Source: Clostridiaceae bacterium (GTDB taxonomy: Bacteria > Bacillota > Clostridia > Acetivibrionales > Acetivibrionaceae). Taken from it: DNA of 44,535 nucleotides. How positions within the stretch are numbered: the first letter of the stretch is position 1; every line of letters begins with the position of its first letter. Below, in pieces: positions 1 through 44,535 of the stretch. A model generated the notes under the pieces. That model made no database searches. It had not been told where the DNA came from and saw only the letters and a program-made list of their open reading frames with translations. Location of the stretch: the NCBI GenBank assembly GCA_012519925.1, contig JAAYPF010000201.1:1-44535 (forward strand), written 5' to 3'. Position numbers and translations under genes: made by a program.

Positions 1-86
1 TCGGAGCCGCATTTGGTATTGATTTCACTAAAAAAAGACTTCAACTTGCCGAAATCAAAAAAATTTTAGGTGATGTCAAGAAATAG
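1..86 (+). CDS. C-terminal end of an unidentified protein (partial)
   Basis: An open frame enters from the left edge and ends with TAG at 84-86, giving the last 27 residues, which finish in ILGDVKK. The composition (FGIDFTKKRLQLAEIKKIL) looks like a real amphipathic C-terminal helix, and a hairpin at 120-158 follows within 35 bases, as expected behind a gene end. Too little is present to name the protein. It converges with the tRNA genes on the opposite strand. Confidence 0.5.
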   Translation, partial: GAAFGIDFTKKRLQLAEIKKILGDVKK

Positions 87-119
87 TCTGTTATTCTACA
101 CATTTTATTCAAAACACAA

Positions 120-158
120 AACCAGCTCATCCCCTATATTGAAGGAGTCTAGCTGGTT
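120..158 (+). terminator. Hairpin behind the left-edge gene
   Basis: AACCAGCT at 120-127 pairs with AGCTGGTT at 151-158 across a 23-base loop, followed by ATTTATTAATTT. Read on the minus strand the hairpin is followed by TTTTGTGTTTTG, so it could also act as a second terminator for the tRNA transcript. The loop is long, so strength is uncertain. Confidence 0.5.
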
Positions 159-227
159 ATTTATTAATTTAGCTGCAAAACCCAAGATAGGAGAGGTAAA
201 TAACATGCTTAAAACAACAGCAAAAAA

Positions 228-259
228 CCTTGAAACTAGCTCTGCCAAACGTTTCAAGG
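228..259 (-). terminator. Intrinsic terminator of the tRNA transcript
   Basis: CCTTGAAAC at 228-236 is perfectly complementary to GTTTCAAGG at 251-259. On the minus strand the stem is followed directly by TTTTTTG. It lies 12 bases beyond the 3' CCA of the tRNA-Thr gene, the standard place for its terminator. Confidence 0.8.
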
Positions 260-270
260 GTCTTACATAT

Positions 271-346
271 TGGAGCCCTCAATCGGAATCGAACCGATGA
301 CCTCATCCTTACCATGGATGCGCTCTGCCTACTGAGCTATGAGGGC
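271..346 (-). tRNA. tRNA-Thr (anticodon GGT)
   Basis: The reverse complement begins GCCCTCATAGCTCAG and ends GAGGGCTCCA, with 7-bp acceptor stem GCCCTCA/TGAGGGC, D-arm AGCTCAGTAGGCAGAGC, anticodon arm CATCC-ATGGTAA-GGATG and T-arm ATCGG-TTCGATT-CCGAT. The anticodon at loop positions 34-36 is GGT, which reads ACC (Thr). CCA is encoded. It follows tRNA-Gly by 13 bases on the same strand, so the two are probably cotranscribed and processed. Confidence 0.95.
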
Positions 347-359
347 ATATGAACTTTCG

Positions 360-433
360 TGGAGCGGGTGATGGGAATCGAACCCACGCAGTCAGCTTGG
401 GAAGCTGATATTCTACCATTGAATTACACCCGC
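360..433 (-). tRNA. tRNA-Gly (anticodon CCC)
   Basis: The reverse complement begins GCGGGTGTAATTCAATGG and ends CACCCGCTCCA. The acceptor stem GCGGGTG/CACCCGC is perfect, the anticodon arm is TCAGC-TTCCCAA-GCTGA, and the T-arm is GTGGG-TTCGATT-CCCAT. The anticodon CCC reads GGG (Gly). CCA is encoded. It is the first gene of a two-tRNA unit. Confidence 0.95.
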
Positions 434-453
434 TTACTAATTCGAAACAAAAA

Positions 454-494
454 GAATTATACCACTAAAACATTAAATAGTCTAGTGGTAATTC
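454..494 (-). terminator. sigH terminator
   Basis: TACCACTA at 460-467 pairs with TAGTGGTA at 483-490, extended by GAAT (454-457) with ATTC (491-494). On the minus strand the hairpin runs into ATTCTTTTTG. It lies 16 bases behind the sigH stop codon and separates sigH from the tRNA genes. The same bases hold the tRNA promoter (see next entry). Confidence 0.65.
456..484 (-). promoter_or_regulatory. Promoter of the tRNA pair, inside the sigH terminator
   Basis: On the minus strand TAGACT (484-479), a 17-base spacer and a perfect TATAAT (461-456) form a SigA-type promoter. The expected start near 449 is about 15 bases before the tRNA-Gly 5' end. The -10 box is in one arm of the sigH terminator hairpin and the -35 box in the other, so termination and new initiation share the same bases. 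Confidence 0.6.
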
Positions 495-509
495 CTTGAT
501 TTATCTGAA

Positions 510-1154
510 TTATTGCTTGATTTCTTCAAGATATTTTTCCAATTTACGTTTTACTCGCTGTAGTGCATTGTCAATTGATTTTACATGCCTGTCCAATTCA
601 CATGCTATTTCTTGATAGGATTTACCTTCAAGATACAGGGATAAAACTTCACACTCAAGTCCACTTAGGATTTCTCCCATCTTCTCTTCAATACCTGAAA
701 ACTCCTCCCTGTTAATTACCATTTCCTCAGGATCGTTTATAGAGTCCTCACTAATAATATCCATAAGTGTACGGTCGGATTCATCATCAAAAATAGGCTT
801 ATTTAAAGAGATATAGGAGTTTAATGGTATATGCTTTTGCCTTGTTGCAGTCTTTATAGCTGTTATAATTTGCCTTGTAATACAAAGCTCCGCAAAGGCA
901 CGAAATGATGAAAGCTTGTCCTCTCTAAAATCTCTTATAGCTTTGTAAAGTCCTATCATGCCCTCTTGTATAATATCTTCTCTGTCTGCTCCGATAAGAA
1001 AGTAGGTCCTTGCTTTAGCGCGTACAAATCCTTTGTACTTATTAATTAAGTATTCGAGGGCGCTAGCATTTCCTGTTCTAGTTTCATCGATTATTTCTTC
1101 ATCAAGCATTGTACTAAAAGTTCTAACCACCTCAACCTGTGCATTTGACTTCAA
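510..1154 (-). CDS. sigH: RNA polymerase sigma-H factor (sporulation/stationary phase)
   Basis: This 214-aa protein is a sigma-70 family member with the length and architecture of Spo0H/SigH. Region 2 contains YFLIGADREDIIQEGMIGLY and the DFREDKLSSFRAFAELCITRQI stretch; region 4 contains the LEGKSYQEIACELDRHVKSI helix-turn-helix near the C-terminus. SigH directs early stationary-phase and sporulation-onset transcription in endospore formers. The start is TTG at 1154-1152, chosen because GAGGGGG lies 7 bases upstream and no in-frame ATG fits. It is the distal gene of the conserved cysE-cysS-mrnC-rlmB-sigH order, but a 536-base gap separates it from rlmB, so it probably has its own promoter. 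A hairpin terminator follows. Confidence 0.93.
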   Translation of the reverse strand: MKSNAQVEVVRTFSTMLDEEIIDETRTGNASALEYLINKYKGFVRAKARTYFLIGADREDIIQEGMIGLYKAIRDFREDKLSSFRAFAELCITRQIITAIKTATRQKHIPLNSYISLNKPIFDDESDRTLMDIISEDSINDPEEMVINREEFSGIEEKMGEILSGLECEVLSLYLEGKSYQEIACELDRHVKSIDNALQRVKRKLEKYLEEIKQ

Positions 1155-1690
1155 AATAATGCCCCCTCTTGTTATAAATTAATTACATCAAATAGAGAAA
1201 AAATGCTGTAAGAATAGAGGATAATACCACCATGCCCTGTAATAAGAAGTCAATAAGTCAAGTAAATAAGACATGGATATGGTTATTATATTTTAAATAA
1301 AATATCATGTCAAGTATCCTTCTTGCATGTTTGTGCACTCTAGCCGCCATTAATTTCCATAATTTTCTGCTTCAAGTCCTTTACTTTAGTGTCCATTTAT
1401 GCCTCATGTTTGCTCACTTTGTGCACGTTCTGAACATAAATCTTTGCAAATTTTTCATCTATTCAATAGCCATTTCCAAATGCCGCGGTTCTGTTTAACC
1501 TCCGTATTATTATAAAATATTCTACCACTTCCAATATTTAATACGGAAATATATGAAACACTCCGCTCTCTATATATATATCGGCAACTTGATTAAATTT
1601 TGTATAGATAATTTGCAAATAATCAAAATTTCTTTTATTGTCAACCTCTATATGACATATGTTAGGATAAAATAACTTGTATGGTTGTTT
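1155..1690 (-). other. 536-base gap between rlmB and sigH
   Basis: No convincing gene is seen on either strand. In Bacillus and many clostridia a small NYN-domain gene (yacP) lies between rlmB and sigH; no recognisable remnant of it is visible here. A GGAGG at about 1494-1500 (minus) is not followed by a usable frame. The longest open frame on plus (1307-1498) has no ribosome binding site and an unlikely composition. The interval probably holds the sigH promoter region and a long leader. Confidence 0.5.
1616..1644 (-). promoter_or_regulatory. Possible promoter upstream of sigH
   Basis: On the minus strand a perfect TTGACA (1644-1639) is followed after 17 bases by TATTTG (1621-1616), a weak -10 box. 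If used, it would give a leader of about 450 bases before sigH. It lies just behind the rlmB stop codon. Confidence 0.3.
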
Positions 1691-2677
1691 TTAACTCCTT
1701 TGCTTCAATATTTCGTACATAACTATCGCACCAGCAACAGCAGCATTAAGTGATGAAATTTGTCCTTTCATTGGCAGGTTTACAACAAAGTCACATTTTT
1801 CACTGACAAGTTTGCCCATTCCCTCCCCTTCGCTACCAATTACCAATGCAATTGGGCCTTTCATATCTATGTCATAGAAGGATTTTTCTCCCGTTTGATC
1901 TGTTCCGACCACCCACAAACTCTGCTCTTTAAGATATTCAATGGTTTGGCTTAGGTTGGTAACTCTAGCTACCGGAACATATTCTATCGCACCAGCTGAT
2001 GCTTTTGATACAGCGGCGGTAAGACCGATTGCTCTCCTTTTTGGTATAACTACCCCATGAGCACCAACAGCATTTGCTGTCCTCAATATTGAACCTAAAT
2101 TATGGGGATCGGTAATTCCATCTAATAATATTATAAAAGGTGCTTCTCCTTTAGCTTTTGCACTTTCAAGAATATCTTCAACTTCAACATAATCCTTAAC
2201 TGAAACAAAAGCGATTACTCCCTGATGGGCATGAGTTGTAGATATTTTGTCAAGGCTTGTCCGATCTGTTTCCTGAACTATAATTCCCTTTTCTCTTGCT
2301 AGTGCAATTATCTGCTTAATAGACCCTTCCTTGTCTCCTTTTGATACAAGTATCTTATTTATGGTCCTGTTGGATTTTATTGCCTCAAGCACTGAGTTTC
2401 TTCCTTCAAGCTTGTCGATACCTTCATTCATATATTCAGCATCCTCTGCTTTTATGGGTCTTTCTGAGTATTCTTTGTAACTTGTGCTCCTTGCTACTTT
2501 ACTGTCCTTGCCCTTTGCAATTCTATTACGGGTTTCACCTGATTTTTCATTGCCTCTGACAAAATTATTTCCACTTTCATTTCTTCTGTTGCGTCCAGCT
2601 CTGCTATCAATTGCATCAGTATGCCCGCTACCTTTTCTAGGTTTATCTTTATAAAAGCTTCTTTTGTTATCCTTCAT
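1691..2677 (-). CDS. rlmB: 23S rRNA (guanosine-2'-O-)-methyltransferase RlmB-like (SpoU/TrmH family)
   Basis: The protein has a basic, low-complexity N-terminal tail of about 80 residues rich in K, R, G and S. Next is an L30e-like substrate-binding domain (GRNSVLEAI...), then the SPOUT methyltransferase core. The three SpoU motifs are visible: DPHNLGSILRTANAVGAHG, VIGSEGEGM, and LPMKGQISSLNAAVAGAI. The family 2'-O-methylates G2251 of 23S rRNA using SAM. A longer frame begins with TTG at 2686, but the SD-like AAGAAAGAG is too close to that codon and well placed for ATG at 2677, so the shorter 328-aa form is preferred. It follows mrnC by 95 bases in the cysE operon; B. subtilis has the same order (yacO). 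Confidence 0.88.
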   Translation of the reverse strand: MKDNKRSFYKDKPRKGSGHTDAIDSRAGRNRRNESGNNFVRGNEKSGETRNRIAKGKDSKVARSTSYKEYSERPIKAEDAEYMNEGIDKLEGRNSVLEAIKSNRTINKILVSKGDKEGSIKQIIALAREKGIIVQETDRTSLDKISTTHAHQGVIAFVSVKDYVEVEDILESAKAKGEAPFIILLDGITDPHNLGSILRTANAVGAHGVVIPKRRAIGLTAAVSKASAGAIEYVPVARVTNLSQTIEYLKEQSLWVVGTDQTGEKSFYDIDMKGPIALVIGSEGEGMGKLVSEKCDFVVNLPMKGQISSLNAAVAGAIVMYEILKQRS

Positions 2678-2772
2678 ATTATTCAACTCTTTCTTTTATT
2701 TCTTTATTTGTATTCTTCTCAAAAAAACAGTGTTTTACATAGGGACTTATTACAAACAATCCAAAGTAGCAA

Positions 2773-3195
2773 TTACTCCTCTGAAATAGCCATCTTTAAA
2801 ACTTCCATCAAACGATGGTTATCTCTTCTTAAATATAAATATCCAATTAAGGACTCAAAACCTGTTGCATACTTATATTCTCCCACATCAGCATTTTTGG
2901 GAATGGTACCCGACTTAGCATTTCTTCCCCTTCTTACCACATTAAGTTCATCGGGATTAAGCTTTTCCATTATGCGGTGAATAATATCCGATTGTGCTTT
3001 TGCCTTCACATACTCAATAGAACGCTTATGTAGTTTGTGTACGGGAATATTGCCTTCACTAATCAATAGTGTGCGTATAAAAACCTCATACACCGCATCG
3101 CCTATATATGCTAATACTAAGGGAGCCATGTTGTTTATTTCACTTTCACTAAAATTAAATTGTTCTAAAAAAGTATCAAATGTATTTTCAATCAT
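2773..3195 (-). CDS. mrnC: Mini-ribonuclease 3
   Basis: A 140-aa protein with only the RNase III catalytic domain and no double-stranded RNA binding domain, as in MrnC/YazC, which matures 23S rRNA in Bacillota. The signature with the catalytic Asp is PLVLAYIGDAVYEVFIR near residue 25-41; the second acidic site is in GYEFESLIGYLYL-like GFESLIGYLYL near the C-terminus. The ATG at 3195 has AAGGAATGG immediately upstream. It lies between cysS and rlmB, the conserved position of the gene. Confidence 0.92.
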   Translation of the reverse strand: MIENTFDTFLEQFNFSESEINNMAPLVLAYIGDAVYEVFIRTLLISEGNIPVHKLHKRSIEYVKAKAQSDIIHRIMEKLNPDELNVVRRGRNAKSGTIPKNADVGEYKYATGFESLIGYLYLRRDNHRLMEVLKMAISEE

Positions 3196-3330
3196 AATCC
3201 ATTCCTTAATAAAGATTTATTAGACTCTCGAGATAAGGTGTTCTAAAAAAAGTTCATTGGTCAATATATAGGGTTTAACCCCAATAATGAAGCTACAAAA
3301 CTTCAAACATAGGAACATTAGTTGCAACCA

Positions 3331-4734
3331 CTAAACTCTCTTCCACTTTACTCCTTGAGGGGTATCCTCAAGAGCTATTCCCATGTCCTTTAACTTATCT
3401 CTTATCTCATCGGACAACTTCCAGTTCTTTTCCTTTCTTGCCTGCTGCCTCTGATTAATAAGCTCTTCTATTTCGCTATCAAGATTTTTTTCCTTCTCCT
3501 TCTGAGCAATACCTAACACTCCACCAAGCTCTTTTATCAGCGAATGGGAGAATTCGATTATTTCCTTCGAAGGATTAGTATTTGCAGTAATGTTAGAGTT
3601 TACCTCTCTTACCATATCAAATATTGCTGCAATGGCATCGGCAGTATTTAAGTCATCGTCCATACCCTCTATAAACTTAGCCTTAGTCTCTAGAAGTCTT
3701 TTTTGAATATCTTTTTCCCCGTCAGATATTTCTCTATCCTCAACATATTCTTTTAAGTATAAAAGATTATCAAGGCAGTTGTATATTCTCTCAAGTCCGT
3801 TTTGTGCCTGTTCTAAAAGCTCTGCACTGAAATTTATTGGGCTTCTATAATGGGCTGATAGCATAAAGAAGCGGATTACCTCATAATCAAACTTTTCGGC
3901 AATCTCCCTTACTGTAAAGAAGTTTCCTTCAGATTTTGACATCTTTTTGTTGTCTACATTTATAAATCCATTATGCATCCAATATCTAGCGAAAGGCTTG
4001 CCATTTGCCGCTTCACTCTGAGCTATTTCATTTTCATGATGCGGGAAGACAAGATCCTGTCCACCGCTGTGAATATCTATGGTCTCTCCAAGATATTTGT
4101 TTGCCATTGCAGAGCACTCAATGTGCCATCCTGGTCTTCCCTTTCCCCAGGGACTATCCCAAGCCGGTTCGCCGGGTTTTTGTGCTTTCCATACCGCGAA
4201 ATCCATCGGATCTTGCTTTCTCTCATCCACCTCTATTCTTGAACCAAGCTCTAGGTCATCAAGGGACTGCTGTGAAAGTTTGCCATATTCTCTAAACTTT
4301 TTTGTGTTAAAGTATACATCACCGTTTACGTTGTATGCAAATCCATTCTTCTCAAGCTTCTCAATAAGTTCAATAATTGCATCAATATTTTCCGTTGCTT
4401 TTGGGTGCACAGTAGCCTTATCAACACCAAGACCTTTGGCATCTATAAAATATTCATGTATAAACTTCTCTGCTAGTTCCTTTACAGTAATCCCCTCTTC
4501 ATTTGCTTTGTTAATCATCTTGTCATCTATATCTGTAAAGTTTTGAACAAAATTTACTTTATACCCCTTATACTCAAAATATCTCCGTACTGTGTCAAAT
4601 ATAATAAAAGGTCTAGCATTTCCAATATGAAAATAATTATATACTGTAGGACCGCAGGAATACATCCTCACTTCCTTCTCATTAATAGGTACAAACTCTT
4701 CTTTTTTTCTTGTCAAAGTATTATAGATTTTCAT
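3331..4734 (-). CDS. cysS: Cysteinyl-tRNA synthetase
   Basis: A class I aminoacyl-tRNA synthetase of 467 aa that charges tRNA-Cys. Visible landmarks are [19 protein letters not shown], holding the first zinc-ligand Cys and the HIGH-type HIGN; the zinc-binding GWHIECSAM and [13 protein letters not shown] segments; and the KMSKSEGN (KMSKS) loop. The C-terminal anticodon-binding region ends in GVKWKRV. The open frame extends 35 codons further into cysE, but ATG at 4734 is preceded by AAGGAAGGGGATAAG and matches the family N-terminus ([14 protein letters not shown]). It overlaps the cysE end by 14 bases, so the two are translationally coupled and controlled by the upstream Cys T-box. Confidence 0.95.
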
Positions 4735-5458
4735 CCTTATCCCCTTCCTTTTTTTCCATTTCACATGTCCCGCAAAAAATTTCTCTTTGCATTTTCTTGA
4801 TAGTTTCATCCATTTCAATGCCATGTTCTTTTGTAACAAGGCTCTCTAGGTTTTCAACTCTGTAAAGTAGCTTACATAATTCTTGAGCAACCGGATCCGG
4901 AATATGTATCTGATCAAGCTCTATAGAAGGACTAACCTTTCTTCCCGCTCTTTTCACTGCTCTTCCCGGTACACCCACTACAGTTGTGTCTGGTTCCACT
5001 TCATTTAGTACAACAGCATTTGCACCTATTCTCGAATTGTCTCCCACCTTGAAGGGGCCGAGTATCTTTGCACCTGAACTTATTAGTACGTTATTACCTA
5101 TAGTTGGATGCCTTTTACCAGTGTCCTTCCCTGTACCTCCAAGCGTAACATTGTGGTAAATTGTACAGTTGTCACCAATTTCAGCAGTCTCCCCTATGAC
5201 AACACCCATACCATGATCTATAAAAAGTCCCTTACCTATTACAGCACCCGGGTGAATTTCAACCCCTGTCAGGAATCTTGAAAACTGAGAAATCATGCGA
5301 GCAACAAAAAACATTTTGTTTTTGTAGAACCAATGTGCCAAACGATGAAAACATACAGCATGAAATCCCGGATATAATAAAATCACCTCAATAGTATTTT
5401 TAGCTGCCGGATCTCTTTCGGCTATTAACTTCGCATCGTCCAACATTTGACTAATCAT
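4721..5458 (-). CDS. cysE: Serine O-acetyltransferase
   Basis: CysE acetylates L-serine with acetyl-CoA, the first step of cysteine synthesis. The 245-aa protein has the N-terminal helical segment ([30 protein letters not shown]) and a left-handed beta-helix made of hexapeptide repeats ([41 protein letters not shown]), ending in [10 protein letters not shown]. The catalytic His is in [11 protein letters not shown] longer frame starts with TTG at 5473, but GGGGG lies 8 bases before the ATG at 5458, which is preferred. First gene behind the T-box; overlaps cysS. Confidence 0.94.
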
Positions 5459-5589
5459 GTTCAAAACCCCCAATTAACTTATGTTTATATTATATTTCCC
5501 TAAAGCACTTCTTAACATTACTTTAGAGAAAATTCAAGAAATAACTGCTCAACTGAAACTCCAAAAAACTTGATTTAATGGGTTTTGTA

Positions 5590-5860
5590 ACTCAAATAAA
5601 AAAACCTCCTATAAAAATATAGAGGCGTTAACTACGCGGTTCCACTCTAATTGGAAAAACCATCTTGTTCTGCATAACGGAGCTTCTCCGTGAAAGTCTA
5701 CCACGCACTTCCTGTACGTCTTCAACTCTCCGATTCAAGAGTGCACTTCATCTGTCCATTGCCCCGGAGCTGCTTTCAGCCGCTGACATCTCCTCTCTTT
5801 AGGGGGTAGTCGGATTACTCTACTCAATCATCATCTTTAACTATATTTATACCATTTTAC
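5590..5860 (-). promoter_or_regulatory. T-box riboswitch, Cys (UGC) specifier
   Basis: On the minus strand the conserved T-box sequence AGAGTGGAACCGCG is at 5648-5635. It is followed by the terminator CCTCTATA-TTTT-TATAGGAGG and TTTTTTT (5625-5597). Upstream, the stem I 3' strand contains GATGAAGTGCACTC: the conserved GAA of the S-turn (partner AGTA on the 5' strand, in GATTGAGTAGAG) directly precedes UGC, the cysteine codon. GAGAGGAG (AGAGA box) and a CGGAG-AAG-CTCCG stem III are also visible. Uncharged tRNA-Cys should stabilise the antiterminator and turn on cysE-cysS, which matches the genes behind it. Confidence 0.92.
5597..5625 (-). terminator. T-box regulatory terminator
   Basis: Stem CCTCTATA (5625-5618) with TATAGGAGG (5613-5605), loop TTTT, followed by a run of seven T on the minus strand. 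It competes with the T-box antiterminator. Confidence 0.88.
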
Positions 5861-5875
5861 CAAAGACAGTGTCTA
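5846..5875 (-). promoter_or_regulatory. Promoter of the T-box-cysE-cysS transcript
   Basis: On the minus strand TAGACA (5875-5870), an 18-base spacer and TATAAA (5851-5846). The predicted start lies just before stem I of the T-box leader. Confidence 0.5.
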
Positions 5876-6227
5876 AAGTAAATATATTATGAGTCTATTT
5901 TTACGTAGAATTACAAAACAAGAAAATTCAATTTACAATACCCAGTATCAAAATTTACAAAAAGAGGATTTGTATAAATTTCTATACTCCATCAAAACAC
6001 AAAGTTATTTCTACATTTTAACAAACCATCTAGTACATGTATCAAAATTATACTGTTAGAGTTTCTGCATTTGTAGGCTATTAGACAATCCTTTTACAAC
6101 TTATGAATCAATTTAAAAAGTCTATTACAAAATATACAGAATATAACAATTGAATAAAAAAGTGATAATTATCAATAATATTAATGATAAATTTTTTATG
6201 TAAATGTTAACGAAAGGATGTGATAAA
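5876..6227. other. Intergenic stretch, nothing recognised
   Basis: About 350 AT-rich bases between the divergent T-box leader and the membrane-protein gene. No open frame, strong hairpin or repeat was seen. It should contain the promoter of the gene at 6228. Confidence 0.5.
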
Positions 6228-6593
6228 ATGGCTAATCATTATAATGCACGGGCAGAAGGCTATACGATAACACACTTTATTATTAGACTTGTTGTTGGTG
6301 CAATTGTACTTGGAATAACCGCAGCACTTACTCCGGGTTTCACTATCTCTGGAATTTGGCCCCTGCTGGTCGCATCAGTAGTACTTGCTGGGCTTGATTA
6401 TTTGGCTCTAAAACTTCTTGGTGTAAATGCCACACCCTTTGGGAGAGGGATTTCTGGCTTCATACTTGCGGCAGTAATAATATATGTAACTCAATTTTTC
6501 ATTGCAGGATATAGTGTTACTCTATTAGCATCGGTAATAGGTGCATTAATATATGGAATAATTGATGCAATAATTCCGGGAAGAGCGATGTAA
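6228..6593 (+). CDS. Small four-helix membrane protein, phage holin (YvlD/DUF360) family
   Basis: A 121-aa protein made almost only of hydrophobic segments: IIRLVVGAIVLGITAALTPG, WPLLVASVVLAGLDYLALKLL, GFILAAVIIYVTQFFIAG and LASVIGALIYGIIDAIIPG. The pattern of four short helices ending in a DAIIPG-like motif fits the mycobacterial-type 4-TM phage holin/YvlD family, chromosomal membrane proteins of unknown function and not evidence of a prophage. ATG at 6228 is preferred over the upstream ATG at 6204 because AAAGGATG lies 7 bases before it. A strong terminator follows directly; no neighbours share the strand. Confidence 0.75.
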   Translation: MANHYNARAEGYTITHFIIRLVVGAIVLGITAALTPGFTISGIWPLLVASVVLAGLDYLALKLLGVNATPFGRGISGFILAAVIIYVTQFFIAGYSVTLLASVIGALIYGIIDAIIPGRAM

Positions 6594-6616
6594 AACAATA
6601 GATTCCTTATTTAAAT

Positions 6617-6654
6617 AAAATTAAGGCCTCGGAAAAATCCGAAGCCTTAATTTT
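6617..6654. terminator. Bidirectional terminator
   Basis: AAAATTAAGGC (6617-6627) pairs with GCCTTAATTTT (6644-6654), and TCGGA with TCCGA inside, around an AAAA loop. It ends the gene at 6228-6593. Read on minus it is followed by a T-rich stretch and could end the probable 6S RNA transcript. Confidence 0.85.
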
Positions 6655-6675
6655 ATATATTTAATACCCAAAATG

Positions 6676-6868
6676 CCGTTTCCCCTATATTTCGACACCT
6701 AGCCCAGGCTAGGTGGGTGCTCTGTTGATAACCTCTGCCTTCCCCTGCCGTTGCACACGCCTAAAGGCATGTGGCGGAATTATCTTGGGGCCTGACATTT
6801 GGATTCAAACACCGAACTCCCTTACGTCTAATGTAGGTTCAAATTATAGGCTATTTCGAACATTCCAG
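6676..6868 (-). ncRNA. ssrS: Probable 6S RNA
   Basis: No coding frame is present, yet the minus strand folds like 6S RNA. A closing helix joins CCTATAATTTGA (from 6850) to TCGAAATATAGG (to 6684). The 3' side of the central bubble carries a hairpin CACCTAGC-CTGG-GCTAGGTG preceded by GAGCACC, like the 3' bubble hairpin of E. coli 6S. The 5' side has GTTCGGTG and GTCAGGCCCC, and the distal arm ends in CACATGCC-TTTA-GGCGTGTG. 6S RNA mimics an open promoter and binds SigA-RNA polymerase. Ends are approximate. A promoter lies upstream and a terminator downstream. Confidence 0.62.
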
Positions 6869-6899
6869 GCTAATCTTAGCTAACTCTGATTACAAAATC

Positions 6900-6929
6900 A
6901 TTATAACATCATACAAGCTATTAAAACAA
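6900..6929 (-). promoter_or_regulatory. Promoter of the probable 6S RNA
   Basis: On the minus strand TTGTTT (6929-6924), an 18-base spacer and a perfect TATAAT (6905-6900). Transcription would start near 6893 and enter the structured RNA. Confidence 0.5.
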
Positions 6930-7096
6930 ACAATGCTATACACATTTAAAGTCTGTAAACAACGGATATTTTTAATAAACTTTATTTTACTTAATAAATC
7001 TAAATTTCTTCTTATCTTACGATTTTAAAAGCTTTAAACTCAACTATCATAGGCATTTTTGCCTATTGTATCCATGGGAATATTACCCAATATCTG

Positions 7097-7990
7097 TCAT
7101 ATCCTTCTGCTGCCTATCTTATTCTCCCTTGCATAATAAAAAAGATATTGCTGTGCAAAACCTGATAAGTCTCCAAAATAATTTCCTGCAAACTTCTGAA
7201 TTTCACCAAAACTTGCCTCTTTCTTAAAATATAATTCCTCCATTACTCTACGAACCCATACATCTGTTGGAAAAACACTGTACTTTGTGCCGCTGTATAG
7301 CAAAACGCAATCGGCTACCTTAGGTCCCACTCCGGGCAATTTCATTAACTCTTCTCTTGCCTCATCCGTATCCATTTGGGATACTTCCTGAAGATTAATT
7401 TGTCCACTGTCTATTAAATTTGATGAATTTATTATATATTTACATCTAAATCCACCTTTGCATACTCCCAACTCCTCAACGGTAGACTGTGAAAGCTTCT
7501 TGACGTCTGGAAAAGTGTAGATTTTTTCTCCATCCATAGTCAATTCATCACCATATTCCCGTGCAATCACTCCAACCGTCTTCATTATCCTAGGAATCCT
7601 GTTATTGGCAGAAATAATAAAGGATATTAATGTCTCCCATATATCCTGCTTCAAAAGCCTTATTCCCCAACCAAAGGCAGTGGCTTTTTTCATATTATCA
7701 TCTTTCATCACAGCATTCTTGATTTGACCATAATCCCTACCTAAATCAAAGTAATCAAACCATATGTTTTTGAAATCCTCTATATTGGTATTTTTAATTA
7801 GTAATGCATCATCGACAACACTTACATTAATTACTTTGTTCTTTGCGACACCCGTATAGCTTCCGTCTTCCTGCCTTAACCATCGGAAGCATTGTCCACA
7901 CTCAAAAGTATGTACAAGATCAAAATCCCTTATCTTCTCTACAATAACGCTATTTTCTTCCTGCCCTATCTTGTATCCTTTATATTCCAT
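7097..7990 (-). CDS. 8-oxoguanine DNA glycosylase/AP lyase (OGG1-type, HhH-GPD)
   Basis: A 297-aa bifunctional base-excision repair glycosylase. The N-terminal OGG domain begins with FDLVHTFECGQCFRW, matching the QxFRW signature. The helix-hairpin-helix is LMKLPGVGPKVADCVLLY, in which the Lys of GPKVADC corresponds to the Schiff-base Lys249 of human OGG1. The following VFPTDVWVRR contains the catalytic Asp (Asp268 equivalent). It removes oxidised guanine and nicks the abasic site. ATG at 7990 is preceded by GGTGAT. It is a single gene on the minus strand, divergent from the DUF6062 gene. Confidence 0.88.
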   Translation of the reverse strand: MEYKGYKIGQEENSVIVEKIRDFDLVHTFECGQCFRWLRQEDGSYTGVAKNKVINVSVVDDALLIKNTNIEDFKNIWFDYFDLGRDYGQIKNAVMKDDNMKKATAFGWGIRLLKQDIWETLISFIISANNRIPRIMKTVGVIAREYGDELTMDGEKIYTFPDVKKLSQSTVEELGVCKGGFRCKYIINSSNLIDSGQINLQEVSQMDTDEAREELMKLPGVGPKVADCVLLYSGTKYSVFPTDVWVRRVMEELYFKKEASFGEIQKFAGNYFGDLSGFAQQYLFYYARENKIGSRRI

Positions 7991-8194
7991 TTTATCACCA
8001 AACTTTATTTTTTCATATTACTTCTGCTATATATAATACCCCTTTTTTCTGATATAATCTATATAAGGCGATTTTAATTAATAACTGGTCAATTAATGTA
8101 TAAAGAAGCTGATTTTAGCAGGTTGGAATATATATTGGCCGATAGATTTATTAAGATACCTTAAACAGAAAAATAATCTGAAAGGATACATCTT

Positions 8195-8971
8195 ATGAAG
8201 GAAAAGATATATACAATACCCGTTACCGATGCTTTTAAGACCGAATGCGAATGTTCCCTTTGCGTACTAGAAAAAAAACTCGAAGAGGAAAACATTGAAT
8301 ACGTGCTAGGTCCCTTTCTTATGGAACCGGATGGAAGAATGATAACCAACGAAAAAGGCTTCTGTAAAGTCCATTTTGAAATGTTGTATAATACACAGGC
8401 AAATCGGTTAGGTTTAGGCCTGATTGTGGACACTCATATGTGTGAGCAAAACTCCAAATTGAAAAAAGTATACGAAGAAAAACTTAATCAGATAAAGAAA
8501 GATTCAGAAATATCTATGATTAAGAATCTTTCCTCAAAAATATCCACAAAACAAACTGAAACAGAGAAATTTGTAGACCAACTTATAGACAAACTCAATG
8601 ATTTAGAAAATTCCTGTACCATATGTAGTAGATTAGAACACACCATGGACAGGTATATAGATGTGATTTTTTACCTGTTCTTCAAAGAACCAGAATTCAA
8701 AACTCTATTTACTCAGCAAAAGGGTTTTTGCTTAAAGCATCTCAAACAATTATTGGTAAGTACTAAAAAGTACCTTGGTCCAAAAGATACCGCAATCTTT
8801 GTAAACACCCTTATGTCAATGCAAATGCAAAACATGGAACGCATTCAACAGGAAGTCAACTGGTTTACCAAAAAATTCGATTATCGCTATAATGACGAAC
8901 CATGGGGTAATTCAAAAGATGCACTGTTAAGAAGTATTCAAAAACTGGTAGGTCATTGCAATCTTAAATAA
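8195..8971 (+). CDS. DUF6062 family protein with two cysteine/histidine modules
   Basis: A 258-aa soluble protein. I recognise it only as a DUF6062-type clostridial protein; function unknown. It appears built from a duplicated module. Copy one has CECSLC near residues 18-23, then GFCKVHFEMLY. Copy two has CTICSRLEH, then GFCLKHLKQLL. Each copy therefore offers C-x2-C followed by C-x2-H about 40-50 residues later, a plausible metal-binding set (inference). The rest is helical and charged. AAAGGA lies 8 bases before the ATG. It stands alone on the plus strand and converges with the next gene. Confidence 0.75.
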   Translation: MKEKIYTIPVTDAFKTECECSLCVLEKKLEEENIEYVLGPFLMEPDGRMITNEKGFCKVHFEMLYNTQANRLGLGLIVDTHMCEQNSKLKKVYEEKLNQIKKDSEISMIKNLSSKISTKQTETEKFVDQLIDKLNDLENSCTICSRLEHTMDRYIDVIFYLFFKEPEFKTLFTQQKGFCLKHLKQLLVSTKKYLGPKDTAIFVNTLMSMQMQNMERIQQEVNWFTKKFDYRYNDEPWGNSKDALLRSIQKLVGHCNLK

Positions 8972-9136
8972 AAAAATAATGCCCACTTGATAAGGAGAGG
9001 TTGATTTACTTAGTGTTAAAGCAATTCTCCATGGTTACGCCCAGGAGCTTTGTACAACCTAAAAAGGAGCATATCATTTTATTCAATCACTTGTGTGATA
9101 TTCATTTTTTTGTAGCAGATAACAAAGTCAACAGTG

Positions 9137-9976
9137 TTATAAAACACTTGCAATTTTCTTATTTTCTACAACAAGGCTCTTTGCAGTAATGTCTAACCTT
9201 TGTATGTTTAGTGCAGTAAGTTTTTCAACTTCCTCCGCAGCTTTCATTTGTACTTCTTTAAGTAAAGGTCTTATCATACATCCATAGACTAAAACAAGAT
9301 CCATTTCTATATATATGCCATCAATATGATTTTCAGCTCTAAAACGAGATATCTTGTTTACTCCCTCAATTTTGGAGGTGACATGTTCTACTATCTGATA
9401 AATAGTATAGTCCGAAATGGTGTAATTGCCCATATAACTAAAAGTTGGCCTTACTACCGATTTCTCACCTACCAATTGAAAGCTTCCCTTTCCTTTTCTT
9501 CTAAACACCTGCAAAGGGTCGAGAAAATAGCCTGAAAAATCTTTCTTAATTTCAAAAGTGGGGACAGGTATAACATGTTTGCCCTGTTCCCTTCTAGTAG
9601 AAAGGGCCTGTTTAATTTCAAACTCAGTTGCCACATCCTGTATATATATTCTCTCGGTAATCTCAGGCAGTTCAAGACGCTTTACTATAGCTTCAACCAT
9701 ACCATCAGATGTGCCTAAGACAAGCACAGATTCCGGACTATAAGTACGAAACGCATCTTTAACCTCATTAGCATGATTATCATCTGTAAATAAAGCCCTC
9801 TTTATTGAAGCAATCTTAGTTTTTTCTTTTTTTGCCGAAGTTCCCGCTATTATCTGTGCTCCTCTAATCAATATCCCATCATCAATTATGCACTCGATAT
9901 CCCGTTCCCTTGCGACCCAAACAGATCTATGGCTTTTGCCAGTACCACTTGGTCCAATGAATCCTATAACTCTCAA
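9137..9976 (-). CDS. P-loop NTPase fused to an Asp23/Gls24-like domain
   Basis: A 279-aa protein with two parts. The N-terminus is a nucleotide-binding fold: MRVIGFIGPSGTGKSHRS has a perfect Walker A (GPSGTGKS), and SVLVLGTSDGMVEAIVKRL may be the next strand-helix. From about residue 175 the sequence (RPTFSYMGNYTISDYTIYQI ... GVNKISRFRAEN ... VYGCMIRPLLKEVQMKAAEEVEKLTAL) resembles Asp23/Gls24 envelope-stress proteins. The combination suggests an ATP- or GTP-dependent envelope-associated role, which is inference. The start is TTG at 9976 with TGGAGG 7-8 bases upstream. It is transcribed alone; a promoter must lie in the 710-base gap upstream. Confidence 0.75.
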   Translation of the reverse strand: MRVIGFIGPSGTGKSHRSVWVARERDIECIIDDGILIRGAQIIAGTSAKKEKTKIASIKRALFTDDNHANEVKDAFRTYSPESVLVLGTSDGMVEAIVKRLELPEITERIYIQDVATEFEIKQALSTRREQGKHVIPVPTFEIKKDFSGYFLDPLQVFRRKGKGSFQLVGEKSVVRPTFSYMGNYTISDYTIYQIVEHVTSKIEGVNKISRFRAENHIDGIYIEMDLVLVYGCMIRPLLKEVQMKAAEEVEKLTALNIQRLDITAKSLVVENKKIASVL

Positions 9977-10215
9977 GGATATACCTCCAGTATGCTACGC
10001 ATATATTTCCTATGTTATTATATATATTTACATATCCAACATAAAATTAACAAATATTTTAGTTCAAAACGGTAATAACAAAGTTTATTAGGAATAAATT
10101 TCACTTAAAAATGCTTAGATTAAATATTATCACAAAACCTATTGTAAGTTCAACTATGTAATTCATAGAATAACTTTCATTTGCAAAGCTAGATAGAGAT
10201 AAAGAACTCAGAAAA

Positions 10216-10251
10216 GGGAAAAAGAGAGTTAGACTCTCTTTTATATTTCCC
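10216..10251. terminator. Hairpin, probable terminator
   Basis: AAAGAGAGT (10221-10229) pairs with ACTCTCTTT (10233-10241) around a 3-base loop, with GGGAA/TTCCC (10216-10220 and 10247-10251) outside. No gene ends nearby, so it may close a small untranslated transcript or a lost gene. Confidence 0.5.
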
Positions 10252-10610
10252 TAAATACTCATCTTTAGTTTCTTTTGATGTCTTCATTAGCTTCTTCTTT
10301 TCTTTTATCTTCCGTAGAAGATTTAAAAAAACAACAACTTTATATATAAAAACTGAAGGTTTGAGCTAAAAAATTAGAAAATACATAATTTTTATTATAT
10401 CTTTAGCTATATTATGTACATCACAGCAATCTATTATACATCATATTGTGTTACACGTATATTTTATCATTTGATTGCATAAAGTCAATACAATTTACTA
10501 AAAATCATGTAGGTAATTAGTACTATTTGTCCTAAAATGTCATACTTTGCAATGGCAATACCTATTATTTTACTGTCAAATGCCTCTATTGACACTTTAC
10601 ACTAAAACAA

Positions 10611-10652
10611 AAATGAGATTACTGCATTTAATAAATAACAGAAATCCCATTT
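10611..10652 (-). terminator. Terminator of the ytxC-like gene
   Basis: On the minus strand AAATGGGAT and ATCTCATTT pair (9 bp, one G-U), with an inner CTG/CAG and ATTT/AAAT stem, followed by TTGTTTTAG. It lies 35 bases behind the stop codon. Confidence 0.65.
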
Positions 10653-10686
10653 AGCATTTTAAATCCCATAGATGCTTATCTGAATT

Positions 10687-11592
10687 TTAGCTTTTATTCT
10701 CACTTCTAGCCACTTTCACCAAGCAAAGCTCACACTCGGGACAAATAATAGCTTTGCCCCAAAAAACATTTTTAATTGTCTCTAAAAGCTCCTTATTTCT
10801 AAAACTACTAGCACTGTGTACTATTACTTTTTTAGGTGCCATAGTTATAAGGGAACTAACTAGCAAATCATCGTAATTTATTTCACCTTCAGGTATGTCA
10901 TTCATAAATTCCTGAATACACTCATTTGTTATTTCCTTTTTATTTTCATCTAATAAGATATACTTGTTATCATAGCTTACCAGCACATGAATTACATTAA
11001 ACTTAGGTTCTTGTATATCCACAAAATATCTTAATAGACAAATAAATTCCTTATATTCTCTCTCGGTAAGGAAATCATCTACCGCTTTGTCTACAACTTC
11101 CTCCAAGTCTTTCATGTAGTCTTTAAGTCTAAAATTCACAAAACCATCAAGAATTACTTTATCCGAACTCTCAAAATAGTCAACTAACTTTCGAATAATT
11201 ATATTTCTTCTCCTTATCTGAAATATGCTATTTAAAAAGTTCTTATCGCTATTTCTAATAATAAAAAGAGCCAACCTTAGTATTTCTTTCTTTTCTATAG
11301 AATTGAAATAGCAGTAGTTGCTGTTTATTATTCTGAGAATTAGTTTTTCCTCATATTCTTCAATTATATAATCTGCCAAACCGTTTGATATGCTCAATAT
11401 CAATTGATCATATTCGGGTGTGTTCTTTTCATCTTGGTTAATTGTGCATATTACAGAAGTTGAGCCATCTAAATCAACACTATCTTTTACAGAACAGTTA
11501 TTGTTTAATTTATTCAGCTTTTTCAGTTCATTAGTTATATATCTTTTAACACTTTCTGCACAGTCATTAACCCCAATACAAAGACACTGCAT
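10687..11592 (-). CDS. ytxC: YtxC-like sporulation-associated protein
   Basis: A 301-aa protein recognised as YtxC-like mainly from the central DKVILDGFVNFRLKDYMKDLEEVVDKAVDDFL segment and overall length. YtxC is found in endospore formers and has no firm biochemical role. The C-terminal part carries APKKVIVHSASSFRNKELLETIKNVFWGKAIICPECELC, with a CPEC motif near the end. The open frame starts with GTG at 11601, but AAGGGA lies only 2 bases before it and about 10 before the ATG at 11592, which is preferred. It is followed by its own terminator and is probably monocistronic. Confidence 0.72.
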   Translation of the reverse strand: MQCLCIGVNDCAESVKRYITNELKKLNKLNNNCSVKDSVDLDGSTSVICTINQDEKNTPEYDQLILSISNGLADYIIEEYEEKLILRIINSNYCYFNSIEKKEILRLALFIIRNSDKNFLNSIFQIRRRNIIIRKLVDYFESSDKVILDGFVNFRLKDYMKDLEEVVDKAVDDFLTEREYKEFICLLRYFVDIQEPKFNVIHVLVSYDNKYILLDENKKEITNECIQEFMNDIPEGEINYDDLLVSSLITMAPKKVIVHSASSFRNKELLETIKNVFWGKAIICPECELCLVKVARSENKS

Positions 11593-11784
11593 CAACTTCA
11601 CATCCCTTCAAACGTAGTATATGTCTTAGTAATTTGTTGTATGCAGCAAGCGATATATGCAATTATTACCATTATTAACTCACCATTTTTATTCTTACAC
11701 ATATAAACCTTATTTTCTGCATTCTAAATTTCTATTACATTATATGCAGATGAATATAGTAAGTTACAAGTACATAGCACATCT

Positions 11785-12537
11785 TCAATAACTACAAATA
11801 GGAATGATAGAGCCAATATCAACAACCTGTTGATCGGATAATGAAATTATTTTTTTGTCTTTATTATATAGAAATTCTTTGATTTTTAAACTACTTTCTA
11901 AGGTCTCAAAATTCCCAGCTACAGCCCATATGTTTTTGCCTACCAAGCCGGTGCTTCCTCCTATAAAGCCATAATCAAGACCTTTAAGCAGGATGTTTGT
12001 TTCTTCAACTACCAAAACGTCCAATCCTTTTTTCTCAGCAATCTTTGCAATTCCTCTATCCATAGTTATAATGGAATTTTCATCTACAACGGAAATTGCA
12101 CATTTTGCATATCCCTGGTTTACATGAACCAGTTCCACATCAAGTTCTAAATAAAATTTCTTTAAAATACTATCTGTATAGTTTGTATTATGAAATACAA
12201 ACCTCCCAACTCTTGCCGCATTATAAGAAATATTACCCGGATACTTATTTGTCAGCTTTGTTTCCCCTCTGATAAGCTGAAAACCATACCTTTCAAGTTC
12301 CATAATGGTTTCTTTAGAAGTCCCCGGTGCATAAATAATGCTTTTACCACCTATGTGATGTAAAAACATATCTGGATGAAATGCAACAGAGCTATATAAA
12401 GATGGATGAAGCTTTGTTTTAATTATTTGAATTCCATTAGCTGTTAATCCTTTTCCAAGGTTATCACTTATTCTGCCGTCAACAATAGCAAGTACAACTT
12501 TTTCTTCAGGTATATTAGGAATATCTATAAATTTCAT
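11785..12537 (-). CDS. DUF6873-type GME-fold protein
   Basis: A 250-aa protein that I recognise as the DUF6873 family, predicted to adopt the guanidino-group-modifying-enzyme (GME, pentein) fold of arginine deiminase and dimethylarginase. Seen are the N-terminal DIPNIPEEKVVLAIVDGRIS, the internal GNISYNAARVGRFVFHN, the HVNQGYAKCAISVVDENSIITMDRG segment with an invariant-looking Cys, and LDYGFIGGSTGLVGKNIWAVAGN. Whether it has hydrolase or transferase activity is not known. ATG at 12537 has AAAGGAAATGAGAG upstream. Minus strand, 192 bases before the ytxC-like gene. Confidence 0.72.
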   Translation of the reverse strand: MKFIDIPNIPEEKVVLAIVDGRISDNLGKGLTANGIQIIKTKLHPSLYSSVAFHPDMFLHHIGGKSIIYAPGTSKETIMELERYGFQLIRGETKLTNKYPGNISYNAARVGRFVFHNTNYTDSILKKFYLELDVELVHVNQGYAKCAISVVDENSIITMDRGIAKIAEKKGLDVLVVEETNILLKGLDYGFIGGSTGLVGKNIWAVAGNFETLESSLKIKEFLYNKDKKIISLSDQQVVDIGSIIPICSY

Positions 12538-12717
12538 TGAACTCTCATTTCCTTTGAGCTTTTATATATTTTTTTATTTTGTATCTAAGAAACAACTAGC
12601 CTGAGCAATCTCCATAACCCCTAGAAGGAGAATCTCTTAAGAGCTTATTTAATTTACATATAATTATATTATCACACTTTATTAAGAAATTTCATACAAT
12701 GTTATTAGAGTGATTAA

Positions 12718-12847
12718 AGTGCATTTTTAACTAGTGTATAAGTATTTTTCGAAATATCCTTATAAGTGTTAAAAAGCACTAACTGTCAGTTACCTACGGG
12801 TAATCGTCAGTTATTTAAATAAAACCGCACCTTTTATAAAGGTGCGG
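12718..12847 (+). ncRNA. Candidate structured RNA of three tandem hairpins
   Basis: Hairpin 1: AGTGC-A-TTTTTAAC (12718-12731) pairs with GTTAAAAAGCACT (12768-12780), with inner TATAAG/CTTATA and TATTT-TTCG-AAATA. Hairpin 2: TAACTG (12780-12785) with CAGTTA (12808-12813), inner TTACC-TACG-GGTAA. Hairpin 3 is the terminator CCGCACCTTT/AAAGGTGCGG. Two loops, TTCG and TACG, are UNCG-type tetraloops. No coding frame is present. The strand is uncertain; plus is preferred because the third hairpin is followed by CTTTTG. A TATAAT-like stretch lies near 12655-12670. Confidence 0.45.
12825..12847. terminator. Strong intrinsic terminator
   Basis: CCGCACCTTT (12825-12834) and AAAGGTGCGG (12838-12847) form a 10-bp GC-rich stem with a 3-base loop, followed by CTTTTG on plus and TTTTATTT on minus. 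No protein gene ends here on either strand, which points to an untranslated transcript. Confidence 0.8.
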
Positions 12848-13036
12848 CTTTTGCATTTAATTTCCACATTACTATAATCCAATAAAATCAGCTATTTCGA
12901 AACACTAATTGACCAGTCATTTTTTGGAATCGCCTTAATAACTTTATATAAATATTTAAAGTATTTATGGAAACACTACTATATGACAAGTAATTGTTTC
13001 TCAATATTACCTAAACTCTCAATTAGGAGTGATATT

Positions 13037-13180
13037 ATGACAACTATAAACTGCTCATCTAATTGTATTCATCAGAAAGATGGCAAATGTTCTCTCGATA
13101 ATGTCACAATGAATTCTGCTTTGATTACTACAGACTGTATATTTTATGAAGAAGATCGGAAAAAGAAGAAACAAAACTAG
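13037..13180 (+). CDS. Small cysteine-rich protein (47 aa)
   Basis: A 47-residue protein with four cysteines spaced CSSNC-x5-C and a later DCIFY (MTTINCSSNCIHQKDGKCSL...), plus a basic tail. Small clostridial proteins of this layout (N-terminal INC-x3-C-x5-C) are common and of unknown function; metal binding is a reasonable inference. The start is ATG at 13037 with TTAGGAGTGATATT upstream; an earlier in-frame ATG at 12983 has no binding site. It lies 73 bases before the amidohydrolase gene and may be cotranscribed with it. Confidence 0.7.
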   Translation: MTTINCSSNCIHQKDGKCSLDNVTMNSALITTDCIFYEEDRKKKKQN

Positions 13181-13253
13181 AAATTTCCCCTTTTTGTCTT
13201 TAAGTGCTATAATGACTTTAATGAGTTTCTATTAAAGAATCAAGGTGATTAAT

Positions 13254-14441
13254 ATGCTCTCTAAAGAGATTAAGAAGCTTTCTTCCGAAATATTGAGCGA
13301 AGTGATATGCTTAAGAAGAACAATCCACAAAGAGCCGGAGTTAGGGTTCAAAGAATTTAAAACTTCAGCACTTGTTGCAAAATATTTAGAAAATCTCGGG
13401 CTGAAAGTATCTAAAGGCATCGCTGGCACAGGAGTTACAGGTCTTCTAGAAGGGAATTTCCCGGGAAAGACTATTGCAATTAGAGCTGATATGGATGCCT
13501 TACCCATTTCTGAACAAAGCAATTTACCTTTTGCATCTTCAAATCCGGGGGTTATGCACGCTTGTGGTCATGATGTTCATACTTCTATACTTCTTGGCAC
13601 TGCAAATATGCTTAGCAAATTAAAAAAACAAATAAAGGGAAATGTAAAGTTTATATTCCAACCTGGTGAAGAAGGGCTAGGTGGAGCAAAAGTAATGATA
13701 GACGAAGGTGTTCTTTCCAATCCAAAGGTAGATGCAATAATTGCCCTGCATATATCACCAGCCCTTAAGACTGGACAAATCTCCATAAGTTCAGGTCCTA
13801 TAATGGCATCTCCTAGTGAATTCGAGCTTATAATTAAAGGACGCGGTGGCCATGCAGCTGAGCCTCACAAAACAATTGATCCTATTATAATAGGATCAAA
13901 TATTATAAACCTCTTTCAAACCATTGTGTCAAGAAATAAAAACCCTCTTAAAAGTGCTGTATTATCTGTTACCGTTTTTCAGGCAGGAACTACTTTTAAT
14001 ATCATTCCTTCCGATGCAGATATCAAAGGGACTGTAAGAACTTTCGATCCCTGCTTAGATGAGGAAATTTCAAGAAAAATGCTTGCTATAATTTCTTCAG
14101 TGACCAATGCAATGGGTGCAGAATATTCCTTTGATTATAATATAGGATATCCTCCCGTTGTTAACAATAAAAACATGGTAGACTTAGTGATTAATGCTTC
14201 CTCAAAAGTTATTGGCAAAGAAAATCTAATTTTAAATGAACAAGCTTCAATGCTTGCCGAAGATTTTTCCTACTATTTAAATGAAGTTCCTGGTGCTTTA
14301 TTTAATCTTGGGTGCTCTAATCCATCGTGGGATCACTTTGAAAACCTTCACAACAGCAAATTGATAGTAGATGAAGACTGTATAATAACTGGCATGGAAG
14401 TATTTTTACAAACTGTCGTGGATTTTTTAGAAAATCAATAA
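13254..14441 (+). CDS. M20 family amidohydrolase (N-acyl-amino-acid/hippurate hydrolase type)
   Basis: A 395-aa zinc-dependent amidohydrolase of the M20D group, which cleaves N-acylated amino acids. Landmarks are LRRTIHKEPELGFKE, the metal site IAIRADMDALPI, MHACGHDVHTSILLG, and FIFQPGEEGLGGAKVMIDEG with the catalytic Glu-Glu. The dimerisation lid contains GRGGHAAEPHKTIDP. The last ligand His is in WDHFENLHNSKL. The longest frame begins with GTG at 13245, but that codon is inside AAGGTGAT, which is the binding site for ATG at 13254. The exact substrate cannot be read from sequence. Confidence 0.88.
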   Translation: MLSKEIKKLSSEILSEVICLRRTIHKEPELGFKEFKTSALVAKYLENLGLKVSKGIAGTGVTGLLEGNFPGKTIAIRADMDALPISEQSNLPFASSNPGVMHACGHDVHTSILLGTANMLSKLKKQIKGNVKFIFQPGEEGLGGAKVMIDEGVLSNPKVDAIIALHISPALKTGQISISSGPIMASPSEFELIIKGRGGHAAEPHKTIDPIIIGSNIINLFQTIVSRNKNPLKSAVLSVTVFQAGTTFNIIPSDADIKGTVRTFDPCLDEEISRKMLAIISSVTNAMGAEYSFDYNIGYPPVVNNKNMVDLVINASSKVIGKENLILNEQASMLAEDFSYYLNEVPGALFNLGCSNPSWDHFENLHNSKLIVDEDCIITGMEVFLQTVVDFLENQ

Positions 14442-14516
14442 GGGATGACAAAAAACAACTTCTTATTATTATCATATTTTGAAAACATGACCAAATCAAG
14501 TTTTTTCGTTATCCCT

Positions 14517-14545
14517 TAGTTGGGATTTACATTTAATCCCAACTA
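14517..14545. terminator. Hairpin behind the amidohydrolase gene
   Basis: TAGTTGGGATT (14517-14527) and AATCCCAACTA (14535-14545) form an 11-bp perfect stem, followed on plus by ATGTTATTTCT. It separates two convergent genes and may serve both. Confidence 0.6.
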
Positions 14546-14632
14546 ATGTTATTTCTAAAAAACAACTTATCAATTCCATTTCGAAACATTAAGTTTAATT
14601 TTCTTCATAACTGAAATAATAGTCACAAATTA

Positions 14633-14857
14633 TCAATCAATGCTATCTATCAAATCTTTCAGTTCCTTCAAACTGTCGTAGGGAATTGCGACACCTTTTT
14701 GGCTTGGTTTAAACTCTTCGCTTTCACCATCTGACCAAAACACCCTTATATCTATATATTTCTTTCCCTTTTTTTCAACTTTTTTAATTTGAATCTCTTC
14801 ACGATTATTTTTTTCTATTTTCCCAATTAATTCTTCATTATCCCAAAAACCAGCCAT
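14633..14857 (-). CDS. PC4/p15-like transcriptional coactivator family protein
   Basis: A 74-aa protein (MAGFWDNEELIGKIEKNN...) with the compact beta-sheet plus helix pattern of the PC4 family seen in bacterial YdbC-type proteins: KVEKKGKKYIDIRVFWSDGESEEFKPSQKGVAIP, then a C-terminal helix (DSLKELKDLIDSI). These bind single-stranded nucleic acid. TTTGGAGGAGTTGCT directly precedes ATG at 14857; the longer frame upstream is not used. Single gene on minus, convergent with the amidohydrolase. Confidence 0.8.
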   Translation of the reverse strand: MAGFWDNEELIGKIEKNNREEIQIKKVEKKGKKYIDIRVFWSDGESEEFKPSQKGVAIPYDSLKELKDLIDSID

Positions 14858-15008
14858 AGCAACTCCTCCAAACAAATAAAATTTATAATCTCGGAATAAT
14901 CTTACCAAAATTGTTCACATTAGTAAATAGCACATATTTTTCTATACATTAATAAAAAAAATCTCGGCAATACTACACATATAAATAATAAGAAAGGAAG
15001 TTGTAAAC

Positions 15009-15230
15009 ATGAATAGAACACCCTTAGATAGACTCGCTCTAGTTTTGGTAGTAATCGGAGCTTTGAACTGGCTTTTGGTAGGACTATTTCAATATGACCT
15101 TGTAGCTGGTTTGTTTGGTGGTCAAACATCATTCTTATCAAGAATAATTTACTCTATAGTAGGTCTTGCAGGTCTGTATAGTATTAGCTTACTCTTTAGA
15201 GAATCACCTACTGTTAGAGATAAAGCATAA
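15009..15230 (+). CDS. DUF378 family small membrane protein
   Basis: A 73-aa protein with two transmembrane helices, LALVLVVIGALNWLLVGLF and RIIYSIVGLAGLYSISLLF, separated by YDLVAGLFGGQTS. This is the YuzA/DUF378 pattern (GALNWLLVGLF-x-YDLV); function unknown. AAAGGAAG precedes the ATG, and a perfect 15-bp terminator follows. Confidence 0.9.
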   Translation: MNRTPLDRLALVLVVIGALNWLLVGLFQYDLVAGLFGGQTSFLSRIIYSIVGLAGLYSISLLFRESPTVRDKA

Positions 15231-15271
15231 GAATAATTACAATAAAAATTCCGTTCGAAAGAGGTGTAATA

Positions 15272-15304
15272 AAAGATGCCTGTTATCTTATAACAGGCAT
15301 CTTT
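15272..15304 (+). terminator. Terminator of the DUF378 gene
   Basis: A perfect 15-bp stem between 15272-15286 and 15290-15304 (AAAGATGCCTGTTAT and its complement) with a CTT loop; the last three stem bases are T. Confidence 0.85.
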
Positions 15305-15384
15305 AACCATTTAATGTCTATATTTACAAATCCTAATGTTAGTCCTTTATATATTATACCAAAAATAGTAAGTCGCAAGCCGAA

Positions 15385-15531
15385 CTAATTGAAGATTAAT
15401 TTGCTAGTTTCCTTTTCTAGAGCTTGAATATTACAACCATTACCATGTAGATCGGTACATACATTAATGTATTTCATAAGTGTCAATTTGTCCTTTTCGG
15501 TAAGTTTTACTTTTAGTCTTCTCAATTTCAT
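15385..15531 (-). CDS. Small basic protein (48 aa), unknown
   Basis: A 48-codon frame from ATG at 15531 to TAG at 15385, starting MKLRRLKVKLTEKDKL and ending ETSKLIFN. ACAGGAGGGGATTTAT precedes the ATG, one of the best ribosome binding sites in the window, which is the main reason for calling it. Two cysteines (VCTDLHGNGCN) are 8 residues apart. The N-terminus is basic, so nucleic acid binding is possible but unproven. I recognise no family. It lies between DUF378 and SASP genes on the opposite strand. Confidence 0.6.
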   Translation of the reverse strand: MKLRRLKVKLTEKDKLTLMKYINVCTDLHGNGCNIQALEKETSKLIFN

Positions 15532-15731
15532 ATAAATCCCCTCCTGTGTCTATTACAATTCTTCCTCTGCTTTATCGTGTTGTAATATATATACCCATAA
15601 AAATATATAATGTAACATGGAAAGATGGACATACTTTAACATCATTTTCAACTAATAAAAAAATTATTAATGCACATCATACTAGTACACTATCAAATTG
15701 ATAGTGATTAAAAATTAAGGAGGCTATGAAT

Positions 15732-15917
15732 ATGGCTAACAATAATAGCAAAACAAGTTTTGAAAAGATGAAATATGAAGTAGCTTCTGAAGTTGGTGTT
15801 AATTTAAAACAAGGCTACAATGGTGACCTTACTTCAAGAGATGCTGGTAAGATAGGTGGAACAATAGTTAAAAAGGTCTTCGAAGCATATACCGGAAAAA
15901 ATTATGCTAATAAATAA
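15732..15917 (+). CDS. Small acid-soluble spore protein, alpha/beta type
   Basis: A 61-aa SASP (MANNNSKTS...) that coats and protects spore DNA. Seen are the germination protease site region MKYEVASEVGV and the DNA-binding signature GDLTSRDAGKIGGTIVKKVFEAY. AAGGAGG lies 8 bases before ATG at 15732; an upstream in-frame ATG at 15726 is too close to it. Such genes are read by sigma-G in the forespore; the promoter was not resolved. A long inverted repeat follows. Confidence 0.95.
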   Translation: MANNNSKTSFEKMKYEVASEVGVNLKQGYNGDLTSRDAGKIGGTIVKKVFEAYTGKNYANK

Positions 15918-15952
15918 TCGCAAATAGAATAGCAGAAATAAAGAAAAACAAA

Positions 15953-16015
15953 AATTCAGAAACATAGAATCCAGAATATTAATTCTTTCTTATTCTGGAT
16001 TCTATGTTCTGAATT
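15953..16015. terminator. Long inverted repeat behind the SASP gene
   Basis: AATTCAGAAACATAGAATCC...at 15953-15978 pairs with the complement at 15991-16015 in a 25-bp stem with one bulged A and a 12-base loop. It lies between convergent SASP and yebC genes and can act as a bidirectional terminator, but the stem is much longer than usual. The outer word AATTCAGAA recurs in the inverted repeat at 42547-42624. Confidence 0.7.
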
Positions 16016-16051
16016 ATCCTTCTGTACTTTACTATTTGTTATTTACTGTCT

Positions 16052-16780
16052 TTACTCCTCATCCCAATTGTGATAAACATTTTGTACATCATCTAAATCT
16101 TCTAAATGGTCTATCAGCTTTTCCATAAGCTCAATATGCTTAGGATCAGTAATTTTGGTTATAGTTTGAGGTACCATCTCTACATCTGCCTCAACAAATT
16201 GATAACCTTTTTTTTCAAGAGCTTCTCTTACTGGCGAGAAATATTCAGGAGAAGTAATAATCTCATAATAATCCCCTTCCGTCGCAAAATCCTCAGCACC
16301 ACACTCAAGTACCTCCATCATAAGGTCATCTTCTTTAATTTTGCCATCCTTTTCTATGAGGATAATTCCCTTTTTGTCAAACATAAAGGACACACACCCG
16401 GTTGTACCTAAATTACCTCCAAATTTATCAAAGTAATGCCTAACATCCCCTGCTGTCCTATTCCTGTTATCAGTCATAGCTTCAACTATAACTGCCACTC
16501 CACTAGGACCGTAACCTTCATAAACTATTTCCTCGTAATCGGCACCATCAACTTCACCGGAAGCTTTCTTAATACATCTTGAAATATTATCATTAGGCAT
16601 ATTTGCAGCCTTTGCTTTTGCAATAACGTCCTTTAGTTTTGAATTGGACTCAGGGTCAGGTCCCCCCTGCTTTACAATAATAGCAATTTCCCTACCGAGT
16701 TTTGTAAATATCTTAGCCCTTTGAGAATCGGTCTTTTCCTTTTTGCGTTTTATATTTGACCATTTTGAATGCCCTGCCAT
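16052..16780 (-). CDS. yebC: YebC/PmpR family protein (TACO1-like)
   Basis: A 242-aa protein starting [25 protein letters not shown], the hallmark N-terminus. Other conserved stretches are [39 protein letters not shown] and [18 protein letters not shown]. The family was first described as DNA-binding regulators and more recently tied to translation of problematic proline stretches. ATG at 16780 is preceded by GGAGGTGCTTT. It is single on the minus strand. Confidence 0.95.
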
Positions 16781-17023
16781 AAAGCACCTCCATAAAAACT
16801 TATAAAAAACTTACTCATATAAGATTATAATATTAAAACAGTATTTTATAAAGGTTTTTTAGTATTTATATTGCATTTTTATATTTCTTGAAAAATATCT
16901 ATTTACATATTTGGAATTTTTATATAAAATATGTATAGTTTTTGTTTCTATTAAATTATGTTATTTTATTCTTTGTGCGCATTAATCATTTGAATCCAAT
17001 ACCATATTAAGGGATGATGTTAA

Positions 17024-18196
17024 GTGACCAACAAGCTAGTTTTGAATGTATACATAAGAATTATTTATATTTTAATAATCTCAGTTCTCTTAATATTAAA
17101 TCTGAGTTCTTTTATTGCATGTAAAGAAGTCAACCTAAATTGTAAGCAGAATTTCTTTTTTCTACAGTCTAGGTACAATATGCTAATACAGATTTGTCTG
17201 TTAGTACTTTTATTACTTATAACCATAATAATTATCAAAAGAGATGTTGCTTATGCAAAAAACAATCAGACTCAAGAAGAAGTAGTATTAGATAAATATC
17301 AAAAGGAAATTGATGTACAATACAAAGTTTTAGAGAAAATTGCATCACTTTATGATGATACAATTAAATGCACTAATGAGAAATCAGAGTTTTTCTATAA
17401 TATGTCTCATGAATTAAAAACTCCTATAACTGTTATATTAGGTGCTATCCAACTAATCGAGCAAAAAAAAGCCCCTATGGAATATGATAGAAGAAGGTCA
17501 AGTAAACATATCACAACCATAAAACAAAACTGTTACAGACTGCTAAAATTAATCAACAATATGCTTGATTTAAGCCGAATTGAATCAGGCTATATAAAAT
17601 CCAATATGGTAAATTGTAATATCGTATATCTCATAGAAGAAATATGCCAGTCTGTAATACCTTATGCCGAACAAAAATCACTGACTCTTGAATTTGATAC
17701 TATGGAGGAAGAAATAATTACCTCTGTCGATGTCGACAAAATAGAAAGAATAGTACTCAATCTTTTATCAAATGCCATAAAGTATACAGAACCGGGAGGT
17801 AAAATTTCAATATTTGTGTCTAGTAGATTCGATAAAGTACATATCTGTGTACAAGACACAGGCATCGGAATACCAAAAGATATGCAAACAAGCATATTTG
17901 AGCGGTATCAACAGGTGAACAGTTCTTTGACTAAGGGTATTGAAGGAAGCGGCTTAGGTTTATCTATAGTAAAATCCTTTGTAGAACTTCATGGAGGAAG
18001 CATAAAGGTAAAAAGCGAACCTAATGTTGGTAGCAAGTTCTATATATGTCTTCCCATTAAACATATTGAAACCTTAGGCTGTAGCAGTACAAATTGTGTT
18101 AAAGACAGTAAAAAAATAATAGAGGCTATAAATATTGAATTTTCAGAAATATATCATATCTCAACAGAAAAAGAAGTAAAAGCATTAAGTTCATAG
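17024..18196 (+). CDS. Membrane sensor histidine kinase (orphan)
   Basis: A 390-aa kinase. Two transmembrane helices (IIYILIISVLLILNLSSF and MLIQICLLVLLLLITIIII) enclose a short outer loop of about 30 residues with several Cys. The H-box is FFYNMSHELKTPITVILGA, with the phosphorylated His near residue 130. The ATPase core has an N-box (LNLLSNAIKYTEPGG), G1 (DTGIGIPKD) and G2 (GSGLGLSIVKSFVELHGG). The start is GTG at 17024 with AAGGGATGATG about 10 bases before. No response regulator is adjacent, so its partner must be elsewhere. After the kinase domain a Cys-containing 45-residue tail of unknown role follows. Confidence 0.85.
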   Translation: MTNKLVLNVYIRIIYILIISVLLILNLSSFIACKEVNLNCKQNFFFLQSRYNMLIQICLLVLLLLITIIIIKRDVAYAKNNQTQEEVVLDKYQKEIDVQYKVLEKIASLYDDTIKCTNEKSEFFYNMSHELKTPITVILGAIQLIEQKKAPMEYDRRRSSKHITTIKQNCYRLLKLINNMLDLSRIESGYIKSNMVNCNIVYLIEEICQSVIPYAEQKSLTLEFDTMEEEIITSVDVDKIERIVLNLLSNAIKYTEPGGKISIFVSSRFDKVHICVQDTGIGIPKDMQTSIFERYQQVNSSLTKGIEGSGLGLSIVKSFVELHGGSIKVKSEPNVGSKFYICLPIKHIETLGCSSTNCVKDSKKIIEAINIEFSEIYHISTEKEVKALSS

Positions 18197-18243
18197 TTCT
18201 CTTAAAAAAGCATACCGCTAGCCTCTTTTTGAACATTTTATAA

Positions 18244-18618
18244 TTATCTGAGAGCTACTAACACACATGCCTGTACCGCTTTAAGACCTTTTTCCTCAAT
18301 TAAATCCATTATACTTATGTTATGAGTCCCCGGTTGAAGCCATACATATTTAACTCCGATCTTTGCTGCTTCCTCAATCACTGCAGCACCTCTTTTAGGT
18401 GAAACAACCATATTAATTACTTCTGGAACTTCTGGTAATGATGATAAATCTTTATAACATCTATCCCCTTCAATTTCCTCGTAATTCGGATTAACGGGAT
18501 AAACAGTGTAACCACGGGATTTTAATTTTTTATAAATCATATTTCCATACTTTTCAGGATTACTGTTTGCACCTATTACTGCCCATACTTTTTTCTCAAG
18601 CATTTCCTCTTCCAACAT
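18244..18618 (-). CDS. CoA-binding domain protein (YccU type)
   Basis: A 124-aa Rossmann-fold protein. The first strand-loop VWAVIGANSNPEKYGNMIY, then YTVYPVNPNYEEIEGDRCYKDLSSLPEVPEVINMVV and KYVWLQPGTHN match the stand-alone CoA_binding family. The substrate and role are unknown. ATG at 18618 is preceded by AAAGGAGTG. It follows the yigZ-like gene by 17 bases on the same strand and probably shares its transcript. Confidence 0.85.
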   Translation of the reverse strand: MLEEEMLEKKVWAVIGANSNPEKYGNMIYKKLKSRGYTVYPVNPNYEEIEGDRCYKDLSSLPEVPEVINMVVSPKRGAAVIEEAAKIGVKYVWLQPGTHNISIMDLIEEKGLKAVQACVLVALR

Positions 18619-18635
18619 TTTATCAACACTCCTTT

Positions 18636-19295
18636 CTATAAAATAAGTTTGCCTTCTAAATCCAATGTTATGTATGATTGATCACCAATTTGAATAATTG
18701 CCTTCGCGTTAGTAGCTTCAATAACCGTATCGGTAAAACCTTCCACATCATCCACATACACAAAAACTATTATTTCTACATCTTGTTCATAAATGATATC
18801 CTTTATAGTATAACCTTTCGAAATAAGTATACTTTGCAACCTTCCAAAAAGAGTATATTCAACAATTACACTTACTTCTTTACAGAGCTTCTTTGTAACA
18901 ATGCCTGCTTCTTCAATACCTAAAGCTGCACTTTTTCCATATGCACGAATAAGACCAGCCGCACCTAATAGAGTTCCACCAAAATAACGTGTAACCACAA
19001 CCACAAGGTTTTTTACATTCATTCTTTTTATCACTTCAAGCATGGGAAGACCTGCTGTACCAGAAGGTTCCCCTGCATCACTGTATCTTTGTACAATATT
19101 GTTACCACCAATAGAGTAGGCATAAACATTGTGTGTGGCATCCCAATATTTAGATTTTAACGCATTTATATGTGCAACTGCCTCTGCCTCATCTGAAACA
19201 GGCTTTACCGTGGCAATAAATCTCGATTTCTTTTCTTCCATTTCACATGCTGCTTCATTTAGAACCGTTTTGTATTCCTTATCCAAATTAACCAC
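18636..19295 (-). CDS. yigZ: YigZ/IMPACT family protein
   Basis: A 219-aa protein with the UPF0029 N-terminal domain: EKKSRFIATVKPVSDEAEA, KYWDATHNVYAYSIGG, RYSDAGEPSGTAGLPMLEV, and NLVVVVTRYFGGTLLGAAGLIRAYGKSA, all typical for IMPACT/YigZ. The C-terminal ferredoxin-like domain follows. The start is unsure: GTG at 19295 is the longest, but AAAGGTGG just upstream of TTG at 19286 makes that codon a good alternative. It is upstream of the CoA-binding gene in a two-gene unit. Confidence 0.87.
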   Translation of the reverse strand: MVNLDKEYKTVLNEAACEMEEKKSRFIATVKPVSDEAEAVAHINALKSKYWDATHNVYAYSIGGNNIVQRYSDAGEPSGTAGLPMLEVIKRMNVKNLVVVVTRYFGGTLLGAAGLIRAYGKSAALGIEEAGIVTKKLCKEVSVIVEYTLFGRLQSILISKGYTIKDIIYEQDVEIIVFVYVDDVEGFTDTVIEATNAKAIIQIGDQSYITLDLEGKLIL

Positions 19296-19517
19296 CTTTA
19301 TTATTTTTATCCTATTATTATAACCTAGTTCTATGAAAAATCACAGTAATTACAATTATATATTTTAATAGCATTGTAAATTGATTTATATATTGTGAGA
19401 TTCTTAAATAATAACCTTAGAGGTTTTTCTAATGCATAATTAATAAAAAATTCATAAATTCCACAGTAAAATAGTGTATAATATTTATATAACATACTTT
19501 ATCAAGGAGGTTTTTTA

Positions 19518-20087
19518 ATGAAAAACATTATTAAAGAAATCTTAAGTTGGCTTGGATATGTACTTTCTGCCGTATTAATTGGCTTAGCTATAAATACTTT
19601 TGTCTTTCAACCAACTCAAATCGTTGGTTGTTCTATGGAATCTACCTTTTTTGAAAACGATAAAATAATAGTAAACAAGCTTATTCACACTTTGCGTTCT
19701 GAGCCTGAATATGGAGATGTAGTAATTATTGATAGTAGAGTAAAACGTAACAGAACCTTAAAAGATGATTTGACAGACAGCATTAAATATAATGCAATTA
19801 CAAGTATGATTACAAAGGAAAAACAAGATATTCTGTGGATAAAAAGAGTTATCGGAAAGTCAGGAGACACCTTAGAGTACATAGATGGTACTTTATATAG
19901 AAACGGTGAGGCTATACAAGAAGACTATATCAAAGAGCCCATGAATTATTTCCCTGAAGGTAAAATTATTGTTCCAGAAGATTGTATATACGTTATGGGC
20001 GATAACAGAAATTCAAGCTTAGATAGTAGAGTAATAGGCTCTGTTCCTCTTAATCATGTGATTGGTAAATACGCTTTTAAATTCTAA
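19518..20087 (+). CDS. lepB: Signal peptidase I
   Basis: A 189-aa type I signal peptidase, membrane-anchored by one N-terminal helix (WLGYVLSAVLIGLAINTFVF). Box B has the catalytic Ser (VGCSMESTF); box D has the catalytic Lys (DILWIKRVIGKSGD); box E is VMGDNRNSSLDSR. It cleaves secretory precursors at the outer membrane face. AAGGAGG precedes the ATG and a 15-bp terminator follows. Single gene. Confidence 0.95.
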   Translation: MKNIIKEILSWLGYVLSAVLIGLAINTFVFQPTQIVGCSMESTFFENDKIIVNKLIHTLRSEPEYGDVVIIDSRVKRNRTLKDDLTDSIKYNAITSMITKEKQDILWIKRVIGKSGDTLEYIDGTLYRNGEAIQEDYIKEPMNYFPEGKIIVPEDCIYVMGDNRNSSLDSRVIGSVPLNHVIGKYAFKF

Positions 20088-20128
20088 TTAAAATTACATT
20101 CTTAAAACAATTTTTTCTAGTCATTTAT

Positions 20129-20171
20129 AAAGGACCATAAGTAATTATTTAGTCAATACTTATGGTCCTTT
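20129..20171 (+). terminator. Terminator of lepB
   Basis: AAAGGACCATAAGTA (20129-20143) and its complement (20157-20171) form a perfect 15-bp stem with a 13-base loop, ending in CCTTTTG. Confidence 0.85.
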
Positions 20172-20210
20172 TGCATTTTGTAAAAACCTAAGTATCTCTA
20201 TAAAAACATA

Positions 20211-20633
20211 TCACTGATTATTACTTAATTGCTCCATCTCTCTATACTTAATAAACGACAAATTAACTAGGGATTTATCCTGATTATATTTCATTATATT
20301 CATAGCTTCATCGATATTAACAAAGGCACTTTTTTTACTATCCTTTTCTTCTTTGATTTCATCATTTTGGGATTTCATAACATACCAGGTAATTTTGTTT
20401 AGGAATGGTGTTTGACGTGTTGTAGAAAAGTATTCATAACTTGTTTGACCATCATTTGAAACAATTTCAGCACTAATTCCGGACTCTTGACTTATCCTCT
20501 TAAGGGCAACTTCATTTGGCAATTCTCCACTGTTCAATTGCTCTCGCGGAAGCACCCAGCCATCCTCATTCTTTCGGAGGAGAACCTTATTTCCAGAGAA
20601 CACAACTCCGCCTGTAAAGCTCTTTACCAACAT
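20211..20633 (-). CDS. Nudix-fold protein with degenerate Nudix box
   Basis: A 140-aa protein with the Nudix fold start (KSFTGGVVFSGNKVLLRKNEDGWVLPRE) and a Nudix-box region GELPNEVALKRISQESGI. Compared with the consensus GX5EX7REUXEEXGU, the catalytic REUXEE is KRISQE: the first Glu is Arg and the second Gln, with only the last Glu kept. Hydrolase activity is therefore doubtful; a binding or regulatory role is possible. The C-terminal half is charged and helical. AAAGGGG precedes the ATG at 20633. Minus strand, upstream gene on the strand is hflX. Confidence 0.75.
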   Translation of the reverse strand: MLVKSFTGGVVFSGNKVLLRKNEDGWVLPREQLNSGELPNEVALKRISQESGISAEIVSNDGQTSYEYFSTTRQTPFLNKITWYVMKSQNDEIKEEKDSKKSAFVNIDEAMNIMKYNQDKSLVNLSFIKYREMEQLSNNQ

Positions 20634-20761
20634 AGCAAAAACCCCTTTCGTTATAAAATTTGTTTGAAGAGATAAGGAGTAAAAATATTTTCCCCTAATA
20701 ATATTATAATACTATATTGGTAATTTTTATTCAATTCAATTGGAAATATATTCACAAATTA

Positions 20762-22579
20762 TTACACATCAAATTTAAATTTCTTAATACAATCCACCTT
20801 AGACTTTAGAATAGAAACCTTAAAATAAGTACCTTTCTCATCATAATTCTTTTTTATTATATTTCCATTTTTATGAATATAGGATATTGCCCAACCTTCC
20901 TCGAAGGGAATAAACAAATCCATTTCCTCTTCTTCCTGCCCTAAGGCATCAGTAACAGCTTTAAGTAGCTCATCAACACCCTCTAAGGTAACAGCAGATA
21001 TTTCCACTATACCTCCCTTTGGATTTAATATTGGAGCCCTTTCTCTTACGCTAAGACGATCTATTTTGTTTAAAGCCATTACAATTGGTTTGGATGAAGC
21101 TCCTAATGCCTCTAAGATTTTATCTACCACCTCAATTTGCTCAAAGGCTTCTTCACTTGTAACGTCAACCACGTGAATAAGTACATCTGCATACACAGCC
21201 TCTTCTAAAGTCGATTTGAAAGCCTCTATCAATTCATGGGGCAGTTTTCTTATAAAACCTACAGTATCAATCAAAATAGCATTTCTCCCATTTGGAAGCA
21301 TGAGGCTTCTTGCTGTTGGATCTAAAGTTGCAAAAAGTTTGTCTTCAGCAAAAACATCAGCTTTGCAAAGTGCATTCATAAGGGTCGATTTTCCTGCATT
21401 TGTGTATCCAACTAAAGCTATAACAGGCAAAGAATTCTTGTCTCTGCTTTTACGCTTGAAACCTCTTCTCTTTTCAACTTCAGACAATTCCTCTTCAAGG
21501 TGATTAATCCTTCTTCTGATGTGTCTTCTGTCTACCTCTAGCTTTTTCTCCCCAGGTCCTCTTGTTCCAATGCCTCCACCAAGTCTAGAAAGTTGATTTC
21601 CCAAACCAATCAGCCTTGATATCCTATACTTTAGCTGAGCCAACTCTACCTGAAGCTTTCCCTCTTTCGATCTTGCCCTTTGGGCAAATATATCCAAAAT
21701 AAGTGTTGTTCTATCAATTACTTTTACACCTAAAACCTCTTCAATATTCCTAAGCTGAGCTCCTGAAAGCTCATCATCAAAAACAACTAAATCAATATCT
21801 AAAGCCTGTCTTATAAGACTCAGTTCTTCTAATTTTCCCTTACCAATATAATAGGTCGTATCTATTACCTGCCGTTTTTGAAGTACCTTATCAACTACAC
21901 GGGCACCAGCCGTCAGAACCAATTCCTCTAGTTCATCTAAAGACCTTTCACCGATACTCTTACCGTTTAGAATATTGCCCGATGAAGTCTCTAAACCCAC
22001 AAGAAGAGCCCTTTCAGCTTCCCCTCTGTTTGCATACAACATGTTTCCGGCTGCTTTATCTACCTCATCAACAACACTCCAAAGAGCGTTAATCCTTGCT
22101 TCATTGGCTTTGAAAGGTCCATACACTTGTGATTTATTAAACTCATTCCCTTCAGACCTTTGAGGTATTGCAGCATAAATTTCTGTGATACGTCCATCCT
22201 TTACCCCTACTGCCACCATAGCATCAAGTCTCAATTTGAGCATAGAATTTATATCAACAAGAGAAACCATTCCTACGCCATTTGGATGAGTATGAATACA
22301 TCTTACTCCCGAAAGTCTTGACTGTGCCCTTCTGCCTTCTACTACGGGAAGTACAACCGTTCCACTATCTCCAACACTCAAATCAACTATATTGCCTTTC
22401 CTGTCAATATAAACCGAAATTTCACGGTTTATATTGCTGCTTATAATAGATATCCCTTCCGTTAATTCTGGTGGAACAAAATCGTTCTTGTCTATATGCA
22501 TTTGCAAAAGAGCTTCTAGTTCTTCAATAACTGACTTTTTTAGAGAATCAAGATTTCCATTAATGAATATTTTACTCAC
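20762..22579 (-). CDS. hflX: GTPase HflX, long form with JAMM-like N-terminal domain
   Basis: HflX is a ribosome-binding GTPase. The C-terminal two thirds are standard: the HflX N-domain (ERALLVGLETSSG, VDKVLQKRQVIDTTYYIGKGK, VFDDELSGAQLRNIEE), the SRLGGGIGTRGPGEKKLEVDRR linker, the G domain with GYTNAGKST (near residue 393), DTVGFIRKLP and NKID. At 605 aa it is about 180 residues longer than typical HflX. The extra N-terminal part contains CIHTHPNG followed by SLVD: H96-x-H98-x7-S106-x2-D109 fits the JAMM/MPN metalloprotease motif, with E53 as possible catalytic Glu. The GTG start at 22579 lies inside the apparent binding site AGAGGTGAG, so the true start codon is uncertain and may be non-canonical. 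Confidence 0.92.
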   Translation of the reverse strand: MSKIFINGNLDSLKKSVIEELEALLQMHIDKNDFVPPELTEGISIISSNINREISVYIDRKGNIVDLSVGDSGTVVLPVVEGRRAQSRLSGVRCIHTHPNGVGMVSLVDINSMLKLRLDAMVAVGVKDGRITEIYAAIPQRSEGNEFNKSQVYGPFKANEARINALWSVVDEVDKAAGNMLYANRGEAERALLVGLETSSGNILNGKSIGERSLDELEELVLTAGARVVDKVLQKRQVIDTTYYIGKGKLEELSLIRQALDIDLVVFDDELSGAQLRNIEEVLGVKVIDRTTLILDIFAQRARSKEGKLQVELAQLKYRISRLIGLGNQLSRLGGGIGTRGPGEKKLEVDRRHIRRRINHLEEELSEVEKRRGFKRKSRDKNSLPVIALVGYTNAGKSTLMNALCKADVFAEDKLFATLDPTARSLMLPNGRNAILIDTVGFIRKLPHELIEAFKSTLEEAVYADVLIHVVDVTSEEAFEQIEVVDKILEALGASSKPIVMALNKIDRLSVRERAPILNPKGGIVEISAVTLEGVDELLKAVTDALGQEEEEMDLFIPFEEGWAISYIHKNGNIIKKNYDEKGTYFKVSILKSKVDCIKKFKFDV

Positions 22580-22812
22580 CTCTTTTATCGAATTATATCA
22601 ATGTTTATATAGGAAATGTGCTTTTTCCAAATAATAAATATGAATTATACTTACTAATTCTAGCAGAATTGCTCATGCTATGCTAGCCCTTTTGTAAAAC
22701 ACGATGTAGTATTTTTACATAATTTCCTTTTTTGTTGGTGTGAATTATATTTTCTCAAGGTGCAACAGGGGCTAACGACCCGTTATAAATGCACGGCTCT
22801 TTAGAAAAAATA

Positions 22813-22840
22813 AAAACTCGGGAGCTAAAAGCCCTCGAGT
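22813..22840 (-). terminator. Terminator of the SOS-linked small gene
   Basis: On the minus strand AACTCGAGGGCT and AGCTCCCGAGTT pair with one mismatch and one G-U, followed by TTTTTATTTT. It lies 24 bases behind the stop codon at 22864. Confidence 0.75.
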
Positions 22841-22863
22841 TATGCTGGTTAAAAAACTATTAC

Positions 22864-23100
22864 TTATTGCGTGGTCTCAACATACCAGTGTTCATCCTCC
22901 GAATATAAGTACATCTGCTTACCCTTAACCCGGCAAGTATATCTTAGCCCCTTGCTCCCCGCATTTAATGAAGCATTTTTTCGAACATCAATAACTCTAT
23001 CAATACTAGACATTCGTCCATCTTCCCATTGAATTCCTAAAGGAACCTTACCACCTTCAGCAGTATATTGAATAAGTACATCTACAAAAACCTTACCCAT
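22864..23100 (-). CDS. Small conserved clostridial protein, SOS-linked (78 aa)
   Basis: A 78-aa protein: MGKVFVDVLIQYTAEGG, then IQWEDGRMSSIDRVIDVRKNASL and GLRYTCRVKGKQMYLYSEDEHWYVE. I recall this as a conserved small clostridial protein often found near translesion polymerase or other SOS genes; no biochemical role is known. AGGAGG lies 9 bases before ATG at 23100, which overrides the longer frame from 23133. About 300 bases upstream a SigA-type promoter overlaps a perfect LexA box, so expression should be DNA-damage inducible. No dinB is adjacent here. Confidence 0.75.
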   Translation of the reverse strand: MGKVFVDVLIQYTAEGGKVPLGIQWEDGRMSSIDRVIDVRKNASLNAGSKGLRYTCRVKGKQMYLYSEDEHWYVETTQ

Positions 23101-23401
23101 AAAAGAAAACCTCCTATCCAAAATATCAACCAAAAAATATGTTCTCTTCTTCTGGATTTAAAATAAACTCCCTTACTATATCTTTCCCCTTAAAAATCAG
23201 TTATTATTTCTGAATAAGCTTCCTTTAGCACCGTGAGCAAGGCTAAAGGCTTACAGGATCTGTGATTTACGCAGCCTAGAGCTCTCAATAGATTTATATA
23301 GCATTCCAAAAGCCTTATCGGTAAAATTTGAAATATATATAAGTACTTTTAAAAAATGTAGCTCTCTAAATCACAGATTTATAGGATAAAGCACTTCATC
23401 C
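23101..23401 (-). ncRNA. Structured 300-base leader of the SOS-linked gene
   Basis: No gene is present. On the minus strand ATCTGTGATTTA (23378-23367) is perfectly complementary to TAAATCACAGAT (23269-23258), closing an element of about 120 bases; GAGCT pairs nearby extend it. A second stem pairs CCTTTAGC and GCTAAAGG (23249-23242 with 23229-23222). The leader is unusually long for a 78-aa gene. It may be a cis-regulatory RNA or the 5' part of an independent SOS-induced RNA. I could not match it to a riboswitch class. Confidence 0.45.
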
Positions 23402-23415
23402 CGAACATATGTTCG
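23402..23415 (-). promoter_or_regulatory. LexA (SOS) operator
   Basis: CGAACATATGTTCG is a perfect palindrome and an exact match to the Bacillus/Clostridium SOS box CGAAC-N4-GTTCG. It lies immediately downstream of the predicted start of the minus-strand promoter at 23424-23452, so LexA binding should block initiation or escape. Confidence 0.88.
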
Positions 23416-23423
23416 ACATGCAT

Positions 23424-23452
23424 ATTATATGATATTCTAGTCCTGTTGTAAA
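23424..23452 (-). promoter_or_regulatory. SigA-type promoter overlapped by the LexA box
   Basis: On the minus strand TTTACA (23452-23447), exactly 17 bases, then a perfect TATAAT (23429-23424). The start is predicted near 23417, adjoining the LexA operator. Confidence 0.75.
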
Positions 23453-23575
23453 GTAAATTTTTATATTTCCTCGAAACTTTTTATTAGCATTGTGGCTAAG
23501 GCATTTCTAAGGAAATATACAATAATCAAGCGTCTTAAAACAAGAGAAATAAACAAGCATACTTTCCTTAAAAAT

Positions 23576-23608
23576 AAAAACGAAAGGGTATCGAACCCCT
23601 TCGTTTTT
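23576..23608. terminator. Hairpin between dut and the SOS unit
   Basis: AAAAACGAA and TTCGTTTTT pair around an inner GGG/CCC, flanked by A and T runs on both sides; a classic bidirectional terminator form. A smaller GCTCCTT/AAGGAGC hairpin lies next to it at 23609-23634. Confidence 0.6.
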
Positions 23609-23644
23609 GCTCCTTTCCTTTCATTCTAAGGAGCGTAATAAAAA

Positions 23645-23681
23645 AATAATTAACACCCTTTTTCTAAGGGAGTTAATTATT
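23645..23681 (-). terminator. Terminator of dut
   Basis: AATAATTAACACCCTT (23645-23660) and AAGGGAGTTAATTATT (23666-23681) form a 16-bp stem with one mismatch; on minus it runs into TTTTTTTATT. It lies about 195 bases behind the dut stop. The bases between dut and this hairpin hold no recognised feature. Confidence 0.75.
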
Positions 23682-23877
23682 CTTATTGGCAATTATTTTT
23701 TTGTAGCTATAAATTTTTACGATAAACCTTTTATATTAATTTGTATGTTGCAAAAATTTTGCTTTTAGAATGCAAAGGTTAATTCTTTAATACCTTTACT
23801 CGTAGCAAATCTTTTATAAACAGATATCAATCAATTTTATGTAGTAAAATTCTTTAAGGAAGTTTCTTTTTTATTTA

Positions 23878-24375
23878 TTATCTTACTCCGGTAGAACCGA
23901 ACCCACCACCACGGTTACTTCCTATATCTTTAACCGAATCAACTACGGTGAATTTCATTTTAGGCACAACCTGTAATACTATTTGAGCTATTCTGTCACC
24001 CTTTCGAAGGATATATGTACCTTTACAATTTCCCTTTGAATCGATAGTAAAGGTTTGGTCACTATACTGACTATCGGAAGTATTTGTCATTATAATACCT
24101 AGTTCATCCCTATAACCACTGTCTATTGTGCCGGGACTATTTGAAATCCTCAGGGGTGTCTTATATGAGATACCACTCCTAGGTCTTACCTGAATTTCAT
24201 AACCCTCGGGTATAGCTAGCTTTATTCCTGTTGGAATAATAACAGTATCGCCCGGTGCAATTGATATTTCTTCAGCTGCACACACATCCATACCTGCATC
24301 ACCATCTTTGGCATATGTTGGTATAACTACACCCTCTCTACATATTTCCAAAAAAACTTCAACTTTTTCTCCCAC
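23878..24375 (-). CDS. dut: dUTP diphosphatase
   Basis: Trimeric dUTPase, which hydrolyses dUTP to dUMP and keeps uracil out of DNA. All five motifs are seen: DAGMDVCAAEE (I), QVRPRSGIS (II), GTIDSGYRDELGII (III, with the catalytic Asp), KGDRIAQIVLQ (IV) and the C-terminal GSNRGGGFGSTG (V). Between III and IV there is a longer loop with a CKGTYILRKG segment. The frame opens at ATG 24390, but GGGAGG lies inside that stretch and 7 bases before GTG at 24375; the 165-aa form is preferred. Last gene of the zapA - metalloenzyme - U32 - dut series. Confidence 0.92.
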   Translation of the reverse strand: MGEKVEVFLEICREGVVIPTYAKDGDAGMDVCAAEEISIAPGDTVIIPTGIKLAIPEGYEIQVRPRSGISYKTPLRISNSPGTIDSGYRDELGIIMTNTSDSQYSDQTFTIDSKGNCKGTYILRKGDRIAQIVLQVVPKMKFTVVDSVKDIGSNRGGGFGSTGVR

Positions 24376-24438
24376 CAAAACGCCTCCCATTATACAAAAA
24401 TTATATATTTTACCCTATATAAGCTTATCAACTTATTT

Positions 24439-26946
24439 CTATACCCCTCTAAAGTAATGACCTTTTGTAAATCCAGAATTTTTGATTCTGTCAATCAATT
24501 TCCTATGTGAGTCTAGTGCCCTTTTCCCAAAGGCTACCAAATCTCTGTGCATATTGACAATGTCTTTTATCTCATCACCTGTTTCATCAGTAAAATTCAG
24601 CCTGATAATATCTACCCCTGCATCCTTAATTTTACCGATATTTTCTTCTAAGAGCAAAACATTTGAGTTATAAACGGTACTCCTACAATCTAATCTATCA
24701 CACAAGACTGGAAATCGTGTACCAATTCTGTCTTTCAAATAGTATTCACCTTTTTCACAGGCAACACTGCACTTTGTCTTTGAGTCAAACCTCCCCGCAA
24801 TACTACCTACCGGACAATATTCACTAGTCATGAGGGGAATCCTCCCATATACAAGTGCCTCTTTAGTAAAACCCGGTATACTTATGAGATTTCTAATCTG
24901 ATTTAGTGTCAATTCAAAAGACAAAGTTGCACCGCTCAAACCTAATTGGGCTAACTGCTTTAAAGAAGAGCTGTTAAAGCAATTTAATGAGTAATCACCC
25001 ATTATATTAAGCTTTGAAGGATATTTGTCCCTATCTAAATGTCCTATATTTCCGACAAGCAGACCGTCTATGCCTATATCTATGAATTCAGATAACCTTT
25101 CCTCCATCAATTTATCATAATTTCCCCTTGTTATTGAAGGAAGGTATAAATATATTTCCTTACCCTTAAAACTTGAAAGTATTTCCCTTGCATTTTTATT
25201 TAATAGCGAAGCAAAGGGAATATACAATCGGTCAATCGCTAAATTTCCATAGTCAATCTTATCATTAAATTTATAAAGGTATGCTGAAATTAATAGTTTT
25301 TTATCATTATTATGATCATTTCCCGGGAAATACATCATACAATTCTGTTTTTCATCAAAATTATCCAACAATTTTCTTAAATATCTAGTAGCCCTTTTTA
25401 ACTCAAGTTGTTCGAGAGCACTACGCCTAACCTTATTGATTTCACTTATAGGTATTGACAGCATCTCATCTATAAAAACGCTAATATTAGCAAATTCAAA
25501 GGGAGTTTGCCCGGTTTTAGTTATCTGTGCTAATACTCTCTCCTCTGTCAGAGACTTGTTTATAGCCTCTTGAGCAATTAACGAGCCGGTAACTGTCATA
25601 CTATTTCCCACATCATCTTTAACCGTTAATGTAATGGGTTCATTTTTATTAATGTGAAGTTCTCCATAAACAGGAACTTTTCTGTAAAACTTGCCTGACG
25701 CACTCTCTAATGCTAAATTGTTCAACTTTTTATCGGATGTCTTGTATACTTTATTATCCTTTACTATATTTCCCTTTATATTTCTTATTAATACAACCTC
25801 TCCAGCTTTAGCACTTTCAACTTTTGCTCCCTTTACTTCGAGTCTACTTATAACAGTACCAGGACTTTTCTCTTCCCCATTCCAAACCTCTATTCCATCC
25901 CCCATTGAAACTTCATCCTTAAGAAGTAGTTTAAGGGCTAAAGAAGATCTATCATAGGATATTACTTTCCCCAGAAAAACGCCCCAATTCTTTGGCTTTT
26001 CATAGCTCATCATCGTACTTCCCGTCTTACCCTCTAGGTACCCTTTTGAAAATCCTCCCCTGTTAAACACCTGAGTAAGCTCCTTCATGTCCTTGTCTTC
26101 AACATTATATTTCCCCAATGTAATACTAGCATCCTTAGCTAGATTTATATCGAGATACTTTCGATAGGTCTTTGTAACAGTAGCAACATACTCAGGACCC
26201 TTCATTCTTCCTTCAATTTTTAATGATTTAACCCCTGCTTCTAAAAGCTTGTTGAGTATTTGAACGCTGCATAAATCCTTTGGACTCATAATATAAGCAC
26301 CTTTATTTGTACTTACAGCTTTTCCCGATCCACTTTCCACAAGCTCGAAGGGAAGTCGGCAAGGTTGTGCACATTTTCCTCTATTACCACTTCTTCCTCC
26401 AATTATGCTGCTCATAAGGCATTGTCCAGAATACGATATGCATAAAGCCCCATGAATAAAAACTTCAATTTCAGTATTAGTTCTAGCTGTTATGTTTTTT
26501 ATTTCTTCCAATGAAAGTTCTCGAGCTAGTACTACCCTTTCAAATCCCATTTCTTGAAGTAGTCTAACACCCTCTAAATTATATATTGTCATTTGAGTAC
26601 TCGCATGAATGGGAAGATCAGGAAACAAACTTTTTACAACCCTTGCAAAACCCAAGTCCTGAACTATTACTCCGTCTATTCCTGCAAGGTATACTTCCCT
26701 TAAAAACTGAACTCCCCCTAAAAGCTCCTCATCGGACATAAGGGTATTCATTGTTAGATATAAGCTTACTCCCCTAGCATGGGCATAATGAATAGCCTCT
26801 TTAAGCCTATCCATGTCAAAGTTTGAAGCAAACTGTCTTGCGTTAAACAATCTCCCTCCAAGATAAACTGCATTTGCTCCATTTTCTACCGCTGCTAAAA
26901 AAGCTTCCCAGTCACCAGCTGGAGCTAATAGTTCTATTTTATCCAT
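24439..26946 (-). CDS. U32 family peptidase/RNA hydroxylase-like protein with DUF3656
   Basis: An 835-aa member of the U32 (collagenase-like) family. The N-terminus MDKIELLAPAGDWEAFLAAVENGANAVYLGG and IHASTQMTIYNLEGVRLLQ are typical. Cysteines of the conserved iron-sulfur cluster are in CISYSGQCLMSS, RGKCAQPCR, and later EYCPVGS/CSVACEKG. A DUF3656-like middle region follows. Relatives of this architecture (RlhA, TrhP) hydroxylate 23S rRNA or tRNA, so an RNA-modifying role is more likely than proteolysis. GGAGAATTAATGCA precedes the ATG. It is 44 bases behind the metalloenzyme gene. Confidence 0.88.
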   Translation of the reverse strand: MDKIELLAPAGDWEAFLAAVENGANAVYLGGRLFNARQFASNFDMDRLKEAIHYAHARGVSLYLTMNTLMSDEELLGGVQFLREVYLAGIDGVIVQDLGFARVVKSLFPDLPIHASTQMTIYNLEGVRLLQEMGFERVVLARELSLEEIKNITARTNTEIEVFIHGALCISYSGQCLMSSIIGGRSGNRGKCAQPCRLPFELVESGSGKAVSTNKGAYIMSPKDLCSVQILNKLLEAGVKSLKIEGRMKGPEYVATVTKTYRKYLDINLAKDASITLGKYNVEDKDMKELTQVFNRGGFSKGYLEGKTGSTMMSYEKPKNWGVFLGKVISYDRSSLALKLLLKDEVSMGDGIEVWNGEEKSPGTVISRLEVKGAKVESAKAGEVVLIRNIKGNIVKDNKVYKTSDKKLNNLALESASGKFYRKVPVYGELHINKNEPITLTVKDDVGNSMTVTGSLIAQEAINKSLTEERVLAQITKTGQTPFEFANISVFIDEMLSIPISEINKVRRSALEQLELKRATRYLRKLLDNFDEKQNCMMYFPGNDHNNDKKLLISAYLYKFNDKIDYGNLAIDRLYIPFASLLNKNAREILSSFKGKEIYLYLPSITRGNYDKLMEERLSEFIDIGIDGLLVGNIGHLDRDKYPSKLNIMGDYSLNCFNSSSLKQLAQLGLSGATLSFELTLNQIRNLISIPGFTKEALVYGRIPLMTSEYCPVGSIAGRFDSKTKCSVACEKGEYYLKDRIGTRFPVLCDRLDCRSTVYNSNVLLLEENIGKIKDAGVDIIRLNFTDETGDEIKDIVNMHRDLVAFGKRALDSHRKLIDRIKNSGFTKGHYFRGV

Positions 26947-26990
26947 TGCATTAATTCTCCTATAATAGCCTAAACGCTTTAAATCATATT

Positions 26991-27875
26991 TTATAATCCA
27001 AATTTGCCGTCAAAAATCCCCAATACCGTCGGCATGATATCCGTTAGTGATTCTATTCTAATTGAATCAAATTTTACTCTATTTCCTAGTATCACCGTCG
27101 GAACCTTATTAAATGTATGTGTTTTAATTGTCAAATCCTCAATATTTCCATGATCACTAGTAATAATTATAAAGTCCTCATCAAGGTCTACAAGCTTTAA
27201 CAATTCACCGAAGAAATTATCAAGAATTTCAATATTGCTAACAGCCTTTTCCATACTAGCTCTATGACCAATAACATCCGTCATAAAATGTTCAAACATG
27301 GTAAAATCATATTCTCTGCTTAGATTATAGAGCCTTCTTGCGGCATCTATGGGAGTAATCGTGTTCTCAATATAACCTCCCTCTAAAAGAATTTTTCCTG
27401 TTATATCATGGTATATACCTTTTCCTAGCTCATAATCCTCTAAAGTTCTACAGCTTAACCCGCTTGTAAGTGTCATAACAGTAGTTACCGACGGTTTATA
27501 TTTCTTCTCTGTAGGATCTAGGAGTTTACTAAGGTATTCAGGTCTATAAATATTTGCATTAGTAACCTTCAAACCTCTTTTTAGCAGTTCTTTAAATAAG
27601 TTATTAGAACTTATTATCTCCTTTAAACTCTCAGAAGGCTGTCCATGCAGATGCCTTCCTAATACCTTAGAGGCATTTACTCCAGTAAAAATCGAAGTCT
27701 GACCTGTTGCACTTTGAGGAAGTCCCTCTACCTCAAGACATGCATCAGTAGCAATTATCTTATTAGAACTTTCGATATAATCCCATGCTGGTGTATACGC
27801 CTTATAAACAGGATTTTTTGTAATATTAGCTTCTCCAATGCCAAATCCATCTATAAATATAAATATAATCTTCAT
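26991..27875 (-). CDS. Alkaline phosphatase/phosphoglycerate mutase superfamily metalloenzyme
   Basis: A 294-aa protein of the metalloenzyme superfamily (PF01676-like). It starts MKIIFIFIDGFGIGEAN with the metal-binding Asp; SATGQTSIFTGVNASKVLGRHLHGQP contains the Thr/Ser nucleophile position; MFEHFMTDVIGHRAS and DEDFIIITSDHGNIEDLTIKTHTFNKVPTV supply the other metal ligands (D-H and H). The substrate is unknown; it is shorter than BPG-independent phosphoglycerate mutase. GGTGAT precedes ATG at 27875, so the longer frame is not used. It sits between zapA and the U32 gene. Confidence 0.82.
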   Translation of the reverse strand: MKIIFIFIDGFGIGEANITKNPVYKAYTPAWDYIESSNKIIATDACLEVEGLPQSATGQTSIFTGVNASKVLGRHLHGQPSESLKEIISSNNLFKELLKRGLKVTNANIYRPEYLSKLLDPTEKKYKPSVTTVMTLTSGLSCRTLEDYELGKGIYHDITGKILLEGGYIENTITPIDAARRLYNLSREYDFTMFEHFMTDVIGHRASMEKAVSNIEILDNFFGELLKLVDLDEDFIIITSDHGNIEDLTIKTHTFNKVPTVILGNRVKFDSIRIESLTDIMPTVLGIFDGKFGL

Positions 27876-27953
27876 TTTAATCACCATTAATGTGTAGTAT
27901 TTTATAGCCACAACAAACTTGCTAAGATAATAATATGCCCCTTACATGAAAAA

Positions 27954-27971
27954 AAGCGCATAAAGGCGCTT
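27954..27971 (-). terminator. Terminator of zapA
   Basis: AAGCGC (27954-27959) pairs with GCGCTT (27966-27971); on minus the stem is followed by TTTTTTCATG. It lies 24 bases behind the zapA stop, so the following metalloenzyme gene may depend on readthrough or its own promoter. Confidence 0.65.
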
Positions 27972-27994
27972 ATTAGTTTTATTTGCTATATAAA

Positions 27995-28405
27995 TTACAA
28001 ACGGGCATTTGAAATCTTATCTAAAGAATTTCTAACCTCATTAAGCTCTGCTTCTCTTTTTGCCAATTCAAGCTGAAGATTGGTGTTTTTGTTGCTTACA
28101 ATAGCATTTTCATTGGTCAATCTGCGGTTTTCTTCAGTTAATCTCTCTACCTCGTCTTTCGCCGCTTTAAGCTCCTTGTTTAATTTTAGTGTGCTTTCAT
28201 ACGCCTTAAAGTAATCATCTGCCACATTTATCGCTGAAAGAACAGAGGCCATGGAAGTGCTGAGCTTGCTATTAAGCCGAGTTACTTCATTCATTTTTTT
28301 GTCGATATATAAAGCGACTTTTTGCATATATTCCTCAGACTCAGCACCCATTAAAGTGTAGTCTTTGCCAGCTATTCTGACTTCCACCTTGTTTTTATCC
28401 GCCAC
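27995..28405 (-). CDS. zapA: Cell division protein ZapA
   Basis: A 136-aa ZapA that bundles FtsZ filaments at the division ring. The N-terminal domain reads KNKVEVRIAGKDYTLMGAESEEYMQKVALYIDKKM, and the C-terminal two thirds are a long coiled coil (KLNKELKAAKDEVERLTEENRRL and onward). The open frame starts with TTG at 28423, but that codon is part of TTGAAGGAG, the binding site for GTG at 28405 (9-base spacing), which is preferred. A promoter with TATAAT at 28470-28465 lies upstream. Confidence 0.9.
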   Translation of the reverse strand: MADKNKVEVRIAGKDYTLMGAESEEYMQKVALYIDKKMNEVTRLNSKLSTSMASVLSAINVADDYFKAYESTLKLNKELKAAKDEVERLTEENRRLTNENAIVSNKNTNLQLELAKREAELNEVRNSLDKISNARL

Positions 28406-28464
28406 AAGTATCAGCTCCTTCAATAATTAACTCATAATCCGTAGGCATAGACACATTTTTTTAT

Positions 28465-28470
28465 ATTATA
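28465..28470 (-). promoter_or_regulatory. -10 box of the zapA promoter
   Basis: A perfect TATAAT on the minus strand within AGTATAATATAAAA, 60 bases before the zapA start; no good -35 box is visible at the usual distance. The remaining bases to 28700 are AT-rich without other features. Confidence 0.45.
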
Positions 28471-28700
28471 CTATATTTCGTCATAAAATCATATATTTTT
28501 AGCATAATAATTTACTTTTTAAAAGACATTCCATATTTTTCGATAAAATAACACAATATTTTCCAGCATCCTTTCAAATTATTTGAATTAATCTATTACA
28601 TAGGATAATATTATTTTTAAATTTTGAAAACCTATAAGCCATTATAAGTATTCCCTATTTTTTGCATAGAAAACCAATGCACTTTCTTAGAAAATAAAAA

Positions 28701-28735
28701 AACAGGAGTTCAAGCTTAGCACTTGAACCCCTGTT
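28701..28735 (-). terminator. Terminator of the GH48 gene
   Basis: AACAGGAGTTCAAG (28701-28714) and CTTGAACCCCTGTT (28722-28735) pair with one mismatch; on minus the stem is followed by TTTTTTTATTTT. It lies 17 bases behind the stop codon. Confidence 0.9.
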
Positions 28736-28751
28736 GTAAGATCAATACGTA

Positions 28752-30932
28752 TTATTTTGTTATTTCTCTAATTCCAAGTAAATGAAGTCTCAATGCACCA
28801 AAGTCAAGTGAATTGAATTCTCCATCTTTGTTAATATCTGCTGCTTGTAATGCTTTACCAGTGAAATCACTATTCATTCCAAGCAACACTCTTCTCATAA
28901 GTCCAAAGTCAAGAGAATCTCTTTCGCCGTCAAGGTTAACATCTCCAAGAAGTACATCACTTGGTATCTGAGTATCACCTACAGGCTTATAACCGAAGAT
29001 TTCAGCTATACCTAAAGCAACAGCATAGTCAACTTGATGCCAATATCTATGAAGAGTATATTCGAATAAGTTGTCCTCAGTTTGGTTTTTAATTCCTTCA
29101 TACCAAGGATCATCCTTGTATTTTGAACGAATATCTATGAACGTAACACCGGACTTGATAACGTCTCCATTAGGCATTGTACCTGTCCATCCTGATGGAA
29201 TATAAACTTCCTGTGTAAACATACGGCTAAGTGATCCGTTAGTTTCTACTACACCAACTCCGTAATCGTCACGGCAAGTTTGCCATACTACTTCTAACAT
29301 GCTTAGTGCTTTATTAGCAGCTTTTTCACCAAGATCTTTATTGCCACTCCACTTATTAACAGCTTGATCATAGAAGAAGAACGCATTTGCAAGTGAACCG
29401 GTAATACCAATGTCATTACCATAGCCTACTACAGTACACTTCAAGTTGTTATTATCAGGTTTTTTTCCTGTCCATGTATCAGGCTGACCTTCCCACTTCA
29501 ATGTAGAAGGTATTTCCCATGATAGATTATCTAAATCAGCTTTACAATGGGATTCAGCCCATTCAACCCACTTATCACATATTTGTCTAGCTAAATCGTC
29601 TCCAGTTTCGTAGTAAACTTCACACATACGTTGCATTGACCATGCCTGCATACCGAACCAGTTGTTACTTGGTGGATCGCGATAAACAGGAGCATAATCG
29701 TATGCTAAATCATAGAATGTTGACAAAGATCCATAGGATTTGTACTGTCCACCAACTGAGTTTGTAACACCACCTGCTATAGCACCTTCAGCTGACTGTA
29801 ACCATGCATACATTTCAACTTGTCTCTTAAAGCTTGAGTTCCAGTCTTTCGCACCACCTGAAGACTTAGGTTTGAATTCTGACTTGTTACCTAAAACATA
29901 AGCAGCCAAAGGAGCTTGATAACCCCAGTGAACGTGGCTACTACCAATCTTCCATGACCAGTCACCTGCCATAGCACCGCCCCAAGCATAATACCAAGAC
30001 ATGAGATATAGACATGAATCATAACCAGAACCAGGAGTTTTATCCTGTGCTCCAACCTTCATGAAATATTTGTCAAACATTGAATATCTCAAGTAGTCAC
30101 CCATCTTTGCAGCTTTCGCATTGAGTGTACTTAAATCCTTACCTTGTTCTTTTGCCCATTTATCTGCCCAGTATTGAACCTGTACCAAACGTCCGTCTGC
30201 GTCAGATGCAATAGTGAAGGCCCATTTCTTTTGAGTCTCCCCTGCAGTAAATAAATCAGCAAACCCTTGTCTTCCACCATATTTAAATTCTTCTAATGAT
30301 GGATGTGGAACAGTTTCGAAAACTGATTCCTGTTCACCTCTTTGATAAGTATTGATAAATGTACACTTATCACCTGTTCCATAACCATACCAGTTATCAA
30401 CGTCTACCAACCAGTGCATACCATACATTGCATATGTATTATACGCAGAATAAAGTTCTTGGTGGAGAGGGTCTTGCCCAACTGTTACGTTTGATTGAAT
30501 TTCTGCAGGATAATTGTCAGGAAGAGGGAACTCATTCGCATAACCTGCTGGGGATGATGGATTATATCTGTCCAAACCTTTTTGTATTGATTCAGATGGA
30601 ATGAAGAAATCTTCTACACACTGCCAAGCTCTATCCAAGCCTGACCAATCTCCGTTAATCTTACCGTTAACAGCTTCTAACCAAGCATAGTAACTTGCAG
30701 CTTCAGAAGTTGATTCATGACCATAGTCAGGAGCCTCAACGCATAGAGTCTCAATTGAGTGGTAAGGAATACCCTCTGAGTCATAGTATCCTACTGCAGG
30801 ATCATTAATTATGTCGTACATTTCATTAAATCTGTCTTTAAAAGTCTCATTTGCTGCACCTACATTTGCTGCTGGTACAACTGATGCCGTTAATAATGAA
30901 AAAGCCAATAAAAACATTGCCGTTTTTTTCAT
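28752..30932 (-). CDS. Cellulosomal GH48 exoglucanase with C-terminal dockerin (CelS/CelF type)
   Basis: A 726-aa secreted processive cellobiohydrolase that acts from chain ends of cellulose. Residues 1-26 are a signal peptide (MKKTAMFLLAFSLLTASVVPAANVGA). The GH48 domain fills about 27-655; the catalytic acid region is CVEAPDYGHESTSEAASYY (Glu in GHESTSEA), with aromatic tunnel segments such as GMHWLVDVDNWYGYG and GDWSWKIGSSHVHWGYQ. The C-terminal dockerin has two calcium-binding repeats, GDVNLDGERDSLDFGLMRR and ADINKDGEFNSLDFGALRL, both with Ser-Leu at the cohesin-contact positions. RBS GGGAGG precedes the ATG. A SigI-type promoter lies 560 bases upstream and sigI-rsgI are the next genes. 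Confidence 0.97.
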   Translation of the reverse strand: MKKTAMFLLAFSLLTASVVPAANVGAANETFKDRFNEMYDIINDPAVGYYDSEGIPYHSIETLCVEAPDYGHESTSEAASYYAWLEAVNGKINGDWSGLDRAWQCVEDFFIPSESIQKGLDRYNPSSPAGYANEFPLPDNYPAEIQSNVTVGQDPLHQELYSAYNTYAMYGMHWLVDVDNWYGYGTGDKCTFINTYQRGEQESVFETVPHPSLEEFKYGGRQGFADLFTAGETQKKWAFTIASDADGRLVQVQYWADKWAKEQGKDLSTLNAKAAKMGDYLRYSMFDKYFMKVGAQDKTPGSGYDSCLYLMSWYYAWGGAMAGDWSWKIGSSHVHWGYQAPLAAYVLGNKSEFKPKSSGGAKDWNSSFKRQVEMYAWLQSAEGAIAGGVTNSVGGQYKSYGSLSTFYDLAYDYAPVYRDPPSNNWFGMQAWSMQRMCEVYYETGDDLARQICDKWVEWAESHCKADLDNLSWEIPSTLKWEGQPDTWTGKKPDNNNLKCTVVGYGNDIGITGSLANAFFFYDQAVNKWSGNKDLGEKAANKALSMLEVVWQTCRDDYGVGVVETNGSLSRMFTQEVYIPSGWTGTMPNGDVIKSGVTFIDIRSKYKDDPWYEGIKNQTEDNLFEYTLHRYWHQVDYAVALGIAEIFGYKPVGDTQIPSDVLLGDVNLDGERDSLDFGLMRRVLLGMNSDFTGKALQAADINKDGEFNSLDFGALRLHLLGIREITK

Positions 30933-31149
30933 GTTCTAAATATCCTCCCTTCAGAAATTAAAAACAAAATTGTTACATCCTAAAACCTCCGTATTATAAT
31001 CTACAAAAGTGTTATAGGATAAATTGACCTAAAAGGTCTTTTGCTTTCTGACATACCTATTAAGCCAATCAAAATGAAAACTTATTAAAATCTATAGTCT
31101 TTCTTCACCTCCTAGGATATATAATAACTTTCTATAAAATAAAGCTATA

Positions 31150-31175
31150 AATTAAGTTAACATGTTAACTTAATT
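31150..31175. promoter_or_regulatory. 26-bp perfect palindrome, candidate operator
   Basis: Each half reads AATTAAGTTAACA and the second half is its exact complement, centred between 31162 and 31163. It lies about 220 bases before the GH48 start and 310 bases after the SigI -10 box. There is no central CG step as in LacI-family or CRE sites, so it is not a standard CcpA site. It could be a repressor operator or a hairpin in the leader. Confidence 0.45.
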
Positions 31176-31484
31176 AAAACACAATATTATTTGTGCTTAT
31201 ATCATAAGAACACATAGGATATCACTTCAGATACAACAAAGAATGGGTAAGATGTTTGTGAAATGAATTTCTAAAGATATACTACAAGCAATATACAAAA
31301 CAAAATACACTATAAATTTAAATCGATAATCAAAGCTTTTATTCAATAGGAATTATTCTTAAAAACTTTGATTTAATACTAGTGACACCTCCAAAAAAAT
31401 ACAAATCATAATGAGTAATATATGTATATATAAATCGTATAAAAATAAATATATAATTTTTTAGTGTTAGATTCCTTATATTAC

Positions 31485-31512
31485 TTCGATGATGTTTTGA
31501 TTTTTTAGGGGG
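31485..31512 (-). promoter_or_regulatory. SigI-type promoter of the GH48 gene
   Basis: On the minus strand CCCCCTAAAA (31512-31503) is followed after 14 bases by CGAA (31488-31485). This fits the SigI pattern known from B. subtilis (ACCCCC, CGAA) and cellulosomal clostridia (A-triplet at -35, CGWA at -10). It lies between the sigI-rsgI pair and the cellulase gene and points at the latter. Confidence 0.78.
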
Positions 31513-31520
31513 CATTAAAG

Positions 31521-31560
31521 CAAAAAAAATTTTTTTTCAAATTATTTTTTTATTTTTTTG
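31521..31560. other. A/T tract next to the SigI -35 box
   Basis: Forty bases made almost only of A and T runs, including eight A followed by eight T, end 8 bases upstream of the -35 box on the minus strand. Such phased tracts bend DNA and can serve as UP elements. It could also be part of a weak rsgI terminator; the two readings are not exclusive. Confidence 0.5.
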
Positions 31561-31691
31561 CTTCTTCGACACAGAACTATGTAAATAAGATTATTCTAAC
31601 AATTTGTACTTATACTATTATAATAGCATTAACTGCTATCTTTTTCAAGAAGTACTTTTATGATGAAGGTCCTAATTATTTGTATTGCAAT

Positions 31692-33095
31692 TTAGTAAGG
31701 CTCGATTCCCCAAACGAGTTCATTAGAAATATACACAGTCATTTTGTTCCAATCGGAAAATGCTAAATTGCCTTGATAAAACGACCAATCGTCTTGCTGA
31801 TTAAATTTGGTCCAATCCTCCCTTGTGATTTCACCAAATACCCAAGCAGACTCTCCAGGAGATATACTGCCTTTTTCAAAGGTTACTTCAAGATACCTAT
31901 TTGTAGAATCAAGTTTTGCAATATTATAAACTTTTCCATTAACATCAGTTTTCTCTTCTCCTAAGCTATAATAATAAACGGAAAAATTAATAGTTTTATC
32001 CACATCTTCTTTAAAATAATATCTTACCTTAACATTCTTTAAATTTATCAGTTCGTTTCCTGTATTCTCCAGAACAAAATCCCATCGTATAGCTTGACTT
32101 GAAAGCTCCTGTTTCTCATTATAATGCTTGAGCTTAATTATTTTTTTATTTTCTACAGTGTTTTCCACAGAAGTCCCTTTTGTCGGTTTTGGAGGTGAAT
32201 TTGTCAATTCACCATCCTTAGGTTGAGTTGTAACAATAGGCGATGTTTCGGGCATTGGGCTAGAGGATGCTTTTATATTATCATTTTGTAAATAAGATTT
32301 TGTAGGTACAAGTGTAGGTGCCGGCGTAGCTACATTAGTAGCAATAGAATTTATCAAATCAGATACCTTCATAGTAGCTATTTCATCTATAGATTTAGCT
32401 TTTCCCTGTTCCTTTAATTTAAGAAAATAATCATATTTACCCATTGAAATGTCAAATTCACTAGCAGCTTCTCTTTCCTCAAGAGTTAATCTTACTGTTT
32501 TTCCATCAATATTACTGTTATTGTCTTCTATTACTTTTTCTATTTTATCAAGTAATTTATCAATATCCGAAGAGCCAGAACTATTACTTGCATTAGTTTC
32601 ATTGTTTGCATTCTTTAATGCAGCAGAAATTAATATATCTGTCTTTTCTTCCACTCCGATATATCCATAGTTTTTTGACCCTTTAATAATTTCCATCACA
32701 ACATCCTCAATAGGTCTTAAGGTCAAATCAATATCGTTTATCAGCTTAGCTGCGTCATCATTAAAAGCAACCGCTTTTAGTACTTTGTAATCCCTGTTAA
32801 TACAAAACTCCATGCTCGGATTTATATCAACAGCTATATAAGCATATATATCAGTATTTGCTGGTATCATTCTGAAAAACACAAATAATAAAACACATAC
32901 TGCTGCTATACCTGCACCTATGGAGACATACTTATAATGATTGTTTTTGAGCGTGCAGATATCTTTATCGTCAAAAGCGATCTTTTGCCCTAAACACATA
33001 TCTTCACGCTTTTGTATCATAACAAAACTTCTATTTTGCGTTAATACAACCGCTTTATCATTTCTAATATCGTACACAATTCCATAGTTATTCAC
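31692..33095 (-). CDS. rsgI: Anti-sigma-I factor RsgI with C-terminal CBM3
   Basis: A membrane anti-sigma factor that holds SigI and senses polysaccharide outside. The cytoplasmic RsgI_N domain is about residues 1-53 (NNYGIVYDIRNDKAVVLTQN...). One transmembrane helix (YVSIGAGIAAVCVLLFVFF) follows. The periplasmic-type domain begins YAYIAVDINPSMEFCINRD, with the Asn-Pro bond described as an autocleavage site. A Ser/Thr/Pro linker precedes a C-terminal CBM3 of about 150 residues (RWDFVLENTGN, SPGESAWVFGEITR, DDWSFY). GTG at 33095 is preferred (AAGAAGG 8 bases upstream); the longest frame starts with GTG at 33104. It overlaps sigI by 8 bases and the pair is translationally coupled. Confidence 0.94.
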   Translation of the reverse strand: MNNYGIVYDIRNDKAVVLTQNRSFVMIQKREDMCLGQKIAFDDKDICTLKNNHYKYVSIGAGIAAVCVLLFVFFRMIPANTDIYAYIAVDINPSMEFCINRDYKVLKAVAFNDDAAKLINDIDLTLRPIEDVVMEIIKGSKNYGYIGVEEKTDILISAALKNANNETNASNSSGSSDIDKLLDKIEKVIEDNNSNIDGKTVRLTLEEREAASEFDISMGKYDYFLKLKEQGKAKSIDEIATMKVSDLINSIATNVATPAPTLVPTKSYLQNDNIKASSSPMPETSPIVTTQPKDGELTNSPPKPTKGTSVENTVENKKIIKLKHYNEKQELSSQAIRWDFVLENTGNELINLKNVKVRYYFKEDVDKTINFSVYYYSLGEEKTDVNGKVYNIAKLDSTNRYLEVTFEKGSISPGESAWVFGEITREDWTKFNQQDDWSFYQGNLAFSDWNKMTVYISNELVWGIEPY

Positions 33096-33855
33096 AACTT
33101 TCACCTTCTTTGCTTAGTAAGTAACTCTTCGAAATTTCTAGGTTACTTCTCAAAATCAAACACACAGCAATAATGTATTTCCTATGTCTTCCTATTGTTC
33201 TTCCGTGAACACCAGCTCTCTTCTTAAGATCATTCCTAGGAATATTTTTATACTTGCACAATAATTGAAACAATTCTTCGTCATCTGCAAGAATTGTAGC
33301 AATTCTAAGGCATAGTTCCCTTGAATCCTTATGTTTAGGAACGCTTAGAATAAGCTCTACAAAATTAATCCCAAATTCTTCTAAGGTTTCTTTATATTCA
33401 ATAAGCTCTTCCCTTATTTCAACATCCTCAAAGCTTCTATCTTGTACAGGACTTAAATATCTTTCGAGCAGCTCACTTTCATCATCAAAATATGAAAAGG
33501 GAAGCTCTTTATTTCTCCTATTTTTCCTCATATAATCAATCAAACGTCTTTTTATAACATGTTCGCTAAACAAAAGGAAATTGTAATTTCTTGTCAAGTC
33601 GTAACTGTCTATTGCCTCATTGAACGCTGATAGAACTATACTGAATTCATCGCTGTTTTTTACGTCAATATATTTTCCCACAGCATTTGCTGCAATCTTC
33701 AACATGAAAGGAGTGTATCTGGATAAAAACTCTTCTCTTAAGAGTTTGTCGCCTTCTTTTATTAGTCTAAGTTTATTAACAAATTCGTCATTAGAAGCTT
33801 TATCACCAGACTTACTTCTGCTAAAGTTTAAAAGATTTCGCCCTTTCAACAACAC
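33088..33855 (-). CDS. sigI: RNA polymerase sigma factor SigI
   Basis: A 255-aa sigma-70-like factor of the SigI family. Region 2 is LREEFLSRYTPFMLKIAANAVGKYIDVKNSDEFSIVLSAFNEAIDSYD, followed by NFLLFSEHVIKRRLIDYMRKN; the C-terminal half ends in a helix-turn-helix typical for SigI (RNDLKKRAGVHGRTIGRHRKYIIAVCLILRS). It should read the promoter of the GH48 gene downstream once RsgI lets it go. The start is GTG at 33855 with TGGAGGGAGAAGG upstream. Overlaps rsgI. Confidence 0.94.
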   Translation of the reverse strand: MLLKGRNLLNFSRSKSGDKASNDEFVNKLRLIKEGDKLLREEFLSRYTPFMLKIAANAVGKYIDVKNSDEFSIVLSAFNEAIDSYDLTRNYNFLLFSEHVIKRRLIDYMRKNRRNKELPFSYFDDESELLERYLSPVQDRSFEDVEIREELIEYKETLEEFGINFVELILSVPKHKDSRELCLRIATILADDEELFQLLCKYKNIPRNDLKKRAGVHGRTIGRHRKYIIAVCLILRSNLEISKSYLLSKEGESCE

Positions 33856-34195
33856 CCTTCTCCCTCCATAATAAATAATTCGTGAAAATAAAAATTTTAG
33901 TGTACACTAGGTGGTTGCAAAGTTGTTTTTGGAATTGCCTTAAGACTTTTCGAACCAACTTGCCCAATTTTTGAGTATTATTATATATATCGTCTTTTTA
34001 CGTTATAAGCACATATAATTATGCACTTTAACCTCAGCAAAAAACAACCGTCCTGTATTTATATAGTTACAGGACGGATTGCAAAAAACCTAGAGAAATT
34101 TCATTGTATTTGGAATTTTAAAGTAAATATCGACCTCATACAATTCTTCTTTAAATCGTTTGTTTTAGCAAATACCTCTACATAAAAACAGGAAG
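33856..34195 (-). other. Leader/promoter region of sigI
   Basis: 340 bases between the ATPase gene and sigI. Two CGAA sequences on minus (33952-33949 and 33882-33879) have an A-run upstream (CTCAAAAA and ACTAAAA), but spacings differ (17 and 13 bases), so autoregulation by SigI is possible and not demonstrated. The ATPase operon terminator is at 34048-34077. The rest shows nothing. Confidence 0.4.
34048..34077 (-). terminator. Terminator of the flotillin-ATPase operon
   Basis: CCGTCCTGTA (34048-34057) and TACAGGACGG (34068-34077) form a 10-bp perfect stem; on minus it is followed by TTGTTTTTTG. It lies about 120 bases behind the ATPase stop. Confidence 0.88.
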
Positions 34196-37100
34196 TTATT
34201 TCTTTGACCTTCCTCGGTCTATACGGTCTAAAAATTGGGTAACGCCCTTTCCATGAACATCTTTTAGCTGAGTTACCGCATTGGCTAAACTAGTAAGGGA
34301 TTGGGCTTCATTTATAGAATTCTCAATGCCTTTAGATAATACTTCGCTTATTGTTCCAAGCTTTTCACTAAATTCGTTGAGCATAAGCACAGCCTGCCCA
34401 ATTTTGTCATCACCTTTTACGAGTTTGTTTTTATTAAATAAAGTCTTTATTTCTTTCCATCGTATTTCTTCCTGCTCAGAAAGGCATCCTACAAGTTCCT
34501 TCCATTTGAGCATGTTAGCCTCTGAACCTGTTGAAAGTGTCTGGGCATCGTTCTCATATGTTCCTGAAATAAGGGCATCAAGTTCTTCATCATTCATTAC
34601 AGCTAAGACCTTTTCAGCAATCTTGTTCATATTTCTATAGGAACCTTGAAGTTTGAAAGCCGGCTCATTTCTATATTCATCCGCCTGAGCTGCAGAACGA
34701 ATATATTCCAAATTTACTTTCAGCACTATATCCCGCACTTTTAATAGTTTCTTTATAACCTCAACAAACTCGTTTATCTCTTCAGCAGTATAATTACCTT
34801 CGAAATCCAAACCTTCCCTGTCACCTTTTTGAGCAATTTCTATAAGAGTGTAAACATCCTTTTGACTTCTTGTGGCAAGCTTATTTAAAACCGGATTGGA
34901 GGTAAGGCTGTTTTCAATATAGCTAAGCATAAACGCATCTTCATTTTCTCTTAGCATATCACCTAAATTATAAACATCTGCTCTATTTGCAAGCATATCA
35001 GGAATTTGGAACTTAGTTCCGCTTTCGGTGTAAGGATTACCTGCCATAACAACTACAACCTTCTTACCTCTAAGGTCATAGGTCTGCCCCACGCCGTTAT
35101 AAACCCCCTCAATCCTTCTCTGCCCGTCACACAGGGAAATAAATTTCTGCAAAAATTCGGGGCTACAATGCTGTATATCATCAATATATATCATTACATT
35201 ATTACCCATTTTAAAGGCAAGGTTGAGCTTCTTAAGCTCCTCCTTAGCTCCGGTACTTTTTGCTAATGCCGGATCAAGAGACACAACTTCATGACCTATG
35301 GCCGGACCATTTATTTTAACCATTGTAATGCCCAAACGGCTTGCAACATACTCCATAAGTGTTGTTTTACCATAACCTGGAGGAGATATAAGCAGTAACA
35401 TTCCCATTAAGTCAGTCCTCTTATCCTCACCTACTACACCTATTTGTTTTGCGAGATTATCACCGATTATAGGAAGATAGACCTTATCAATAAGCTTACT
35501 TCTCACAAAGGATGAAAGTACATCCGACTTAAATTCATCAAGTTTTAGTTCCTTTCTCACATTCTGTGTAAGCTCCTTCTTCAGGTTTTGGTACTCTTCA
35601 AAGTCCCTTACTGTCGATGACTCATATTTTCTCATCTTCTCTAAAAATTCTGTGTAAGTAAATACAAATTTTCCTTCTGCAATGGTCGGGTGGTCACCTA
35701 CGAGCCCTTCAACCTCTACCCGAGTCCTAGTTTGAATAACATTTTTACTATTATAACTTTTTAAAACCAGTATAATTATAGCTTCATAAAAGGCATCGTT
35801 TACTTCAGTTCTACCCGAATCCTTTAAAAAGGCTTTTAGCCACTCCTGGACAAGGTAAAACAATCCTTCTAAATCATTTTCAACATTTTTCATAGACTCG
35901 TCAAACTGCTCTATTGCCTTCTTTTCTTTGAGATGTGCTATAAACGCTTTATAAATTTCGTCTGCCTCAAGGCTTATAACGAAAGTGTCTCCTCTCATCA
36001 ACTCCTTGCAAAGATATAAAGCCGCCTGTGGTATGAGCTCTTTTTCTATAAAAGACAACTCTGAAAAGGCTTCTTGCATAGCAGTTTTGATAGAAGGAAT
36101 ATATGCACTTAAATCAGGTTCAGTCTTAAAGAATTTTGAAACCTTAGCCATCTCTTTAAGTCTTATTTTGAATTTTTCCTCTTCAGGACCTCTAAACCGT
36201 GTCCAAAAAAGCTGTGCCATCGCTCTTGCTTTTGCATTAAATATCAGCAAATCTATGTTCTTGTGCAAATTTATTAATGCTCTAAGAAGGCTCCTACAGT
36301 CTGTATCATGTATTCCTTTTGAATAGGCCTCTTGATATCTTGGTTCCATAAACTTTCGAATAAATTCAAGAAGCTGCTCCTCAGAATAAGAATAGAGTTC
36401 ATCTATAGATACTGTCTCCTTGTTTAGTGCTGCAGTAAAAATTTTATAGGTCAAATACTGAGCACGGTATACATCATTATTCTCGGACACCACGCTCTGT
36501 TCCCATACATGCCTAAGTCTAGATACTTTTTCATTGCAAACTTTGTCCCAAAAATCCGTCCCTGAAATATGAAAATACAGCTCTCCATCCTTCTGAACTA
36601 CTGAAATTTCAAGCTTTTGCGTATTTACAGAAAAATATTTATTACCAAACTTAATAACATTTCTTCCATCGACATAAAGATCCTGTTTATCCTTTAGCTG
36701 GCGTACCGCATCTTCCTTTATTGTCTTGAGTCTACCCTCAATTTCATCTGCCTTGACATTATCTCCTAGAGCTTCAAGTTGGTCAACGGTATCCCTTACC
36801 TTCTCAATCATAATATCTGAAGCAAAATAGCCGTTTATCTCATTTATTGTCTTGAAGCCTTTAAGTCTATTTATTATCCCGGTCAATACCCTGTCTGAAG
36901 CATTAACAAGGGTCGCAACCTTTTTGCTCCTGTTGTCTAAAAGCACCTGTTTCCTAGCCTCAAAAGCATTATAGAGCTCTTCGCGCTTTTCGGAAAGCTT
37001 TACAACATAATCATCAAAATCAGCAAATTTTCCTTCAAGCTCATCAATCTGTATCATAACCTTACCTAAATAGTCTTCACACTTTTCAGTTGTATCGGCT

Positions 37101-39226
37101 ATATCAAGGTAATTCACCACTGCCTGGTCTAAAAGCTTCATCTGGGAATTGAACTGTGCTGTACCTTCAACACTGGCCAAATCTCCCATTCGTGTTTTAA
37201 GCTTTGCTTTCGCCTGATTCAATTGAGAGTATATCAAAGATATATTTTCAATAATCTCAGTTGTCTTAGTAGGATCTTCTATATTAAAATTACTCACAAT
37301 ATCAATAAGCATTTCAAGATCTGAAGAAGTTTTAGCCATATCCTCGGAAAGCTCTTTACCTGTAGAGGTCTTTTCCACCTTATCAATTTGCTGCTGATGT
37401 TGATTCACTCGTTCTGTGTATGGTTTCAAACCCTCCGGATCCAAGAGAAAATCCACACATTTCTGTGAAAACAGTTCATTTTTTTCCTTTACTTTTGCTT
37501 CTAGAGACTCAACTAAAGAAAGGTTGGTATATCTTAAATCCTTTAGGGAAACAATTTCGCCTCGGATATTTCTCACATTTGCCAAAACCGATACATAATC
37601 GGCAATACTGTCAAAATTCCCATACTCAATCTCTCTGAGAAGCTTTTGAGTCTTTTCATCCACTTCATTTATTTTTGAAGCTGTAGCATTCCTTATCTTT
37701 GTGACCTTTTCAAATTCGGCAACTGCAGATGAGGAAGCTTCTTTTATATTTATAAGTACACTTTTTATATCATATGCTTCTTCATCAGAAATCCAAAAAT
37801 AAGAATCCACAATCTGACTAGCTTCCTTTAAAATATCTACATAGATATCAGCATAGCCCTCTCCCTTTTGGATTAGGTTGCATAAAAGCTTACAATCTGC
37901 CATGCAGTTTACAATGTCTTTATTCCCTATTTTGTAAAGAAACGAATTATTCTCTTTTGTCTCTAACACATAATTTTTCCCAAAAAACGGAGTTTGCCAT
38001 ATTTGAACCATGTGGTTCTTTCTAGGCTCCTCTCCAGCATTAAAAACTATCATTTCCCCATTGTCAAAATGGGCAAACCCACTGCACACTATAGGGGTTT
38101 CTACGGTTTGCTCAATCACATTATAGGAATACACGAGATAGGAACCACTGTCAATATTATAAAAGAAATATTGATAGTCTTCACCGTTTGGAGCTTCATC
38201 TTTTTGCTCGAAGATACATTGGTCCACCGGGACATCAAACAGTTTATAGTCTCCGCTCTTCAAATAATATCCTTTTGGAAAAATAAGCCCTTGATCATCG
38301 GGAAGCAGCATGCAAGCTTCCTTAATGTCGTCGATACGAACAACGCTTTTAAGTTTATCATTAAAAATGAAGTATCTAAATTCCTTTTCCTTATACGGAC
38401 GAATTTTTAACAGTACAATATTTCCAAGAATAGTATAATAAATCTCCGCATCATCAAGTGTCTGATCCTTATCCTCTACTGGCTCGGAATAAATCCCCTT
38501 TCCGGTATCGGTATTGTCTTCCACCTTGATAGTGAGGTCTCCATCTACTGTCTCAACAAAAACTCTGTCCTGTATCGACACATGAGGGAACAAACCATCC
38601 CTATGGTCTTCTCGTCTTGTCCTGACCCAATCAAACTCGTTTTTACTTTGAAATCTTACTTCATGGTCACTTCTATTATCGATATATGTAATTTTTCCCT
38701 CTTCAATTAGCCATTTGAACGCCTTTATATCATGTGCACTCTTACCTGTTTGAAATATCATATAAAGGTGTGGTTCAATCAATGTAAACTTAGCGAAAAA
38801 AGTGTTTTTATAGTAGGTATACAGTTCATTAAAATCCGCTATAAATTGCGGGTGTTTTAGCCCAACTAAGTCAATCTTTTGAAAAGTATGCTCCTTATAT
38901 TCATACATGGCAAAAACGTCCTCAAGCTCAACTTTAGCCTTTAGACCCATATAAACATTATAGCCAAAAATAAAGGAAGTTCCCACGGGAACCATATCTC
39001 GTGGGACACAGTTATTGTCTGTGATAAGTCTTTCACTTCCAATAATCGTAGTATCTATCGAGCCAAAAACTTGCTTTCTGGCATCATTCAGCTTTTTAAG
39101 ACGCTCATCAAGGTCATTACCATGTTTGAGTAATCGATTTTTTATTACTTCGTAGGTACCGTTTTCTAAACTCTCAGGTTTTTGAACAGTTTGTTCTGTT
39201 TGCTCGACTTTTTTGACTTCATCCAC
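34196..39226 (-). CDS. Giant AAA+ ATPase (DNA repair ATPase/DUF3686-type), flotillin-associated
   Basis: A 1676-aa protein. The first 440 residues are beta-rich and resemble the N-terminal region of proteins annotated as DNA repair ATPase; no catalytic motif is seen there. Residues of about 490-850 are long coiled coils. An AAA+ module of MoxR-like type follows: Walker A SPPGYGKTTLMEY near 1282, Walker B NVMIYIDDIQ near 1345, sensor-1 VMAGNPYTESG near 1394, and a likely arginine finger in ANRADVYNLGD. A helical lid and tail end it. The name comes from automatic annotation; no repair role is established. The gene is last in an operon with an OB-fold membrane protein and a flotillin, which suggests work at the membrane. 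Start GTG at 39226; GAGGTG and AAGGAA lie upstream. Confidence 0.78.
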   Translation of the reverse strand: MDEVKKVEQTEQTVQKPESLENGTYEVIKNRLLKHGNDLDERLKKLNDARKQVFGSIDTTIIGSERLITDNNCVPRDMVPVGTSFIFGYNVYMGLKAKVELEDVFAMYEYKEHTFQKIDLVGLKHPQFIADFNELYTYYKNTFFAKFTLIEPHLYMIFQTGKSAHDIKAFKWLIEEGKITYIDNRSDHEVRFQSKNEFDWVRTRREDHRDGLFPHVSIQDRVFVETVDGDLTIKVEDNTDTGKGIYSEPVEDKDQTLDDAEIYYTILGNIVLLKIRPYKEKEFRYFIFNDKLKSVVRIDDIKEACMLLPDDQGLIFPKGYYLKSGDYKLFDVPVDQCIFEQKDEAPNGEDYQYFFYNIDSGSYLVYSYNVIEQTVETPIVCSGFAHFDNGEMIVFNAGEEPRKNHMVQIWQTPFFGKNYVLETKENNSFLYKIGNKDIVNCMADCKLLCNLIQKGEGYADIYVDILKEASQIVDSYFWISDEEAYDIKSVLINIKEASSSAVAEFEKVTKIRNATASKINEVDEKTQKLLREIEYGNFDSIADYVSVLANVRNIRGEIVSLKDLRYTNLSLVESLEAKVKEKNELFSQKCVDFLLDPEGLKPYTERVNQHQQQIDKVEKTSTGKELSEDMAKTSSDLEMLIDIVSNFNIEDPTKTTEIIENISLIYSQLNQAKAKLKTRMGDLASVEGTAQFNSQMKLLDQAVVNYLDIADTTEKCEDYLGKVMIQIDELEGKFADFDDYVVKLSEKREELYNAFEARKQVLLDNRSKKVATLVNASDRVLTGIINRLKGFKTINEINGYFASDIMIEKVRDTVDQLEALGDNVKADEIEGRLKTIKEDAVRQLKDKQDLYVDGRNVIKFGNKYFSVNTQKLEISVVQKDGELYFHISGTDFWDKVCNEKVSRLRHVWEQSVVSENNDVYRAQYLTYKIFTAALNKETVSIDELYSYSEEQLLEFIRKFMEPRYQEAYSKGIHDTDCRSLLRALINLHKNIDLLIFNAKARAMAQLFWTRFRGPEEEKFKIRLKEMAKVSKFFKTEPDLSAYIPSIKTAMQEAFSELSFIEKELIPQAALYLCKELMRGDTFVISLEADEIYKAFIAHLKEKKAIEQFDESMKNVENDLEGLFYLVQEWLKAFLKDSGRTEVNDAFYEAIIILVLKSYNSKNVIQTRTRVEVEGLVGDHPTIAEGKFVFTYTEFLEKMRKYESSTVRDFEEYQNLKKELTQNVRKELKLDEFKSDVLSSFVRSKLIDKVYLPIIGDNLAKQIGVVGEDKRTDLMGMLLLISPPGYGKTTLMEYVASRLGITMVKINGPAIGHEVVSLDPALAKSTGAKEELKKLNLAFKMGNNVMIYIDDIQHCSPEFLQKFISLCDGQRRIEGVYNGVGQTYDLRGKKVVVVMAGNPYTESGTKFQIPDMLANRADVYNLGDMLRENEDAFMLSYIENSLTSNPVLNKLATRSQKDVYTLIEIAQKGDREGLDFEGNYTAEEINEFVEVIKKLLKVRDIVLKVNLEYIRSAAQADEYRNEPAFKLQGSYRNMNKIAEKVLAVMNDEELDALISGTYENDAQTLSTGSEANMLKWKELVGCLSEQEEIRWKEIKTLFNKNKLVKGDDKIGQAVLMLNEFSEKLGTISEVLSKGIENSINEAQSLTSLANAVTQLKDVHGKGVTQFLDRIDRGRSKK

Positions 39227-39257
39227 AGTTCCTTACACCTCATCTTATAAAGTACTA

Positions 39258-39274
39258 GGGGGCTTTTAGCCCCC
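39258..39274 (-). other. Intercistronic hairpin between flotillin and ATPase genes
   Basis: GGGGGC (39258-39263) and GCCCCC (39269-39274) with a 5-base loop form a very stable 6-bp stem. There is no T run on minus, so it is more likely an mRNA stabiliser or processing element that sets the ratio of the two proteins than a terminator. Confidence 0.5.
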
Positions 39275-39347
39275 GATATTTATTCCACTTCTTTCAAACA
39301 GAGTGAAAGCGGTAAAAAGGTTAGGACCTTATGTCCTATAGCTCTTA

Positions 39348-41453
39348 TTATAATTCTTTGTCAATTAACGAAGCGGATTCACCTGCAAAACCAGCCTTTT
39401 CTACGGTTTCTAAAAGCTTAGAGAGTATCGGAATATCTTTTGAATCCGCCTGACGCATCATTTTGCTTATTGCACCAGATATAGTCAAATTCTTTAAGTC
39501 TTCCGAGGTCATATTAAATCTCGAAGTCAAGTTTTGCAATTGTGTTCTAAAGTATTCAGGATCTCCCACTATGAATGTATCCTTTATATCTTTCAGCACT
39601 TCACTACTACCTATCATACGGTCGAAGGATTTACCCTGAGAAATTGAGCCAATAATCTTATCAAAGAACATAGTCTCACCACCAACGATATCAATCTTGG
39701 CAGCTTTAAGTGCTTCTCTGATAACTGAAGCCTGAGACTCTGCAATTTCTTTTTGAATATTGATATTTGCAAGCTCAATTTCCTTTTCTTTTTCAAGTCG
39801 AAGCTTGAATTCTTCATGTGATCTTCCTGCTTCATCAAGAGCTTTCATACTGTTTGCCTTTTCAGCAATACCTTCCGCTTCTGCACGGTATTTCTTAGTC
39901 ATAATATCAGCTTCTACTGTTCCTGCCTTTTCTTGGACATTAACTTTGGCTTCCTCACCCTTAGCTTCAGCTAAAGCCTTCATTTCTATTGCCTTTGCTT
40001 CTGCCTCTGCTGTTATTTGCATAACACTGGCCTTAGAAGATCCTTCTTTCTCTATAGCTGCTGCCTTTGCTTCAATAACCCTAGCCTCTGCAATACCCTT
40101 TGTAGCTTCCTGCAGAACTTCTGCATCAACAAGAGTCTTAATTGCCTCTGCCTCTTTTTCTGAAGCTTTGAGCTTTGCCTCTGCCTCAATTATCTTCTGC
40201 TCTGCTACTCTTTCTGCTGCTTGTTTTGCTGCTTCAGCAGTTCTAACTTCCACTATCAGCTTCATTTCAGCTTCTTCTTCTGCCTTCTTAAGTGCTACCG
40301 CTTTAATACGTTCAGCTTCAGCAATTGCTCGAGTATCTTTAATCTTTTCTTCTTCAATAACAACATCTTTTTCAACTGCTACTCTTTCCCTAATAACAGT
40401 CTGAATATTCTTCTTTTCTTCTTCTACTGATTTAAGCTTTTCTATTTCAGCAAGCTCTACTAGCTTTTCCTTTTCTGTCTTTTCAAGAAGACGTTTTCTG
40501 TCAACACGTTCTGTTTCAATAACATCGGTGCTCTCTCTGGATTTCTGTGCCACAATAATCTGTCTTTGTCTATTTTCCTCTGCAATAGCAATCTCTTCAT
40601 CTGCTTTAATACGTGCCATTTCAGCTTTGAGTCTCTCTTCCTGCGCAACCTTTTGTGCCTCTGCCTGCTCTCTAGATCTAATAATCGCAATTTCCCTAGT
40701 CTGCTTTGCTTCAGCTTCTTGATTTTGTTTTTCAAGCTCTAAAATTGCTTCTCTCGCAGTTATATCCTGCTGTTTTATAGTCTTTTGCTTATCTCTCTCA
40801 ATCTGATTGGCAAGCACCAATTGCTTCGCAGTCAGCTCTGTAATCTTTTTAATACCTTCCGCATCTAATATATTGTCACTGTTGAGTTTGTTTACATCGG
40901 TCTGTTCGAGGTAGTCTATTGCCGCATCATCAAGGGCATATCCATTTAGGTCTGTACCTATTATTTGAAGGATTTCGTCTTTAAACTTCTCTCTTTCGGT
41001 ATAGAGCTGTACAAAATCAAACTTCTTACCTACAGTCTTTAATGCCTCGGAGAATTTAGCATCGAAGAAATCCATTAAAGTTGCTGGATCTGATGCCTTA
41101 GCACAACCTAACAACTGGGCAACTTTCAGAACATCTTCTTTGGTCTGATTTACGCGAACGAAAAACGCAACTCGGATATCTGCTCTTAAATTATCTTTAC
41201 ATATAAGACCATCTTTACCTTCTCTTGCAATTTCAACTCTTTTTACTGAGATATCCATAACCTCAACGTGATGTAGTATAGGTACAATCAGTATTCCCCC
41301 AAAGGCTACTACTGGGCCACCCACACCGTTTCGTACTATAACCTTCCCCTGATCCACCTTGCGGTAGAACCGTGAAAATAAAGCAAGTATACCCACCGCA
41401 ATGATTATACAAGCAACTATTGAAATTACTATAATTTGTACCACTTCCGACAT
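39348..41453 (-). CDS. Flotillin family protein (YqiK type)
   Basis: A 701-aa SPFH protein that forms oligomeric scaffolds in ordered membrane patches. One N-terminal transmembrane helix (IIVISIVACIIIAVGILALF) is followed by the SPFH/band-7 domain at about 30-200 (VRNGVGGPVVAFGG, RVEIAREGKDGLICKDNL, RADIRVAFFVRV). Residues 205-600 are a very long heptad region rich in Glu, Ala and Lys with repeated EAKA and AEAEAKA stretches, and the last 100 residues form a globular cap. AGGAGTGAGGTAGCAAT precedes the ATG. It starts 4 bases after the YqiJ-like gene, as yqiK follows yqiJ in E. coli, and is followed by the ATPase. Confidence 0.92.
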   Translation of the reverse strand: MSEVVQIIVISIVACIIIAVGILALFSRFYRKVDQGKVIVRNGVGGPVVAFGGILIVPILHHVEVMDISVKRVEIAREGKDGLICKDNLRADIRVAFFVRVNQTKEDVLKVAQLLGCAKASDPATLMDFFDAKFSEALKTVGKKFDFVQLYTEREKFKDEILQIIGTDLNGYALDDAAIDYLEQTDVNKLNSDNILDAEGIKKITELTAKQLVLANQIERDKQKTIKQQDITAREAILELEKQNQEAEAKQTREIAIIRSREQAEAQKVAQEERLKAEMARIKADEEIAIAEENRQRQIIVAQKSRESTDVIETERVDRKRLLEKTEKEKLVELAEIEKLKSVEEEKKNIQTVIRERVAVEKDVVIEEEKIKDTRAIAEAERIKAVALKKAEEEAEMKLIVEVRTAEAAKQAAERVAEQKIIEAEAKLKASEKEAEAIKTLVDAEVLQEATKGIAEARVIEAKAAAIEKEGSSKASVMQITAEAEAKAIEMKALAEAKGEEAKVNVQEKAGTVEADIMTKKYRAEAEGIAEKANSMKALDEAGRSHEEFKLRLEKEKEIELANINIQKEIAESQASVIREALKAAKIDIVGGETMFFDKIIGSISQGKSFDRMIGSSEVLKDIKDTFIVGDPEYFRTQLQNLTSRFNMTSEDLKNLTISGAISKMMRQADSKDIPILSKLLETVEKAGFAGESASLIDKEL

Positions 41454-41457
41454 ATTG

Positions 41458-42099
41458 CTACCTCACTCCTTCAAATTTTTTTATAATGTAATAACTCCTA
41501 TCCTCCACCTTTTTCAAAACAATTGCCTTGTCTCCTTTCAGTAGAGTTTCCCCTTGCTCTTGAACCTTTACATTTATCAAAATTGACGATCCTAGCCTTT
41601 CTATTTCAGCCTGGCCTAAACGACCATATTTTATATCAGATAAAAGCGTGCAAAGCTGACCTTCTATTTTTATGTCACTTTCCACATCTCTCATTACACC
41701 TTTAAATAATCCTTTCAGTGGATGGGTAACAGCTTTGGTTATAAACAAACTCACTATTATATTAGGAATAATTAAGATTGCATTTATCAATCCCTCAGAA
41801 ACGATTGGTAAAACGGCTATTATCATGGAAATTGTCCACAAACTGAGGCAAAAAACGCTGAGCACTATCATAAAGGGTATTTCTCCTACATTTAAAAAAG
41901 CAAGAAAACCATGGAAGGGACTGGTAATTACTTCTCCCTCTGGAATATCCAAATCTAAATCTAAATCTAAGTCAAAATCGAACAAATCAATATCAATTGC
42001 ACCAATAATAACCGAGAGCCAATAAAGAACTATAATCCCTAAGAGTACAGAGGGAATAATATTTATTCCTGTTATAGATAACTTAAATAATTCAAGCAT
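41458..42099 (-). CDS. OB-fold membrane protein, YqiJ/NfeD-like
   Basis: A 213-aa protein with about four hydrophobic segments (LLGIIVLYWLSVIIGAI; IPFMIVLSVFCLSLW; TISMIIAVLPIV; INAILIIPNIIVSLFITKAV) and a C-terminal beta-rich OB-like domain (IEGQLCTLLSDIKYGRLGQAEI ... ILINVKVQEQGETLLKGDKAIVLKKVED). NfeD-type partners bind flotillins and are encoded next to them. Between the first two helices lies an acidic stretch with alternating Asp-Leu (DFDLDLDLDLD) encoded by near-identical hexamers. AAGGAGATGTATA precedes the ATG. First gene of the operon. Confidence 0.82.
   Translation of the reverse strand: MLELFKLSITGINIIPSVLLGIIVLYWLSVIIGAIDIDLFDFDLDLDLDLDIPEGEVITSPFHGFLAFLNVGEIPFMIVLSVFCLSLWTISMIIAVLPIVSEGLINAILIIPNIIVSLFITKAVTHPLKGLFKGVMRDVESDIKIEGQLCTLLSDIKYGRLGQAEIERLGSSILINVKVQEQGETLLKGDKAIVLKKVEDRSYYIIKKFEGVR
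41950..41990. repeat. Short tandem hexamer run inside the YqiJ-like gene
   Basis: On plus, AAATCT is repeated three times from 41950, followed by AAGTCA and AAATCG, encoding Asp-Leu repeats and Asp-Phe. Repeats of this kind can gain or lose units without shifting the frame. Confidence 0.6.
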
Positions 42100-42308
42100 T
42101 ATACATCTCCTTTGCTTCGGAAATTATAGTGTAAATATATAGCAATATGCTTATTTTGTCAATATTGTTTACCGTCTATTACTAATAACAACAGTTAAAT
42201 TTCTTCACTTTTCAAGCAGTATTAATTGCAATTAATAATTTTAATCAGACACTTTTCATACAACATCGTATAATAATATAAATAAAGTTAGCAAGAGGTG
42301 TTTATATA

Positions 42309-42509
42309 ATGAAAAAGCTATATCTGTCCGATAGTGATAAAAAAATTGAAGGTGTGTGTGGGGGAATAGGCGAATATTTCGGTATTGACTCCACACTTAT
42401 AAGGATTATTTGTGTATTGCTTGCTTTTGCATCCTTCGGAACAACATTGGTGGCATATATTATTTGCTGTTTTGTTATACCTAAAAAGCCTTATTCAAAG
42501 GAATGGTAA
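42309..42509 (+). CDS. PspC domain protein
   Basis: A 66-aa membrane protein consisting only of a PspC domain: KKLYLSDSDKKIEGVCGGIGEYFGIDSTLIRIICVLLA, then a transmembrane stretch and FVIPKK. PspC proteins belong to envelope stress (phage-shock) responses. GCAAGAGGTG precedes the ATG. It is divergent from the YqiJ-flotillin-ATPase operon with about 210 bases between start codons, so the two could share a control region. Confidence 0.9.
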   Translation: MKKLYLSDSDKKIEGVCGGIGEYFGIDSTLIRIICVLLAFASFGTTLVAYIICCFVIPKKPYSKEW

Positions 42510-42546
42510 CTCAATATAGTAAGCAAATCATAGCAATTCTTAGATG

Positions 42547-42624
42547 AAGAATTCAGAATTTAAGTATTTAGAAGTTTGAATTAGTAATAATTTGATTCTC
42601 TAAATGCTAGTGTTCTGAATTCTT
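42547..42624. terminator. Long inverted repeat behind pspC
   Basis: AAGAATTCAGAA (42547-42558) is perfectly complementary to TTCTGAATTCTT (42613-42624); an inner 10-bp stem AGTATTTAGA/TCTAAATGCT follows. It lies between the convergent pspC and coiled-coil genes and may be a bidirectional terminator. It shares the outer word AATTCAGAA with the repeat at 15953-16015. Confidence 0.55.
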
Positions 42625-42717
42625 TGGCTATATTGTGGTATGCAATAAGAGAACGCTTTGAAAGTGTTTAATAAATCTTCTATGAGTAAAACAGCTTAGT
42701 ACAATGACTACGTAAAC

Positions 42718-43449
42718 TTATCTCAAATCCATCAACTTAGAGATATCTCTTATGCTCTCCGAGAACGCTTCTACATTCTGGTTTAGATCTCTAATCTCTT
42801 CATCGCTCATCTGTTCTTTCAATTCTGATGCTTCAATAATAGCCTCTATCCGCTGCAGTGAACTCAAAATAAAATGTAGCTTGGATTCACATTCATCCAA
42901 ATTGCTTTTTATACCAGTCATTTCTTCTAAAGTACGCTGCTTCTCCTCAAGGGCTTTCTGGTATGTTTCTTTAGCATTATCCCCCGAAACACTTCTTAAT
43001 TTATTCTGTAATGAGCTTATCTCCGACTTTATTCTGCCCTCTTTGCCTCTTAAAAACTCTGAACTCTTTCTATAGTTTGCAACAATGCCGGGTATTATTG
43101 CCTCAAAGTCTAGAATTTCTTCCATAAATCTTGATATTATCATGAATTTGCTATTGTCTTTTGATCTTTTCTTTAGATTTGTGAGAATCTGACTTATGTT
43201 CTTTATTACGGGTGTAAGTTTATCCCTTACTTTGTAAAGCTCCTTTAGGCTACTGCTTTCTGACTCGTCGGAATACTTTTTTGAAAGTAGACCTATTAAG
43301 GATGATATGAGAAATAGTATTCCGCCTAATATTAGTATTAGAACAGAAATTTTATTAAAAACAACTGCTAGTGCTATAGTACCTATCGCGATAATTATAT
43401 TAGGTTTGCTGAGAATAGCCCTTATAAAACGTCTAAGATTATTGTTCAT
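42718..43449 (-). CDS. Membrane-anchored coiled-coil protein, unknown
   Basis: A 243-aa protein. After a basic N-terminus (MNNNLRRFIRAILSKP) come two hydrophobic segments (NIIIAIGTIALAVVFN and VLILILGGILFLISSLIGLL). The rest, residues of about 65-243, is helical with heptad character (YQKALEEKQRTLEEMTGIKSNLDECESKLHFILSSLQR). Layout is that of a membrane-tethered PspA-like or scaffold protein, but I recognise no family. ATG at 43449 is chosen because AAAGGGATGAG lies just upstream; the longer frame starts with TTG at 43467. Lies on the same strand as the flotillin operon with pspC between them on the other strand. Confidence 0.7.
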   Translation of the reverse strand: MNNNLRRFIRAILSKPNIIIAIGTIALAVVFNKISVLILILGGILFLISSLIGLLSKKYSDESESSSLKELYKVRDKLTPVIKNISQILTNLKKRSKDNSKFMIISRFMEEILDFEAIIPGIVANYRKSSEFLRGKEGRIKSEISSLQNKLRSVSGDNAKETYQKALEEKQRTLEEMTGIKSNLDECESKLHFILSSLQRIEAIIEASELKEQMSDEEIRDLNQNVEAFSESIRDISKLMDLR

Positions 43450-43678
43450 TTTCTCATCCCTTTGCAATTATTTGATTACTACGGTCTTCATAAATATTTA
43501 CCATTATGAAAGCTTAAAAACTTCCAAATAGAAGAGTTGTTTTGCAGTGCAAAAATAAATCTGTTGTTTGAAATAGCGATTGATCTGTTGTTGTTCTGAA
43601 TCGCATATAACTTCTTAATTACTAATATAGTATATTTATGAACAAAATACAATTATGTTTTTTATGTTTTAGTTAGTA

Positions 43679-43708
43679 TAACCAAAGTTTCTGGGGGGAA
43701 TTTGGTTA
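43679..43708 (-). terminator. Hairpin behind the recQ region
   Basis: TAACCAAA (43679-43686) pairs with TTTGGTTA (43701-43708) around a 14-base loop containing six G. On minus it overlaps the stop codon of the small ORF at 43706 and is followed by ATACTAACTAAAAC, not a clean T run. Confidence 0.35.
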
Positions 43709-43876
43709 CGTGACCTTCGCATAGAATCTGTAAGCCGAATGCTTGATAATTTTCGCCGCGTCTTCACGAGACGCTAAAAATGCCATCAAATCAATTTTTG
43801 AAATGTCTATTAAGGAGTTATCTTTGGGAATTGGCGTAAATTTCTTAAAAAGTTTATTCCTCGTCGGATATCTCAA
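43706..43876 (-). CDS. Possible small ORF or gene remnant behind recQ
   Basis: A 56-codon frame overlaps the last 23 bases of recQ in another frame and ends with TAA at 43706. Its second half (SKIDLMAFLASREDAAKIIKHSAYRFYAKVT) looks like real protein and its DNA is less AT-rich than its surroundings. There is no ribosome binding site for the TTG at 43876 or the inner ATG, so it may be a degraded gene end. A GCGTCT-TCACG-AGACGC hairpin (43758-43774) lies in it. Confidence 0.25.
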   Translation of the reverse strand: MRYPTRNKLFKKFTPIPKDNSLIDISKIDLMAFLASREDAAKIIKHSAYRFYAKVT

Positions 43877-44535
43877 TGTGAAACTTTAAACCGTCCCACT
43901 CAAGTAGTTTCTCTCCAAATTCATTCCATGAGTACTCAACACCATTAATCAAAACCTTTGGTATACTCCACTGGTTATCTCGGACTAAAATACCACTAAA
44001 ACTAATTTTCTTAGTGTTTTTTTGATTCTCTGTATTTATATCGGTTGTACTTTTTATGTTGTTTTCATCTATATATTTTTGTATTTCCTCAATAAAAATC
44101 TCTCCATACATATCAAACTTTGTTTCTCCAATGCCGCTGATGTTAAGCATCCCTTCCCTGTCTTTAGGAAGATGTCTGCACATTTCTTTAAGGGTACTGT
44201 CGTGAAAAATAATGTATGGGGGTAAATTTTGTTTTTCAGCCATTACTTTACGAAGATTTCTTAATCTCTCAAAAAGTATTTTATCGAAATCTTCATCTTT
44301 ATCTTCCTTTTGTCTTTTCAGTATGCCTTTCGATTTTAGATTTTTATCTATTTGAAGATCCGTTTCATATCCTTCAGTTTTATTAGTAGCCTCTGTTCTA
44401 TCTTTTTTATTAGTTATAGGCATCTGAAGCTCTGTTATTTTCAAAAACACCTTTTCCTTACCTTGTAAGACATCGTAAGCCCTGTTATCAAGCTTTACAA
44501 CAGGGTACTGGCCTTTTGTAACAAAAAGATATCCA
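43854..44535 (-). CDS. recQ: ATP-dependent DNA helicase RecQ, C-terminal part (cut by the window edge)
   Basis: The frame runs out of the window at the right edge without a start, so the helicase core is missing here. The first visible residues (GYLFVTKGQYPVVKLDNRAYDVLQGK) are the end of the RQC winged-helix domain. After a charged linker comes an HRDC domain (DKILFERLRNLRKVMAEKQNLPPYIIF ... LPKDREGMLNISGIGETKFDMYGEIF). A further C-terminal tail of about 60 residues (ISFSGILVRDNQWSIPKVLINGVEYSW) is not a standard domain I know. RecQ unwinds DNA in recombination repair. Stop at 43854. Confidence 0.88.
   Translation of the reverse strand, partial: GYLFVTKGQYPVVKLDNRAYDVLQGKEKVFLKITELQMPITNKKDRTEATNKTEGYETDLQIDKNLKSKGILKRQKEDKDEDFDKILFERLRNLRKVMAEKQNLPPYIIFHDSTLKEMCRHLPKDREGMLNISGIGETKFDMYGEIFIEEIQKYIDENNIKSTTDINTENQKNTKKISFSGILVRDNQWSIPKVLINGVEYSWNEFGEKLLEWDGLKFHIEISDEE

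Follow-up and report, generated by a model that had tools for sequence, protein, structure and literature searches.

A three-gene operon joining YqiJ-like and flotillin-like membrane proteins to a giant DUF3686 ATPase in a Clostridiaceae bacterium

Closest described systems

Flotillin/NfeD scaffolds are widespread in bacteria and their role is poorly understood. The operon type considered here is already in print, since Ravi et al. (2024) described operons (PMC11237479, section 19) that combine an SPFH-flotillin, YqiJ and an AAA+ protein with a beta-propeller, with or without PspA, as well as abbreviated operons without the CesT/Tir-PspA dyad. Our locus shares with them the adjacent transmembrane band-7 coiled-coil protein, the YqiJ/YuaF-type membrane protein and an AAA+ domain fused to a predicted beta-propeller and a predicted coiled coil. 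It corresponds to the three-gene abbreviated form, whereas the full form carries the dyad. On a Hymenobacter plasmid, the order CesT/Tir-PspA-YqiJ (DUF1449)-SPFH-'DNA repair ATPase', with families confirmed, is that of the full operon, and the 'novel AAA+' of Ravi et al. is therefore very probably DUF3686. The SPFH gene of this plasmid is annotated as a hypothetical protein. The main text of Ravi et al. (PMC11237479) makes no mention of rhomboid, TerB or MoxR, and no paper naming DUF3686 was found in the literature searched. To the published operon type we add the DUF3686 identity of the ATPase, its predicted MoxR-type fold, its near-obligate linkage to the two membrane proteins, and a rhomboid protease gene located behind the ATPase gene in 16 of 84 loci.

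Other systems resemble parts of this operon. The YqiJ-YqiK pair of Escherichia coli is like the locus studied here in gene order and in the homology of both membrane proteins; unlike it, the pair in E. coli K-12 is not adjoined by an ATPase gene, which indicates that the scaffold can exist alone. The YuaF-YuaG genes of Bacillus subtilis form a further NfeD2-SPFH2 operon named as a close known system, and DUF3686 was found in none of 14 control genomes, E. coli and B. subtilis among them. Among MoxR ATPases (CbbQ, NorQ, RavA), CbbQ and NorQ resemble the AAA+ domain of our locus in predicted fold, but here the motor is fused to a predicted beta-propeller and coiled coils and has a D-D Walker B motif. 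A VWA partner, which is typical of MoxR proteins without strictly defining them, was not found in the operon proteins. The mitochondrial SPY complex (SLP2-PARL-YME1L) is described as an SPFH scaffold with an AAA motor and a rhomboid protease (PMC6210556). Both SPY and HflKC-FtsH join an SPFH scaffold to an AAA motor, as this operon would; in contrast, the motor here is predicted to be MoxR-type and has no recognised protease domain, and the window's operon has no rhomboid.

The locus and its three proteins

The window, that is, the whole stretch of DNA analysed (44,535 nucleotides from a Clostridiaceae bacterium), carries the following features.

34039..34077, minus strand: terminator-like hairpin and T-run, downstream of the ATPase gene
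34196..39226, minus strand: DUF3686-DUF7902-AAA+ ATPase gene, 1676 aa, GTG start (ORF, Pfam, AF2 models)
39257-39274 and 39322-39338, minus strand: two terminator-like hairpins in the gap between the SPFH and ATPase genes (fold z -2.8)
39348..41453, minus strand: SPFH/flotillin-like gene of the YqiK kind, 701 aa (Band_7, hhalign, hydropathy)
41458..42099, minus strand: YqiJ-like (NfeD2) membrane protein gene, 213 aa, with an Asp-rich loop (YqiJ_N, hhalign)
42134..42162, minus strand: sigma-70-type promoter-like site TTGACA-17-TATATT just upstream of the YqiJ-like gene (11/12 consensus match only)
42309-42509, plus strand: PspC gene (ORF; Pfam PspC 81.8)
42718-43467, minus strand: coiled-coil protein gene (ORF); an internal ATG at 43449 is where the first-pass annotation ended it
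ATPase residues ~56-413: predicted beta-propeller (AF2 model and fold search)
ATPase residues ~430-850: predicted long coiled coils, with a helical region next (AF2 model)
ATPase residues ~1226-1581: predicted C-terminal MoxR-type AAA+ domain (AF2 model and fold search)

The YqiJ-like, SPFH and ATPase genes lie on one strand, with a gap of 4 nt between the first two (41454-41457), exactly as first reported, and of 121 nt between SPFH and ATPase. The SPFH protein, which has an N-terminal hydrophobic segment and a long coiled coil, matched Pfam Band_7 (score 26.9, cut-off 23.6) and aligned with E. coli K-12 YqiK with an hhalign E-value of 5.6e-30 (33% identity across 403 columns). Its neighbour matched YqiJ_N (score 26.4, cut-off 23) and aligned with E. 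coli YqiJ (E 9.6e-6, probability 82.6). A search of the PDB gave seven weak matches for the ATPase, all around the P-loop, RuvB among them (E 1.8e-3), and the same type of search returned no solved homologue of the SPFH or YqiJ-like protein.

By hydropathy, the ATPase has no hydrophobic segment, in contrast to its two partners. Its Pfam scores were 593 bits for DUF3686, 91 for DUF7902, 37 for AAA, 30 for AAA_22 and 26 for AAA_5; no MoxR-named Pfam or NCBIfam family appeared among the matches listed, and no protease domain was recognised by Pfam. The first-pass annotation had called this protein MoxR-like, and the structural models support a MoxR-type assignment by fold. In a re-comparison restricted to Foldseek's own matches, the closest solved folds to the modelled AAA+ domain were CbbQ (Z 17.9 over 252 residues) and NorQ (Z 15.4-17.1), the next row being dynein (14.3). 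The beta-rich N-terminus and long coiled coils noticed earlier likewise reappear in the AF2 models, the former as the predicted propeller. Matches of the propeller were modest, such as VIA (Z 9.4, rmsd 6.1), given that a model with no clear match commonly reaches 7-8. The top Foldseek match of the N-terminal half, a kinetochore protein, had an rmsd of 37 and was discarded as not meaningful.

The motor residues are intact. We aligned 81 ATPase sequences (80 loci plus the window; L013, L015, L054 and L081 excluded), and found invariant in all 81 the residues that we take to be Walker A, the Walker B aspartates and a sensor-1-like Asn, together with a conserved Arg. The presumed Walker B reads D-D, not D-E, in each of these sequences.

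Promoter-like sites were not in excess in the region (28 found, shuffle mean 31.9), and terminator-like sites were not above the mean (4 found, 5.5 expected from shuffles). Given the two hairpins inside the 121-nt gap, expression of the ATPase may be attenuated. The first reading had also placed a terminator behind the ATPase gene: a hairpin with a T-run is indeed there, but it occurs too at the empty site of the sister genome G584 (88% over 43 nt), with a similar one in G774. It thus belongs to the site and not to the operon, which weakens it as proof of where the operon ends.

Conservation, distribution and neighbours

The linkage of the DUF3686 ATPase to YqiJ and SPFH is near-obligate. When distinct loci with 3 kb or more of upstream sequence are considered, 67 of 68 from many phyla keep the order YqiJ-SPFH-ATPase on one strand, counting L013/L059 once and L015/L032 once (same contigs, judged by length and position); by cluster at 80% identity, the figure is 41 of 42, the window being excluded from this count. 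Within the best 80 of 310 relatives, picked by similarity, both partners were found in 65 of the 66 loci that extend 3 kb or more upstream; 14 loci with less than 3 kb had SPFH in 10 cases and both partners in 4. Among loci with sufficient DNA, L036 alone has neither SPFH nor YqiJ beside its ATPase gene. The first-pass annotation had treated the three genes as one unit and had proposed counting their co-occurrence, with homologues of the ATPase usually found without such neighbours counting against it; the counts show the opposite. Distance-matrix correlations across 44 clusters were 0.93 for ATPase-SPFH and 0.87 for ATPase-YqiJ (reached by 0 of 2000 permutations), values that shared ancestry alone would also make high. 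Because the scaffold accompanies a single giant ATPase in nearly every case and in many phyla, what it does can be tested by way of a motor whose catalytic site is clear.

The distribution is patchy. Within the class, DUF3686 was present in 4 of 391 genomes, including the window's own. In the phylum, 398 genomes were searched with the YqiJ profile and 2 gave a hit; exactly these two have DUF3686, and one of them is the window's own. As scoring covered up to seven first-look candidates in each genome, weak YqiJ relatives may be missed. On plasmids, the ATPase was found in 12 of 72,556 records, and the three-gene set was present, on one strand, on all three plasmid records examined, the Hymenobacter plasmid and pQBR103 (Pseudomonas fluorescens SBW25) among them. 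None of 50,697 phage records carried the ATPase, which is weak evidence either way.

Accessory genes recur at other loci. Across 84 loci and the window, we counted PspA in 23 (in 21 of them upstream of the operon and on its strand, in the other two on the opposite strand), DUF2170 in 21, a phospholipase-D-like (PLD) protein in 20 and rhomboid in 16, and in some gammaproteobacteria the operon combines SPFH, AAA and rhomboid genes. No PspA, CesT, rhomboid or PLD gene lies in the window's own operon, and the single PspA-like protein found in its genome scores below the Pfam cut-off and is encoded on a different contig, next to an AAA ATPase of its own.

PspC and the coiled-coil protein, which has two overlapping hydrophobic stretches by hydropathy, had been put forward as parts of the system, and this did not hold. 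The sister genome G584, which has no DUF3686, keeps RsgI-SigI-PspC-coiled coil in the same order with the three genes absent. No PspC was found near the operon at any of 84 other loci (ORFs of at least 60 aa searched), and the coiled-coil protein, which matches 5 of 30 relatives including the window's own genome, gave no match at the 84 loci besides the window. Both are neighbours by position. The operon is thus present in one species and absent in its sister; upstream of SigI, gene content differs among the three species compared, and no clear flanking repeats were found around the cassette.

Proposed role and rival explanations

We propose that the three genes specify a single membrane-associated remodelling machine, in which a remodeller docked on flotillin would serve the quality control of membrane proteins; to this reading we assign a probability of roughly one half. 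The SPFH/flotillin-like protein and its YqiJ/NfeD2 partner would form an oligomeric scaffold at the cytosolic membrane face, and the giant soluble ATPase would assemble as a MoxR-type AAA+ ring. Its propeller and coiled-coil arms may dock it on the scaffold or on clients gathered there, and ATP hydrolysis would then remodel, extract or refold membrane-associated proteins under envelope stress. There are precedents: FloA-NfeD of Staphylococcus aureus is described as stabilising unfolded proteins (PMC11222466), and the MoxR ATPase RavA as forming a cage with LdcI and acting with ViaA at the inner membrane (PMC6987120, PMC9489729). Many gammaproteobacterial loci link the same core to a CesT/Tir-type chaperone, PspA and a phospholipase-D-like protein, and frequently to an intramembrane rhomboid protease as well, company that fits membrane quality control. 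A bolder version, which we regard as rather doubtful, would make the scaffold and propeller-bearing motor a quality-control hub, with PspA and an active rhomboid protease added in gammaproteobacteria, as an independent counterpart of mitochondrial SLP2-PARL-YME1L in which the motor passes clients from a flotillin cage to the intramembrane protease.

The frequency of PspA also suits an ESCRT/PSP-like role, in which the ATPase would act on PspA-type membrane-coating polymers, as Vps4 does on Snf7, with flotillin/YqiJ as a mere anchor. The Hymenobacter gene order and the PSP-linked membrane dynamics proposed by Ravi et al. (PMC11237479, section 19) point the same way. However, most loci, some of them short, and the window have no PspA around the operon, the sub-threshold PspA-like protein of the window's genome already neighbours another AAA ATPase, and the nearest folds among those listed are MoxR proteins; we consider this role unlikely. 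That fold likeness to CbbQ and NorQ would instead suit the maturation of, or cofactor insertion into, a particular membrane enzyme on the flotillin platform, comparable to NorQ/CbbQ with their VWA partners, and a maturation-chaperone function has been described for MoxR proteins. Yet Pfam found no VWA domain in the operon proteins, and no client enzyme could be seen in the clustering of neighbours, from which 7 loci were omitted, or among the 25 most frequent families listed for a set of 137 neighbour proteins (110-1100 aa, up to two from each side, drawn from 40 clusters whose G+C did not exceed 62%), leaving this explanation quite improbable.

The first-pass annotation had raised an anti-phage defence module, for which the patchy distribution, the difference between sister species and the plasmid records could be cited, along with a raw count of 84 PADLOC families that match at least one of the 137 neighbours (E up to 1e-10; AbiLi 8e-63, mad6 3e-63). 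No such family matches more than two neighbours, though, and many of the models are of general families. The operon proteins themselves gave only weak P-loop or coiled-coil PADLOC scores (best ATPase E 9e-4, to IetA in the P-loop region), with no match for SPFH or YqiJ, and the phage records lend no support; we see very little chance that defence is the role. We give less credence still to DNA repair, the function suggested by Pfam and RefSeq wording and by the weak RuvB similarity. That similarity spans about 50 residues around the P-loop, the constant partners are membrane proteins and nothing else was found in favour, in line with the earlier remark that repair is a name given by annotation only. 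Database records still label the motor 'DNA repair ATPase', a name that is probably misleading.

Three linked genes

The operon in the window comprises three genes on one strand, whose products match their Pfam models above cut-offs:
42162-42134, minus strand: promoter-like site TTGACA-17-TATATT, immediately 5' of the YqiJ-like gene (the region's count of such sites is not above that of shuffles)
42099-41458, minus strand: YqiJ-like gene, first in transcription order (YqiJ_N)
41453-39348, minus strand: SPFH (flotillin-like) gene, second (Band_7)
39226-34196, minus strand: ATPase gene, third, 1676 aa (DUF3686, DUF7902 and AAA)

The intergenic gaps are 4 nt (YqiJ-SPFH) and 121 nt (SPFH-ATPase). 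In profile comparisons, the SPFH protein was related to E. coli YqiK (E 5.6e-30, 33% over 403 columns) and the YqiJ-like protein distantly to E. coli YqiJ (E 9.6e-6, probability 82.6). Both contain hydrophobic segments, and the ATPase has none. The YqiJ-like protein carries an Asp-rich loop (DLDLDLDLD) from repeated Asp/Leu codons (41947-41990), and its four aligned homologues also have such loops, of variable length.

We scanned contigs for relatives of the ATPase and took as loci the best 80 of 310 confirmed relatives, which with four further loci, minus two duplicates, gave 82 distinct loci. By record titles, the best 80 of 310 came from Bacillota, Bacteroidota, Verrucomicrobiota, Pseudomonadota, Acidobacteria, Planctomycetota, Actinomycetota, Spirochaetes and others. 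Among the distinct loci with at least 3 kb upstream (best 80 of 310 plus four), YqiJ and SPFH genes preceded the ATPase on the same strand in 67 of 68; when sequences were clustered at 80% identity, the arrangement held in 41 of 42. This count bears out the three-gene set proposed in the first-pass annotation, whose 4-base YqiJ-flotillin gap is also confirmed. The sole exception was L036, a Cloacimonetes contig, where (3613-10931) no SPFH or YqiJ gene was found upstream of the ATPase and a CHASE2-guanylate cyclase gene occupies their place. Over 72 loci of the best 80 of 310 plus four, duplicates included, the SPFH-ATPase gap had a median of 113.5 nt and was 50 nt or less in 26; the extremes were an overlap of 11 nt and a gap of 829 nt. 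In the reverse direction, a YqiJ profile built from these loci, narrow enough that remote YuaF types would escape it, matched 2 of the phylum's 398 genomes, and these are precisely the two that carry DUF3686; since one of them is the window's own genome, the independent evidence amounts to one genome. E. coli K-12 has a YqiJ-YqiK pair with no adjacent ATPase, so the pair can occur without it. The three proteins have correlated pairwise distances (0.93, 0.87 and 0.88), a pattern that fits joint inheritance but would also follow from common descent alone.

The operon is real, conserved and portable, and its type is already in print (Ravi et al., 2024; PMC11237479), where an SPFH-flotillin and YqiJ are grouped with a beta-propeller AAA+ protein, in forms that have or lack PspA. 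A Hymenobacter plasmid, whose ATPase is annotated 'DNA repair ATPase', has the same gene order as the operon of Ravi et al., indicating that their AAA+ protein and the DUF3686 ATPase very probably belong to one family. Within the literature searched, we found no paper naming DUF3686, pairing 'DNA repair ATPase' with flotillin, or joining rhomboid, SPFH and AAA in a bacterial operon, and no experimental study of the operon. In the parts of the sources consulted, NfeD operons are described with the SPFH subfamilies (PMC2636767) and with nine P. aeruginosa SPFH genes (PMC13086221; a word-start search of its main text did not find the word ATPase), and S. aureus FloA-NfeD is described as stabilising unfolded proteins (PMC11222466).

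Flanks and the site without the operon

The first-pass annotation had placed a PspC gene and a membrane coiled-coil gene on either side of the set. In a sister species lacking DUF3686 (G584), the order RsgI-SigI-PspC-coiled coil is retained and the three operon genes are missing. The PspC and coiled-coil genes were also not found at 84 other loci (two duplicates included; best 80 of 310 plus four). Being kept without the operon and not found elsewhere, they are neighbours by position only, and both drop out as components. Flank homology between the window and the sister species stops at 34080 and restarts at 42152, delimiting a variable stretch of about 8 kb. A terminator had been proposed behind the ATPase; a terminator-like hairpin is indeed present, but within the flank shared with the operon-less genome. 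This strong hairpin (34039-34077) lies upstream of sigI, and two related genomes have one much like it there, regardless of what precedes it.

ATPase architecture and a proposed mechanism

We modelled the ATPase with AlphaFold as two halves of 881 and 796 residues using 51-row alignments (mean pLDDT 86.0 and 87.6; pTM 0.60 and 0.74). The predicted order starts with an N-terminal helix, 26 strands with beta-propeller matches and helices that reach 58 residues in length; a small beta unit and a helical region then lead to the AAA+ domain. This agrees with the earlier description of a beta-rich N-terminus and long coiled coils. Evidence for a propeller is modest but consistent in the predicted model: Foldseek returned prolyl oligopeptidase propellers and KLHDC3 (E 3e-5 to 5e-4, low TM-scores), and VIA ranked the DCAF1 WD40 domain (Z 9.4, 225 residues, rmsd 6.1) above many other propellers. 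The best fold matches of the AAA+ domain were CbbQ (Z 17.9, 252 residues, rmsd 3.5) and NorQ (Z 15.4-17.1), followed by dynein (Z 14.3), so the predicted fold supports the earlier label 'MoxR-like', which sequence models do not settle. All 81 aligned sequences share Lys1287, Thr1288, Asp1349, Asp1350, Asn1397, Arg1415, Arg1519 and Arg1531, which argues for an active motor. The second acidic residue of Walker B, usually Glu, is Asp here.

That the three genes form a unit and that the motor looks active is our reading of these data; all beyond it we infer. In the most likely mechanism, flotillin/NfeD assemblies would gather clients at the membrane, a MoxR ring would dock on them via the propeller and coiled coils, and the docked ring would supply the energy for client remodelling or release.

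Accessory genes, plasmids and defence

Accessory families, assigned from family matches of seeds or members, were counted over 84 loci and the window (two duplicates included; best 80 of 310 plus four). PspA lay near the operon in 23, DUF2170 in 21, a PLD-like gene in 20, a rhomboid in 16 (all within L061-L096, loci with ATPase homologues) and a small TerB-like gene in 12, placed as follows:
L061, L062, L065-L068, L072, L076, L077, L079, L096: small TerB/EF-hand-like gene between SPFH and ATPase (11 of 12)
L082: small TerB/EF-hand-like gene behind the ATPase

The 79-aa TerB-like seed matched TerB and EF-hand models, both below cut-offs. A different TerB-type gene lay downstream of the ATPase at three Bacteroidota loci (L038, L039 and L095) of the best 80 of 310 plus four. 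By these counts, the fullest gammaproteobacterial set is DUF2170-PspA-YqiJ-SPFH-(TerB-like)-ATPase-rhomboid-PLD. They shrink on clustering, the rhomboid to 4 of 51 clusters (L061, L069, L082 and L087). At 15 of 16 loci, the rhomboid stop-to-stop frame either overlaps the ATPase frame at its end or starts within 5 nt of it; at L087 the gene sits 1.3 kb behind the ATPase. Rhomboid proteases carry a GxSG motif and a following histidine; each was seen in 15 of 16, and both in 14. The main text of Ravi et al. (2024) does not mention rhomboid. An analogy with mitochondrial SLP2-PARL-YME1L (PMC6210556) is drawn solely from the genes that some gammaproteobacteria carry. Of what this analysis adds, the MoxR-type fold and the rhomboid linkage most deserve testing. 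Elsewhere in the window's own genome (L106, contig C170, 4464-7012), a PspA-like protein slightly under the Pfam cut-off has a 548-aa AAA ATPase as its neighbour, an arrangement similar to the PspA plus AAA+ pairs in section 18 of Ravi et al. (2024).

The ATPase was found in 12 of 72,556 plasmid records, some chromosome-sized, and in 0 of 50,697 phage records. YqiJ and SPFH genes lay upstream in all three plasmid records examined, and the Hymenobacter plasmid has CesT_Tir and PspA genes additionally in front. On plasmid pQBR103 (L107, 56-3110), genes for DUF2491, DUF350, DUF1190 and glutathionylspermidine synthase, ascribed to another PspA operon type (PMC11237479), directly precede YqiJ-SPFH-ATPase, so two operon types meet there.

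The earlier suggestion of a possible defence module found no support. The operon proteins had no good match among PADLOC models. For 137 neighbour proteins, 84 PADLOC families matched at least one at E up to 1e-10, none matched more than two, and AbiLi and mad6 matched once each; with no background rate, these profile matches neither show nor exclude a defence-island link.

Other features of the window are:
31692-33855: SigI/RsgI pair with CBM3 sensor domain
28752-30932: GH48 cellulase with dockerin
5618-5840: T-box leader, score at the Rfam gathering threshold
6661-6874: 6S RNA, score above the Rfam gathering threshold
The first two suggest that the host is probably a cellulosome producer.
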